Source: Diprion similis (Eukaryota > Arthropoda > Insecta > Hymenoptera > Diprionidae). From it: a DNA stretch of 64,000 bases. Below are positions 1-64,000 of the stretch, piece by piece (position 1 is the first letter of the stretch; every line of letters starts with the position of its first letter). Under the pieces are notes generated by a model. The model was given only the letters and a program-made list of their open reading frames with translations, made no database searches and was not told the DNA's origin. The position numbers were made by a program, and so were the translations under genes. The stretch covers positions 6,354,001-6,418,000 of the forward strand of contig NC_060109.1 of the NCBI RefSeq assembly GCF_021155765.1, read 5' to 3'.

Positions 1-87
1 AAATATATTACTCGTCCTGGAAATTAATTATGTATGTAGAAACTATGAGCTGAGTGTAACCAAGTTGACGGCTGTTTTACCAATCAC

Positions 88-106
88 GGTCCCAGTTCGG
101 GCGCCA
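88..106 (-). promoter_or_regulatory. Primer-binding site of an LTR retrotransposon (tRNA-Lys type)
   Basis: Read on the minus strand this begins TGGCGCCCGAAC and continues with a GGGACC run, the complement of a tRNA-Lys 3' end used to prime reverse transcription. It lies 3 bp beyond the terminal CA of the adjoining LTR, the normal place for a PBS. Bases 1-87 should therefore be the 5' untranslated internal part of the element, whose gag/pol would lie outside the window to the left. Confidence 0.75.
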
Positions 107-109
107 TTT

Positions 110-442
110 TGTAACGGTGTTACCGGTCCTCGTCGGTCGAATTACCCTTCGGTGGTGGTTGCACCCCCCTCCAGCCGGATGCTCAGAGTCAACCAGGGTC
201 AGTTTAGGAAGGAGTAGGGTAATTGAAATAATTGGACACTTTATTAGAGTAATAACTGGAGTTTATTGATCGCGTCGTTTGGATCACTAAGAAAAACAGA
301 AATATAACAGCGTATGCTGCAATCAACTTGGTTCCTTGTAATAAATAATTATAACTAACATCTATATATGTACAACAGGTCAAAGAATATCCTTACGTAC
401 TAGACAGAGTATGAGGGGTATGAAATCGGCGGTGCCGGTACA
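110..442 (-). repeat. LTR (5' LTR of a minus-strand retrotransposon)
   Basis: On the plus strand it starts TGTAACGG and ends GGTACA, i.e. TG...CA ends. It abuts a tRNA-Lys-type PBS on the side expected for a 5' LTR in minus orientation, and a minus-strand AATAAA polyadenylation signal falls near 238-245. Ends and PBS place it with Ty3/gypsy-type elements. The partner LTR is not in the window, so the outer boundary (443) rests on the terminal dinucleotide only. Confidence 0.6.
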
Positions 443-639
443 ATGGTTATATCTTTATCTATATTTATATATGTATATATAACAAAGCAAAAGCTGTACT
501 ATAGATTAAAGTATACTGATATTCAACTAAACGGCGGACGGCTGGTAATAATATGTATATACATCGGAACAGTATATATACAGGGTGATCCAGTACCCGG
601 GGACCACCGGGCACTGGTCTCGTGTTGGGGTCATCATCG
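443..639. other. Intergenic, with one truncated MITE end at about 579-616
   Basis: AT-rich sequence without a credible gene. From 579 it carries the terminal motif tacagggtgatccagtac followed by a GGGGACCACCGGGCAC-like stretch, closely matching both arms of the foldback element at 32686-33080. No opposite arm is found, so this is a truncated copy. Confidence 0.5.
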
Positions 640-1370
640 GGTTCCATACCCAAAAAGTTCTATTTGCAACAGTTCAGAACAAGTATTGCACAGTTTGTAA
701 CGTAGCTGAAAGCAAGAACAAGGCTCCCCAAGAACACCAATGCTTCAAAAATTGGGAAAGTAATCGGAGTTCTTCCACTATGGAAAGCAGTGAAATCGCT
801 GAAGGATTTATGTGAAGTATGGAAACGCATGGTCTTGTGTATTCTTCACTGATAGCAGATGGCGACAGCAGCGTCTACAAAAAAATTATCGACCGCAACC
901 CATACGATAACCATTATGTGAAAAGGGTGAAGAAAATTCTGTGCCAGTTTTGACCGAGCTGGGATTGTACGACATGATCTTTGAAACGATTACACAACTG
1001 AGTTAGCATACTGAGAGTCTGCTGTACAATGTCACCAAGAAAACTATCGGAAGCTACAATGCTTACGTCAACAAGTTTATCGGAGGAAAGCGTATTCATT
1101 TCGGAAGACAAAATCCTTGCAATGCTCGATGCGCTTGGGTTGTTGTATGATTCAACACACAGGTGTCATACTCAAAGTTGAGTACTGCGATAAAAAAGAA
1201 TCTGACTACCCTGATTCATCGATTGCAGCTGAAGCGCGAAGAAAAATATCTTACACGCTTGGAAAAGGACATAATGAGACGCAAAGAATCCAAAGAAAAG
1301 TACGTGTCGGCGGGATCACCTTAACCAAAGTCATAGGTCGATAGTTCTTGACCTCTGTATCGATGCGAGA
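640..1370 (+). pseudogene. Mutator-like transposase domain (YqaJ-associated family), N-terminal half
   Basis: Translation gives a Cys-rich segment (KYCTVCN, then HQCFKNW), a DGDSSVYKKI segment and a VNKFIGGKRIHF segment, all hallmarks of the large Mutator-like transposase domain fused to a YqaJ exonuclease in arthropod transposons. In-frame stops at about 813 and 951, and frame changes after 1090, break the reading frame. The downstream half of the same gene, with the YqaJ domain, resumes at 6377 after the inserted Penelope-like element. Family assignment is by recall of motif spacing, not by a search. Confidence 0.65.
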
Positions 1371-1430
1371 GTGTAAGGAAATTTCTTGGATATGAAGGTC
1401 TAAAAACGTATGCGTGTAGTTTTTGTTAGC

Positions 1431-1462
1431 GTTTCGGCCCCAGTTGAGAGCCCTCTTCAGAA
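1431..1462 (-). ncRNA. Degenerate hammerhead-ribozyme-like motif (left Penelope arm)
   Basis: Minus strand reads CTGAAGAG, then a hairpin (GGCTC pairing with GGGCC around TCAACT), then CGAAACG. That is the catalytic-core layout of type I hammerheads in Penelope-like elements, but the canonical CTGATGA is CTGAAGA here, so cleavage activity is doubtful. The same motif is found in the opposite arm. Confidence 0.45.
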
Positions 1463-2273
1463 CAGAATATATATTTTTTCCATCTGTTGGTAAATTTACA
1501 ACAAGCGTTACAACCAGAAAAAGAAGTACAAGCGATTGATTAACAATGTTCATTATATCTCAACATGAGACTTACGACAAATAGTTACCTAAAGCAAGCG
1601 CCAATCGACGTGTGTATAATGTGGTACTCAGTGGACATAAAAGTTGGGCGTGGTATTAATTAAACATTTTACAAAGTGGTTATTGAGTATAATTAAAACT
1701 CAAGAATTAGAAGCTAAAATAGTTGCCTAGTGCATCGTAATGAGCCGTGTACACATAATTATTGTGTCGTTAACACGTTAAGCTTACATAGTTATTTACA
1801 ACAGGTTTATATTAATAATGAGAATAGGCCTGCGTGCAACGTAACGAGGCATGTGCACTATATTTGTATGAGTGATCACTTTAAATTTGACGGGATTATG
1901 TACAAGGGTTATTTTATTAACATCAAGCGTAGGCCATGTGGCCACATGGGGTGTAATTAATTTTGGGTTTAATCGAAAAATAGAAAAAATTAGTATTAAG
2001 CAAGAATGGTTAATTAACCATTATAGGTCGGAACAATGGCAATGCGAAGCGCCCAGCTCCTCATCTTAAGCAACAATTACGATTTAACGATCAATTTATA
2101 GAGAGCACTTTTTTTATACGTCGGTTAACTTCCACGAGGCAAATGAGGTAGAGACATTGCAAAGGCAGTGGACAAGGCAGTGGACATGACGCAACAGCCA
2201 TAGATGAATCGATCAACAGATCGAAACCGTCAACTAGTAGAATTGAGCACGGTCGGTAAGTAGCAACAAGATA

Positions 2274-2591
2274 TTATCGTCTGATGAGAGGAGTGTAAAC
2301 ACTGCTCAGATGCTCAATGACTTGGCGCAAATTAACGCTGTTTGAATGGCTTACTATATTGCATATTTCTAACAAAATTCTGCGTGTGTATAATGGTTCG
2401 ACTTCTAAAATGCTCGTCATATCGTAATCAAAATTGTGATCTTCATGAATTATATGTCTAGTAAGAGCCGTGTGATGTTCATCATTGTCTAAGATGTTTC
2501 TTTTATGTTCCTTAATTCGAGTGTGGATTTGCCTGCTTGCCTGGCCAATGTAGACTCTGTTAGAATCTGTACATGGTATTTTATAAACCAC
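2274..2591 (-). pseudogene. GIY-YIG endonuclease domain of a Penelope-like retroelement (fragment)
   Basis: About 105 residues. It opens with VYKIPC, followed by VYIGQ..R, an R..EHK segment, a HTALTRH segment and a C-terminal LLEICNI...NSVNLRQ, which are the ordered GIY-YIG nuclease motifs of Penelope-like elements. In intact elements this domain follows the reverse transcriptase and nicks target DNA. Here no RT precedes it and no ATG is positioned to start a functional protein. The closest relative in the window is the plus-strand fragment ending at 18361. It lies between the inverted arms of its own element. Confidence 0.75.
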
Positions 2592-3270
2592 ACTGGAGCG
2601 TTTATCCTTATGTAGGACATCCTTCCCAGTATCAAATAAAAAAACTCAAGCTATGGACAACAGTACCAACAAAGGAGATATCATATTTGTTGAAACTACG
2701 ATTTAACCGTTCGGAAAGACGAGCTATGTATGGTAAGGCAATAAATTTAATAATAATAATAATAATAATAATTTAATATAAACCTGTTGTAAATAACTAT
2801 GTAAACTTATCATGTTAACGACACAATAATTATGTGCACACAGCTCATTACGATGCACTATGCAACTATTTTAGTTCCTAATTCTTTTGTTTTTGCTTTA
2901 ATTACACTCAATAACCACTTTGTAAAATGTTAATACCATGCCCAACTTTTATGTCCACTGAGTACCACATTATACACACGTCGATTGGCGCTTGCTCTAG
3001 GTAACTATTTGTCGTAAGTCTCATGTTGAGATATGATCACTGCTGCGTAAAATGCTTTCATAGAAACATTTAAAATGAAAAATGGAAAATACTTTCAATA
3101 ATGTCATTTAGATGGATAAATGGAAATGGTTTTCGAGATTCCATTTAAAATTGAAAATGGAAAATAGGTATTTTAAATGGATCTCAAAATGCAAAATGGT
3201 CTTCACGGAATTAGTTGTATTTTTCACTGTTTTTATTTTTCAACTTTCTTTCATTTATTTTATATTTTTT

Positions 3271-5630
3271 TTACTTTATGAATGCAGTGTTGGCTTTAAG
3301 CAGTAACTGTTTTTCGAACGTGTCATCGTTCATGCTGCGTCTTCTGGGTCGCATGATCATCGAACCATAAGAAAATAATCGTTCGACTAGCGCAGACGAT
3401 GGTAGAGGCGTATTGTATTTTAGGAATAACTTTTTGATTACGGGAAACTGGTTCAATGATTCTAGCGTGTTATCGTTGGTCTGGAGGTATTGCAAACACT
3501 GCAATTGGACGCTGTTTTTGGTGGACACGTTAATGATGCTCTCATCTGAAGATGTTCCGTCTTCGAACGTGAAGAAACTTTCGTTGCTTTTGTTAGATTA
3601 GTTTGGTTCATTTTCCTTCTGCAAGGTATCACATGAACACAACGATTCGGCCTCACTGAATAAAAGTTCCTTGACATGGTTTCTTCTTTCTTTAGCCACC
3701 CATCGTAACTTGAAGAATGGATGACTGATGGATGCTAAGATCGCATCATTAGTTTGAGGTGAGAAGGTATAATATTCACAAAACCTCTTTTCGAGGCCTC
3801 CCAAAAGTACCGTTACCAATTGCGGGCAGTATTTCAGATGGCGTAGTCTCAACTTCTGCAGAGTTTTTCTCATTTGTACCGAAATTGGGAGCAGCTCGCC
3901 ATAATAGCAGTTTTTGTCACCTTGGAGTCTATCCAATGCTTCAGCAATTGGCCGAACACACTTGATATATTCCTCCAAAAATTCTAGGTCGGTTTCTTTG
4001 AATTTGGGGAGCTCCAATGCACAGCAAACGTCACTAAGAGCTTGTTTGACTTTTAGCAGGTCAAGTAGACAGTCATAAGTCGAATTCCAACGAGTTGGGC
4101 ACGGGAAACTCGACGCTTCTCCTGTGATACCCACGTATGTCTCTGCAGCTTTGGGAGACCTTGATGTCAAATTCCATATGGCGGAACATTTACCAAATGC
4201 AGAATGATGCGATCGATTGTAACTGACTCCACTGTTGACAGGCGGCTCTTTTAATGCGGCTTTAATATCGACGGAAGCTACGAGATTAAGCGTATGACTC
4301 GCACAGCGTTGATGTTCTGGTAAGAGTGCATCAGAAGTAGATTCGTTATCCAAAATTCCTGTTACTGTGACCTCATCATCATCGTCGACGTCGTCGTCAT
4401 CAAGATCAGTCGCGTCGATCGAGCCTTGGGGCTGACTAAATGTGATAAAAGCTTTTACCATATTTGAAGCATTGTCGGTTGTCGTTTTTAAAACTTTCGT
4501 CGAGCTAAGCTTAAATTCACTGTGGATTTCGTGAATAAGTTCAGCAATTTTTTCATACGTATGACCTCCCTTGAACCTTCTACAAGCCAAAGCCGCACTT
4601 TCTCTCTGTAGATCCTTATTAATCTGTAGAGCATCATTATTTGATTATGTAGGTATAAAACCACTTTGATTTCAATGAACATTCAATCACTGCGTAACTG
4701 CAAATTGGCAGACGACAATAGTTTGTCATTGGTATGTAACAAACACAAATATTATTTACCCAGTTCACCGTAACTCCCAGGAAACTTCTCTTCGATGATG
4801 ACCATATGTCTGCTGTTGTGCAAACATGTTCAGTCGGTTGTAATTGCTGTAGTAAATATGTTAGCATTTGCGAATACATGGCATCAATCTTTGTCCGTAG
4901 AGTTTTTCTCGTCAGTATGCCGATTGGGATTTGAAGATTATTAATTCCTAATAAACAAATTTGTTGTAAATTAATGAAAAATCAACTGAATATGTTTAAA
5001 GAAATATGATAGCCAATAATTCTAGTATTCAATAAAAATGTATCGCCACAATAGTTGAAAAGAGCTCTTTGCAAGTATTCAAAAAACATATATTAGTGTA
5101 TTACCATGAATCAATTTCTTGAATGCCGGGTGTTCGACAATACAAAGCGGTGACATTGTTTCGACAACGAATGATGTAATGAGTGCATCTGCCGATTGTT
5201 GGCCGCTACGAGAAAACGCATGTTTTAATGTAGACTGCGCCTGCTTCTTTGATGTCGAAGCTTGCTGTTCGTTACCGTCAATCTGTAAACGTCAAACGGC
5301 ATACAGTTGAGCTTGATGGCCTTTAATCTGTCGCGGAAAGAATCCTTTCTTGAAACACATATTCTATTCTATACCATATAACATATTCTAATCTGCCAAA
5401 TTTTATTTCCGTATCTTAACATAACTTACCTTCAGGTGATTTAAAAAGTTCGTAGTTGCATTCACTTGTCCTTTTATTTCGCGTTTACACTTAGTGCATT
5501 CCGCTTGTACGTTTTCTTTGTCACGTGCTACGATTTTGAAAAATTTTCCGTCTAATATTAACGGTATTATACGATTGTGATCCGTATCAGTTTCTTTATT
5601 CACGTCTTCACGACAATCACCTTCCATCAT
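3271..5630 (-). pseudogene. hAT transposase, BED-finger type, four exons, one in-frame stop
   Basis: Exons from the minus strand: 5630-5430 (BED-like finger, CTKC and a C-terminal HLK), 5282-5105 (ends ..VEHPAFKKLIH), 4947-4760 (CTTADIWSSSKRSFLG), and 4623-3271. Introns have GT-AG ends and reading phase is kept across them. The last exon holds the RNase-H-like core (TTDNASNMVKAF, CASHTLNLVA, PCPTRWNS) and the C-terminal hAT dimerisation domain ([14 protein letters not shown], near 3400). The only break seen is an in-frame TAA at 3598-3600, just before the dimerisation domain. First ATG is at 5630. An acidic D-rich stretch lies near residue 60 of the last exon. Confidence 0.85.
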
Positions 5631-5803
5631 CAAGTACAATGAATTACGTAAGTCTGAATAATTTAAACGAATTATTTCTTACTCTGAAGGCAAAGATTGC
5701 AAGCTGCAACTAGGTTATGTTCCACGGTATGCCGGGTGGGAATTAGCGGGAATATAAGCAAACAACACGCATGTACTCATACACTGATACACGTGACGCC
5801 ACT

Positions 5804-5943
5804 GGGGGCTTATTACGGTTTCTCAGCTTTTCACATTTCTCGTCATCCAAGCATTCTGATTGGTTAATTGAACTATGCAAACCAATCAGAATGCTTTGAT
5901 GGTTAGAAATGTGAAAAGTGAAAAACCGTAATATAAGTCCCCT
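5804..5943. repeat. Foldback MITE inside the hAT element
   Basis: About 60-bp arms: gcttattacggtttctc... at the left is answered by ...gaaaaaccgtaatataag at the right, and aagcattctgattggtt is matched by aaccaatcagaatgctt. A short loop of about 12-15 bp separates the arms. No coding capacity. It lies upstream of the hAT transposase start codon. Confidence 0.75.
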
Positions 5944-6280
5944 GAAGGCGAATTATTCGACTTTCGAGAGTTCGATTGGTGCGCAGATTGAACATAGAAT
6001 GCTGAGACGAATGAAAAAACCATTTAAACATTTAAAAATGGCTAAATGCTTACCTTTTCACATTTAAAATATAAAATGTAAATACTTCTGTGAAAGACAT
6101 TTAAAATGTTAAATGTAAAATGCCATTTTACATTTTAAATGACTATTTTAAACGAATCTATTTTGAATATTACCCAGCAGTGGATATGATGAACATTGTT
6201 AATCAATCGCTTGTACTTCTTTTTCTGGTTGTAACACTTGTTGTAAATTTACCAACAGATGGAAAAAATATATATTTTGT

Positions 6281-6312
6281 TCTGAGGAGGGCTCTCAACT
6301 GGGGCCGAAACG
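6281..6312 (+). ncRNA. Degenerate hammerhead-ribozyme-like motif (right Penelope arm)
   Basis: Plus strand CTGAGGAG, hairpin GGCTC/GGGCC, then CGAAACG: the mirror copy of the motif at 1431-1462. The core again deviates from CTGATGA (GG in place of TG). Confidence 0.45.
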
Positions 6313-6376
6313 TTAACAAAAGCTACACGCATACGTTTTTATACCTTCATATCCAGGAAATTTCCTTACACTCTAA

Positions 6377-7240
6377 CAAAAGTCATGTTCAGACCAAGAC
6401 TATGGTCGAAATTGTCAGCGCCCCGATTTTTCAGAGACCGAGGTCAAAGCGTAAGTTCAGTTGTATTCTGAAAAATCGGCAGAACCGTAGGCAGAACGTG
6501 GCCTCGTTGAAGTTCGAACTAGAGGCCAAGGTTAAGCGGTGAATGGGAATCTCTGAGAAGAAAACTATTCACAGCATCCAATTTCGGAAAGGTCTGCTGA
6601 ATGAGAGCAACCACATTCTCTGCGAACACGGTGACAACCATTGTCTATCCGCAAGGAATACCTCTTTCGGCTTTGAAGTTATGGTAAGCAGAGCGAGCTG
6701 AAAACCCCGTCAACGATTTGAATAAACCGAAGGAGTTACAGTCACCCCTTGCGGTCTCTTCATTGACTCAGAACACGCATATTTGGGTACGTCACCGGAC
6801 GGATTGCTTGACGATGATAGCATTGTAAAGATCAAATACTTCTTAAGTGCCCGAGACGTTACTTCGGAGGAGACTATCGAACGCAAACTTGGAGATGTCC
6901 ACAGAATCTCCGATAAGAACAACTCTGGCAGGATGAATGAGAGTCATCCTCACTTTCACCGGACTAAAAGTCAATTGCACATTACGCAAGCCACTACTGT
7001 GCTTTCATCTTGTGAACTCCAAAGGGTATGTTGTCTGTGAAAGCTGCCAGAAACGATGAATTTTGGCTCAGCAAGATGTTACCTGATCTAGCAAGGTTTT
7101 ATGAGTCTTCCATGCTACCAGAAATAATAGATGGTGAATACCTTAGGAACATGGAGCTTAGGCTCAGATTGCAGGAAACATGTATGTTGTACATTAGCTA
7201 ACTATGAATTCGACAACAGTTCTCGTACGACTCCACAATA
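6377..7240 (+). pseudogene. YqaJ-type exonuclease domain, C-terminal half of the Mutator/YqaJ pseudogene
   Basis: Recognisable pieces are a FRKGLLNESNHILC segment near 6580, then GLFIDSEHAYLGTSPDGLL (about 6750-6807) followed by DSIVKIKYFLSARD. The SPDGL...IK layout is the conserved metal-binding core of YqaJ/lambda-exonuclease-like nucleases (the usual E of ExK is lost: the sequence reads KIK). A PEIIDGEYLRNME tail lies near 7115. Several frame changes break it. It continues the N-terminal half ending at 1370. Confidence 0.65.
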
Positions 7241-7967
7241 TGAAAAAAGACAGTTTTATCAAATTGAACCACAAATATTATTACAATTATATATTGTATA
7301 CATATATGTTGATTTTTTTTATTTTCCAAGCTACATCCTACAATATTTAATTGTGTCACCCATACCAATTTTTGATGATTTTAAAATTTTACGAAGAAAA
7401 TGTAAGTAATCGACGCAGATTTATCGTAGGCCAGGCGATTTTGTGAAAGTGTCCGATTCAAGTCAATTTGTATCGATTACTTTGCGCTATCTGATACAAG
7501 ATAAGATATTGTACGGAAGCTATGCTTAATTACTTACGTAAATGTACGAGGTGAGACGTCAGTTACTTATAAGATAAAAAGTCTAAACTATGTTAAGCTA
7601 CTATAATGTAAGCCACTGTTTCAGAAATTAACCCGCCTGAATGGACTTGACATACGTCATAAATATATATTATTATCATGAATTGGAGGACTGGAATCAC
7701 AGCCATTCAGGGAAAAATCACCAGCAATACGAGTGTAAGCCAAATTTGCTGCAATGTGAATCCATTGTATACAGCAGGTAGTAGACGCATGTAGCAATTT
7801 TTTTTTACTATGTGTAGAAGTTGCTATGGGAAATATGCCAGTGTCAGCAGTAGCAATAATGCACTATCACTGAATTTCAAGTACAATCGATTTTTTGAAC
7901 TATCCCAATTATAATATGAATTGACGAGCATAAGACTAACGAAGCTTATATTACAGTTTATTTGCAT
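7241..7967. other. No recognisable feature
   Basis: AT-rich sequence with short open frames only; the 92-residue frame at 7131-7409 is low-complexity and has no recognisable motif. It may be a decayed flank of the Mutator/YqaJ transposon. Confidence 0.4.
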
Positions 7968-7971
7968 ATAT

Positions 7972-9169
7972 TGTAACGTCTCGTTTTTCTGTGCCTATCA
8001 CAGACGCGTTGGACGTACTTTACCCCCTTTCCAGGGACGGTTAAGTCGATAAGTGTTGGTGTGGGCGGTTCCTGCCCAAGAGTGCTGCTCGTCCTTTGAT
8101 GCGGAGGTGCAACGTTGTGCGCGGGAGTATGAGGATTTATGTGGATGAAGTTGCAATGAATCTTTCACTGCAATAGTGAGAAGATGCAGCCGGTGATGTG
8201 AATGAATGTATGTTTTAGCAATGCAGAGTGCGCTGCAATAGCGCACGACCGCAGCCGTGTGTGTGTAGCAGCAATGAATCTTTCACTGCAATAGTAAGAA
8301 GATGCAGCTGGTGGTGTGAGTGGATGTGTGATTTAGCAATGCAGAGTGCGCTGCAATAGCGCACGACCGCAGCCGTGTGTGTGTGTAGTAGCAATGAATC
8401 TCTCACTGCAATAGTGATGAGATGCAGCCCGTGGAATGGAGGTGTGGGTGATTGACAGAAGCTCTCTTTGCGCGTGTGTTAGATAAAATAAAAAAATTAA
8501 AAAATAATGATAAATAATAATAGTGAAATAATACAGAAAGTTGTGTGGCCTAATATCGGCGCCAGCTACCGGATAAATTGATTAAATGCGTGTATTGTAA
8601 TTAATGATGATCGTTATGGGTCGTTGACTAGCTGCAGTGCAGTAAATAAAGATAATATAAATTTATATTCGTTTTCTGTTTGAAATGGTCTGAGATTTCG
8701 AAATAGAAGAATACAATACTTTAAATAGCCGTTATACGGTTAGAACACAATGTATATAATTGGATCAACTGAGCGACCTCAGTTGATCCTTTGTTTGCGA
8801 ATTAGCTCCTCCAAAGGAGAGCTAGAAGAAGAGAGTGTCACCTGTGTCCAAGGCGCCGGCTTATATACTATTTTGGTTCCTTCCCCCTCTTTGTCGGCAC
8901 GCGAGGCTCGAGCCCCGTGTGTTCTATAGATATGGGTTTTTGCTTGCTGTGTCGAATTAGCGTGCGTCATATAGGTACCTTTCTTAGTATATACAGACTA
9001 TTCTATTCTCTTTGGTTTTGCTCGTTTCGAATATTATATGGCTATCTTCAGTCTTTTATATGTTATGTCCGTGCTTTGCGACGGCTAAAGTTAATTCAAG
9101 GAATGGTTGACTCGAGGGAAGTGGATTGCTTCCGTGGGTCATAATACATGATGCATTTTGGGCGTCACA
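7972..9169. mobile_element. Solo-LTR-like element, 1198 bp, ATAT target duplication
   Basis: Starts TGTAACGTC and ends GGCGTCACA, flanked by atat at 7968-7971 and 9170-9173. TG...CA ends with a 4-bp duplication are diagnostic of LTR integration. There is no internal coding region, so it is most simply a solo LTR. It contains a tandem array of about 120-bp units. Orientation is not certain. Confidence 0.7.
8153..8430. repeat. Tandem repeat, period about 118-120 bp, nearly three copies
   Basis: The word caatgaatct(t/c)tcactgcaatag recurs at 8154, 8272 and 8392, with the intervening tgcagagtgcgctgcaatagc sequence repeated twice and a short (gt)n tract per unit. It lies within the solo-LTR-like element. 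Confidence 0.85.
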
Positions 9170-9173
9170 ATAT

Positions 9174-9533
9174 TATATGGCTGTTATACTATGACGTGTA
9201 ACAGCTGGGCTTCCTCGGCAGTGTAATGAAGCTTTGTTTTTAATTTCATAGATGGGGTACGATTTTCAAAAGACTCTGCTGTGCCAGATATAGACAGTAC
9301 ATGATGGAGATCTGCAGCTCATTCACCTCATGGCTTCAACACAGCCTGGAGGCTCGAAAGGGACAAGATGAATCTGGCAAGGGCTCCAAGGAAGCACTGA
9401 CAATGAGTTGGAAATGCATCAAATTGTACGAAGTTAAGAGCACGACAACTTTAAGGCAGTCCAGAATGTGTACAGTAACAGCGCGAAAGTGGTGCAATGT
9501 GGAAAGACTACCAACCCGACAGTGGTACTCTGC
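9174..9533. other. Unassigned sequence between two solo-LTR-like elements
   Basis: An 86-residue plus frame starts near 9301 and runs into the next element; no recognisable motif. Possibly a fragment of an older insertion. Confidence 0.3.
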
Positions 9534-9698
9534 ATATTGTAACGACCAGCCGGTCAACTAGACGGCTGATCTGCTACATCGGCGAACGCGACCGACGGGA
9601 ACCGAAGACGCACGACCAACGAGTGAGATAGGACGTACGACAATACGAGACGGACAATAGACGAGCCAGATCGACGACGCCTGACCGGCTCGGCTGAG

Positions 9699-9707
9699 TA
9701 TAAATAG
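9699..9707 (+). promoter_or_regulatory. TATA box of the LTR
   Basis: tataaatag, about 160 bp into the element; the related element has the identical box at 21808-21816, which supports function as the LTR core promoter. Confidence 0.6.
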
Positions 9708-9779
9708 AGGTGCCTGACTAGGTATCGGCACCCAGTCGGAAACCGACATCCGCTGCGTCACTCGTGGGCAAGCCCCAGT

Positions 9780-10015
9780 CTAGGAGTACAGCATCTCCTC
9801 TGCGTCACACGAGGTAAATTAGATAAGACCGAGTGGGAGTACAGCACCCCACTGCGGCAAGTCAGTTAGAATCGTTTGTTGTATACGACCGAGTGGACGT
9901 ACAGCACTCCACTGCGGTAGATTTAGTTAAAGTAGAGTTTGGGGAGATAGAAATTAAATAAAATCAAAAATTCAAGTAGTAAGTCCTAGTTGAAGTATAG
10001 CACTCAGCTGCGGCC
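9780..10015 (+). repeat. Degenerate short repeats (agtacagca...ccactgcgg)
   Basis: Related words gagtacagcatctcctctgcg, gagtacagcaccccactgcgg, cgtacagcactccactgcgg and agtatagcactcagctgcgg occur at about 9784, 9837, 9898 and 9994, spaced 53-97 bp. They lie just downstream of the TATA box, where R/U5 and leader sequence is expected. The related element at 21.8-22.1 kb has the same kind of units. Confidence 0.6.
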
Positions 10016-10867
10016 AGAAAATAAAGTAAGAGAATAGATTAAAATGGGGCAGAAGATGGAAATTTAGCGAGCCACGGGACTCGTATGTGAAATTATAAGG
10101 GATTAGGAATCAACCTAGCAGTAAATGTTCAAATCGATGTATTGTTTATTCTTGTAACCTTTTTGTTTCATTTTTGTATCGATCAGTTCAAACCTACCTA
10201 TCTTGCCATAAATATTATTCACACAAAAAGCAGTCTGTTTCACTATCCGGGATCAACGTTTAAACGATCGGGATATTTACAGTTTCGGTAAACTCCACGT
10301 CATATATCAGCTCTAAAGTTAAACTCCGAGTCTGCTATTTTGATCGAGGGATCCCAAATCTGATAAACAGCTACGGCTTAACACATCCTGGTCTGTTATA
10401 AAGTTGTGTTAGGCAAGATTAGGATTCGATTGGTAAATCGAGGAGGGGACGTGCCTTCAGATTAACAACCTCAAGTGCACGTGATAGGTTGGCAGAAAGT
10501 GCTGGCCTGAAACACCCGCATATTTCCTGAGAGCTCTGACAGATTAACTGAGTCGTATGCGAGGCTTTGGAGGAATAACCACAGCCCTCCGCTAACCGCC
10601 CCTAGATCGTACGTCCGAGTCTCCGCAGGGGCAACTCTGGCTTCAAAACCCTGAGTTTGCGCGGGGATTAGAAACCAGTCAAGACTAAGGCCCAAGGGTC
10701 GGCAAGTTCGGTCCATACTCTTCCCTAACATAAAGGAAAGCCGCAAATTTATATTGATTCTCGATTTTTGCTATTACTCTCAGAGCGGTAAAAATCCCAC
10801 ACCAACTGGCCAAATATTCGCACGAGCCACAGCAGCTCTTGGTCGAAATTTGGACACATTACAATAT

Positions 10868-12589
10868 ATAATGAAATGGTACAAAGATGATATGAAGTAA
10901 GTATAGATCTTCATAATCATTCGAGATGATAGATAGATAGAGCTCAACATACCACATAAGTTGCACATAAATATCTGCATCTCATTTTCTCAAATTACAA
11001 GTCAAACGTGATATAGGGAAGCAGTACTTGGAATAATTGTTTCTCATTTTACAGGAACTTCGACGTTGAGGGTCGATTGATGCATTTGGTTTCAAGAGCA
11101 CCACCAGCCTTAGAGCACAAGAAACAAAGCATGCGGCATTGTTTGCTATAATTAATTAAAAAGAGCGGTCCTTTTAAATTTGAACCGGCCTGTACCCTCC
11201 AGGTCAGTTCCAAGAAATTAAGAAAAAATTGGTCAAATATTTCAGCGTTCTGGTTTGAGTAAAAAGGGTGCCTGTAAGCATAAGTTCAGTTGAGACTTTC
11301 GAATTTGCTGCAGAAACAATCAATAAAACGAAAGATGTATCATTGCATGAACCATTCTATGAACAGTGTTGCCAGTATTGTCATTGTAGCGGGGAAATAA
11401 AGAAAAAATCACATCTTTTTACGTCGATGCTCCTGAAACAATTCAAACCTTGACAAAAAAATTTATTGAATATTGACGATACAAAAAGTACGAAACTATT
11501 TGTAATTTAACTTTTAGTGGTCACACATGGGTACAATCGACCCAGCCATAAGTTTCAAATGGTTGCTGTGTGAAAACTGTCAGCCCGATCGGGATCCAAA
11601 AAATACGGGAAATACTTCAAAGATTATGAAACGTGTGAAAAGTTGATATGTCGAAGTTCAAATGACAATATTGAAAGAGAAAATACTCAACAGATTGATT
11701 TGTCAAAAAACACACCTTTTCGCTCAAAAAATAATAACTTTTTGATTTCTAATATTTTTTGGTCAAATTTCCACAGAAAAGTACTTAGACATGGTACTTT
11801 TAGAAAAAATAGTGACATAGTGTGCGTTTAAACCGGTGGTTAGATAATTCACTGGATAATGGATATTTAGGCCTACACTAAAGCTTGCGTCAAATTCACC
11901 CTGTGGGACCACGAAGGGTTGATTACAAACCAATCAGTCATTATTTCCAATTTGCACTCATTTCTTATCTCCGTTATTCCAAGAATTTTTCGGACCCGAT
12001 TTGGGGGGGTGGGGCAAAGCCGGTTGAAGATGAACTTTTCGAGGACCACTATAATAATGCATGATATTTTTCTGTTGAAATATTTTTGAAAACATTTTTT
12101 GCCAGTTTGTTGTAACTATGATACGGCAAGGATCGTTACATTTATTTCTAATCATAAGTTGTGAAAAGGACTATGATCTCTGCAAGTAATGTAATTGAAT
12201 GAATAAAATTGGCAAGTTACTATCCTGTATACTTTGATAAAACCCTAATTACGTACTTTTGTTGTATTGTAAAATATTCATGGATCTATTAGCTAATTCC
12301 GTTCGCTTTACAAACCATTGTCAGACTACGTTATAATGTTGAATAATAAAATACTTATGTGGAAGCCGATATTTCTATGGATGATCAACAAGTTTGCTAT
12401 TGACTTGTTCTTTTCTACTAATCGTGTTGTTAGATATCAAGTAGTTTTCTGTTCCGGAATACACTAGAGAGAATCGGTCTCTGCTACCAAAGAAGTAATG
12501 TTCTGTCCATGATTTCGAAAAAAAAAAAGAAATTGCACCAGTCCACTCTATGGTTCACTTTTAAATATATCTTCCGCGCCACAAGAATT
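10868..12589. other. No recognisable gene
   Basis: AT-rich, with several short open frames that show no motif. Nothing here can be tied to a known family by eye. Confidence 0.35.
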
Positions 12590-13050
12590 GAACTTAATCA
12601 ACCCAAGAAATCCCTCTTTGCGGTCCCTGTTGTCGCAGAATTGCGCTACAATGGCTAGCGATTTCTCTGTGCTGATATCCGTTGACTAATCAATTATGAT
12701 CGAGAACATATTTTCGCTCAGCTTCTCTGTAATCTTGCTCATTTGTTCTTTTGCAGTACATTGTTTTGTTAGGCTTGTAGCTTTGGTCCGAGAGCATTTA
12801 ATAGCTTTTGTGCTCATGTGACAACATTGTCATTTTCAATTCTGCATATTTGATTAGGTCTTCCTTGCGTTTTTGATCGCTGTTAAATAAACACTTGTTG
12901 ATTGCAACAGTTCGCTCAGCTTTTCTTATGTTCTTACAATGGTAAGCCATAGTTTCATGTCGTTTGAGATGTGAAATTCCACCATTAATTGTTTTGTTAC
13001 ATGCTATGCAATACGGCTTGTCTGATTTTTTCTCTAACTAAAAATAGTTA
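12590..13050 (-). pseudogene. Fragment of a hAT-like transposase N-terminus with zinc finger
   Basis: Minus-strand translation shows KPYCIACNKTINGGISHLKRH followed by a second His, a C2H2/BED-type finger in the form used by arthropod hAT-like transposases. The following region (RKAERTVAINKCLF, KYAELKMTM) fits the linker after the finger. Stops and frame changes are frequent, and no catalytic domain follows. It could be the end of an element whose body was lost. Confidence 0.5.
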
Positions 13051-13636
13051 GACTTCCAGTTGTCCTTAAATTGTTGCCGATAGGATTTTCTTTCGTATTG
13101 GGTTTGTTTGTTGTCAGCGTCGGAATCAGTATCATCTAGCAGATCACTTTCATCCCAAGTGTCACCTGTGCTCTTATAAAAATAAAAAACTGTCAGTGTT
13201 GAGTATAACCCCACGGTGTTGTCATAGACACAGAGAAAGCAAACATAAGTAAAAAGCTATAGGATTATCTCCCAAAGATTACACTTTACGCTGTAATTAT
13301 CTGTTTTTGTATAACTGCTTGATAATGTATTTGATACCAAGTGCAACACTAGAGGTGATGCGAAACAAGATTGGTTTTACAGTTTAAAATAGGCGTTGAT
13401 TAGTTTTTATTCTATTGGGCATTTTGGTTTCATGTTTGGATTTCGGTTCCGAGAATACAAAATACAGGGCTTGCAGTATGCCACTACTGACACTAATTTG
13501 CCACTATTTTTGGCGCCTGCCACTATTTGCCTCTATTCCAATAAAACGCCACTAATTGCCTCTATTTTCCTGCTTCAAGAAATTATCTTTTTTTTAATGT
13601 TTTTAACATCCATGGGTCCGTCGGAATGCTAGGATC

Positions 13637-13786
13637 AAGGCCGAAGCACATAAAACTACGGAAGCCAAAAGCAGAATGCATCAAGATATTGCGCATATGC
13701 TATGGCTTTCGCAGAACCCATAGCGCATGCGTAATAACTTTCTGCATTCTGCTTATGGCTCGTAGAGTTTCATGTACTTCGGCCTT
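13637..13786. repeat. Foldback MITE, 150 bp
   Basis: Termini aaggccgaagcacat and atgtacttcggcctt are inverted, and agcagaatgcat is answered by tgcattctgct. The arms cover almost the whole length with a short AT-rich centre containing cgcatatgctatgg / ccatagcgcatgcg. No coding capacity. Confidence 0.75.
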
Positions 13787-14244
13787 AACTATTTCACGTG
13801 TATACAATTGTGATGAATCACGGGACACTTGTGTAGTAATGATTTAAAATTCCCGATAAATTGGAAGGTTGTCGCGTTCAGTGAAATAGGCACGTTTCGT
13901 GGTGGTTTTGTTTCGTAGATGCTTGATACAACGGTATTCACGGTAAGTAATTTTCGAAACCTATCATTTCGTGGAATTGACATCGTAAATTTAAGTGTGC
14001 AAGGGAAAGAGGGGGGCAGTATTTTTTCTTCCAACACGTTACCGCACTTATGGTCTAAGAGCTAGAGCCTGTAGTCGTCAGAACAAATATTTGAGGTTAG
14101 GTTCGTGAATAACCACTTATTTTTTTTTTTCCTGCAGACTTCGAGTAATGAGTCTCAAATATTTGAGGTCAAGTTCCTAAATAATTACTTACATTTTTTC
14201 TTCTTTAACAGATTTTAAATAATCAGCCTAAAATACTAATTTCA

Positions 14245-16330
14245 ACCATGTTGGCTATCCCAACAAGATGCTCTGGGATTCGAAGTATCCACATGGTTCA
14301 AAAAAGGAAACGACAAAGCGGATGAATTATTTTGTCAGATCTGTCTTGCATCATTTTCATTTGCCGCTAAAATCTTCGACGCTGTTGTTCACCATTCCAA
14401 TAGTAGGAAGCACACTCTGCAAGCCCGGACGAAGCTTTAAGATAAGCATCTCAAATTACAAGGATTTGCTGTAGCAAAAACTCCCACAGAACAGCTGACA
14501 ATAAAACCGATGCAGTTGTACAGTATGAAAGCTGAACTCATATGGGCCATGGAGAATACGCAAAGCAATACGTCTGCCGCTTCGTGTGATAATCTGAAAG
14601 AGGTGTTTCAAAGTATGTTCTCAGGATCAATTGCTGATGATTTCAGTCTCGGTCGTACTGAACTTCTACATCTTGTCACCGAGGCTCTGGGTCCGTATTT
14701 CATGAAAATTTTTTCCGACGATATCCAGCATGCGTCGAGCAATTGTATCGCGTACGATGAAACAACGAATGCTGAACAGAAAAAGGAATTGCAAATCTCA
14801 GTACGATACTTTTCTAATACAGATAAAGAAGTTGTCGACCATCATTTGTGAACTTTTCTCATAGGTCATGCAACTGCTGATATACTGGCTGAATTTCTCA
14901 ACAATGCTATTAATGAGGCTGGAAATTCCAAAACGAAGCTCATTATGCCTGCTTCTGACGGTCCAAATGTTAACAAAAAAGTATGGTCAATTCTGAATGA
15001 TGAAGAGATTGAAGTCCGTGGCCGAGGATTACTCAATACTGGGTCCTGTAACATTCACACCATTCACAACGCATTCTTGAAAGGAATGGAAGAGCTTGGC
15101 AGTGATGCGAGTGACTTTATTCTACAAATCTACAATTTCTTTCACGGGTGGCCTAAACGATGAAAAGACTTCGAGCAAATTCAGCTTTAGCAGCAGCTTC
15201 CAGTACATAATTTTCTCAAACACGTCAGTACTCGATGGTTAACATTAAAGCCAAGTGCAGAGCGTGTTCTAGAATAATGGACGGTGCTGGAAAAATACTT
15301 TCTCAATTTCATTTCTAACCAAAAAAATTGCAAGACAGTGATGAATTCCCCGAAGTACCTGGTTATATGTAAGTAGTTGCGATAAAAAACGATGAAAGCT
15401 GAATGACATTTTGTTATCTATAGTACCGCATTGTTCACCAAATTCACGTTAGGATTTCAAAAATACGAACCATCAAGTCATCTATTATTCGATGAGCTTC
15501 GAACCCTTCTACTGATAATCGCTGGTCGGGTTTATAAAGTGGAAACTGTCCAAAGCGAGAATGATGAAAAATTGAAAGGAGAAACTTTGCTTGCAGAAAG
15601 AAATTTGCTTCCGATAAAATCTGTAATTATTCTGAAGTCAGTTCAAGATTGTTTTTATGATAGCGAGTTGTCTGAAAAAGATAGGCTTCTATTTCTACAC
15701 CGTGCGCAAAGCTATTTTAAACAAGTTGTAATCCACGTGATGAAAAAATCTTCACTAGACGCATATTCAGACTCAAACATGATTTATTGGTGCCGTTGCT
15801 TACAGCCAAACCGAATAAATTTTTTTTAGAATATCAGCTGTGCAGACATTGTTAAGGTTGCAAAAGCGCTGCCATTAGCTGAATATATTTCATCGACCAC
15901 ACTGGCAGATGAATGACGGTTAATGCAGCTGGAAAAGTTGTCAGAATTCAAAGAAGAGCGGGTGAATCATTATTTGCAAAAAATGTATTTGGTTTGAAAA
16001 ATGCGAGCAATGATCCAAAGTACCCAATAATCTCTCGTGTAGTTAAGGCGTGTCTTTGTTTTTCTCATGGGAATGCTGACGTTGAGAAGAGTTTTTTCAT
16101 ATCCAATAGAATATTATCTGGCGATAAGGCAATTATATCTGAACGAATCTTGAATCTACGCTCAGCAATTCGTGGTAGCATCATGAAGTTCAAAGACAAG
16201 CCACATTTAGTTCCCATAACACAAGATTTGATTGCTAAAACACGATTGGCGAATCAAAGCTATAAGGGTTTTTTGGAGGCGGAAAAGAGAAAAAAAAGCC
16301 GAAGCAGCTGCAATCGTACGGGCTAAAGAG
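14245..16330 (+). pseudogene. Decayed hAT-like transposase (second family)
   Basis: Pieces follow one another in changing frames: a zinc-finger-like CQICLASF...HHSNSRKH (14330-14425), an YFMKIFSDDIQHASS region (14700), CIAYDETTNAEQK (14744), ADILAEFLNNAI (14876), a GRGLLNTGSCNIHTIHNAF region (15021-15078) and the C-terminal dimerisation-type segment SHGNADVEKSFFISNRIL (16067-16120) followed by LRSAIRG. This order matches hAT-type transposases with a C-terminal hATC domain. At least four frame changes or stops (14851, 15163, 15829, and gaps between) make it a pseudogene. No clear terminal repeats were found. Confidence 0.6.
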
Positions 16331-17480
16331 CTCAGACTAGAGTAACAAAAAGAAGATTCGGTACAAACAAATGAAAACAAGAAACGAAAATATTAAAAAA
16401 CTAGAAACTGAAATTGAGTAAAAGCTACAACAACAGAAATTGAAAAACGAAGTGTTGCGAAATTTGTAACGGAAGCGAACAAACGTTTTCAGAGTCAGCC
16501 TTGAAAGAACAAAATAAGTGGGAGGAAATGCGAATGGCGCAAGGTTTGCTTGAAGGTGCTGGAAGACTGAGGGAACAAGAGCGAGAGTAAGCGAAAGTGA
16601 CGTCCAAAATAGTTAGGGAAGTTGAAAAGGGGGAGAGTACTGTGATATCTGGTTTTATCAGCAATAAACCAAAAAATAATGAGTCATTGTCATTCTAACT
16701 AAAATGCAAATGTAACTGATATCTATTCAAATATTCTTCAAGTGCCAGAAAAATTTCACTAATACGGGTATGAGACTGATCTTGCATTTAGGTATAAGAT
16801 TAACATTTGTTACAATAATAACTGAGATCGTAGGTGTGACCAAAAATAATGATTTATATATAAGTCTAAACAATTTATTCATTATTGGTATAGAGTGGTT
16901 AACTTCTGGCCACAGGTGGAGCCCGACTCACGGGGTGGAAGGCGCCACAACTAGCCACAGCCACACATATACACATACAGTGTCTGCATTACACACACAT
17001 ATATTATAACAACATTAATTATAAGATTAATACTGTCTAAGTTTAATGTATAAAGATACATTGCTTACTAGAAGTAAGTGCTTTACTGTTAGTGCCAAAG
17101 TAAACTAGTTCCGCATTGTGATAAAAAAAACCAACTAATACGTACGTACTACACATGTTCCTAATGAATACTTTATTGAGAACAAAAGTTTCAAGTACAA
17201 ATCTAAAAATGATCTGGGTTTTTTTTGCTTTTATCCCTTACTTTATTCCTAGTCATACTAATATACTACTTTTCATCAGGCCAGTAAATATTATTTATCA
17301 AAAAGTGTGCTTTATTGAACCTAAGCCGCCACTATTTTGCTACTATTTTCGTGAATTAATGGCACTAATGCAACTTTTTTCGAAGACCTCAGTCATTGGA
17401 AGCCCTGAGAATACAAAATTACAACGAAAATTTGGATCGGGCGAAGCTGTATTTATCATTTCCCTTTTCCCCTAGCATTG
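16331..17480. other. No recognisable gene
   Basis: Low-complexity AT-rich DNA with a short CA-rich stretch at 16962-17005. A 106-residue hydrophobic frame at 17155-17475 has no motif I recognise. Confidence 0.35.
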
Positions 17481-18361
17481 ACAGTACTGGTCCCCACCCA
17501 CGTCTAAAATTGACCTATGAGATGGAAAATGCCGGCCACATTAGCTTTCTAGATGTTTGGATTATCAACCAGGATTCAAAGATTATAACGGATTGGTACC
17601 AGAAGCCGACTTGGTCAGAACGATATTTGAATTTTAACTCACATCACCCTCGCAGTTATAAAATCGGTACTGTGTACAACCTAGTTGACCGAGGAATAAA
17701 ACTTGCCAATCTATGTTTCCATGACAAAAATCTTTCAATCATTAGGAACGAGCTAATAAAAAATGGGTACCCGTCAACGTTTCTTAACAAAATGATTAAT
17801 TCACGCTTGAAGAAAATTTTAGCTTGTGATAACAATAACAATACACCGTCATTACGAACTGTTGGGAGTCACAATAGATATATCGCAATCCCATACGTGG
17901 CAGACCTCTATGAATCCTTGAATAGATCTTTCAAGAAATATGATGTCCAATTTGTTGTAAAAAATGTGATTGATCTACACTCTGTATTTGACTCAGATAA
18001 AGACATCCTCCCTAAAGGAAAACAGTCGAACTGTGTTTATAAAATTGATTGCAAAAATTGCAAAAAACCATACATAGGACAAACAGGCAGACATCTGTGC
18101 GTCAGAATTAATAATCATAAAAATAACATCAAAGAAGACGCAGACCGTCACACTGCCTTGACCATACACAGAGTGGATTTTTATCACATTTTTGATTTCG
18201 ATAAAATTAAAATTTTACACCAAGAACCACATTGTTGCAAGCGTATAATTCTAGAAATGTGTAATATTGTGAAACACCATGACTCCGTAAACCTCCGTCA
18301 GGATGTTAAAAATCTTAGCGAAACCTACATCAAACTATATACCGACAGTGCACCCAGGTAA
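17480..18361 (+). pseudogene. Penelope-like element: C-terminal RT region plus GIY-YIG endonuclease
   Basis: An uninterrupted frame of roughly 290 residues. The first third carries the conserved segment after the RT palm (SFLDVWI, TDWYQKPTWSERYLNF, YKIGTVYNLVDR). The last 110 residues form the GIY-YIG domain: CVYKIDCKNC, PYIGQTGRHLCVRI, ADRHTALTIH, and IILEMCNIVKHHDSVNLRQD. The RT palm with its catalytic Asp residues lies upstream and is absent, so this is a 5'-truncated insertion. The open frame extends upstream to 17396 but that part does not resemble the family. It is distinct in sequence from the Penelope fragment at 2274-2591. Confidence 0.85.
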
Positions 18362-19116
18362 ATTACCGACGGTGACAATCTACATAATCTAGTTACGTCA
18401 CTCCACTATACGGTTTGCTTATGTTCTACCTGACGCATGATTGATTATCGAGTTTACGATCACATGATACTAGTAAAATCCGCGACTTTCTCTTTCCCTT
18501 TTCACGCTGTTGGCCCACGAGCGCAGACGTTGCTAATTCTAGTCTTCTCCAGAAGTTTTCTAAATCTTTTGATTTCTGATGGATGCGTGGAAAAGAAAGA
18601 GAAACAAATAACTTACCGCCTGGGGTCCCACCGATATTACTTTTGGCTATGAACTTGGACGTTTCTTGACATATATTTCGACTCGAATTTTCAAGGTTGG
18701 TCACGTGGTTTTACAATTTCACTTTCACAAATTTTCCTTTGACCTGTATCATGGATTATATATTGGTTCTCTCTTCCTTTTTTTACAGAAAAAATATTGT
18801 ACATAGATGTTGAGCCCAAAAATTGTAATCGGCTAGATTGGTTCGTGGTTATGGAGTACGGGAAAAACTCCAATAATTTCTTTTTCTTTTTCTTTCTTTT
18901 TTTATATGTTACTAGGGGCTTCGCCCCTGCGCGCCTCACTACTTCCTTATACATTGTCTATTAGACAGGTGGATTCACCATTTTTTTCTTCTTGCCTTTA
19001 TTGACTTTCTCCATTGCCAACGTAATCCTGGCTGTCCTTTTGACTGTTTCGTGATATATTTATATTTGCTATCATATGCTTGTTGCTTTTAATACTTATT
19101 ACTCACTATGTGAATT
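18362..19116. other. 3' flank of the Penelope fragment and unassigned sequence
   Basis: No gene recognised. Pyrimidine-rich tracts occur near 18870-18905, and a motif ttactaggggcttcgcccct at about 18908 contains a short GC-rich hairpin. Confidence 0.35.
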
Positions 19117-19504
19117 TTATTTCTGCAAGACATCAAAGTGTACACCGTCTCCGTCGCCGGTGAAGAGTATCGAGAATTGTCTTCCATCTTGTGATCCGAT
19201 TTGGTATGGATGAATTTGTTTTCCGCGATACACGATTAAACATATCTTAAAAATTTCCGCAGCTGCAGCTAATTCTGCTTCTCTCCCGTAAATTCCCTTT
19301 TTATTCAAGTGTGATATGTAATCACCAGGTGACCTAATCACGGCACCGTTTGACTCATTACCTATAATAAAACCCGCAAATGTTGACCAATTATCAACTA
19401 TATTTGAAACGATACTCAGTCTCACCTCTGCGTATCGATCTTGAGTGCCGTGCGCGAAAAAGACAATTCCCGTCGTGAATCGTCTTGATAATTCTCGTTT
19501 GCAT
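19117..19504 (-). pseudogene. OTU-family cysteine protease domain, frameshifted
   Basis: From the minus-strand ATG at 19504 the frame reads through DGNCLFRA, the OTU catalytic Cys box (19451-19474). The rest of the domain lies in another frame: GTQDRYAEVRL, GDYISHLNKKGIYGREAELAAAAEIF, a VYRG strand, and the terminal GDGDGVHFDVL with the catalytic His. All landmarks are in the usual OTU order, and the length of about 130 residues suits the domain. A single frame change just after the Cys box (about 19450) separates the halves. OTU domains remove ubiquitin and are often carried by insect transposons; no partner genes are seen here, so its origin is open. Confidence 0.7.
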
Positions 19505-19948
19505 ATTTATTTTCTGTGTGTCATAAGATAACTATAAATATATTTTTCAAAGACTGTCATAAACACCCGATGACAGCTGTCAATCACTTGACACTATGAA
19601 CATAGTAAGTTTCGTTTGCTAGATGCTTTTTTTTTGTATCCGGCATCTCACCCCACCGCCAACTTCATGCGTATACTATTGTTATTATAATCTTTTTTAC
19701 CTGTTGCTGTGCGGTACAGGATTTTTTTATTAGATAGAGAGAAAAATAGTATTTCTCTACGTCTCTGACCTACATTTCCAAGATTCCCAACACTACATTG
19801 ACAGTACTGGTACACGTAACAGCAATAATCAGAAGAATTTGCACAAAAAAAGTTCACATGACTGTCTGAACTGATTATTACATAATTCTAGAACATGTTC
19901 AAAGAGTTAGAGAAATACTTTAGTTTTTCTTCATTTATGAAATAAATC

Positions 19949-20134
19949 TCAAACGTAATTTTTGAGCAAGATATGGGATAACTTTCTCCTCTTCTTCGTA
20001 GGATCATTTATTTGTCTTTTATTTTTTGCAGGTTGCCCTTTGTCAAAAGAATGAATGATTGAATTATACGATTCACAGACCAACAAAAAAGGAAGCAAAA
20101 AAAGCACAAACAAATTTGGTACATACCGCTTCAT
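19949..20134 (-). CDS. Small ORF with signal-peptide-like N-terminus, unknown
   Basis: 61 codons from the ATG at 20134. It opens with MKRY followed by a hydrophobic LFVLFLLPFLLVC stretch and then a basic tail with NKR and KKRRK clusters. This looks like a secretory signal followed by dibasic sites, but there is no family match, no visible promoter and no support beyond composition. Chance occurrence is quite possible. Confidence 0.2.
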   Translation of the reverse strand: MKRYVPNLFVLFLLPFLLVCESYNSIIHSFDKGQPAKNKRQINDPTKKRRKLSHILLKNYV

Positions 20135-21574
20135 ATTAATACACCATCTTTTTGTGTCTTCTTCCACCGTTTACATCACGTATTAGTAATGCCAATCTAC
20201 TTACAGGCGCGGTGGCGTGGAGCACGGTTGAGCCGTAACCAATCCAAATGCGTAAAATATCGTGTTCATTAGATTTTATGCATTTCGATTGGTCACCGCT
20301 TGACGCTGTTGAATTGACTTTCGATGACACGGGATTCTCGGAAAAAAATCTGGCTTCCGAAAATGTAATAGAAATAACGAGCGTCGTAATAGCGTACTAA
20401 ACTGCACGAAAAGGTAATGGATCTTTTACATTTGTAATAGACTGACAACGATGGTCGTCAACGAGCTAGCCAGTATTTCTTAGTTTGGTTCAGAGCTAGC
20501 TCAGTAAAATCGTACCCAACCTAGTGCCCAGAAAAAGGACGGTGAGAGAAGCATCGTCCCGGTGGGCCGTGGAACATCAGCGCACTATTATTGTTTAGGC
20601 TGGAATTGTGCATTTGTCCACCTTTGAGCATTCGTCACTCGATTGCGGTGAGGGTGTTTTGCACAAATGGAATCCAACGTGGGGCCCGACAGAGCAAAAA
20701 AGTGATAATTAATAAAGAAAAATACCGGAACACGAGATTTTAAGATCTCAGAATGGCGGTGCCTTTTGTGTGAAGACGCTTACGCAAGAAGTCGACGAAG
20801 TAAACATCTTTCTTAACCTCCATTTTGAAAACGGGGATTTGATGTTATTACGGTGTGAACTAAGGCGACACTACGCCACGGGATAAGAAAGACCACGAGT
20901 AGGTCACACCAACAGTGTACTATTGCTCGGTGTGAGGCCAGGGAAACCGAAAAGATCTACGTCTACACGATTTTTTTTTTTTTTTTACGCGATAACGTAT
21001 TATGAATCGATGAACGCCGGCTGCACTCACGAAAAAGCATGACTCATAGTGACGTTCCGCATGAGCCGAGCGAAGCGTTCGGCTCGTTCCGCCTGAGCCG
21101 AGCGTGCACGAACAAAATTTATCGAAAAAATTATAATTTTCAATTCACTCCTTCCTTGTATAATACAAAATAATGATAATTCAGTGATAATAATTCAATT
21201 CAATTCATAAAAGTATGCAATTTTTTATCAATGTTTTTTTATGACGTTATCACGTAAAATTATTGTCCGGAAACCGATTTTACAGACAACCCGTTTTTTT
21301 TTGTTTTGCGGACACGGAAGATCAGCGCGCCGGGATGGGAAGCATAGCAGGTGAGGGTAGATCGTGTCATCCTGAGAGATCGAACGACATAAAAAGCCAT
21401 CGTTTGCATTATAAATCAGGGCACCTGGGTCGGAAGCACGGTGGGTGGGGGTAGATAATGTTCAAACGGCCAGAAATTGATAGTTAAGATCTACGAGCGG
21501 CTATTGCGGAACCGAGCAAGTAAAATCTCAAGGAAATCATATTACCATCCACACACACGTACCGTAAAAACCAG
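20135..21574. other. Unassigned, repeat-like
   Basis: No gene recognised. GC-richer patches (20520-20690, 21010-21110) look like parts of LTR or leader sequence; cgttcggctcgttccgcctgagccgagcg at about 21078 contains a short inverted repeat of the ggctcg / cgagcc type. Confidence 0.3.
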
Positions 21575-22955
21575 CAGATAACGACCAACTGGTCAGCACG
21601 CTCATGCTGCCAGCTAACAATAAGCCGCATACATAAGGGAGTATTGCGAAGACATCCGAGCTAAACCGACGGTTGACAAACGCACCAGTGCTAGAAAGAG
21701 AACATCAAGAGGGACCAAGATGAACAACTCGACCGCGACGAGGACGGACGGTCAACCTCACCCGTGGACCAACAGCGGCGACGCCACTCTTGATTGGTCC
21801 GATTCCTTATAAATAGAGTTGCCTCGCTGGCACTCGTCACCAGTAGACAGTATAGCACTCTTCTGTGTCATTACTTTATACTACAGACCAGGAGGCAGTA
21901 CAGCACTCTGCGTCACAACTCTCTATTTTTGTTAAACAGAAGACAGTATAGCACTGCTCTATTTCTCAGCTTCATTTTATAAATTCAGTAGGCGGTATAG
22001 CACCCCACTCCGTCACACACCAGTCAGGAATATAACAGTCCACTGCATAAAAATCAGATCAGCAGGTAACAGAGTCAGATGCAGCATAGCACTCGAGTTT
22101 GCATGAATTAAATACCGTAAATATAACTTCACTTGTGCATAGCGCATGTGTCAGAAAACAGGAGCAGTACCAATGAATACTTGCATTTCTTCAGTTTATG
22201 ATCTTTTCGTAAATTTGATGTTTAATTATTCATTATTAATTTGTATCGAATCTTTGATCATATTCAGTTGCATTCTAACTTGTGAATTAAAAGATTACTC
22301 TGGTTGCTGATACAAATATTCTGTTTGCGATCCGACATAGCTGTCAATTTGATCAGGATAGACACAGTTTCAGGGAACCACGAGAGATGCTGGCTCCGAT
22401 CAAACATCTGAGTCCGCGATCAATCTGGGGATCCCCGATCTGAAAAACAGCCACGGTGTTGAAAACCTTGGTCTATAGACAGTCGTTGTAGGTTAGAACA
22501 AGGATTCGATTGGTGAATTGATTTAGGTACACCTCCGACTACCTAGGTGCCGCCGACCTAAGACTCTTAAGTGTACGGGTAGTGGTATTGAAAGGGCTGG
22601 CCTAACATACACGCTGCTTCTACTAGGAGCTCCGAAATCCGGATTGAGTCACATGTACGGCCCTGGATCTAAAAAATCTACAGCTGAGTGCAACGTACTG
22701 CTAATTGCGATAACTGAATTTCCGCAAACAGCATCTCCAGCGTAACAAACCAGAGTTTACATTAGCTACAGATACTGGACATATTTAGGGTGTCACAGGT
22801 CGGCAAGATCGGTCCTCACTCTCACCTAATAAAAAATGGAGCTGCTATTCAGTTGCACCTTATCTTCTCAGCTAATAAAAGCGATAAAACACCCACATTA
22901 ACGAACGATTTTTCGCATGAGCTATATCAGCTCTTACCGAAAATCGAACACGTTC
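21575..22955 (+). mobile_element. Diverged LTR-like element related to 9538-10863
   Basis: It shares the same ordered landmarks: taacgaccaactggtcag at the start, tataaatag at 21808-21816, agtatagcactc/agtacagcactctgcg units at 21848-21915, ggggatccccgatctgaaaaacagcc at about 22430, ggattcgattggtgaat at about 22500, and ggtcggcaagatcggtcc at 22798. The terminal TGTAACG and target duplication are no longer clear, so it is older than its relative and the ends are approximate. Confidence 0.55.
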
Positions 22956-23437
22956 CAACCTTGACTAACAAGAGCTCGTAAGCATCTAACTACTAAGGAG
23001 CACACGCGGCGACCGGAGATACCAACACTTATCCCCAAGAAGGAAATCGAACACCCGGAAAAACGACAAGGCGCAAGGTTCGTAAACAAATCGTGCTCCA
23101 GCGGATCAGGTTGAATTAATTAACCATCCACAGACGTCTGCGCGCGACACAAAAAGTTCACTGGAGCTGCCCACACAACACAATGGCGTCCGTAAGATCC
23201 TGTGGGTATTTGTTCAGTTTGAATCTAATTACTTTGAAATGTGAACGCAGCCTAAGAGCACCGTACTGCGACATCCGGTATGCGCAGACATTTTCTTTTA
23301 TGAAACAGTCAGCCAGCAATAAAGAACGTAAAAGTTGTTATATAAAGTGGATCCAACGTAATCCTCTTTTATTTAGTAAATTCGTCAGTAAAATTGATAT
23401 AATAAATTGTGTTCAAGCTCTAAATATTAGAAGAAAT
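22956..23437. other. Unassigned sequence
   Basis: An 87-residue frame at 23183-23446 starts with ATG but shows no motif and ends inside the next element. I do not call it a gene. Confidence 0.3.
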
Positions 23438-23441
23438 ATAT

Positions 23442-26334
23442 TGTAACGTGGCATTTCGGAATGGCCAGTTAGACGGCTAAAAATCTGAAGGACACTACCG
23501 AAAACGCGTCCCTGGCGGGGTACTCCAAGCAAGCTCGATACGATATAGGCGAAAAATACTAGATACTAATATTTTCTGTATAAATTTTGTAATCCCGCGC
23601 TTTGGCGCAAGCTGAACAGGTACCGCAACCACGATCATCGAGGGATCAACACGTTTCCTTGATTCACCGAGGGATCAACATCTACCGAAAACTACAGTTC
23701 CAGCTACCGACGAATTCAGCTACCGTCCCGTAAATATGAATCTCCCGTACAACTTTGAATGCCTACTTTTTCGGATGCCGTAAGTTTGACATTAAGGGCA
23801 GACCACAGCCTGTTGTCCACCGACTTACCGGCCAGGAGCCGGACGGAACCCAAAACACTACGTCCAGAGTTGATAAAGCCCTCGTTCTGAGGATCGACGC
23901 AGCCTTCCTGTCAGTAAGGGCTACAATCAGTGTGAGTCATGGTCTATGGACGTTGAGGTGCTGTAAACCGCCGTGTGACTGCATGGTCTCCGTGATATAT
24001 CGTGGGCAGCTGGCCACTGCCTATACGACGAAGCCGGTGGAGGCAAACAATGAGGAGTTGCACTCCATCCGGTAACCTTCCGGAGGTAGCCCATGCACCT
24101 GCCTTCGTGGGGAACCCCCAATGACAGGCAACTTGGACAGTACAACGCAGCAGACGAAAAAAAGTACGCGTTATGTCAACTACGCTCATCTAGCGGTAAT
24201 CGTCGACAACGCGTAGCCGATACTCGCTAGAGGGATGACCCAATTATGGTGGGGATTGAATGACCACCGAAGGGGGGGAAGAATCAGCTGACGACAACGG
24301 CGAGATCGCTGATCCGGACTCTGAACTCTGCCTATTCTACGCTCAACCTGCCAGGAGACAGCTTCGAATATCTTGCTCTCGTTACTTTAGACTTCCTTCA
24401 ACTTTCCGTATTCTTCCTCTATCTTTCCTGTTCCTTCTTATTGTAAAACGTGGCCTAGAAATTTTTGTGACGGCCCTGCGGGGACCGAGAGCGCTGCGAT
24501 CGCAAGTACGTGGAGAGGGGCGAAGTGAGAGCAGTTCGCTGCCGGCCTTATGAGAGGCAACATCTCTGCGCCAAACATTTCAATTTCTATATAACTATAT
24601 CGTTCCCTTTTTCTTATCTTAAAATAAACGTTCACGTTGATTTACCCAGTGACAATTTATTATCCTGACAATTCATATCCTAAATTATCGCTATCGTTAC
24701 CGTTCATCTTTTTCCTACCCACTATCGTTTTGATCTTTAGCTTCTTTCCTTTCCTGTGGAGTCAACTCCTTCCTTCTTTCGCTTTAGCTAAGTTTATCTT
24801 AATATAAAATCAGTGCTTATTATCGTCGCCGACTAAGGTAAGGCTTTTGCCTCTGTATCGTATCGTTACGAAGTTGCTCTAATTTCTGTTTCTTTTATCG
24901 TATCTTAATTATCGTTTTGGTTGCATCGAATGATGCCAGTATATTTGTGAATCATGGTCCACGGACATTGAGGTGCTGTAAGCCGCCGTGCGACTGCTCG
25001 ATTTCGTTTTGTAATTAATTTCCGAAAACTTATCGTTGAGCGACCTCGTAACTACCGAATAAATATCTTTTGTATCTCTGAATTTCTTTGCTTCTCGTAA
25101 CTTTGATGCTAGAATTGCTTGTGTAATTTCTACTGTCTATTGCTATCGTTATCTTTTATTTTCTTTGCTAGTATTGCCTATCGCTTTGTATCGTATCACC
25201 TATTTTTATATTATTTGCTTTGTGCATGAATTTCGTATCGTATATCGTGCTACTTGGAGTACAGCTGAGCGTAGATTAAGCCGCTCAATACTACCGCACC
25301 TTTGTTTTCTATCGCTTAATATTGATTTACATTTCTTATTACCTTGTAACATTTTCTTGTTTCCCGAATATCGTGTTTCTGTGTTATCTTAAGTTGCTTA
25401 TTGTGAACAGGTGTATTTAGTGTATTATTTTTATCTAGCAATCCCGTCTCTAAATCTCTCAATCTCGTATAATTTCTGTATTTTCTCTCGTTATCGTATT
25501 TCCGAATTTCCTTGTTAATTTAATATCGTAATTTTGACTGTTGTAAATTATCGATTCACTTGCCGTGAATAATTCTCTCGTATGTTACCGATATTTGTGA
25601 ATTGTATATTACTGTCAATCTTTCTTACTGATTATCATTTGTCGTTATTTCCATATTACTTTCTTATTACTATCGTTCTGAACTATCGTCAATCCTGTCA
25701 ACTACCGATGTTCGCTAAAGTTTCACTCTCGCTTTAATTTAACAAATTAACAATTTTCGTAGTGTCGCTTTTGAAATTTGGTTAAAATCACGTCGCCCAG
25801 TGACGTCTAGTTTAAGTAGACTTTTGGTATTATATCGCTTCTCCCGACCTACGACTAATTTCTTTTGTTAACTATCACTTTTGCGCGGATTATCGCATAG
25901 CTTCGTTTATCGAAAATCTTCTAAACCACTCTCGTTGAATAATTACCTTTACTACCTTTCTGTGACAAATTTGACTAATCTACCGCTTGTGAACTGTATG
26001 ATAATACACGATTGATTGACTTGTTAATTTCTTTAATTCGAGCTTGTTTCTTGATTTCTTTACTTCCTTATTTCCGTAACTGTTGTAACTGCCTTTGGAT
26101 ACCGTCACTCTACCAGTTCGTGTGAGTACCTGAGCCTGGCCAGCCATACAACGGGTTCTCTAATTATTATTATCGTATCGTATCTTTTCCTATCATCTAA
26201 AATTTGACGCTGAAGCGTCTGGCGCCCAACGAGTACCTTTTCTTATCTTGAAATATCGTATCGAATAATTGGAGAATCGCGCCAAAGTGCGAACGGTAAG
26301 TCCTAGTCAGAGGGTAACAGAATTTAGCGTTACA
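23442..26334 (+). mobile_element. Solo-LTR-like element, 2893 bp, ATAT target duplication
   Basis: Starts TGTAACGTGG and ends GCGTTACA, flanked by atat at 23438-23441 and 26335-26338. It encodes nothing recognisable. From 24600 to 26180 it is dominated by pyrimidine-rich sequence with very frequent TATCGTATC-like words. A 60-bp segment at about 23935-23990 recurs in degenerate form at 24951-25005 (atggtc.a.ggac.ttgaggtgctgtaa). A tRNA-Lys-PBS-like tggcgcccaacg lies at 26220-26231, close to the 3' end. Confidence 0.65.
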
Positions 26335-26407
26335 ATATATACTTCTGTAAAAAGGTATGTAAAACCGAATTAAAGTTAAACAAACAAATTCCCACGTGGA
26401 TTCCCAC

Positions 26408-26604
26408 GCAGCTGATCTGGTTTTCGATTACGAAGTACACCGACATCTCATTTTGGCGACATTTGTTACCGACATTACGCGCATGCCAGTAATGTATGCG
26501 TGTAATGTCGGTAAGAAATTACCGGCAGGCGTGAAAGATCGGTAACAAGTGTCGCGAAAACGAGATTTTGGTGTTCTGCATAATCGAAAACCAGATCAGC
26601 TGCC
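26408..26604. repeat. Foldback MITE, about 197 bp
   Basis: gcagctgatctggttttcgatta at the left is answered by taatcgaaaaccagatcagctgc at the right; internal pairs include tgttaccgacatta / taatgtcggtaa. Arms span nearly the full length. No coding capacity. Confidence 0.75.
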
Positions 26605-29600
26605 ATTTTGTCATTTCACCATCAAATTTTATGGAACTGGGCTCAAAATGTGTGTTTCATCACCGCCGAGTGACATCATACTGGATAGTTCGATTCATTC
26701 CGTGCAACTGTGAAAATTTGGTCAATTTCTGTGGGTGTTAACCAATCTCTAAAATTTTTGTCCAAATTTTGAAAAAGTAAAAAGAAGCTCCACTTTGTGC
26801 CAAAATAAGGCAATAACTGCCCGAGTTTCACTATAATCGCTTGAACGGTAGAGGAGTTTTGCATCCCCGCGTTTCCGAGGTGTACAACGCGTCTTTATAA
26901 GTACCTTAATATGAAAATATTTAGAACCGCCCTAATCGATGTATATTTGCGAGGTGGTCCTTATTTATGGTGTTGACGATTTTTTCACGGCCCGCCCTCC
27001 AAATCAACTTTGAATCATTTAAATATAATCCCCCAATTTTTAAAGAATTTAAGTCATCCAGATTACTATCATAAATCACTATTATAATCATACTGATGAT
27101 CATAATAATTCGTAATTTTAATTACACGTACAATGATCGTTCCGTGGATAATTCAAAATAAAAAACTTAATCGAAATTATATTTCAAGAAATTGTGTTAT
27201 ATGAACATGCGAAAAGAAAATGGTAATTATAATGATTGTACTACTTTGTCATACAATTTTTCGTATTTGACTGTATGAAATTGATGTAAAAATTAATTAA
27301 ATATTTAAAAAATCCAATGATAATTGATTTTATTGAGTTTGTGATGATGATTGTTAAAAAATTTACACTGAAAAAAAATTAGTCAAAAAATAAGCCATAA
27401 GAGGGTAAATGATTGATTTGTGAGTTCAATTCGCGTGACGCACAGTCGGAAATTAGTGGTAACTTCTTGAGATTTCGAATTATCAATAAAAAAAAAATTA
27501 TGACATACGGTCAATTTATCAATAAAAAAATTGTTCAAATGCAAATTAGTGTAACGAAAGCAGGATTCTAAAGAATTATCCGCAAAATTTACTAACGAAA
27601 AAGTTGACACACGTGAGATGACGATAAACGCCTATTTAAGGTAGGTAAATTTATTAGTTTCGCGGGAAGTAGTCTCGTTAGTAACGACAATACCATTTGA
27701 TGCTGTTCTACCGCTTGCGTCATGTGTTCAGGGTATTTTCATCTCCTAGGCATGCATGTACTTCGTTTGGGTTATGTTTTTCGCTAATTAGCGCGTCGGG
27801 ATGGGCATTGATTCGCAATTTTTAACCACACCAGCGGCGGTGTGCGGGTGTTGGCGGGGCTAAGCTTTGGCGTAGCAAAAGCCTTAAATGTTGACTATAG
27901 CACTACTTGCGTTAACCAGTTACAGAATCGCTCCGCAGAGGACTTTGCCAGACGTGACAATCGCGTCAATTTTGCATGGTGTTGTTACGGGCTGGATGAT
28001 TGTGATTAATACGAGTAGCTATCGATGACTGCATCTACGCCCAACCGTGATGTTATCACGGCTTAATTTGGGTTTGCAGCCCGTCGACCAGCCGCACGTA
28101 CAAAGGGTTAGAGAAAATGAGAGGAACTTGATTTTTTATAAAAGATATCGAGAGTACAATGAGAAGATATCGATGAGGAAAAAAGGAAGAGGTGAATTTA
28201 GATTTTAGCCGAATGAAAGATGACTTGAAAGTAAATCTATGGGAAGAAAAATGCAAGAGGCTGGCAAGTTGCTATTTAGGAAAAGAGAGAGCATTCTAAT
28301 GATGCTTTGTGGGAACTGAAGCAGCAAGGTAACGATGAAAAGAGAATGCAGGGTATAAGGTAGCCTTGAGAGTATGAGAAAAGAATGTAAGGCCTGGAGT
28401 ACATAACAGTGTTTATACGAAAAATATATTTTTTCTAGATTCTTAAACTTGAATTTTTTGCATGCACGCAGAAACAATGTTCGGAGGCGGTTACCCCATC
28501 CAATATTTTTTCAGAACACCTCAATTTTCGTTTGTGTTTATTCGCAATATACATTTGTTTTCTAGATTTTAAGACTCGAATTCGACATTTTTTTGCATAA
28601 TAATCATATTTAGGGGTGGTTTATCCCCTTAATTTTTTTCTTATGATTGAGAAAATGAGGCAATTTATTTTGCTTTATAATAAAGATTTCGTCTCTCACG
28701 GTAAAGGAATACTAGGCAAAAACATCTAAAATGTAAAAAAATCTGCCAAGTTACCGAAACCAAATCACAATAAAAATTCAAGAACAACTTGACTCTATCG
28801 TGAAATCAGGAAAAAACCCAAGCCCTACAATCGTCGTGAAGACGGACCTCGCTGTTTCGTGTAGTGATATTGAAACATCAATCCAAGCGCTGCGTACTTG
28901 GTGGCCCAATTCGCTTCATATTTTTTGTATCGAAACGATCCTACTTGTTCCTGAAGTGTGTAATCCCGTCTAATAATTCCGTCTCAAAGACTATCTGTTA
29001 CCATCAATAAATGGACTGAATTTTTTTCCAACAAAAGGAATTGTGCATCGGAATGACTGGTTGATGACAGAATGTTGATATTACTAACGTATCGGATTTG
29101 TTATTTTTTTTGCCACTTGCAGTTTAATTGCATATTTTATAGAATTGAGGACTTCATGGGATTTAGTCTATTAATCAGTTACCTTTGAACAGTAATATCA
29201 TAGTGAATTTTCAATTTTGACTACACACGTACGTTCCATTCATTTATTTGAAATCATTTGTTGTTGAATGCAGTCCGGAAATCGTTTCGTGCGAGTGTAT
29301 GTACGCGCTGGCGCGCAACTATTTTCAAAAAATGTATACTTATTGTGACGAACTTATGTTCTCATTCCTTATACATCCCGGCACAGCTAATGCCGATATA
29401 ATGTTCAATCATCAAATGTTTAATCATTTGTCCACGAATCCATAAGGTCGCTGTATCACGGCGTCAGCGAATATAATTATAATAATAGTCAATCTCTAGA
29501 CTCTTACAGAAGCTTGTCGATTTCAAATACATCCGCTTTTTTTATACATATCCTTTGCTGTGAGATTTCTTTGACTCGACGTGTACTCATTACGCAGGGA

Positions 29601-30246
29601 GAACCAATTAATTTCTTTCGATGCAATTTTTAGATTTGTTACTTGGGGGTGAGACCTGAAAGAGCGGTTATGGATGTTGATTTGAGGTAATCTATGTTTG
29701 CTCCCACGTAACTATAATAAAAATCAAAATTAAAAACTAAGAAAAGACCGACCTTGTGATGAGCCGGTAATATGTGAGTACGTTGTTGCTTATTACGGAG
29801 ACTGTGAGAATTGCTCAAATGATAGAGGCCAATTCACACTAATGATGAAATAGATAGGTGATCGTTCAAAATTATTGGTTGAATATGAATTAATCTGGTG
29901 AAAGATAAGTTATATTCTTTAAATGATTTGGTTTTGGAAAATAAACGATTACAATCGATGATATGAAAAATCAAATAGGAAATCACGGTGATGAGGTGTG
30001 TCAATTTAGACAATGGTAACGTCGACGAGAGAATTCGGTTTCAAATACAGAGAACCTGTAGAACTAGTCAAATTCAATCGTTCACGTTATTCAGCAGTTT
30101 TGCGTGTTATTAATATTCAATGGTATAGTTAGTAAGTACCAAGAACATCTATGCTGAACGATTATTAAATCTAGTTTGTCGTTTTTAATAATACAGTATC
30201 TCACTCTTTAGATTACCGCAGTTTATCTTAATATATGATTGAATTT
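26605..30246. other. Long AT-rich stretch without recognisable genes
   Basis: All open frames are short and lack motifs. Local features are poly-A/T runs and a purine-rich tract at 28120-28390. This is the longest block of the window with nothing identifiable; host intergenic DNA is the simplest reading. Confidence 0.4.
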
Positions 30247-30250
30247 ATAC

Positions 30251-32288
30251 TGAGACGTGGCGGGTCTACCAGCCCGTCACCGACCCGCACCTCCACTCCC
30301 AGGTGGCCGCGTCAAGCGCTCTTGAAGAGCAGGGGAAAGTCCTGCCGTGCCGCCGATGAACAACCAGAGTTAGCTTTAAGATTTATGTATTGTTGCTAAT
30401 GCTTTTTGTTACTCCCCCAACCCATTCTCTGAGGTGACCGCCACTGCCGCCGCCACTGCCGCCGCCAATGCCGACGCCATCCAACGACCACCCTGCGCTG
30501 CCGTCGCGGGAAACGCGGAGGGACCACAGGACGACCGGCGCGGAGTTCGAAGCCCCGGACCCAGTAGTCGCGCTGTTGCTTGCTCGGACCTCGATGCCGC
30601 CAAGGACATGCTGCCGCTGCCGCCCAGGGGTCGAGTTGCCTCCACCTGAGCCTCCGATAAGACCGGCCTTGCCACCCGGCACCCACAAACAACCGGACTC
30701 AGCCTCCCCCTGGGCTCGCCGATGCCGACAGGACATTTCCGCCTTCGCCAGACCACCCTCGCAACACGCAGCACAGCACGGCGAACTGACCGGCTGCCTA
30801 GGCTCCCGCCGGTCTCTCGCCAATCTACCTATCATCCCCTCCCGTAGCGCCACCGCGGGATCGCGATCGCCGAGGGCCGGCGGCCACCTCACTCTCCCTT
30901 GCGCTGCGTTGTACTGTGTCACGTAGCTCATCGTATTGTATCAGATTTGAAAAGACCCACTGTGTTACTCGTTACTACTTATCGATTTGCCGTAACGCAT
31001 CCTCTGTATCTGTGCCGGACGTGTGTCCATTTGTTTCGCGAGAGAAGAATCGTGCCGTATCTGGAAAGACGCTGTGTGCCGAGATAAGGTAGGCTACCGT
31101 TACCCCGGGCCTCGCTGGCTATAGATTCTTAACGGCCTCAGGCCATTTTTCCCTCTGTAACAGGTTGCCGGCCGGCTTTGATCGGCCATTTTGTGTGAAA
31201 GCCCGCGAGCCTCGTGGTAGCTAAGCTTTTCTATTCAATTGCATTTCTGAATTTAATTGCTACCTTGATTTGTTATAATTACGATGAGATATTCTGGTTG
31301 TTCATTCGGTAACCTTTTTGCCGCTTTATTGTAACGTATAACTTGTAATAGATCGTGTACCGTGCCGCTTCCCGGCCGCGTACCGAGTACGTGAGTGTGA
31401 GAGAGAGAGAGAATCTGTGAGTGAGAGTGTGCGCCCGTGCCGTCGTTGCCGAGCGTAACTACTACCGTCAAGCAGCGACAGGCGACCGTGCCGATAATAT
31501 AGAAAAAGCGCAGAAGGATTATCCCGTATTTGTGAAACTGTTAGATTGTTAGCAAGTTTGTTTTTGGAATTGTTCTGCCGTGTTTTGAGTTCTGAAATTG
31601 TTAACGAACTTGCTTCACCACGAGTCTGTAGTCGCATGAGTTATTGAATTGTTACTGATTTTACGCCAATTATTATTCGCTTATCTTGGTCGCTTGCCGC
31701 TCGTCGCTTATAGCTTATACTGCTTGATTTCTGCCGTGTTCTATTGAATTGTTTAATTTTGTTGCTGTGTTATATTTTATGCTATTTTGTTTTATTTCTA
31801 CTTATTTTGAATTGTATCGAAGCGTACCACCACCGATAAGACCGCTTGCCGTGTAAATATTTTCTTGCCTGTTGCCTTCTGCCTTGCCGTAACGGCGTTG
31901 CTTGTGAATAAATGCTGGTAATTACATCTATAATCATTCGATTATCATCTATACTATTTAACCTTTGCGCCCACGTTCCCCTCTCCGCTAGCTAGTCGGC
32001 TGTTTTTGTTTGTGCTTGCCCCTGCTATAGTTTCGCTCTGAGATTTGGTGGTGTGAGTTTGGTTCACCGTTCGAGTCGGCGAACGAATGCTATTGGACGG
32101 TAAATTTCGAATCTGGTAAGAGTATAGTCTCTTACGGCTCTCTCGACCTGGCGCCCAACACCTGTTCTGCTGTGCCGTCAATCTTTAATTTTCCATCTTT
32201 CTATTGCCGTGTTGGTCAACGCCATTTTCGTAAACGAGCCTCTGTGCCGACCCCGCTTTCCCTCGGGTGAAGTAAAAAGCCCGTTACA
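30251..32288 (+). mobile_element. Solo-LTR-like element copy A, 2038 bp, atac target duplication
   Basis: Starts TGAGACGTGGCGGG and ends GCCCGTTACA with atac at 30247-30250 and 32289-32292. It is homologous over its length to 36477-38442 and, inverted, to 38808-40712. A GC-rich first third (30420-30900) is followed by T-rich sequence. The motif tggcgcccaac is at 32149-32159. The GC-rich part is open in several frames on both strands, including a 182-codon minus-strand frame also open in copy C. Confidence 0.75.
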
Positions 32289-32292
32289 ATAC

Positions 32293-32676
32293 TTAATCGA
32301 ACCATGAAGATGCACGCCGTCTGGATCCATGAATCTACTTATTTGGATGCACGGTTGTGCCGGAAGAATCCCTCTCGTTATCTCGAAAATTTGATTTTTA
32401 ATAATTACAGCGCCATCTGTATCTGATAGAAAAAAAATGTCGAATGAAACTTGTGTATTTTCTCATGCAGAATTTGAATCTGCAATAAAAAATAGTGGAT
32501 TTTATTTAAGATTTCAAAGTTACTACCCCTCACGCCCTCAGGGGTTGAGGTTGGAGGGTTGAAGTTTATGGGTTGGGTTTTCCCCATCAAAATCGTTTCA
32601 GTCTTGAACATTTCTTTTTACAATGCGTATTTCTTGAGATATTTTGATGTCTCAAGATAAAAAACTCACCCTGTAT
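32293..32676. other. Fragment ending in a CACCCTGTATA terminus
   Basis: No gene. Its right end, actcaccctgta, is the same kind of terminus as the MITEs at 32686-33080 and 35858-36469, suggesting the end of another element of that group; the matching left end was not found. Confidence 0.35.
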
Positions 32677-32685
32677 AAAAATATA

Positions 32686-33080
32686 TACGGGTAATTCAGT
32701 ACCCGCGGACCACCGGGCACTGACGGATTCCTTGTGAAAAAATAAGACTGAAATTTCTCTCGACAATTTTTTTTTAAAGCTACGGTTTTTGAGTTAGAGC
32801 CGTTTGAAGTCCACCAATCACGGTACGCAGATAAGGCCAAACGCACGAGCCTAGCGCGAGGCTTACGCGCCAGGCGTACGCTGCATCGGGCTCAACTACA
32901 CTAGCCTCGCACTTGGCTCGCGCGCTCGGTCCTATCTGCGCTGTGATTGATGGACTTCAAACGGCTCTAACTCAAAAACCGTTGCTTTAAAAAAAAATTG
33001 TCAAGAGAAATTTTAGTCTTATTTTTTTCACAAGGAATCCGTCGGTGCCCGGTGGTCCCCGGGTACTGAATCACCCTGTA
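32686..33080. repeat. Foldback MITE, 395 bp, TACAGGGTG-type termini
   Basis: Long inverted arms: attcagtacccgcggaccaccgg at the left and the reverse of it, ending gtactgaatcaccctgta, at the right. The arms also share ggattccttgtgaaaaaa and the region around gacttcaaacggctctaactcaaaaacc, about 150-190 bp each. A diverged one-ended copy is at 579. Confidence 0.8.
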
Positions 33081-33083
33081 TAT

Positions 33084-34163
33084 TGTGACGAGGTTTTTCG
33101 CCGCTCTTGTTCACCCGGAGAAGTTCCCAAGAGTTAACCTTGTGCACAATGAGTCGGCAACCCGCGATGCAGTCTGAAACTTACACAAGCTACTGCAAAA
33201 TTTTGTTGGGCGCCTGGCGTGATGAACACGCCTCGAAATCTTTACCTTCACAATTCCTCGGCTGTCCTTCTCTATGCCAGGTAGTTCAGTACCGCGAGGA
33301 GGGGATGGGTAGTTTTGCGGAGAGAAAGAACGGACACTCGACACGATACAGAATTGAATAAAAAAAATATATTGAAAAATCGAAGCGATACAAAACAAAA
33401 AGAAAAAGAAACAGATACTCAATTCGCCTTCCACGATTCCACAAACAAAATAGAAAGGAAATCAAATCTTAACTAGACCTTAAATCCATGTGCGCAAGTC
33501 GCGTTCCCCGTCTCGGCGAGATTAACAATACAAAAATTAAAATGTAGAAAATCGACAACGATACGAACACGCTAATCGTGATCGTCCTTCACTTAATTAT
33601 AAATATCGGCGCTATTCGCCAAACCCAAACAGAATTATGGCGCTAATCGCAAAACATACTTTACAAGTAACTCGACAGTAATTCTTACTGAACAAACTTA
33701 AATCGAAGCGATCAATCGCGACGCATCCGAAACTTAACTATCTTCCGAAATAAATCAAACAAGGAAACTAGGAATGATAACCCAGCCAAACGGAGCGCTC
33801 ACACTTAGTGATACGCGACCTACACGAGAGGTGACAATTTCTAAACACGCGAACACGACTTGACCCTGTGCAGCGGAATTTGGGCTGCACGCAAATAACG
33901 AAACGAATGACTCTACCCAACATATACAACAGCCAAAATTGACTCGATACGGTATCGTGAAAAACTCAAGCTACGGCCACCAAACGAGGAAATCGGCAAA
34001 CGAATTTCGAGTAATTTCGCAATCAATCCTTAAAATGGCCAACCGTTACTCGGAGCGCCGTTCTAGTCCGTTCTCGAAATTTGCCCGCAGAAATTTAAGA
34101 GCGCTTACCGCTTTTCATTCACACCAAGAATTCACTCACTTGGTAGTCGGACATCCTTCACTT

Positions 34164-34196
<33 letters not shown>

Positions 34197-34936
34197 TTTC
34201 TCTCCACCCAAACTCGCGACTCCCACAAGCTCTACACAGCTTCCCCGCAACCCTTTTTATTATCTTTTTGTATCAAAACGCAACTCTCTCTCTTGAACGC
34301 CAGGTCTCAAGTGTCTCGCCCCGCCACGCGGAGCCGAAATTCCAGCCTAGCCTTCTCGTTTTCGAAATTCCTCGCATTCCATTGGGTGTTCGGTTACGCA
34401 ATTCTTAAGTCTAGCTTATCGCTAACGTAGGTTTCCGCTGTCGTGGATCGCTGATTGGCCGTCAGTCTCCCAAGTTCTCCGCCGTCGCTAATGACGTGTG
34501 GACCGTGTGGTTATCGACGGGATGGTGTGTCGCGAGAAGGGTAGGCTACGATTCGCTGGCCAACAGCGGGAATCTCGTCCGCCTCGGTTTCCCTCGGGGC
34601 ACAGCTCTACGTTGGCGCTCCCTCCGTAGCCTCGTGTGAGACCCTCCGCTCGCGATGTACCCTCCGTCGAGGTCCTCATTCGTGACAGTCTCGAGGTGGT
34701 CGGATTCGTCGTCCATTCCCCTGTTTGGTGTCGTATATGCTCGAAAAAAAAAGAACCTGTAATGCTTAACTCGCTAGCCTGTGAAGTGTCCCCTCTCAGA
34801 GTTTCGGATGCGTGACCCTTGTCCTGGCGCTCTTTACGAACTTGTTAACGATATCTATCGCGAATTCCCTATTTGGATTCCGCCTGAGGTTCGGGAGCCA
34901 CTTGTAACGAGCATTAAAAAAAAATGCCACTTTACA
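33084..34936. mobile_element. Solo-LTR-like element, 1853 bp, ATAT target duplication
   Basis: Starts TGTGACGAGG and ends CACTTTACA, flanked by atat at 33080-33083 and 34937-34940. The left duplication overlaps the terminal base of the preceding MITE. No coding region is recognised. It contains a T30 homopolymer at 34166-34195. Unrelated in sequence to the 2-kb A/B/C family except at the ends. Confidence 0.6.
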
Positions 34937-34942
34937 ATATAT

Positions 34943-35515
34943 ATAGAAATTTAAATTTCGTCGCAGAGGCACAATTTGAATGTGTCTGTAAGATGTTAAA
35001 GACAAGTGTAAGTGTATGACTAAGAGTCTAACAACGTATCACTACTCAGCCTGTTGGACGGCCGCGGCCCTCCAAGGAGGATATGAAGAGGTCATATCGA
35101 AAGATGCGAAGTTGGTTTACTAGAAAAATGTGATTCCGAATATTAATCGGTTGACTTGAAAAATTAACGATGGAGCCAGGAATCGAACCTGGTATCTAGA
35201 GATGCTTTGCCGGAGACTTACTTCACTAGACCACCTAGCCGCGCTGACACCAGTGTCATTAATTTTTCTAATCAACCTATATTCGTTTGTTTTCGTGTGC
35301 TGTATTGTATATAGAAATGTGAATTTCGTCGCAGAGGCACAATTTGAATGTGTCTGTAAGATGTTGAAGACAAGTGTAAGTGTATGACTGAGAGTGTAAC
35401 TACGTATCACTACTCAGCCTGTTAGACGGCCGCGGCCCTCCAAGGAGGATATGAAGAGGTCATATTGAAAGATGCGAAGTTGGTTTTCTAGAAAAATGTG
35501 ATTTCGAATATTAAT
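34943..35515. repeat. Direct repeat, two copies 368 bp apart, flanking a tRNA-like sequence
   Basis: 34943-35147 and 35311-35515 are about 205-bp direct copies (gcagaggcacaatttgaatg, then ggccgcggccctccaagg, then aaaatgtgat.ccgaatatta) with few differences. The 163-bp interval between them contains the tRNA-like element, so this is one and a half units of a 368-bp repeat. Confidence 0.8.
35171..35242 (-). ncRNA. tRNA-like sequence (SINE head or tRNA pseudogene)
   Basis: Minus strand shows an A-box-like TAGGTGGTCTAGTGA and a perfect B box GGTTCGATTCC inside a paired T-arm (CCAGG/CCTGG), spaced as in a tRNA. The acceptor ends (GCGGCTA and CTCCATC) do not pair, so it is not a functional tRNA. 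A tRNA-derived SINE promoter is the best explanation. Confidence 0.55.
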
Positions 35516-35857
35516 TTGAGGTCAAACATCAACAAAGGACCACAAATAACTTTTGAAGGAGTAGATTTATCGTAAAATGACAAAAGACCTTTTTTGTAGA
35601 ACGTTCAATTTCCTACACAAACTTGTTTATGAATTTTCTGTACGACGCGTCGTTATCTACTTATAAAAATCGCAAGAAGCAAGAACCATTTTTGCCGTGT
35701 TATACTTGTGAAAAGTAGAAAATCGCGATGAGGCACATCCTTAAATAAAAATCAAGAGCTCCCATTTTAACAGGCGCCTTTTATCGGCATCCTGAACAAC
35801 ATTTTCAATATATTAAAAAAAAAAAAAAATAGTCGATTTTTTTGATACAGTCTAATA
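35516..35857. other. Unassigned AT-rich sequence
   Basis: No gene; contains an A-run at 35814-35829. Confidence 0.35.
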
Positions 35858-36469
35858 TACAGGGTGTCTCTAAATTGCCTCCCACGGACTAGCCAGCGTG
35901 ATACGTCGCTAAAATCCAACCAAGAATTTCTTTACCGGAACCTCGTACGATGCATAGTTTTGAATTATAAGCAATAGCGCTAGGCCAATCCGAGTGCAGC
36001 TTTTCGTCTGGATTTGCCGCCACGGAAATTGCCGTTTTGTTTGTCTCGGTAAATTATGATTATTTTTTTACGAATTGAATATCGGCACCGCTAGCGACCA
36101 GTATTGTCGCCGCGGTATTGTTGCCGCGGTCCACGGTGCTAGCCGCACACATTTTTATTTTCACTCGTAGATGTGTGTTTCGTAGTATAATCAAACTGGG
36201 GATGCTCTTTTGTTCACACACACGAGTGCCCGCCCGTATGTGTGCGGCTAGTAACGCGGACCGCGGCAACAATACCGCGGCGACAATACTGGTCGCTAGC
36301 TGGTGGCGGCAAATCCACACGAAAAGCTGCACTCGGATTGGCCTAGCGCTATCGCTTATTAAATTCAAAAACTATGCGTCGTACGAGGTTCCGGTAAAGA
36401 AATTCTCGGTTGGATTTCAGCGACGTATCACGCGCTAGTCCGTGGGAGGCAATTTAGAGACATCCTGTA
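35858..36469. repeat. Large foldback MITE, 612 bp, TACAGGGTG-type termini
   Basis: Termini tacagggtgtctctaaattgcctcc and ggaggcaatttagagacatcctgta are inverted. Pairing continues inward through cgaggttccggtaaag, gattggcctagcg, gctgca and the GC-rich ggtattgttgccgcgg block to a loop near 36160-36220, so the arms are about 250-300 bp. It shares its terminal motif with the MITE at 32686. Confidence 0.8.
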
Positions 36470-36476
36470 TATATAT

Positions 36477-38442
36477 TGTGACGTGGCGTGTCTACCAGCG
36501 CGTCACCGACCCGCACCTCCACTTCCAGGCGGCCGCGTAAATCGCTCCTAGAGAGCAGGGGAGAGTCCTGCCGTGCCGCATCAATAAACGGCCGGAGTTA
36601 GTTTTAAGATTTTTGTATTATTGCTAATCCCTTTTGTCCTACCCTTGCGAAATTCTCTGAGGTGACCGCCACTGCCGCCGCCGTCCAACAACCACCCTGC
36701 GCTGCCGTCGCGGGAAATCGGAGGGACCACAGGACGACCGGCGCGGAATTCGAAGCTCCGGACCCAGTAGTCGCGCTGTTGCTTGCCTGAACATCGATGC
36801 CGCCAGAGACATCCTGCTCCTGCCGCCCAGGGGTCGAGTTGTCTCCACCTGAGTCTCTACTAAGTCCAGCCTTGCCACCCCGCACCCCAAAACAACCGGA
36901 CTCAGCCTCCTCCTGGGTACTTTCGATGCCGAAAAGACGCTTCCGCTTTCGCATAGACCGCCCTCGCAACCCGCAGCACAGCGCGGCGAACAGATCGGCT
37001 GCCTAGGCTCCCGCTGGTCTCTCGTCAAAATTCGCCTATCAACCCCCCCCCCCCCCCCCCCCCCCCGTAGCGCCACCGCGGGATCGCGATCGTCGAGAGC
37101 GGGCGGCCACCTCACTCTCCCTTACACTGCGCTACGAAACGCCGCGTGAAGTCCGAGTTTTCTTGATCCATTGCGATTTGGTTTGTGCTGTTTGTTCGAT
37201 ATAGTATTTTGTGCGACGTGCCGTAGTCACTTCCGATTGACGAGACGCTGTTCACTGTGTAAAGGTAGGCTAACGCTTCCCCGAATCGCGCTGGCTGTAG
37301 TTTATCACCGGCTTTAGGCCATTTTCTCTTCGCAACAGGTTGCCGGCCGGCTTTGGTCGGCGATTTTGTGTGAAAGTCCGCGAGCCTCGTGGTAGCTAAG
37401 TTTTTCTGTTTGATTATAATTTTGATCTCAATTGTTATTCTTGTTTTATTACTATTATTGTAAGGTACTCTGGTTGTTCATTCGGTGATTTTTTGCCGTC
37501 TAGTATTAACGAATAATTTGTAATAGATTGAGTACCGTGCCGCTTCCTGGCCGCGTACTAAGTACGTGAGTGCGAGAGAGAGAAAGAGAATCTATAATTG
37601 AGTGTGTGAGACCGTGCCGTTGTTGCCGAGCATAACTACCACCGTCAAGCAGCGACAGGCGACCGTGCCGATATATTGTAGACGAGCGAAAAAGGATTAT
37701 CTCATAGTTGTGATAACGTTAAACTGCTAGCGAATTTGTTTTTGAATTGTTTCGTATTGTTATGAGTTTTGGAATTGTCAACGCTTTTGCTTAGCAACGA
37801 AGTTGTAATTGCATAAGATATTGAACTGTTAACGATTTTGCTCCACTTATTATTCGCCTAGCTTGGTCGCTTGCCGCTCACTGCTTCTAGCTTATACTGC
37901 CTGATTTTGCCGTGTTATATTCAATTGTTTAATTTTGTTGCGATGTTATATTTTATTTTTATTTGAATTGTATCGAAACGTACCGCCACCGATAAGACCG
38001 CTTGCCGTCTAAATATTTTATTTTCTGCCTTCTGCCTTGCCGTAACGGCTTTTTTTGTTAATAAATGCTGGTAATTGCATCTACAATCATTTGATTGTCA
38101 CATCTATACTATCTCACCTTCGCGCACACGTTCCCCTCACCGCTGGCTAGTCGGCTGTTTTTACTTGCCCGCTCTCGTTATAGTTTTGCTTTTGGGATTT
38201 ATCTGTTGCGAATTTGGTTCGCCGTTCGAGTCGGCGAACGACTGCTATAGTCGAGGTAATTTTGAAACTGATAAGATTATAGTCTCTTACGGCTCTCTCG
38301 AGCCTGGCGCCCAACATCTGCTTTGCAGTGCCGTTCATTATTATTCCATCTATTCTACTGCCGTGTTGGAGAACGCTATTTTTGTAAACGAGCCTCTGTG
38401 CCGACCCCGCTTTCCCCCGGATGAAGTGAAAAGCACGTTACA
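36477..38442 (+). mobile_element. Solo-LTR-like element copy B, 1966 bp, ATAT target duplication
   Basis: Starts TGTGACGTGGCG and ends GCACGTTACA; atat at 36473-36476 and 38443-38446. Homologous to copies A and C. It carries a C24 homopolymer at 37043-37066 not seen in the other copies. The tggcgcccaac motif is at 38305-38315. The 182-codon frame of A and C is broken here. Confidence 0.75.
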
Positions 38443-38446
38443 ATAT

Positions 38447-38803
38447 ATATATATAAGAGAGAGGAAATCTCCGGTTTACAACTCGGCTATGTGAGATAGA
38501 CGGGTTCAAGTATAAAAAAACGTTAGTGGGTACTTTCAAAGAGTCACTAATATACTACAAATTCTGACTAATTGCCATAAAATACCATGAAATCAAACGG
38601 AGCTATGTTAATTTAGATAAAAAAAATCATGAATTACATGTTATTTAAATAGGAAATATACATCGATCGAGAGGAACCACTTAAAATTAAGATTGAGGGC
38701 TCAAATTTTCAGGGAATTTCTTTTTCGATAGAAGAAACAAAAATTTTATGTGTCAGCGAAAAAAAATAATTTTTCGTTTCAAATGAAGCACCCTAATATA
38801 TAT
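38447..38803. other. Spacer between copies B and C
   Basis: About 360 bp, AT-rich, bordered by (AT)n on both sides. No gene. Confidence 0.4.
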
Positions 38804-38807
38804 ATAT

Positions 38808-40712
38808 TGTAACGGGCTTTTTACTTCACCCGGGGGAAAGCGGGGTCGGCACAGAGGCTCGTTTACAAAAATGGCGTTGACCAACACGGCAATAGAAAGA
38901 TGGAAAATTAAAGATTGACGGCACAGCAGAACAGGTGTTGGGCGCCAGGTCGAGAGAGCCGTAAGAGACTATACTCTTACCAGATTCGAAATTTGGAACG
39001 TGGGCGCGAAGGTGAAATAGTATAGATGATAATCAAATCATTATAGATGTAATTACCAGCATTTATTAACGAGCAACGCCGTTACGGCAAGGCAGAAGGC
39101 AACAGGCAATAAAATATTCACACGGCAAGCGGTCTTATCGGTGGCGGTACGCTTCGATACAATTCAAAAATAAATAAAAATAAAACAAAATAGCATAAAA
39201 TATAACACAGCAACAAAATTAAACAATTCAATAGAACACGGCAAAGATCAAGCAGTATAAGCTAGAAGCGACGAGCGGCAAGCGACCAAGATAAGCGAAT
39301 AATAATCGGCGTAAAATCAGTAACAATTCAATAACTCATGCGACTACAGACTCGTTGTGAAGCAAGTTCGTTAACAATTTCAAAACTTAAAATACGGCAG
39401 AACAATTCCAAAAACAAACTTGATAACACTCTAACAGTTTCACAAACACGAGATAATCCTTCTTCGCTTTTTCTATATTATCGGCACGGTCGCCTGTCGC
39501 TGCTTGACGGTGGTAGTTACGCTCGGCAACGACGGCACGGGCGCACACACTCACTCACAGATTCTCTCTCTCTCTCTCACACTCACGTACTTGGTACGCG
39601 GCCGGGAAGCGGCACGGTACCCGATCTATTACAAGTTACACGTTACAATAAAGCGGCAAAAAGGTTACCGAATGAAAAACCAGAATATCTTATCGTAATT
39701 ATAACAAATCAAGGTAGCAATTAAAATCAGAAATACAATTGAATAGCAAAGCTTAGCTACCACAAGGCTCGCGGGCTTTCACACAAAATGGCCGATCAAA
39801 GCCGGCCGACAACCTGTTGCAAGAAGAAAAATGGCCTGAGGCCGTTGAGAATCTATAGCCAGCGAGATTCGGGATAGCGACAGCCTACCTTATTACGGCA
39901 AACAACTCCCGGTTCTTCCCAAAGAAAAACAGCGGCAACGGTTCCTCCTCGGCAGAGATACAGAGCAAGAACCACAACAGAACTCGACTTCGATTTCTCA
40001 ATATAATTTTTCAAGACGATTAAGCACTACGATGCGTTACGATACTTTCAATAGCGCAGCACAAGGGAGAGTGAGGTGGCCGCCGGCCCTCGGCGATCGC
40101 GATCCCGCGGTGGCGCTACGGGAGGGGATGATAAGTAGATTGGCGAGAGACCGGCGGGAGCCTAGGCAGCCGGTCTGTTCGCCGCGCTGTGCTGCGTGTT
40201 GCGAGGGTGGTCTGGCGAAGGCGGAAATTTCCTGTCGGCATCGGCGAGCCCAGGGGGAGGCTGAGTCCGGTTGTTTGTGGGTGCCGGGTGGCAAGGTCGG
40301 TCTTATCGGAGGCTCAGGTGGAGGCAACTCGACCCCTGGGCGGCAGCGGCAGCATGTCCTTGGCGGCGTCGAGGTCCGAGCAAGCAACAGCGCGACTACT
40401 GGGTCCGGGGCTTCGAACTCCGCGCCGGTCGTCCTGTGGTCCCTCCGCGTTTCCCGTGACGGCAGCGCAGGGTGGTCGTTGGATAGCGTCGGCATTGGCG
40501 GCTGCAGTGGCGGCGGCAGTAGCGGTCACCTCAGAGAATGGGTTGGGGGGGTGACAAAAAGCATTAGCAACAATACATAAATCTTAAAACTAACTCTGGT
40601 TGTTCATTGGCGGCACGGCAGGACTCTCCCTCGCTCTTCAAGAGCGCTTGACGCGACCGCCTGGGAGTGGAGGTGCGGGTCGGTGACGGGCTGGTAGACC
40701 CGCCACGTCACA
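38808..40712 (-). mobile_element. Solo-LTR-like element copy C, 1905 bp, ATAT target duplication
   Basis: Inverted copy of the A/B family: plus strand starts TGTAACGGGC and ends CCACGTCACA; atat at 38804-38807 and 40713-40716. The PBS-like motif reads gttgggcgcca at 38937-38947. It faces copy B across a 365-bp spacer. Confidence 0.75.
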
Positions 40713-40851
40713 ATATATATATACATATATATATATATGGAGATTTCCTCGTCACGTCATACCAAGTGACAAAGAATACAACTGGGCACTGATTCTACTA
40801 TTAAACTTTATACTAGACTACTCAGAAAACAATATGTTCGTTTGAAAATGG

Positions 40852-43800
40852 TGTTGTATCTCTACTTAGTTGTAGGTATAGGAGAGTGCGAGTAGTTCCC
40901 AGAGTGGAGAAAGATGAATTTCTCTCACTGAGCCACGAATTGGTGAAACAAAGTATATAAGGTGTTTATTAGATAACGGTTACAACGTTCCTGGCACTTG
41001 CCGTAGTTCAGGGCTCGGACCCTGTTCTGAATAGTGCTTGGTCTACGTTATTCAATTAATTTATTAATTCTACCGGGACCATCTCTAGAAACTAAACAGG
41101 AACTGCGCATGCGCGAATTTAAATCCGCCGTCCGTGCAGTCTGGCCACCCCGAGACCCTGCTGTCAAACTCTGTTTCTGTCGGCGATGTAGTTCACATGC
41201 ATTTTTGAGGTTAGAATCTCAAGTCATTGAGATAGTCACTCGGAAAGGCTTGGGAAGCATTTGTTATTGAAAATTGATTGTTCAAAGAACGGTCGGAATT
41301 TAATGCTGATGCTCTTTGAAAATTCGTCCTATTCGATTGAAACAAGAAATCTGTTCAAATGTTGGGTGCTTGGAAGAAACGAAGCAGGTAGGTGGGGACA
41401 ATTTATTCAATCATTTTCATTACTTCATACATTAAGAATAACAATGAAATTTTTTTCTTTCAACAGAAAATACAGCCAAAATAATAGCATCTCTGCTGTT
41501 AGCTGATGTCTTCTCTTCCCATTCAATTCGTGACACATGCAGAGATCATCGGCCACTTTTGTTGGTTGGAAAAGGAAGTTGTAGATCTTACGGTTTCTTT
41601 CAATTTCAAATCTAATCTAAAGAAATCTAATCCGAAGAGTAAAACTCAGAAACATTCTGTGACACAAGTTAAAAATCAACATTTTCAAAATGTGCCTCAG
41701 TAATTAACTTTAAGGATAATCATGTTTTAGAGTAATGTTCAGAACATTCATATGAAAATATTGACTTATCGGATTCAACATTGTACCCCTTGTTCCTTTG
41801 AAACAAATGAATATCTAATTTTCACTGAAGTTCATGAAAATATTTACTTAAACCTAAATCCAATACAATATCTTGTTCATAGTGCTCCGAACATCATCCA
41901 GTAACATGAATATCCGGAAGGAATCCCTCTGTCGCAGAAACCGTTATAAGGTTCTTTGTTTTTAACTTGTGCCACTAGATAACTTTTGCATTGCAGATTC
42001 CATTTCCAATCTTAGGATGAGATTTTTTGTTTCGAACAGTGTTAACATGGGATGCAGAATTAATTGTAATAAATGGAGATTCACAAACTCTCAGTTTCAA
42101 TGAAGGACCATTGTAAGAGTATAAAATTGAATCTGGTTTCAAGCTTTCAATAAGTTACCGGATGACTCCCTGATAAAGATTCATCATAAAAAAGTTAGCC
42201 AGCAAGTAAGTCCTATTGTAGACAAAGTGATCATTTGTAACGTGTACTAGTAAGTGAATGCATTCCTTAGACCTTGCTGGGGTTGAACGAGGCTCAAGCA
42301 CGGATGATAGCTGCAACTAGCTAGTCAGATGATACTGTCGATTAATATTGATTTTAAAGACATTTTCAACTGAAGTTATCCAACATTTTTAGATTGAGAT
42401 TGGTTCAGTTTACACATCAAAATTCATCCTTGGAATCTGATTTAACACTTGAAACACTATTCATCTGAATTGAATACCAAGAGAGTGAAAAATAAAATAT
42501 CAAAACTGCCGAAAATAAAATTTGAAAAATAATGCGGGCCAATAATACTGCTTGGATTACAATGGTGCACGGAATGATTGCTCTGTAAAATTAGTTAGCA
42601 GCAATTGTTGAATAACAAACTTATTACTATTGGCTCGATAGATCTAAAATGATGGAATATTCAAACACCATGATCTGTAGTGTGTCGTGCTCTTCAATTT
42701 TGCCACGACTGATGTTCAGAAGGTGGCGATGACCAGAAGAAATTCCTTCGGATACCTGTTGTCTAATGGAACAACGGAACAACCAGGTTCGATGGTTGGA
42801 ACGGTGGCACCAATCGAGAAACTAGGGTCCTAGCCACCAAAACGTTTTGACCATCAGGTAAGGTATGATTTTCATCCTATTATCCAAACTTGAAACTTCA
42901 AGTCTGTCAGAACAAACGAATTTTATCATTGAATACATGTGAAAATATTGTAATATGCAAATATCATAGTATCAGAAATTTACTTACACGCTTCAACGCC
43001 TGACAACTTTAGTCTCGCTTCGATGATGTGTGTTTCCCACCTGAAAATATTAAAAGATATTATCATCAGACAAGAGCTTCTAATTGTTTTGAATACCACT
43101 AATTTTCAATAAATTGCGACAGAAAAACGAATTGCTACTTTTTGTACTCCTAAGCTTTGTGTTTCAAGATACACTATTTCTTTTATTCCTTGTTACTGAT
43201 TTTATTTTAATATTTCATGTTCATTGGCACTGATTACTGGCTTCCGGAGCACTGCACTGTAACAAATTTACTCTGGAGCAACCCTCTACTGGGTTTCAAC
43301 AATCCATTTATTTTTAATTTTATGTAAATAAAGAATCTGTTTGAAATAAACAATATTTTTACTTACCTGCCTCAGTTTGTCTAGACTCCCACTCGTTGAT
43401 GACGTTCCACATTTAATTTCAGTTTTCTTCTTTCAATAAATAACTGATCCAATTTCTGTAGCTTTTGATATTTGTTTCTCCATTGACGCCTTTATTGTGT
43501 CGATTAAATATCTGCTAATATCAACTACGGTATTGCTGAATGACACTTTTCTTAGAAAATTCACGATTAGTAGGAATAAATAACAACCTAACCTCAATAC
43601 GCTACTTTACGCGCGAGATATTCAGAGCCTTGTCACATTTCGTGTACGTTGGTCGCCTTGGTTAGCTGACGAAAATTACTCCGCGGGGCAATTTCGCTGG
43701 CCAATGAAATTGAATCATTTGGCGCATGCGCAGTTCCTGTTTAGTTTCTAGAGATGGTCCCGGTATAATGCTGAGTCAGGCGCCTGGGCGATGCATTTGT

Positions 43801-43907
43801 TCAGAGGTTCGACACATTCCAGGTCATGCATCGCTCAGCCGTCTTGACTGCAACAATCTAACCTACTTACGCAATTTGACGAGTCGTACTACTTTTGGGT
43901 TACAACA
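40852..43907 (-). repeat. 3' LTR, interrupted by a DNA transposon
   Basis: The outer ends are the inverted heptamer TGTTGTA (40852-40858) and TACAACA (43901-43907). The LTR proper is 40852-41070 plus 43766-43907, about 360 bp. A minus-strand AATAAACACC polyadenylation signal lies near 40955. The polypurine tract abuts it at 43908. Confidence 0.7.
41071..43765. mobile_element. TA-flanked inverted-repeat DNA element, 2.7 kb, inside the LTR
   Basis: 44-bp perfect inverted ends: taccgggaccatctctagaa... (41071-41114) and its reverse complement (43722-43765), both including a TA. The TA flank suggests a Tc1/mariner-like or related cut-and-paste element. No transposase motif is legible in the interior, so it is non-autonomous or badly decayed. 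GT-AG-like intron borders near 41389 and 41466 hint at a lost spliced gene. Confidence 0.7.
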
Positions 43908-43922
43908 TCCCTCCCTCCGCAG
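43908..43922 (-). promoter_or_regulatory. Polypurine tract
   Basis: Minus strand reads cctgcggagggaggga directly before the LTR's TGTTGTA; it is the plus-strand primer site of reverse transcription. Confidence 0.75.
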
Positions 43923-44191
43923 GAGAATAGGCCTCCGGACTATTATTTCCTGGCTACGTCAAATTACGTCGGATTTCGCTTACATGTGTTTTTCTTTTTC
44001 TTAGCATATTGCTGCTGTCTACATGTTTTAATGCCTGCCGACTACCGTAACTGTGTTATACTTTATTGAGGTAGGTCTGCTCGGCTTACAATTGTGTTAT
44101 ATTTCTATTGCTACTCCCCGTTATTATTCTATTCTGTTATTACCATTCTACTTAAGCTTACTTTGGGGTTTTCTGTTTTGCTTCATTCATT
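43923..44191 (-). other. Region between env stop and polypurine tract
   Basis: Non-coding 3' part of the retroelement; contains an A/G-rich minus-strand tract at about 43990-44005. Confidence 0.5.
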
Positions 44192-46030
44192 TCATTTTAC
44201 TTTATTTAACATAGTACCCGTGATTTGTGAGTTCCGTTTGAGAAAAGCTCCACCTAAAGGCAGTTTACGTTCTCGTGTACGTGGTGGTTCCACAACGGCT
44301 GTCTGGTCTTTAACTGCATTACTTCTTCGTCTGATGATATACTTATACGCTATGTACCCTAGGAATACAATTACTATGAAACTACTTATCAAGTACGTGA
44401 TTGAGGCATGTGTCCAATGCGCTGCATAGTTGGCTTGATCGCTGTACAACTTATTGCGTGAATCATTTAAACTAGAGCCTAAAGAGTTCACTTCCGCCCC
44501 GCGAAGTACTCCTTTCAATACGATTTTGCCGCTTATATTGTTCGCAAGAGGGATCGCTTTGAGATCGTCTTCGTGTAGACTCAGGTTGAATGCAGGTAAG
44601 AAGCTGAGTTCTTGCGTCTGTTGATAACACCGCAGAGTCTCCAGTCGGTAATCTTTTGCAGTTACAACACACTTCCCTTTGAGAGTTATCGTGCAAGATC
44701 CTACTAACGTTTCGTGTCGGACGGGATTTTCGTTACAAGTAATCGCGATAGTCTTGGGTTTCGGTGCGACAAATGCCCACGAGTTTGATGCATCTAACGC
44801 AATCAACACCGTCCTGCCTAGCTCTACTGCTCTTTTCGGGCAGTCTCCGAGTTGAACGTCAGTTTTCGCAAATATCGAAATTTCACAAGGGACCTGGTCG
44901 CGAATCACGTTTGTCGGGTGTAGAGGGTCGCACAAATAGTGTACTCCCAAGTGCTTGCAGCTTTTTAGATCGGATTGGCGCATCCGCACATAATTTCGAT
45001 ACTCGTGATCTACTACGGCGAGTTCCTCTGTGGTTTCCAAATAATAATACGTATTGTTCCACGCGCGTACCGGAAGGGGGTGTATTTTATTGACGCTGTA
45101 CTCCTCGTTTCCAACTAGCGGTATTTCTATGACGGTCACTACGTTATTATCGTGTCCACAAGACTTTATATCGGCAATCGTCATTAATGCTGGCATCCCG
45201 GAACGCGTCAAAGGTATAGGGAAGCTGTACCCTTGGGGTAGGTGTGGTAGGGCAGATTCTAAATACTCTAATATTTTGGTAGGCGGTTGTACTTTCGGGT
45301 TGATTGTGCCCTTGCTTATGTCGATCAAGAAGTCCACAAGGTCCTTGTCGTCGTCTAATAGCGCTTCTACGATGAGCCCTACTTCTTCTATATGCTCGTC
45401 TGCGTCTAGTCTCGCAGAAGTTCTATCTATGGCGTTGCTTAGGCTCGTTTCTAATTGTCTCGTCGCCTCCCTGAGTGCCTTTTCGTTGCTCTCAATGTTG
45501 CTCATGGAGCCGTTGAAGATTTCCAAGGTGGAGGAGATGATCTGTATCTGCTTCTGCATGGCTGACTTCAGGTTTGTCTGTTCGTTACAAAGAGCTTCTA
45601 TTTTGTCGTCGATTCTGGCTGCGTCCTCCGCGTCCATGGTGCCGAATAAGGATTTGGCGAGCGACCCTAAAGCGTTAACTAAACATCGTCGTTTCCGTAT
45701 TTTAGCGCCTACTACGTTATGTAATACATCTAAGTTTTTTCAACTTTGTTCAACATGCCGCCTATGTCTCTATCGAGAGACTCGCATAGCGTTGATTCCG
45801 TATTTTCTTGCCTGTTACATATCCTACTCATTTTCCCTAAGTGTGACTTGATACTTCTATCGCGTTGAATGATACGCTCCAAATCCATGTTGACCACCAG
45901 GCTCCACTTATCCTTGTAGATCTGTAGAGTCGCTATCATTTCGAAGTGAATCCCGGGGTTGTGCTTGAATTCAACTATTTCGTATGGCGCTTCCGTTGCC
46001 AACGCGGCAATGGCTACGCTCGCGAGTAAC
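44192..46030 (-). pseudogene. env: env: baculovirus F-like envelope fusion glycoprotein, frameshifted
   Basis: Membrane fusion protein of insect errantivirus-like elements. A 3' splice acceptor (ttgcag, exon start 46030) precedes a hydrophobic leader and the FEMIATLQIYKDKW ectodomain start, consistent with expression from a spliced subgenomic RNA. A furin-type basic site (RKRR) lies near 45680 and is followed by a fusion-peptide-like segment and a long heptad-repeat region. A transmembrane helix (about 44300-44385) and a basic cytoplasmic tail close the protein. The frame is broken by one base at the six-A run 45735-45740, between leader half and the cleavage site; otherwise about 510 codons are open. 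Total length fits the family (about 600 residues). Confidence 0.8.
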
Positions 46031-46142
46031 CTGCAATCCCGATAAGACAAATATTACTATCGTCGAATTTTTTATGTCTTTCGTCTCGCGGTAGTGTATG
46101 GGGCAAGGGGTAGAGGGTTTGGGGGTATTCAATGCATTTCAA

Positions 46143-46265
46143 TTAGTGCACTGAGAATAATTTGAGGCGGTTGACGTGGAGAGTTACTTCTTTCCTCCCT
46201 TTTTTTATTTTGTAGTTAACTTATGAATTCCTCTCTAGGATGACGTCAGGTCCTATGTAAGTAGC
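46143..46265 (-). pseudogene. pol: pol fragment: C-terminal end of integrase
   Basis: About 40 residues ending KKGRKEVTLHVNRLK..., the typical tail of gypsy-type integrase (GPD.IL segment, then VHVNRLK). An in-frame TAA sits at 46221-46223. The rest of pol is missing upstream, where GT-rich simple sequence begins. Confidence 0.65.
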
Positions 46266-46895
46266 AGTAGTATGTTGGTTCTGGATCACCGCGTGTGCGT
46301 GTGTCCGCGTGAGGTGTGCGTGCGTCCGTGTGACCGGCCTAAGCTGACTTAACGTGGATATGTTGGTTCTGGATCACCGCGTGTGTGTCCGTGTGTGTGT
46401 GTGCGTGCGTGTGTGTGTGACCGTGGTTCTCAACTCGTGGTTCTCAACCCGCGGTTCTCGACGTCTTACCATCGCGCGTGAGTGTGTTATCATCAGTGGG
46501 TGATTACCATCGGAGTGAGTTTAATGGTAAGTAGAACTCCCCTTCACGTCTGGCCAGCTGCCCAATTAAGACGTCGGGACGGATTTTAACTTCTGCATAA
46601 ACCTGTCGTCCGAAATTACCTTGTTTTCGCGGAAAACTTACAATGTCTCTCAATTTACCCCTTTGCATAAGTGTGTCGGTTTTTCGCGATTTAGCGCATC
46701 CGAAAATAACGGTGCATACAATGTCGCCTGGTCAGCAGCCCAATTTCAATGCATATACTCCCACCCGCCAACAAAGTTGCAGTCATTTCTAACAATGTAA
46801 CGTGCACCTCGCGAATCTGATATTTCTACATCCACCTACCCTCATTAGCAAACGATCATCAGAGATGCACTTCCCCGCACCCGCCAAATTCATAC
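46266..46895. other. GT-rich microsatellite and non-coding left flank of the Maverick
   Basis: tatgttggttctggatcaccgcgtgtg occurs twice (about 46272 and 46359), followed by (GT)n with CG interruptions to about 46424. 46430-46895 has no gene. The left terminal inverted repeat of the Maverick should be here but cannot be delimited, since its partner is not in the window. Confidence 0.45.
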
Positions 46896-46902
46896 TATAA
46901 AG
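46896..46902 (+). promoter_or_regulatory. TATA box upstream of the spliced signal-peptide gene
   Basis: tataaag, 54 bp upstream of the ATG at 46956, with a cagtctg-type initiator-like sequence at about 46928. Confidence 0.5.
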
Positions 46903-46955
46903 CGCAGAGTCTTGCTGCAGATGCTCACAGTCTGATTTTGCACTGCATCGCAATC

Positions 46956-47894
46956 ATGTACTTCATCGTCTCAATTTTCGCTTTCATTACCCTTGCGGCT
47001 GCTTGACCGCTCGACGAACAACCATCCTCAAACTTCAGCAACCTCGACGTGTTCTATCACTCCCCGGATGCTAGGGTGCGCGGTGATGGTCAAGTCGTCC
47101 ACATAGACGTCAGTGAAGTGATCGACTCTTACAAAACAACAACCAAATTCAATCGGACTTTCGCCGGAGGTAGCTATTACATCCTTACTATACCCTTTTT
47201 TGTGCACACCTTAAAACATTGTTTATTACCCTCCACAGTACATTTTGGTACTGCCTACAAAGTTCGACACCGCTCAACCACAACGACCATCGCGACTACC
47301 TCACGATGTGAGTATTCTCAATCTTCAGCCTACGCAAGTCTTTCACCATGTTTTTGCGTAACGTAAGCTATTATCGTTTCAGCCGAAACTGTAACATCAT
47401 CAACCACCGCTTCCACAATCAGCACAGTGCCCAACGACACCACTCCAATCATTAACACAACCGCCGCACCCGCCGGTGAGTCTTAATTATCCACTATTCA
47501 GTGCAAAAAAGTATATCCAAAGTTTTGATACCATACCAATCTTATTTTTTCAGAGTCAGTCGCAAAACCTTTCACCATCGACTCTTACTTTCAAACTCTC
47601 GCCATGATCAAAATCGACATGAAACTCAAGTTTATTATACGGTCATTACAAAAACTCACAAATCATTTTAATCTAGATTGTAACAATTCAACAAAGGTCC
47701 CGACATCACCCCCTACGACGTTCATATTACATGCAACTCCAATCGGAACAACCACCGCCGAACCGGAGCGCCAGTTATCAAATCCTGCAAACGACACTGC
47801 CACCATACAACAACTTATGGACCAGAACCGTCGATTGATGAAATACATGTCCAGACTTCAAACGAATCAAACATCTACACCCGACAGAAATTAA
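46956..47894 (+). pseudogene. Spliced Maverick gene: signal peptide, Thr-rich secreted/surface-type protein, stop after the leader
   Basis: Three exons, 46956-47307, 47383-47475 and 47554-47894, with GTGAGT donors, phase-1 junctions and introns of 75 and 78 bp; summed length 786 bp stays in one frame. The first 16 codons make a hydrophobic leader (MYFIVSIFAFITLAAA). Codon 17 is TGA (47004-47006) and the frame is then open to the end. The middle exon is Thr/Ser-rich (stalk-like) with NTT/NDT glycosylation-type sequons; the last exon has a helical C-terminus. The family is not recognised. A role as a virion surface or attachment protein is inference from leader, sequons and position. Confidence 0.55.
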
Positions 47895-48007
47895 TATTTG
47901 TTCACTCCTATACTGTGGTCATGTTCTAGCGAATTTTTTTTACCGCTCAATAACTTGTAGCCCCGTGGAGAAAATTGATAAAAACTATATAGTGTTACAA
48001 TAATTCT

Positions 48008-48346
48008 TTATTTTAATGTGCAATATAGACATATACTGCTTGGTATTATAAAATCCGAACTATCCTTACACAATCCACAATTCTGCGGTTGATTTGGCCA
48101 ACTTGATGCATCTTCAGCGCTGCTATAAGTTGAATGACGTATAAATGCCAATCCATCCTCTACCGATATGTCATAAGCATCCGCACATCCTGGACACAAC
48201 AGCTGTTCATCAGTCGCGTACCCAGCACTCACCAGGCAAACTCTCTTCATTCGTTTCGTAAGCGCACCAATTTCTACCGATCTTACAAGCGCATGTCTGC
48301 TGCATCGCTCATCCTCGGACTCATAATCGCTCGTATTTTGTTTCAC
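48008..48346 (-). CDS. Small Cys-rich (zinc-binding-type) Maverick ORF, unknown
   Basis: About 112 residues with three CxxC pairs in order: LCPGC, NCGLC and ICLYC. An acidic YESEDE stretch precedes them. The frame is open upstream to about 48410, without an ATG in good position. It overlaps plus-strand frames, and only its Cys spacing supports it. It could be a transcription-factor-like zinc ribbon, but this is a guess. Confidence 0.35.
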   Translation of the reverse strand: MKQNTSDYESEDERCSRHALVRSVEIGALTKRMKRVCLVSAGYATDEQLLCPGCADAYDISVEDGLAFIRHSTYSSAEDASSWPNQPQNCGLCKDSSDFIIPSSICLYCTLK

Positions 48347-48523
48347 AATGATAATCCATCTAGCATTTTTTTTGCAACGACGTTCTTATACCGTTCCCCA
48401 CCGCATTCGCTTCACCCTCGCCATTCAAAAGGTTACCCATGTCAATACATTATTACCATGCAATTATACAACGCTTCGTCACCGCCCGAAAGGCTTCCCC
48501 TACCACTGCTCGCCGCAATATGA

Positions 48524-48982
48524 AATGCTGCACTGCTATCTCGCATCCTCACAGTGTATTACTACAAGTTCGTTGCCTATCACTTCTACGCCGGCAATAT
48601 ATATCAAGGTGAAAATCGATTCTTTCTTCCACCAATTTTTCTGAACGTGCGCCATCAGTGCTATAAACAAGTTATACGTGATCATTCAATCCGACCGCGA
48701 TCTCTAGGAACTGCATATTTCAAATCAACGTGCAACAACTTGATTGATTTTCCCCAATACTGCCACAAGTGTCACATTTCCCTGCTCACGCAATCTGACG
48801 AGCCGGCTCGTTGCGAACCACGCATCCCATCACAGTCATCAGCGATATCCAGATTCAAAGACATCGAGTGGGATCCAATATACTTTTTTTACCAGGATCT
48901 CTCCGTAGTCGATGAATATATTTACGTTAGAGCTGCTAATGAGAACTATAGCATAATTGCTAATACTTTGCGCGAAGAGTAG
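48524..48982 (+). CDS. Uncharacterised Cys-containing Maverick ORF, possibly 5'-broken
   Basis: An open frame of about 150 codons between two stops, starting without an ATG. It contains a YCHKC...ARC pair that could bind zinc. Upstream, 48348-48644 is open in another frame with PYHCSPQY and further Cys residues, so a longer gene may be broken by a frame change near 48520. It lies directly before the DNA polymerase gene on the same strand. I do not recognise the family. Confidence 0.35.
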   Translation, partial: NAALLSRILTVYYYKFVAYHFYAGNIYQGENRFFLPPIFLNVRHQCYKQVIRDHSIRPRSLGTAYFKSTCNNLIDFPQYCHKCHISLLTQSDEPARCEPRIPSQSSAISRFKDIEWDPIYFFYQDLSVVDEYIYVRAANENYSIIANTLREE

Positions 48983-49054
48983 CTGCGAGTTGAATCGTAC
49001 ATTGTATCACGAGTGCTGTTCATATAATTTTCGCAACAGTTTTTTGGAGGCACA

Positions 49055-52000
49055 ATGGCAAACCGGTTCGACGAGTTTCATACCGTAATTGATAAATTAG
49101 ACATTGCATACCAGCGACTCACTACGGACTCCAATGAAGATCTCGCTTCGCAGTGGAACACTATTAGTCTCAAACTTCTAAAAACCCTCAACGACTTTTA
49201 CAGAGATCGAACCACCAGTTTTGCCGATATACGGAAGATTCAGACTCTCATTGTTAAATTGACCTCTCAACGTGCTGTGTCAAACCCTTCAATTCGAGGC
49301 GGCTCGCACGACGCTCCGGCCATTCAATGGAATGATTTGGAATCTGCGTTCGAGAAGCTTTTGATCACCGGAGTAATCACCAACGTTCGAATCGGCGATC
49401 TAAAACTATTCCTCACAGCTGCATACACAGTTATTTTCGAGAAACTCAACACATTGCTTCGCCAGCATCACCATCTGAAAGTCAACACCACGCTATCTGC
49501 AACTTTTGTCCTGGATGTGAAATCCGAAACAAAATTCTTCCATACGAAGAACGCCACTCTTCAAACAACCTCGAATCTGGCGGAATGGTACGAAGAGTAT
49601 GTTGCATCACCTCTACTGGCTCAAATCGAAGAATTTCAGGAGCGCGATAGTGGCTGGGCCTTGATTAGTATACATGACTTATTAGTTAACATTGAAAAGT
49701 ATGAGCCGTTGGTAGGTTCGATGTGGATAAACTTGCCGAGCGATATTAAGGTTAAAAAAGCCGTGGTTAATGTTCAAAATGCCGATAACGCTTGTTTTGC
49801 TTGGGCTTGCGTATCCGCTCGACATCCTGCTGCTTCACACGTGAATCGAGTAACTTACTACCCCCATTACAATCAAGTATTCAATTTCACTGGTATCAAA
49901 TTCCCTACAAAATTAAATTACATTCCGAAATTTGAGAAACTTGATAATATTTCCGTGAATGTATATATTCTGAAGAAAGGGGGAAGCGGCATCAAGTCGT
50001 ACCACTACTCATCAGTCGGTATGAAAACCCAAATATCGAACACAACAACTTGCTCATGCTACACGATGAAAACTTTGACGATGAATCCTCCCATGAAAGA
50101 ACACACTTCTGTTGGATTAAAAATTTATCGCGACGAGTCAATCGTCAATTAAACGCACGTACGGATGCAATCCATGTTTGTAATCGATGTTTACATTTTT
50201 TCTACTCCGAAGCAAAATTGCTCGCGCACAGGCTTGGTTGCAGTCCAGATACACCTTGTAAACTCACGCTTCCAGATCAGTTCAACAAGTGGTTACAGTT
50301 TGTGAATTACTCGAACAAAATGCAAGTACCATACATAGTTTACGCAGATTTTGAGTGTTTGTTGGAGAAATCCTCACAGTCTTCTGAATCATCGCATACG
50401 AAGATATATCAGAAACATGTACCATATAGCGTAGGTTATTATTTTAAATGTAGTCACGATGAGTCGCTATCATATTACAATTCCTATCGAAGTGTCGATT
50501 GTCAGAAATGGTTAGCCCATCATTTACATGGAATCGCAGTCAGGGTAGCTGAGTACTTCAATCAAAAGAAACCTATGTATCAATTGTCTGGTCAACAATA
50601 GGCTGAATTCGAAAACGCTGAAGTATGTCACATTTGCGAGCTAAAATTTGTGCATCTAAATGATCGCGTGACGGATCATTGTCATGTTAGAGGACTATAT
50701 CGTGGGCCTGCACATTCAAATTGTAATCTGAATTACAAACTCAATCGCACCGTACCCGTTGTGTTCCACAACTTGAGTGGTTACGATGCGCACTTCATAA
50801 TCGATGAATTGGCTAATATTAAATCATCCTCGCTCAGTGTTCTACCAATTACTAAAGAAAAGTACATAGCATTCACCCAGACGTTTCACAGCCTCGCCGT
50901 AAGACTTCAATTCATCGATTCTTATCGGCGTATGAGTTCGAGTTTAGCCGAACTAAGTTCTTACCTGCGGCACAATGATTTAACGAATTTGAAATGTCAA
51001 CTCCCCAACGCCACAGATTCGCAATTCAATCTTCTAACCCGCAAAGGGATATTTCCGTATGATTACGTGACCGAAGCTGACCGACTGAACGAACGCTCAT
51101 TACCCTCGAAAGAATCATTTTATAACGTATTGAACGACCAAAATATTGAAGACGAAGACTATGCTCATGCACAGAACGTTTGGCACAGTTTTAATAGTGA
51201 TTTGTATCTGAAAATTGACGTAATGCTCCTCCCAGACGTCTTTCAAAATTTCCGCGATAATTGCCTTCGAATATATAAGCTAGATCCAGCACACTACTGT
51301 ACCTTACCCGGTTTTACTTGGGATTGCATGCTTTTCAACACCAAAATTCAGCTGGAATTGCTAACGGACGTTGATATGCTGCTGTTCATTGGAGGAGGCT
51401 TGCGTGGAGGATTGAGTCAATGCTCGAATCGATACAGTAAAGCGAATAATAAATGTATGACAGATTACAATCCGCAGTTGGAAACCAAATCATTGCTCTA
51501 CTTAGACGTAAATAATTTATATGGTTGGGCGATGTCTCAGTACCTGCATTGTAGAAATTTTGAATGGGTGCATCGAGTACATGATTTTGATTTCATGCAC
51601 GTTGGCGAAGAGTCTGATGATGGATACATATTGGAGGTAGATTTCGAATATCCCACCAATGTTTACGTATTACATCAAGACTTACCCTTTTGTCCAAATC
51701 ATCAAAAACCCCCCGGTGGGAAAACTCCGAAACTTTTAGCTACGTTGCAGAACAAGACACGTTATGTTATACATCATCGTAATTTGCAACAGTGTGTGAC
51801 AAACGGTTTGATATTGCGTAAAATTCATAGAATATTGAAATTCAAACAATCAGCATGGTTAAAGAGTTATATTGATTTGAACACGGCGTTAAGAGCCAAA
51901 AGTGCTAACAAATTCGAACAGAATCTGTACAAACTGATGAACAACGCGGTATTTGGTAAAACGATGGAAAATGTTCGTAAATATTCCGACGTCAAGTTAG

Positions 52001-52659
52001 CGCAAAAATGGCATGGACGTTGCGGTGCCAAAGCACTAATATCGCGACCAAATTTCCACAGTCGAAGTATATTCGATGAAAATTTCGTTGTGATACAGCT
52101 GAACAGGCTCGGAGTGATATTTAACAAGCCAATTTACGCCGGAATGGCCATTCTAGTTTTATCCAAAATTTGCGTCTACGACTTTCATTATTTTTTCATG
52201 TTACCAAAGTTGAAATCAAATTGTAAGTTAATGTATACCGATACGGATAGTCTTATTTATGAAATAAAATCTTGCGACGTTTATGAATTCATTCGCAACA
52301 ATATTGACAGATTCGACACCAGCGATTATCCTGCGGATAATATTTATAAAATCCCTCAGGTCAACATAAAAGTTGTAGGACTAATAAAGGATGAGAGAAA
52401 TGGCGAAATAATGACTGAATTTGTCTAATTGCGATCCAAAATGTATGCGACGCGAATGGATGACAATAAGATCGCGAAGAGAGCAAAAGGTGTGAAAAAT
52501 AATGTATTGAACAATCGAATAACTTTCGAAAATTATCTCGACTGCCTTAACCAACACGAGAGTATTTCAAAAACGCAGCGAACCATTCGTTCGAATCTGC
52601 ATAAAGTGTATTCAATTCGACAATTGAAACTTGCTTTAAGCCATCACGATAATAAGTGA
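49055..52659 (+). pseudogene. polB: Protein-primed family B DNA polymerase of the Maverick, three breaks
   Basis: Polymerase that replicates the element from a terminal protein. The ATG at 49055 begins the long N-terminal domain of insect Maverick PolB (ERDSGWALISIHDL, DNACFAWACVSA). Exonuclease motifs: YADFE at 50341, NLSGYDAHF at about 50772, YLKIDVMLLPD at about 51208. Polymerase motifs: A (DVNNLYGW, 51505), B (KLMNNAVFGK, 51931), C (YTDTDS, 52234), all intact. A C.IC...DHCH...HSNCN zinc-binding HNH-like stretch is at 50629-50730. Breaks: a frame change near 50000, in-frame TAG at 50599-50601 and in-frame TAA at 52426-52428. Full length would be about 1200 residues, normal for the family. 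Confidence 0.9.
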
Positions 52660-52794
52660 TATTTACTACCCGATAGTACAAACACGTTACCCTGGGGACA
52701 TGTAAAAATTACACCATCTGTATAGAAATAATATTTATTTAACAAAAAATATAAACACGATGTGAATAAAACGACTACAATGCATTGTCTTTAT
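52660..52794. terminator. Convergent 3' ends of polB and integrase
   Basis: AT-rich 135 bp with AATAAT/AATAAA-like signals in both directions; the two genes end facing each other. Confidence 0.35.
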
Positions 52795-53682
52795 TTATCC
52801 AAGAATTATGTGATTTATCCAGACCCAACCACTTCCTTTTCTCTTCAAAACTTTCTCCACTAAATATATGTCGGGATATTTCACGGAATGCAGTTCTTGT
52901 TCACAGAAATCTCCCTCGATTGGGTTTGACTGCTGATCTATCAGAAGATAAGTTCGCGGATTTGTGTTTTGTACTTTTTGAATCTTAAAAATTTCGGTCG
53001 ACCAATTTGGTGTGTAACCTTTTGCGAATATCGTCTTGTACTTGCTAACTCTTACGAAATCGCCCACTTTATAATTTGCTGGCTTAACTTGTTTAACGTT
53101 GCTGTAGACTGTTGCGAGTAACTGATTTGTATTTTTACGTTTCACTTTTATCGGTGCCATACCCGTGGTACGATGTTTGCTCTTATTGTATTCCGCCACC
53201 AACTGTTGTATATTATCAATCCATTTGTATGATCCGTTCAGGCTGAATGATCGCCACATTTTATCCTTGAGTGTGCGATTCCAACGTTCTATCACCGATG
53301 CCTTCATAGCGCTGTAGATTGAGTAATGGTTGATGTTGTGCTTTTTTATTAAATTTTTTAATTCGGCATTGAAAAATTCTTTACCGTCGTCCGACTGAAG
53401 ATTCTTAGGTGAACGGCCGCTTTGAAGAACTTCTTTAAATCCGTCGACAACCGATTGAGCACACTTATTTTTCAGTGCCACAGCCCACGCGAATTTGGAT
53501 AACACGTCGATGACCGTTAGAATGTAATTGATATTTTGATTTATTTTGACATACTGCCGCATTTCGACCAAATCCGCTTGCCACAAGTCATCAAAGCCTT
53601 TCACGATCACTCGTCGGCGCTTAAAGTTACGACGAGCCGGTGCATGCAGCTCTCTGACCAGCTGTATTTTCTCCCCACTCAT
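52795..53682 (-). CDS. int: Retroviral-type (DDE) integrase of the Maverick
   Basis: Intact, 295 residues, start ATG at 53682. It catalyses insertion of the element into host DNA. The catalytic acids are D37 (WQADLVEM), D98 (LQSDDGKEFF) and E132 (ASVIERWNRTLK). The C-terminal region YKVGDFVRVSK...WSTEIFKIQKV forms the SH3/chromodomain-like DNA-binding tail usual in Polinton integrases. The start codon overlaps the stop of the upstream gene as ATGA, so the two are probably translated from one message. Length is close to family norm and no break is seen. Confidence 0.9.
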   Translation of the reverse strand: MSGEKIQLVRELHAPARRNFKRRRVIVKGFDDLWQADLVEMRQYVKINQNINYILTVIDVLSKFAWAVALKNKCAQSVVDGFKEVLQSGRSPKNLQSDDGKEFFNAELKNLIKKHNINHYSIYSAMKASVIERWNRTLKDKMWRSFSLNGSYKWIDNIQQLVAEYNKSKHRTTGMAPIKVKRKNTNQLLATVYSNVKQVKPANYKVGDFVRVSKYKTIFAKGYTPNWSTEIFKIQKVQNTNPRTYLLIDQQSNPIEGDFCEQELHSVKYPDIYLVEKVLKRKGSGWVWINHIILG

Positions 53683-54821
53683 TCTTCAAAAATAATATTA
53701 GCTTCACGTAATTCCTCCACTATTGAGATAATCTCATTCGTGTTAGCCGTGTTACCAGCAGCCTCGGAATGACTCAATAACCACAACCTGTCCACCAACT
53801 CGTTTGGATCATCCCAATATGTATACGCTAATCGAGAATTCTTTCGCACGATATGTTTACTGGTGTTGAGACCTTCGCCGAGTGCCGAGCGACTTGGAAA
53901 TAACTTGCGTATAATGTTCCGATATTTGTAGGATTTATTCCCGCATACTTGACCAGTTTTTAGATAGCCTCTTTTGTGGGCATTTGTCGAATCTATGATG
54001 TCGCGATATTTACGAAAATCATCATCCGTGTAAATATCTTCGTCGGGGATTTTCTTAAACATGAGTTCCAATGTACCCGGAGTTGTTTTGAATCGCATGT
54101 TTTTAACGTAAAAATGATCTAGCTCAAATTCAATCGTTGAGTCACCAATCATGAAACCAGGGGCCCCATCATTGTTCACAAATCTAATTCCGTTAACCGA
54201 ATCCATTGTATTTGCCGTATCGCGAATTGAATTCATTATATAATTCTTGGCCAAAGTGCCAAAGTTTTCCTCGAACGCGCGTTCCATGTGCATTGAAGTA
54301 TCAGGGTCAGCCATCTGCTCCATCAACGCCGACCACGGCGATTCCGTATGAGATTCGGTGACTGGCGTCGTGTAAGCCGTTTCACGCAAGATGGGAATAG
54401 TTCGCTCAATCGTAACGTTCGCGTGATCTTTGATATCACTGCTTCCACGTGTATTAGGTGTAGATTTCTCCAGACCCACTCTGCGTTGAAATACTTTCCT
54501 GATAAGCGATTGATTCGGTTTTTGTATGCGATATTCTGAGTTTGGAGTCTGTTTGTAATAGTCCCAAGCCATACTATTATCCAATTCATCATCATCATCA
54601 TCATTTTCAGCAAACACTTCATGCTTTATAGCATCCACTTTGAACTCAGATGCCTTTGCTATAGCAGTCAGCGGCTCAACAATCGGTTTAAAAGTTCTCT
54701 CCATCGCTTCGCTGTCGGCTATGCGATCAGTTTTCAATGCTTGATATTTCTTCCTCACCGCATCGCTTGCTTCCACTATATTGCGCTTTAAATCGGTCTC
54801 AGATTCCGTTGTCTTCAGCAT
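53679..54821 (-). CDS. Conserved Maverick protein of unknown function, 380 residues
   Basis: Intact frame; the first ATG is at 54821 (MLKTTESETD). The N-terminus is charged and helical (about residues 10-60), the middle (residues 110-170) is Pro/Thr/Ser-rich, and the last third contains TPGTLELMFK, KYRDIIDSTNAHKRGYL and a C-terminal AGNTANTNEIISIVEELREANIIFEE-like segment that I recognise as recurring in insect Maverick proteins next to the integrase. Position between ATPase and integrase on the same strand, with an ATGA overlap to the integrase, suggests one transcript. Function is not known to me. Confidence 0.75.
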   Translation of the reverse strand: MLKTTESETDLKRNIVEASDAVRKKYQALKTDRIADSEAMERTFKPIVEPLTAIAKASEFKVDAIKHEVFAENDDDDDELDNSMAWDYYKQTPNSEYRIQKPNQSLIRKVFQRRVGLEKSTPNTRGSSDIKDHANVTIERTIPILRETAYTTPVTESHTESPWSALMEQMADPDTSMHMERAFEENFGTLAKNYIMNSIRDTANTMDSVNGIRFVNNDGAPGFMIGDSTIEFELDHFYVKNMRFKTTPGTLELMFKKIPDEDIYTDDDFRKYRDIIDSTNAHKRGYLKTGQVCGNKSYKYRNIIRKLFPSRSALGEGLNTSKHIVRKNSRLAYTYWDDPNELVDRLWLLSHSEAAGNTANTNEIISIVEELREANIIFEE

Positions 54822-54880
54822 ACTTGAAGATGTTATAGGCACACATTCAGACGTAACACTGTAACCTCAGGCGGGTTACA

Positions 54881-55573
54881 TCACGTTTTTATGATAAATT
54901 CATCGAACCCTCTGCGATATCGGCCGGAATTCATAGGACTATCTTTATCAATCGTAAGAAATCCATACTTCGAACGCCAGCAGATGGAGCATAATTTTTC
55001 AAATTCAACATACTTCATATTTGTATTCACATGATCATCGAATACATGCCGCAAGTTCTTAGCGTCTTGTTTGAAAAGAATTATGAAGTTTGCATTGTCA
55101 CCAATCAGATGTTTGGGGATTCTTGTGTATGTTTGACACAGATAGAAACAATCAACTGATTTATGTCGACCCATGCAGAAATATTCCCTAACCACGTCCT
55201 GCTTATCACAGGCAATATCGTCGAAAATAAAAATCGTGTTCGGCTTGGATTGCTTTACCGGAATTACGTCACAATTGTTGGAATAGGTAAGATAGGACAC
55301 ACCAGGTACACGATTCAAGACCTTGCGTAAATATTCATATTTTGGCTGTGCCAAAGACTTGGAATATATGTATACATTCTGGAAACGTAATCCGTTGGGA
55401 TTAATGAGAAGGCTGATAACTACGTTGGTTTTTCCGCAATTCGAAGGTCCGCAAATAATACTTCTTACGGATGTCGGTAATAGTTTACCGTGGCGATTAA
55501 TTTTTGACACATGTTGCACGTCGTTGTCCAAATTTTTGATTGGTAAAGTGACGGACTGTTTCATAAATTTCAT
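54881..55573 (-). CDS. A32/FtsK-like genome-packaging ATPase
   Basis: Intact, 230 residues, ATG at 55573. ATP-driven DNA packaging motor of the Polinton/PLV/adintovirus/NCLDV A32 family. Walker A is GPSNCGKT at residues 42-49; Walker B is TIFIFDD at 113-119. A FCMGRHKSVDCFYLCQTYTRI segment follows, as in insect Maverick ATPases. It is divergently transcribed from the PLA2 gene with about 68 bp between start codons. It lies inside the inverted repeat except for its last ten codons (the outer arm end is set by the window edge). A second copy runs off the right edge. Confidence 0.9.
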   Translation of the reverse strand: MKFMKQSVTLPIKNLDNDVQHVSKINRHGKLLPTSVRSIICGPSNCGKTNVVISLLINPNGLRFQNVYIYSKSLAQPKYEYLRKVLNRVPGVSYLTYSNNCDVIPVKQSKPNTIFIFDDIACDKQDVVREYFCMGRHKSVDCFYLCQTYTRIPKHLIGDNANFIILFKQDAKNLRHVFDDHVNTNMKYVEFEKLCSICWRSKYGFLTIDKDSPMNSGRYRRGFDEFIIKT

Positions 55574-55641
55574 GTTGTTGCATGAGTCTCAGTGGGCGAA
55601 TACATACTGATCAGTTGTTTTTCGGACGCTTGATAGCACAC

Positions 55642-56415
55642 ATGCCCAGAGGACGAGGAATGTTAAATACCGCAATCAATAACTTACCCATTGAGCTACA
55701 TCTACCGGGTCATCAGTTCTGCGGTCCTGGAACCCGTTTGCAGCAGCGTCTTGCCAGCGGTCAAACGGGAGTGAATTTGTTGGACAAAGCCTGTCGAGAA
55801 CATGATATTGCCTATGCGAAAAGTAAAGATCTAAAATTTAGACACGAGGCTGATGAAAGGTTGGCTCAGGCAGCGTTGCAACGCAGTCGTGACAAGGAAG
55901 CAAAGTGGACAGAACGTGCAGCAGGTTGGGCAGTTAACATAACCATGCTTACTAAAGTCAAACTTGGTATGGGTATTAGAAAACCCTCGATACGTGCTGC
56001 TATAATATCCGCGCGTCAAGCGGTGAAAAAGTTTAAACCGACGGACAAAGGGGGCGCGATACGCATAGCGCTCAAAGCAGCGAAACAGGCAATTGGAGGG
56101 GATAAGAAGAATGGTAAATTGCCCAGAGTGTTGAAGGTTGCAAAGTACGGTGGTTTTCTACCGCTATTAATACCTATATTCGCGGGCCTATCAGCCGCGG
56201 GATCGTTGGCAGGTGGGGCAGCAGGCATTGCTGAAGCGGTGAATGATGCGTCGAGCGCGGCTAAAAAATTGGAAGAAAACGAACGTCACAATGAGACAAT
56301 GGAGGCTATCGCATTGGGTGGACGTGGTAGGGGACTTCATTCAGCACCTTACAAGAAAGGATGGGGGCTATTCTTGAAATCAACCAACAAGCTAAAAAAA
56401 AACTCCAAAACGTGA
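55642..56415 (+). CDS. Phospholipase A2-domain minor virion-type protein
   Basis: 257 residues from the ATG at 55642 (MPRGRGM); an in-frame ATG at 55582 would add 20 residues but leaves only 8 bp to the divergent ATPase start, so the inner one is preferred. The parvovirus VP1-like PLA2 fold is shown by the calcium loop CGPGT (27-31) and catalytic ACREHDIAYAK (His54-Asp55). Such domains breach endosomal membranes in parvoviruses and occur in Polintons/adintoviruses. A basic middle is followed by a Gly/Ala-rich hydrophobic stretch (171-200). LGGR/G at 225-229 fits the adenain cleavage rule (M/L/I)xGx-G. No break is seen. Confidence 0.85.
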   Translation: MPRGRGMLNTAINNLPIELHLPGHQFCGPGTRLQQRLASGQTGVNLLDKACREHDIAYAKSKDLKFRHEADERLAQAALQRSRDKEAKWTERAAGWAVNITMLTKVKLGMGIRKPSIRAAIISARQAVKKFKPTDKGGAIRIALKAAKQAIGGDKKNGKLPRVLKVAKYGGFLPLLIPIFAGLSAAGSLAGGAAGIAEAVNDASSAAKKLEENERHNETMEAIALGGRGRGLHSAPYKKGWGLFLKSTNKLKKNSKT

Positions 56416-56465
56416 AACTTCCGTAAGGGGTTACTACAGACCGTGAACTGTGGAAATTTGCCAAA

Positions 56466-56774
56466 ATGATGAAAATATCACATTTCCGGGGTATTTTCAT
56501 GCGGAACAATTTACCGAAACGAATCGGAGTTCGCGAGAGCGGAATCATAAATTTAGATAGTGATGCGGGAGTGGGGACACATTGGGTGGCTTATAAAAAA
56601 ATTGGACACAATGTGTATTATTACGAAAGTTTTGGCAATTTACCACCGCCAAACGAAGTTGTGCGATACTTCGGTGGAAGGAATGTTATCTGGTACAATC
56701 ATGGCAGGCATCAGTCTGACAACGCATCCAATTGCGGAGACTTGTGTTCGAAATTTCTCTCAGCGAAGGAATAA
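56466..56774 (+). CDS. Adenain-like cysteine protease (virion maturation)
   Basis: 102 residues, compact for the family. Catalytic residues are in adenain order and spacing: His39 (GTHWVAY), acidic Glu54 (YYYESFG), Gln83 of the oxyanion hole and Cys90 (NCGDLC) seven residues later. It would process capsid and minor proteins. It lies 50 bp after the PLA2 gene on the same strand, and its stop overlaps the next start as TAATG (56772-56776). No break is seen. Confidence 0.88.
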   Translation: MMKISHFRGIFMRNNLPKRIGVRESGIINLDSDAGVGTHWVAYKKIGHNVYYYESFGNLPPPNEVVRYFGGRNVIWYNHGRHQSDNASNCGDLCSKFLSAKE

Positions 56775-57937
56775 TGTCTATAACCTTCACGTTAACGGGT
56801 AATACATCGACCCTGAGTGCGAATTACCTTCCACCAATAATTCTAAATCACCGCAAATCGTATTCAATGGGACTGGTCACGTTTTAATCATACAATTCAA
56901 CACCCAACATTGATGAAACATGCAACAGCTTGGGTTATAATTACAATAATCGAATTACTACACCAATAATTCTAAATCACCGCAAATCGTATTCAATGGG
57001 ACTGGTCACGTTTTAATCATACAATTCAACACCCAACATTGATGAAACATGCAACAGCTTGGGTTATAATTACAATAATCAAATTACTACACCGACGGGG
57101 TCGTATACCATTGAGGATGTAAACAAATATCTGCAAAAACATATGGAATACGTGATTGATGTTTCACAAAATGTTAGCGCTGGTAAAAAGGTGGTCGAAG
57201 GACCACACATAATAATTCGAGCCAACAATAATACACTTAAATCGGAAGTTTGGTGTAGATGGGACATTGATTTCTTGGATGGTAACTCGATAGCGTCATT
57301 GTTAGGGTTTGATGATGGTGAGATACGTAAAGCAGGGGAATGGCACGAGTCGACAAACCCGATAAAAATATCTAAAGTTAATTCCATTGAAGTGGAGTGT
57401 AGCGTAACATATGGCGCATTCAGCAATAGTTCGCAGGCTCACACGATACACGAATTTTCGCCAGACGTTCCGCCAGGTTATAAAATTTCGGAATCGCCCC
57501 GGAGCATCATCTACATGCCGGTGAGTGTTCGCGTGATTGACAACATAACGCTGAGTATATCAGTCGATCGTTGCAATTTACGCAACGTTAAGCTGTTTCT
57601 GAACAGCGATTCATATCCATATGAGAATCTAAACGTAAGCTGTAAAAATGAACAATTTGCTCTACTGTACGATATGTATGCTAAGTTCCAGAATTCATAT
57701 TATGGAAATGAGAATAGACCGATTCTGGACATGCAAACATACGTCAAGGATGCGCCAATAATAGTGATAGATTGTTCGCGACAAAATGAATCTATAAAAA
57801 GTGCTACAGTTGACATACGAATAGAATTTGAGAGCGAAACGGATATAGAGGATGGCACGGCTGCATATTGTCTCATACTGCACGATCGAATCGTCGAGTA
57901 CACACCTCTAACGAACGTTGTTCGGAAATTGCTGTAA
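56774..57937 (+). pseudogene. Chimeric penton/major-capsid pseudogene
   Basis: The frame from ATG 56774 opens with the N-terminus of the Maverick penton-like (single jelly-roll) protein (MSITFTLTGN), continues with its SIASLLGFDDG, VNSIEVECSVTYGA and HTIHEFSPDVPPGYKI segments to about residue 260 of the open part, then passes near VDRCNLRNV into what I recognise as the C-terminal part of the double-jelly-roll major capsid protein (ENLNVSC, LLYDMYAKFQNSYY, DCSRQNES, AYCLILHDRIVEY). Most of the capsid protein is thus deleted. A 129-bp in-frame tandem duplication (56832-57089) doubles a segment that contains an in-frame TAA, so stops occur at 56885-56887 and 57014-57016. Stop 57935-57937 overlaps the next gene's ATG. 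Confidence 0.7.
56832..57089 (+). repeat. 129-bp tandem duplication, two units
   Basis: caccaataattctaaatcac starts at 56832 and again at 56961; the units match except g/a at 56951/57080 and the terminal bases. The period is a multiple of three, so the reading frame is unchanged. Confidence 0.95.
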
Positions 57938-58437
57938 TGGATTGTATGTTCGTGGATGTGCAGGGATTTATCGGCGTTTGGAATAATTTCGTGGTGAAAG
58001 AAGTCGCATTTCATGAGAACACAGCAGAGACCATGAGCCATTACATATTTCGAGATCCATACGCCTGGAACCTGTTGTCGAATGAACTGCGGCATCAAGT
58101 GAAGTATCTTACGCATAATCATCATGGATTCCGGTGGACAGATGGTTTTACAACTTATGGCAACTTGAGGAGGATTATACGCGATCACCTGGGCAGAACG
58201 CCGCTGGTGCTTGTCAAGGGATTGGAAAAAATTCGTTGGTTGGAGGAATATGCGGAAAGTTTGAATGCAGTGGATATGATGGAACTGGGCTGTCCAGCGA
58301 TTGGAATGTTAAGGAAATCCTACGACAAGAAGATGGATGATTGCAGCTTTCATTCAGGGATTTGTGCGTTTGAAAACGTACAACTCATGAGACTGTGGTA
58401 CAATGAAAATCAGGATAAGAGTAATTTCGATGAATGA
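57937..58437 (+). CDS. Maverick protein with FVDVQGF motif, unknown function
   Basis: 166 residues, intact; start ATG 57937 overlaps the preceding stop (TAATG), preferred over an alternative upstream start in the overlapping frame. It opens MDCMFVDVQGF, has WNNFVVKEVAF, then NHHGFRWTDGF, VLVKGLEKIRWLEEY and ELGCPAIGMLRK. I recognise this as a recurrent protein of arthropod Mavericks; the N-terminal hydrophobic-D-x-x-G-F strand followed by KE recalls an RNase H/DEDD exonuclease fold, but that is inference. Expression is probably coupled to the capsid message. Confidence 0.7.
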   Translation: MDCMFVDVQGFIGVWNNFVVKEVAFHENTAETMSHYIFRDPYAWNLLSNELRHQVKYLTHNHHGFRWTDGFTTYGNLRRIIRDHLGRTPLVLVKGLEKIRWLEEYAESLNAVDMMELGCPAIGMLRKSYDKKMDDCSFHSGICAFENVQLMRLWYNENQDKSNFDE

Positions 58438-58495
58438 AATAAATGTACACTGATTGTTAAAAAATAAAAAATTGATCATATTTTAATAAAGTTTT

Positions 58496-58983
58496 TTATT
58501 CAATCAATACATTATTATCAATAAGGTTTAAATTTGTTTTTTGAGTGGTTCGGCGTTTGCGTTCTGGTTTGCTGCCGGGGAGTTTGCGGATTCGGGAGAT
58601 GACTTTCGCAGTCAGGTCACCCAAAAGCTGATATTCGGGAGAGCTTCGGTTGGTTGTGAACTGCATGTTGGACAGAGCGATTCGCCACCAGTCAGTCTTA
58701 TCAGTTCGTAGAATATCCTTGGTATTGTAGATTTTAATTTGGACGGTTACCTCTCCGTTTCCGACGTCGTTGTTGAGAGAACAGGAATGTGTGTCGGTGA
58801 GTAGTTTGATGGATTCGGGAATACCAGTCTTCGGCTCGTTCTCCGGTAATACATCCCATTCGGGTAGCAGTTGACTCAAACCAACGTCTTCGAAAAATGA
58901 GTTGTTCGATGCGGTTGTTGGCTCATCGAGTAAGTTTGTCTGTGACAAAAATAATTCATTGGTTAGGATGCGATCAACGCCGG
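58496..58983 (-). pseudogene. 5'-truncated copy of the Maverick ORF at 59887-60414
   Basis: Identical to the right-arm gene from codon 14 to the stop, but the inverted repeat ends inside the gene, so the ATG and first 13 codons are lost and replaced by (CA)n sequence; a stop lies immediately upstream in frame. It converges on the FVDVQGF gene with 58 bp between stops. Confidence 0.8.
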
Positions 58984-58988
58984 TTCAT

Positions 58989-59019
58989 ACACACACACAC
59001 ACGCACGCACACACACACA
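58989..59019. repeat. (CA)n microsatellite at the inverted-repeat junction
   Basis: Nearly pure CA with two G interruptions, starting six bases after the end of the left arm. Confidence 0.9.
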
Positions 59020-59064
59020 AGCAGTTCGCCCGCAGAAATCCGCAGATAAAAAATCTCTTTCATC

Positions 59065-59566
59065 ATGTCAGACTTCCATCTGAAAAACAACGTCGGTGTA
59101 GTTTCGGCCCAACTCGACTGGACCGGCCTTAGGCGGCTCACCGGCGAGCCTCTGCGAGAACACTTTGCCCAGCAGTGGGCTCGAGTTCGTTGCGGCACAG
59201 TTGGTGCCGTCCGAGGAAAAAATGTACCAGGCTACATTTGCCTGCGATGTTTCGTCGTCCAGTGAGTATACACAACGCCTTAAAAATCATCTACCATCAA
59301 AATCGCTTACAAAACATCACTTTTGCAGCGCCAACATAGAACTCTTTGACAACAATGTGCTATTCCACATATCGTTCGTGAAACCTGACTCGTTGACGTG
59401 TCGAGTTTGTGGAGACAGCTTATTCGAAACAACCCGGCCAACAGAGGGTTGTACCAAGTGCGACGAAGTGATGGTGAAATTAAAACATATTGCCGAAAGT
59501 ATTCATTTTTACTTTCAATTCAACGTCGGAACACGCCTCCAACACCGCACTCGCACATTCCCCTAA
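59065..59566 (+). CDS. Two-exon zinc-binding Maverick gene in the palindrome spacer
   Basis: Exons 59065-59261 and 59329-59566 with a 67-bp GTGAGT...TTTTGCAG intron; total 435 bp, 144 residues, one frame. The N-terminal half (MSDFHLKNNVG...) ends in YICLRC just before the intron; the second exon supplies CRVCGD and, 17 residues later, CTKC, so three CxxC pairs could bind zinc. Without splicing the frame stops at the intron border. It is unique in the window and lies between the inverted arms. Family not recognised; a small transcription or regulatory factor is a guess. Confidence 0.6.
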
Positions 59567-59800
59567 AAATATAATGTCTGCAGTATCATTTCCGGCCTCA
59601 AGCTCAGAGGTCATCAACTTCCGCCTCCTAATAGTCGATTACCCCGCCATTAATTTTCCGCTCAATGCAGGTTTATAATCAGTCATTCATATGCTCTGCT
59701 TCCGTATGCAAAAGAATTACATTATATGCAGAACGTCCTCACGTGAGTTATTGCCCACAGCCATAATTGTTTCATACTCCCACCACCATTTTCCCCTGTA
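59567..59800 (+). other. Spacer; short ORF of 34 codons at 59574-59678
   Basis: ATG 59574 opens a short frame (MSAVSFPASSSEV...) that stops at 59678; a GCAG/GTTT junction at about 59666 could be a splice donor to an unseen exon. Nothing else is recognised. Confidence 0.3.
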
Positions 59801-59808
59801 TATATAAA
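59801..59808 (+). promoter_or_regulatory. TATA box for the 59887 gene
   Basis: tatataaa, 79 bp upstream of the ATG at 59887; absent from the left arm, whose copy of the gene is truncated. Confidence 0.5.
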
Positions 59809-59886
59809 CTTCATCATACACCACCCGAAGTCACAATCACTCCGCAAGCTGAACGATCTCCACGCAAGCTGAACAATCTACACGCA

Positions 59887-60414
59887 ATGGCTGAACTGCA
59901 AGAATTGGTAAATATACACCGCGCCGCCGGCGTTGATCGCATCCTAACCAATGAATTATTTTTGTCACAGACAAACTTACTCGATGAGCCAACAACCGCA
60001 TCGAACAACTCATTTTTCGAAGACGTTGGTTTGAGTCAACTGCTACCCGAATGGGATGTATTACCGGAGAACGAGCCGAAGACTGGTATTCCCGAATCCA
60101 TCAAACTACTCACCGACACACATTCCTGTTCTCTCAACAACGACGTCGGAAACGGAGAGGTAACCGTCCAAATTAAAATCTACAATACCAAGGATATTCT
60201 ACGAACTGATAAGACTGACTGGTGGCGAATCGCTCTGTCCAACATGCAGTTCACAACCAACCGAAGCTCTCCCGAATATCAGCTTTTGGGTGACCTGACT
60301 GCGAAAGTCATCTCCCGAATCCGCAAACTCCCCGGCAGCAAACCAGAACGCAAACGCCGAACCACTCAAAAAACAAATTTAAACCTTATTGATAATAATG
60401 TATTGATTGAATAA
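59887..60414 (+). CDS. Maverick ORF of unknown function (full-length copy)
   Basis: 175 residues from ATG 59887 (MAELQELVNIHRAAGV), preceded by a TATA box. Acidic first half (PEWDVLPENEPK), a TVQIKIYNTKDILRTDKTDWWRIAL region, and a basic Lys/Arg-rich stretch (KLPGSKPERKRRTTQK) before the end that resembles a nuclear localisation signal. Left copy lacks the first 13 codons. It converges on the FVDVQGF gene. Family not recognised. Confidence 0.65.
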   Translation: MAELQELVNIHRAAGVDRILTNELFLSQTNLLDEPTTASNNSFFEDVGLSQLLPEWDVLPENEPKTGIPESIKLLTDTHSCSLNNDVGNGEVTVQIKIYNTKDILRTDKTDWWRIALSNMQFTTNRSSPEYQLLGDLTAKVISRIRKLPGSKPERKRRTTQKTNLNLIDNNVLIE

Positions 60415-60472
60415 AAAACTTTATTAAAATATGATCAATTTTTTATTTTTTAACAATCAGTGTACATTTATT

Positions 60473-60973
60473 TCATTCATCGAAATTACTCTTATCCTGA
60501 TTTTCATTGTACCACAGTCTCATGAGTTGTACGTTTTCAAACGCACAAATCCCTGAATGAAAGCTGCAATCATCCATCTTCTTGTCGTAGGATTTCCTTA
60601 ACATTCCAATCGCTGGACAGCCCAGTTCCATCATATCCACTGCATTCAAACTTTCCGCATATTCCTCCAACCAACGAATTTTTTCCAATCCCTTGACAAG
60701 CACCAGCGGCGTTCTGCCCAGGTGATCGCGTATAATCCTCCTCAAGTTGCCATAAGTTGTAAAACCATCTGTCCACCGGAATCCATGATGATTATGCGTA
60801 AGATACTTCACTTGATGCCGCAGTTCATTCGACAACAGGTTCCAGGCGTATGGATCTCGAAATATGTAATGGCTCATGGTCTCTGCTGTGTTCTCATGAA
60901 ATGCGACTTCTTTCACCACGAAATTATTCCAAACGCCGATAAATCCCTGCACATCCACGAACATACAATCCAT
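60473..60973 (-). CDS. FVDVQGF-motif Maverick protein, right-arm copy
   Basis: Same 166 residues as the gene at 57937-58437, intact; its ATG (60973) overlaps the capsid-chimera stop. Confidence 0.7.
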   Translation of the reverse strand: MDCMFVDVQGFIGVWNNFVVKEVAFHENTAETMSHYIFRDPYAWNLLSNELRHQVKYLTHNHHGFRWTDGFTTYGNLRRIIRDHLGRTPLVLVKGLEKIRWLEEYAESLNAVDMMELGCPAIGMLRKSYDKKMDDCSFHSGICAFENVQLMRLWYNENQDKSNFDE

Positions 60974-62136
60974 TACAGCAATTTCCGAACAACGTTCGTT
61001 AGAGGTGTGTACTCGACGATTCGATCGTGCAGTATGAGACAATATGCAGCCGTGCCATCCTCTATATCCGTTTCGCTCTCAAATTCTATTCGTATGTCAA
61101 CTGTAGCACTTTTTATAGATTCATTTTGTCGCGAACAATCTATCACTATTATTGGCGCATCCTTGACGTATGTTTGCATGTCCAGAATCGGTCTATTCTC
61201 ATTTCCATAATATGAATTCTGGAACTTAGCATACATATCGTACAGTAGAGCAAATTGTTCATTTTTACAGCTTACGTTTAGATTCTCATATGGATATGAA
61301 TCGCTGTTCAGAAACAGCTTAACGTTGCGTAAATTGCAACGATCGACTGATATACTCAGCGTTATGTTGTCAATCACGCGAACACTCACCGGCATGTAGA
61401 TGATGCTCCGGGGCGATTCCGAAATTTTATAACCTGGCGGAACGTCTGGCGAAAATTCGTGTATCGTGTGAGCCTGCGAACTATTGCTGAATGCGCCATA
61501 TGTTACGCTACACTCCACTTCAATGGAATTAACTTTAGATATTTTTATCGGGTTTGTCGACTCGTGCCATTCCCCTGCTTTACGTATCTCACCATCATCA
61601 AACCCTAACAATGACGCTATCGAGTTACCATCCAAGAAATCAATGTCCCATCTACACCAAACTTCCGATTTAAGTGTATTATTGTTGGCTCGAATTATTA
61701 TGTGTGGTCCTTCGACCACCTTTTTACCAGCGCTAACATTTTGTGAAACATCAATCACGTATTCCATATGTTTTTGCAGATATTTGTTTACATCCTCAAT
61801 GGTATACGACCCCGTCGGTGTAGTAATTTGATTATTGTAATTATAACCCAAGCTGTTGCATGTTTCATCAATGTTGGGTGTTGAATTGTATGATTAAAAC
61901 GTGACCAGTCCCATTGAATACGATTTGCGGTGATTTAGAATTATTGGTGTAGTAATTCGATTATTGTAATTATAACCCAAGCTGTTGCATGTTTCATCAA
62001 TGTTGGGTGTTGAATTGTATGATTAAAACGTGACCAGTCCCATTGAATACGATTTGCGGTGATTTAGAATTATTGGTGGAAGGTAATTCGCACTCAGGGT
62101 CGATGTATTACCCGTTAACGTGAAGGTTATAGACAT
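60973..62136 (-). pseudogene. Chimeric penton/major-capsid pseudogene, right-arm copy
   Basis: Identical to 56774-57937, with the same fusion point, the same 129-bp duplication (61821-62078) and both in-frame TAA codons (62023-62025 and 61894-61896). Sharing these lesions shows that the inverted duplication came after them. Confidence 0.7.
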
Positions 62137-62444
62137 TATTCCTTCGCTGAGAGAAATTTCGAACACAAGTCTCCGCAATTGGATGCGTTGTCAGACTGAT
62201 GCCTGCCATGATTGTACCAGATAACATTCCTTCCACCGAAGTATCGCACAACTTCGTTTGGCGGTGGTAAATTGCCAAAACTTTCGTAATAATACACATT
62301 GTGTCCAATTTTTTTATAAGCCACCCAATGTGTCCCCACTCCCGCATCACTATCTAAATTTATGATTCCGCTCTCGCGAACTCCGATTCGTTTCGGTAAA
62401 TTGTTCCGCATGAAAATACCCCGGAAATGTGATATTTTCATCAT
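62136..62444 (-). CDS. Adenain-like cysteine protease, right-arm copy
   Basis: Identical to 56466-56774; His39, Glu54, Gln83 and Cys90 retained, no break. Confidence 0.88.
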   Translation of the reverse strand: MMKISHFRGIFMRNNLPKRIGVRESGIINLDSDAGVGTHWVAYKKIGHNVYYYESFGNLPPPNEVVRYFGGRNVIWYNHGRHQSDNASNCGDLCSKFLSAKE

Positions 62445-62494
62445 TTTGGCAAATTTCCACAGTTCACGGTCTGTAGTAACCCCTTACGGAAGTT

Positions 62495-63268
62495 TCACGT
62501 TTTGGAGTTTTTTTTTAGCTTGTTGGTTGATTTCAAGAATAGCCCCCATCCTTTCTTGTAAGGTGCTGAATGAAGTCCCCTACCACGTCCACCCAATGCG
62601 ATAGCCTCCATTGTCTCATTGTGACGTTCGTTTTCTTCCAATTTTTTAGCCGCGCTCGACGCATCATTCACCGCTTCAGCAATGCCTGCTGCCCCACCTG
62701 CCAACGATCCCGCGGCTGATAGGCCCGCGAATATAGGTATTAATAGCGGTAGAAAACCACCGTACTTTGCAACCTTCAACACTCTGGGCAATTTACCATT
62801 CTTCTTATCCCCTCCAATTGCCTGTTTCGCTGCTTTGAGCGCTATGCGTATCGCGCCCCCTTTGTCCGTCGGTTTAAACTTTTTCACCGCTTGACGCGCG
62901 GATATTATAGCAGCACGTATCGAGGGTTTTCTAATACCCATACCAAGTTTGACTTTAGTAAGCATGGTTATGTTAACTGCCCAACCTGCTGCACGTTCTG
63001 TCCACTTTGCTTCCTTGTCACGACTGCGTTGCAACGCTGCCTGAGCCAACCTTTCATCAGCCTCGTGTCTAAATTTTAGATCTTTACTTTTCGCATAGGC
63101 AATATCATGTTCTCGACAGGCTTTGTCCAACAAATTCACTCCCGTTTGACCGCTGGCAAGACGCTGCTGCAAACGGGTTCCAGGACCGCAGAACTGATGA
63201 CCCGGTAGATGTAGCTCAATGGGTAAGTTATTGATTGCGGTATTTAACATTCCTCGTCCTCTGGGCAT
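62495..63268 (-). CDS. PLA2-domain minor virion-type protein, right-arm copy
   Basis: Identical to 55642-56415 (start ATG 63268; alternative 63328); CGPGT and HD motifs retained, no break. Confidence 0.85.
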   Translation of the reverse strand: MPRGRGMLNTAINNLPIELHLPGHQFCGPGTRLQQRLASGQTGVNLLDKACREHDIAYAKSKDLKFRHEADERLAQAALQRSRDKEAKWTERAAGWAVNITMLTKVKLGMGIRKPSIRAAIISARQAVKKFKPTDKGGAIRIALKAAKQAIGGDKKNGKLPRVLKVAKYGGFLPLLIPIFAGLSAAGSLAGGAAGIAEAVNDASSAAKKLEENERHNETMEAIALGGRGRGLHSAPYKKGWGLFLKSTNKLKKNSKT

Positions 63269-63336
63269 GTGTGCTATCAAGCGTCCGAAAAACAACTGAT
63301 CAGTATGTATTCGCCCACTGAGACTCATGCAACAAC

Positions 63337-64000
63337 ATGAAATTTATGAAACAGTCCGTCACTTTACCAATCAAAAATTTGGACAACGACGTGCAACATG
63401 TGTCAAAAATTAATCGCCACGGTAAACTATTACCGACATCCGTAAGAAGTATTATTTGCGGACCTTCGAATTGCGGAAAAACCAACGTAGTTATCAGCCT
63501 TCTCATTAATCCCAACGGATTACGTTTCCAGAATGTATACATATATTCCAAGTCTTTGGCACAGCCAAAATATGAATATTTACGCAAGGTCTTGAATCGT
63601 GTACCTGGTGTGTCCTATCTTACCTATTCCAACAATTGTGACGTAATTCCGGTAAAGCAATCCAAGCCGAACACGATTTTTATTTTCGACGATATTGCCT
63701 GTGATAAGCAGGACGTGGTTAGGGAATATTTCTGCATGGGTCGACATAAATCAGTTGATTGTTTCTATCTGTGTCAAACATACACAAGAATCCCCAAACA
63801 TCTGATTGGTGACAATGCAAACTTCATAATTCTTTTCAAACAAGACGCTAAGAACTTGCGGCATGTATTCGATGATCATGTGAATACAAATATGAAGTAT
63901 GTTGAATTTGAAAAATTATGCTCCATCTGCTGGCGTTCGAAGTATGGATTTCTTACGATTGATAAAGATAGTCCTATGAATTCCGGCCGATATCGCAGAG
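63337..64000 (+). CDS. Packaging ATPase, right-arm copy, cut by window end
   Basis: Identical to the left copy from ATG 63337; the window stops about ten codons before the expected stop. Walker A and B are both included. Confidence 0.88.
   Translation, partial: MKFMKQSVTLPIKNLDNDVQHVSKINRHGKLLPTSVRSIICGPSNCGKTNVVISLLINPNGLRFQNVYIYSKSLAQPKYEYLRKVLNRVPGVSYLTYSNNCDVIPVKQSKPNTIFIFDDIACDKQDVVREYFCMGRHKSVDCFYLCQTYTRIPKHLIGDNANFIILFKQDAKNLRHVFDDHVNTNMKYVEFEKLCSICWRSKYGFLTIDKDSPMNSGRYRR

What the first reader, a model, noticed from the sequence alone, without database searches (positions are those of the whole stretch)
54910..64000. A Maverick/Polinton folded into a giant palindrome: arms of at least 4.07 kb, 943-bp spacer
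Positions p and 118910-p are complementary across the arms, and all genes read identically, including shared inactivating lesions. Spacer 58984-59926 holds unique genes. The left copy of the 59887 gene is cut at the junction while the right one is whole, so the event has a direction. Candidate mechanisms are template switching at replication forks of a protein-primed element, head-to-head joining of two copies, or break-induced foldback at the adjacent (CA)n. I know of no described dimeric, palindromic Maverick form.
Basis: partly seen in the sequence, partly recalled or inferred. Interest (0 to 1): 0.85.

Follow-up and report, generated by a model that had tools for sequence, protein, structure and literature searches.

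The report
Two dead Polintons fused into palindrome
Two old, broken virus-like transposons lying nose to nose in an arthropod-like chromosome appear to have been fused after they had decayed, with one overwritten by the other's sequence, leaving a near-perfect palindrome; ordinary chromosome repair explains it better than a new form of the transposon.

Summary
The palindrome is in the assembly and larger than reported: arms 48513-58983 and 59927-70397 (window numbering, read past the window), 10,471 bp with 1 mismatch, spacer 943 bp. It is probably not a dimeric Maverick. The two elements have different polymerase-side ends (type B, 46260-48512; type A, 70398-71465), each with a terminus and its own flank. 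The second half of the left element's target repeat is missing; its only two long, close copies in the genome lie on other contigs, uninterrupted. The arms share a private 129-bp duplication, single in 24 other loci, and a private branch of 2.9% against 0.05% between arms, so they were made alike late. Best reading: two separate insertions fused, both spacer-side ends lost, one interior overwritten by break repair or arm-to-arm conversion; the donor side is open. A second inverted pair (C9/C5) has one target duplication around it, but a mosaic left terminal repeat points to nested insertion plus repeat-repeat deletion. An assembly error is not excluded.

The parts
44029..46259 (.). host repeat that the left element entered (envelope ORFs of Baculo_F type at 44192-45637 and 45730-46050, minus strand); its other half is missing from the locus
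   Evidence: 92.7% to L055, ending exactly at 46259; Pfam Baculo_F; continuation not found up to window-equivalent 83500, two long close copies elsewhere
46260..48512 (+). left element, polymerase-side end of type B, beginning AGTAGCAGTAGTATG
   Evidence: contiguous with the same end at 6 other places at 85-90%, two of them near-copies of each other; terminus and flank TATGTA; 48439-48512 is of type B, the right element has type A there
48513..58983 (+). left arm of the palindrome, identical to the right arm but for position 50087
49055..52428 (+). family B DNA polymerase in pieces (49055-50152, 50050-50601, 50650-52428)
   Evidence: ORFs; Pfam DNA_pol_B_2 1e-18 on 50650-52428
52795..53682 (-). 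retroviral-type integrase
   Evidence: Pfam rve 7.8e-12
54881..55573 (-). A32-like packaging ATPase
   Evidence: Pfam Pox_A32 4.2e-6, 26.9 bits against a cut-off of 22.8
55582..56415 (+). ORF with a phospholipase A2-like domain
   Evidence: Pfam Phospholip_A2_4 3.6e-11
56832..57089 (+). 129-bp tandem duplication found double only in the two arms (mirror 61821-62078)
   Evidence: two copies in each arm, one in each of 24 other loci
57059..57937 (+). ORF with the last part of a double jelly-roll capsid domain
   Evidence: Pfam DJR-like_dom 3.2e-46, profile positions 181-316 of 316
58984..59018 (.). 35-bp CA-rich filler at the fusion point
   Evidence: absent from 7 of 7 other spacer-side ends printed; 27 nt identical, inverted, to the left element's terminal repeat at 46393-46419; low complexity, so weak
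59019..59926 (+). unique spacer: spacer-side end of the right element, its outer terminal repeat lost
   Evidence: 13 other places match across 59019-60200 at 81-94%, within 5 bases of its start
59927..64000 (-). right arm of the palindrome, continuing to 70397; the right element ends at 71465 with a type A polymerase-side end

Best explanation
Two Polintons of one family, left (type B polymerase-side end) and right (type A), were separate insertions lying head to head. Late in their life, probably after both had decayed, a break between them was repaired. The spacer-side end of the left element, the second half of its target repeat, the outer terminal repeat of the right element and whatever lay between were lost. 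The interior of one (I think the left, from 48513 to 58983) was replaced by copying its inverted neighbour over 10,471 bp, and the end was joined through a 35-bp CA-rich filler to the right element at 59019. A two-step version, fusion first and arm-to-arm gene conversion later, gives the same sequence. Shown: two end types, a lost half-site, loss of both spacer-side termini, changes shared by the arms and by no other copy examined, a sharp switch inside homologous sequence at 48512/48513. Inferred: the break, the donor side and the order of steps.
For: Outer ends of different types, each with a recognisable terminus. Outer flanks TATGTA and GAGAAC do not match. The left target repeat runs on past the insertion point in L055 and L058; that continuation is not found up to window-equivalent 83500, and a genome search for 1,000 bp of it gave 2 long close copies (C4, C12), two weak ones (67-68%; C1, C2) and two short pieces (111 and 92 bp; C2), none on C5: loss rather than a reciprocal inversion. 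Arms differ at 1 of 10,471 positions, while in a tree of 16 sequences over 1,888 bp the pair has a private branch of 0.029. A 129-bp tandem duplication is double in both arms and single in 24 other loci. Over 51000-53600 the arms are 15-49 bp shorter than 14 of 15 full-length matches. Identity changes from 100% to about 80% within homologous sequence at 48512.
Against: A mismatched target duplication is weak alone: of 6 ordinary copies with both termini read, 2 match fully, 1 at 5 of 6 bases and 3 do not match. Private changes may in part predate integration; I did not test whether the broken polymerase is private. The donor side is unsettled: the unshared right end is nearest to copy C5:5712-5725 (93.3%, next 91.8%), and so is the shared 48513-50400 (95.0%, tree support 0.647), but over the shared 51000-53600 C14:2387445 is slightly nearer (95% against 94%), and just inside 59927 it is about as near. 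No reads, no second individual and no sister species were available. The filler is low-complexity.
Confidence: 0.72

Rival explanations
1. Assembly error: two real, different Polintons were joined or overwritten wrongly, or chimeric fold-back reads were assembled.
For: The arms are nearly identical and over 10 kb long, and no reads can be seen here. Fold-back chimeras are known from some amplified libraries (recalled, no call).
Against: The arms end inside the element at a switch to a type B end with its own flank, the junction has a 35-bp filler absent from 7 of 7 other ends printed, and one arm mismatch remains. 60 contigs for 269 Mb and a TTAGG array at the start of C1 suggest a long-read assembly (inference).
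Confidence: 0.14
2. Fold-back of a broken right element: its 3' end snapped back and copied itself outwards, and the copy was then captured by a type B end on the left through homology.
For: A palindrome with a spacer of about 0.9 kb fits fold-back; fold-back inverted duplications at breaks are described (PMC10622511 and PMC3907307, seen as titles and abstract starts in the listing).
Against: It still needs the left element beforehand for the type B end with its target flank, so it adds a step. By eye the junction and filler show no pairing to the sequence next to 59927 (sequence).
Confidence: 0.1
3. One reading: a dimeric palindromic replicative form of a Maverick that integrated as a unit.
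For: Protein-primed relatives such as adenovirus make palindromic defective genomes (recalled, no call). A second inverted pair here, C9:10850795-10879849, does occupy one target site with GTGAGC on both sides.
Against: In the window the outer ends differ in type and flank and no inner terminus is left, the left half-site is missing, and late changes are shared. In the C9 pair the left terminal repeat is a mosaic, as nested insertion plus deletion predicts.
Confidence: 0.03

Closest known systems
Maverick/Polinton transposons
   Same: integrase, family B polymerase, A32-like ATPase, double jelly-roll capsid domain; termini starting AG, 6-bp target duplications in some copies
   Different: the two in the window are broken, fused head to head and lack both spacer-side termini
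Palindromes kept alike by arm-to-arm gene conversion, e.g. on the human Y chromosome (PMC6790999, abstract and section list seen)
   Same: long, almost identical arms around a spacer
   Different: made from two transposon copies; whether conversion continues or was a single event is unknown
Inverted duplications from break repair or replication switching (PMC10766186, abstract and section list seen; PMC10622511 and PMC3907307, listing only)
   Same: inverted copy, asymmetrical junction
   Different: one end here is a switch within homologous sequence (48512), and sequence was lost at the junction
Palindromic defective adenovirus genomes (recalled, no call)
   Same: protein-primed relatives that can form inverted dimers
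   Different: replicative products; here the ends are unmatched and the event looks chromosomal

Membership tests
Maverick/Polinton | family B DNA polymerase | tested here: met
   DNA_pol_B_2, 1e-18
Maverick/Polinton | retroviral-type integrase | tested here: met
   rve, 7.8e-12
Maverick/Polinton | A32-like ATPase | tested here: met
   Pox_A32, 26.9 bits against a cut-off of 22.8
Maverick/Polinton | double jelly-roll major capsid protein | tested here: met
   DJR-like_dom, 3.2e-46, last part of the profile only
Maverick/Polinton | adenain-type cysteine protease | tested here: inconclusive
   ORF 56466-56774 gave no Pfam family at 0.01; none of the other ORFs scanned gave a protease family
Maverick/Polinton | terminal inverted repeats beginning AG and 6-bp target duplication | tested here: inconclusive
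   termini present; duplication exact in 2 and 5/6 in 1 of 6 ordinary copies with both termini read; not matched in the window
Dimeric palindromic Maverick integrated as a unit | both outer ends in one target site | tested here: not met
   TATGTA vs GAGAAC; missing half-site
Dimeric palindromic Maverick integrated as a unit | outer terminal repeats of one variant | tested here: inconclusive
   second motif ATC vs CTC, first motif deleted in the right element; other single ends also mix these variants
Dimeric palindromic Maverick integrated as a unit | arms duplicated before decay in the chromosome | tested here: not met
   arms share late changes found in no other copy examined; part of these might predate integration
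Chromosomal palindrome from break repair or gene conversion | near-identical arms with a sharp switch inside homologous sequence | tested here: met
   48512/48513
Chromosomal palindrome from break repair or gene conversion | seen in single molecules and in more than one individual | not testable with these tools
   no reads or other individuals held

The most novel reading that the evidence does not exclude
Head-to-head and tail-to-tail fusions are a recurrent fate of Polintons in this genome (window pair, C9/C5 pair, C4:9.87 Mb junction), driven by their long terminal repeats, and the resulting palindromes are kept identical by continuing arm-to-arm conversion, so that dead elements keep one shared sequence.
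Probability: 0.12. Interest if true: 0.5.

Novelty: new member of a known kind. Interest (0 to 1): 0.3.

Why it matters
It shows how a striking palindrome of a virus-like element can be misread as a replicative dimer. End types, target half-sites and private changes separate an integration event from later chromosome repair, and the same tests found a mosaic terminal repeat that explains a second, more deceptive pair. If reads confirm the palindrome, it is a clean natural example of a 10-kb repair or conversion tract between inverted transposon copies.

Tried and rejected
Unit integration of the window pair: rejected on end types, flanks and half-site. Reciprocal inversion: rejected because the missing half-site has no further long close copy (6 of 6 candidates scored). 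Unit integration of the C9 pair: at first it looked strong, since the joined flanks match three uninterrupted host-repeat copies at 93-95% over 300 bp with GTGAGC at both ends and its two outer termini both carry the ACC variant. It was set aside because alignment columns 135-450 of the left terminal repeat match the inner element's other end (93.3% and 97.5%; against the outer element's end 78.4% and 88.3%), while the outermost part carries the outer element's variants. In that outermost block overall identity does not separate the two (92.5% against 91.7%), so the mosaic rests there on a few variant sites. The C5 near-copy of this pair was first taken as independent; its right flank is alike too, its left flank gave no C5 row near the expected place (40 of 119 candidates scored), and no terminus was found in L036. 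Age: not calibrated. Filler origin: open. Rfam: no family in the window at gathering score. Literature, open-licence papers only: 'polinton' with 'palindrom' (44 papers, 20 listed), 'maverick', 'polinton', 'head-to-head' (174 with two of three, 25 listed) and a mixed search (680, 15 listed) showed no palindromic Polinton in the titles and abstract starts listed. In PMC12721341 'head-to-head' refers to gene order (5 passages). In PMC6035795 (12 passages) the words 'nested' and 'inverted' do not occur.
Full report
WHAT IS THERE. The inverted repeat is exact from 54910 to the window's end; 54910 is merely the mirror of the window's edge. Using the window's own genome (269 Mb, 60 contigs; window = C5:6354001-6418000) I read on to the right. 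The arms are 48513-58983 and 59927-70397, 10,471 bp with one mismatch (50087/68823). Identity then falls within homologous sequence to about 80% for 74 bp, and contiguous homology ends.

WHICH ELEMENTS. Pfam finds a family B polymerase, rve integrase, A32-like ATPase, phospholipase-like ORF and double jelly-roll capsid domain, the gene set of Polintons. Many related copies lie elsewhere in the genome (the tool calls its counts lower bounds). At 13 other places the match runs unbroken across 59019-60200, from the spacer into the right arm (81-94%), so the spacer is a normal element end. Its outer terminal repeat is missing here, and the 35 bp of (CA)n in its place are filler. Polymerase-side ends come in two types. 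In type A (five other copies) the terminal repeat adjoins the polymerase region; type B (six other places) has about 1.7 kb more. The right element is type A and ends at 71465; the left is type B and begins at 46260.

TWO SITES, NOT ONE. The flanks are TATGTA on the left and GAGAAC on the right. I give this little weight, because 3 of 6 ordinary copies with both termini read also fail to match. Stronger is the target itself. The left element entered a repeat whose copies L055 and L058 run on past the insertion point. In the window's locus that continuation is not found up to window-equivalent 83500. A genome search for 1,000 bp of it gave two long close copies, those on C4 and C12, besides two weak matches (C1, C2) and two short pieces (C2). 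So the left element's second half-site is lost. Terminal-repeat variants say little for the window: the left end has ATC at both motifs, the right has CTC at the second and has lost the first, but two other single ends (C1 and C14:334 kb) also mix ATC and CTC.

WHEN. In a tree of 16 sequences for 48513-50400 the two arms form one tip pair, split by 0.0006 and set apart by a branch of 0.029, as long as the longest among the other copies (loci that did not cover the stretch were left out, and two of the 16 are near-copies of each other). A 129-bp tandem duplication is double in both arms and single in 24 other loci (25 rows, two of which I read as one split locus). Over 51000-53600 the arms are 15-49 bp shorter than 14 of 15 full-length matches; one match is shorter (40 of 102 candidates scored). 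The arms were therefore made alike late, most likely after integration and decay. That disfavours a replicative dimer, though some of these changes could predate integration.

HOW. I favour loss at a break between two head-to-head elements, with copying of one interior from its inverted neighbour, ended by joining through filler; fusion followed by arm-to-arm conversion fits as well. The switch at 48512/48513 is what the end of a conversion tract or a strand invasion leaves. I lean to the right element as donor. The unshared right end and the shared 48513-50400 both lie nearest to the copy at C5:5712-5725 (tree support 0.647), and the left element's unshared end is nearest to C2:1314556 (90%), whose neighbourhood (C2:1323779) is not nearest over the shared 51000-53600 (92%). 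Against this, over 51000-53600 C14:2387445 is slightly nearer than C5:5715427 (95%, 94%), and just inside 59927 C14 is about as near.

OTHER INVERTED PAIRS. At C9:10850795-10879849 two copies lie tail to tail, with a near-copy at C5 (99.67% over 5,771 bp across the junction; right flank alike too). The arms there are about 90% alike next to the junction, so it is no assembly fold-back. The pair as a whole sits in one target site with GTGAGC on both sides, and its joined flanks match three uninterrupted host-repeat copies. A dimer integrated as a unit would leave this. But the left terminal repeat is a mosaic. Columns 135-450 are like the inner element's other end (93.3%, 97.5%), while the outermost part carries CC and ACC where that end has TT and ATC. 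In ordinary copies the two ends agree well at these sites: of seven with both ends read, three show no difference where both can be compared (one of them with an eroded end, one compared at the first motif only), and four show one to three single-base differences (by eye). Identity over the outermost block does not itself decide (92.5% to the outer element's end, 91.7% to the inner one's). Insertion of one element into the other, followed by recombination between two terminal repeats in direct orientation, explains all this and the exact inner terminus at the junction. At C4:9871501-9875000 a shortened polymerase-side end meets a spacer-side end head to head, a third inverted junction, more diverged.

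LIMITS. No reads, second individual or named species were available. The TTAGG array at the start of C1 and the Baculo_F-type envelope ORFs suggest an arthropod. An assembly error stays possible (0.14).

Noticed in passing
G000:C9:10850795-10879849 (L008, L018, L006) and G000:C5:6611780-6630917 (L017, L007): Tail-to-tail Polinton pair; on C9 it sits in one target site and has a mosaic left terminal repeat. The junction and right flank recur nearly identically on C5.
   Followed up: yes
L068 (G000:C4:9871501-9875000): Head-to-head junction of a shortened polymerase-side end and a spacer-side end, with a 250-bp insert 97% like window 24439-24687.
   Followed up: partly
46260-48438 and relatives: Polinton ends of two types on the polymerase side: type B carries about 1.7 kb more than type A; its small ORF 48008-48346 has no Pfam family.
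   Followed up: partly
30231-40732: Another large inverted structure: arms 30231-32291 and 38805-40732, 91-99% complementary in blocks, with a third partial copy in direct orientation at 36466-38445. Not identified.
   Followed up: no
41069-43767: 2.7-kb repeat with a 98.3% inverted copy at C5:6346491-6349189, with about 50-bp inverted ends.
   Followed up: no
44192-46050: Envelope ORFs of Baculo_F type on the minus strand in the repeat that the left Polinton entered.
   Followed up: no
C2:1116719-1153963, C3:18655344-18671017, C9:10631382-10650342: Three Polinton copies in ordinary orientation whose flanking 6 bp do not match, though their terminal repeats look alike.
   Followed up: no
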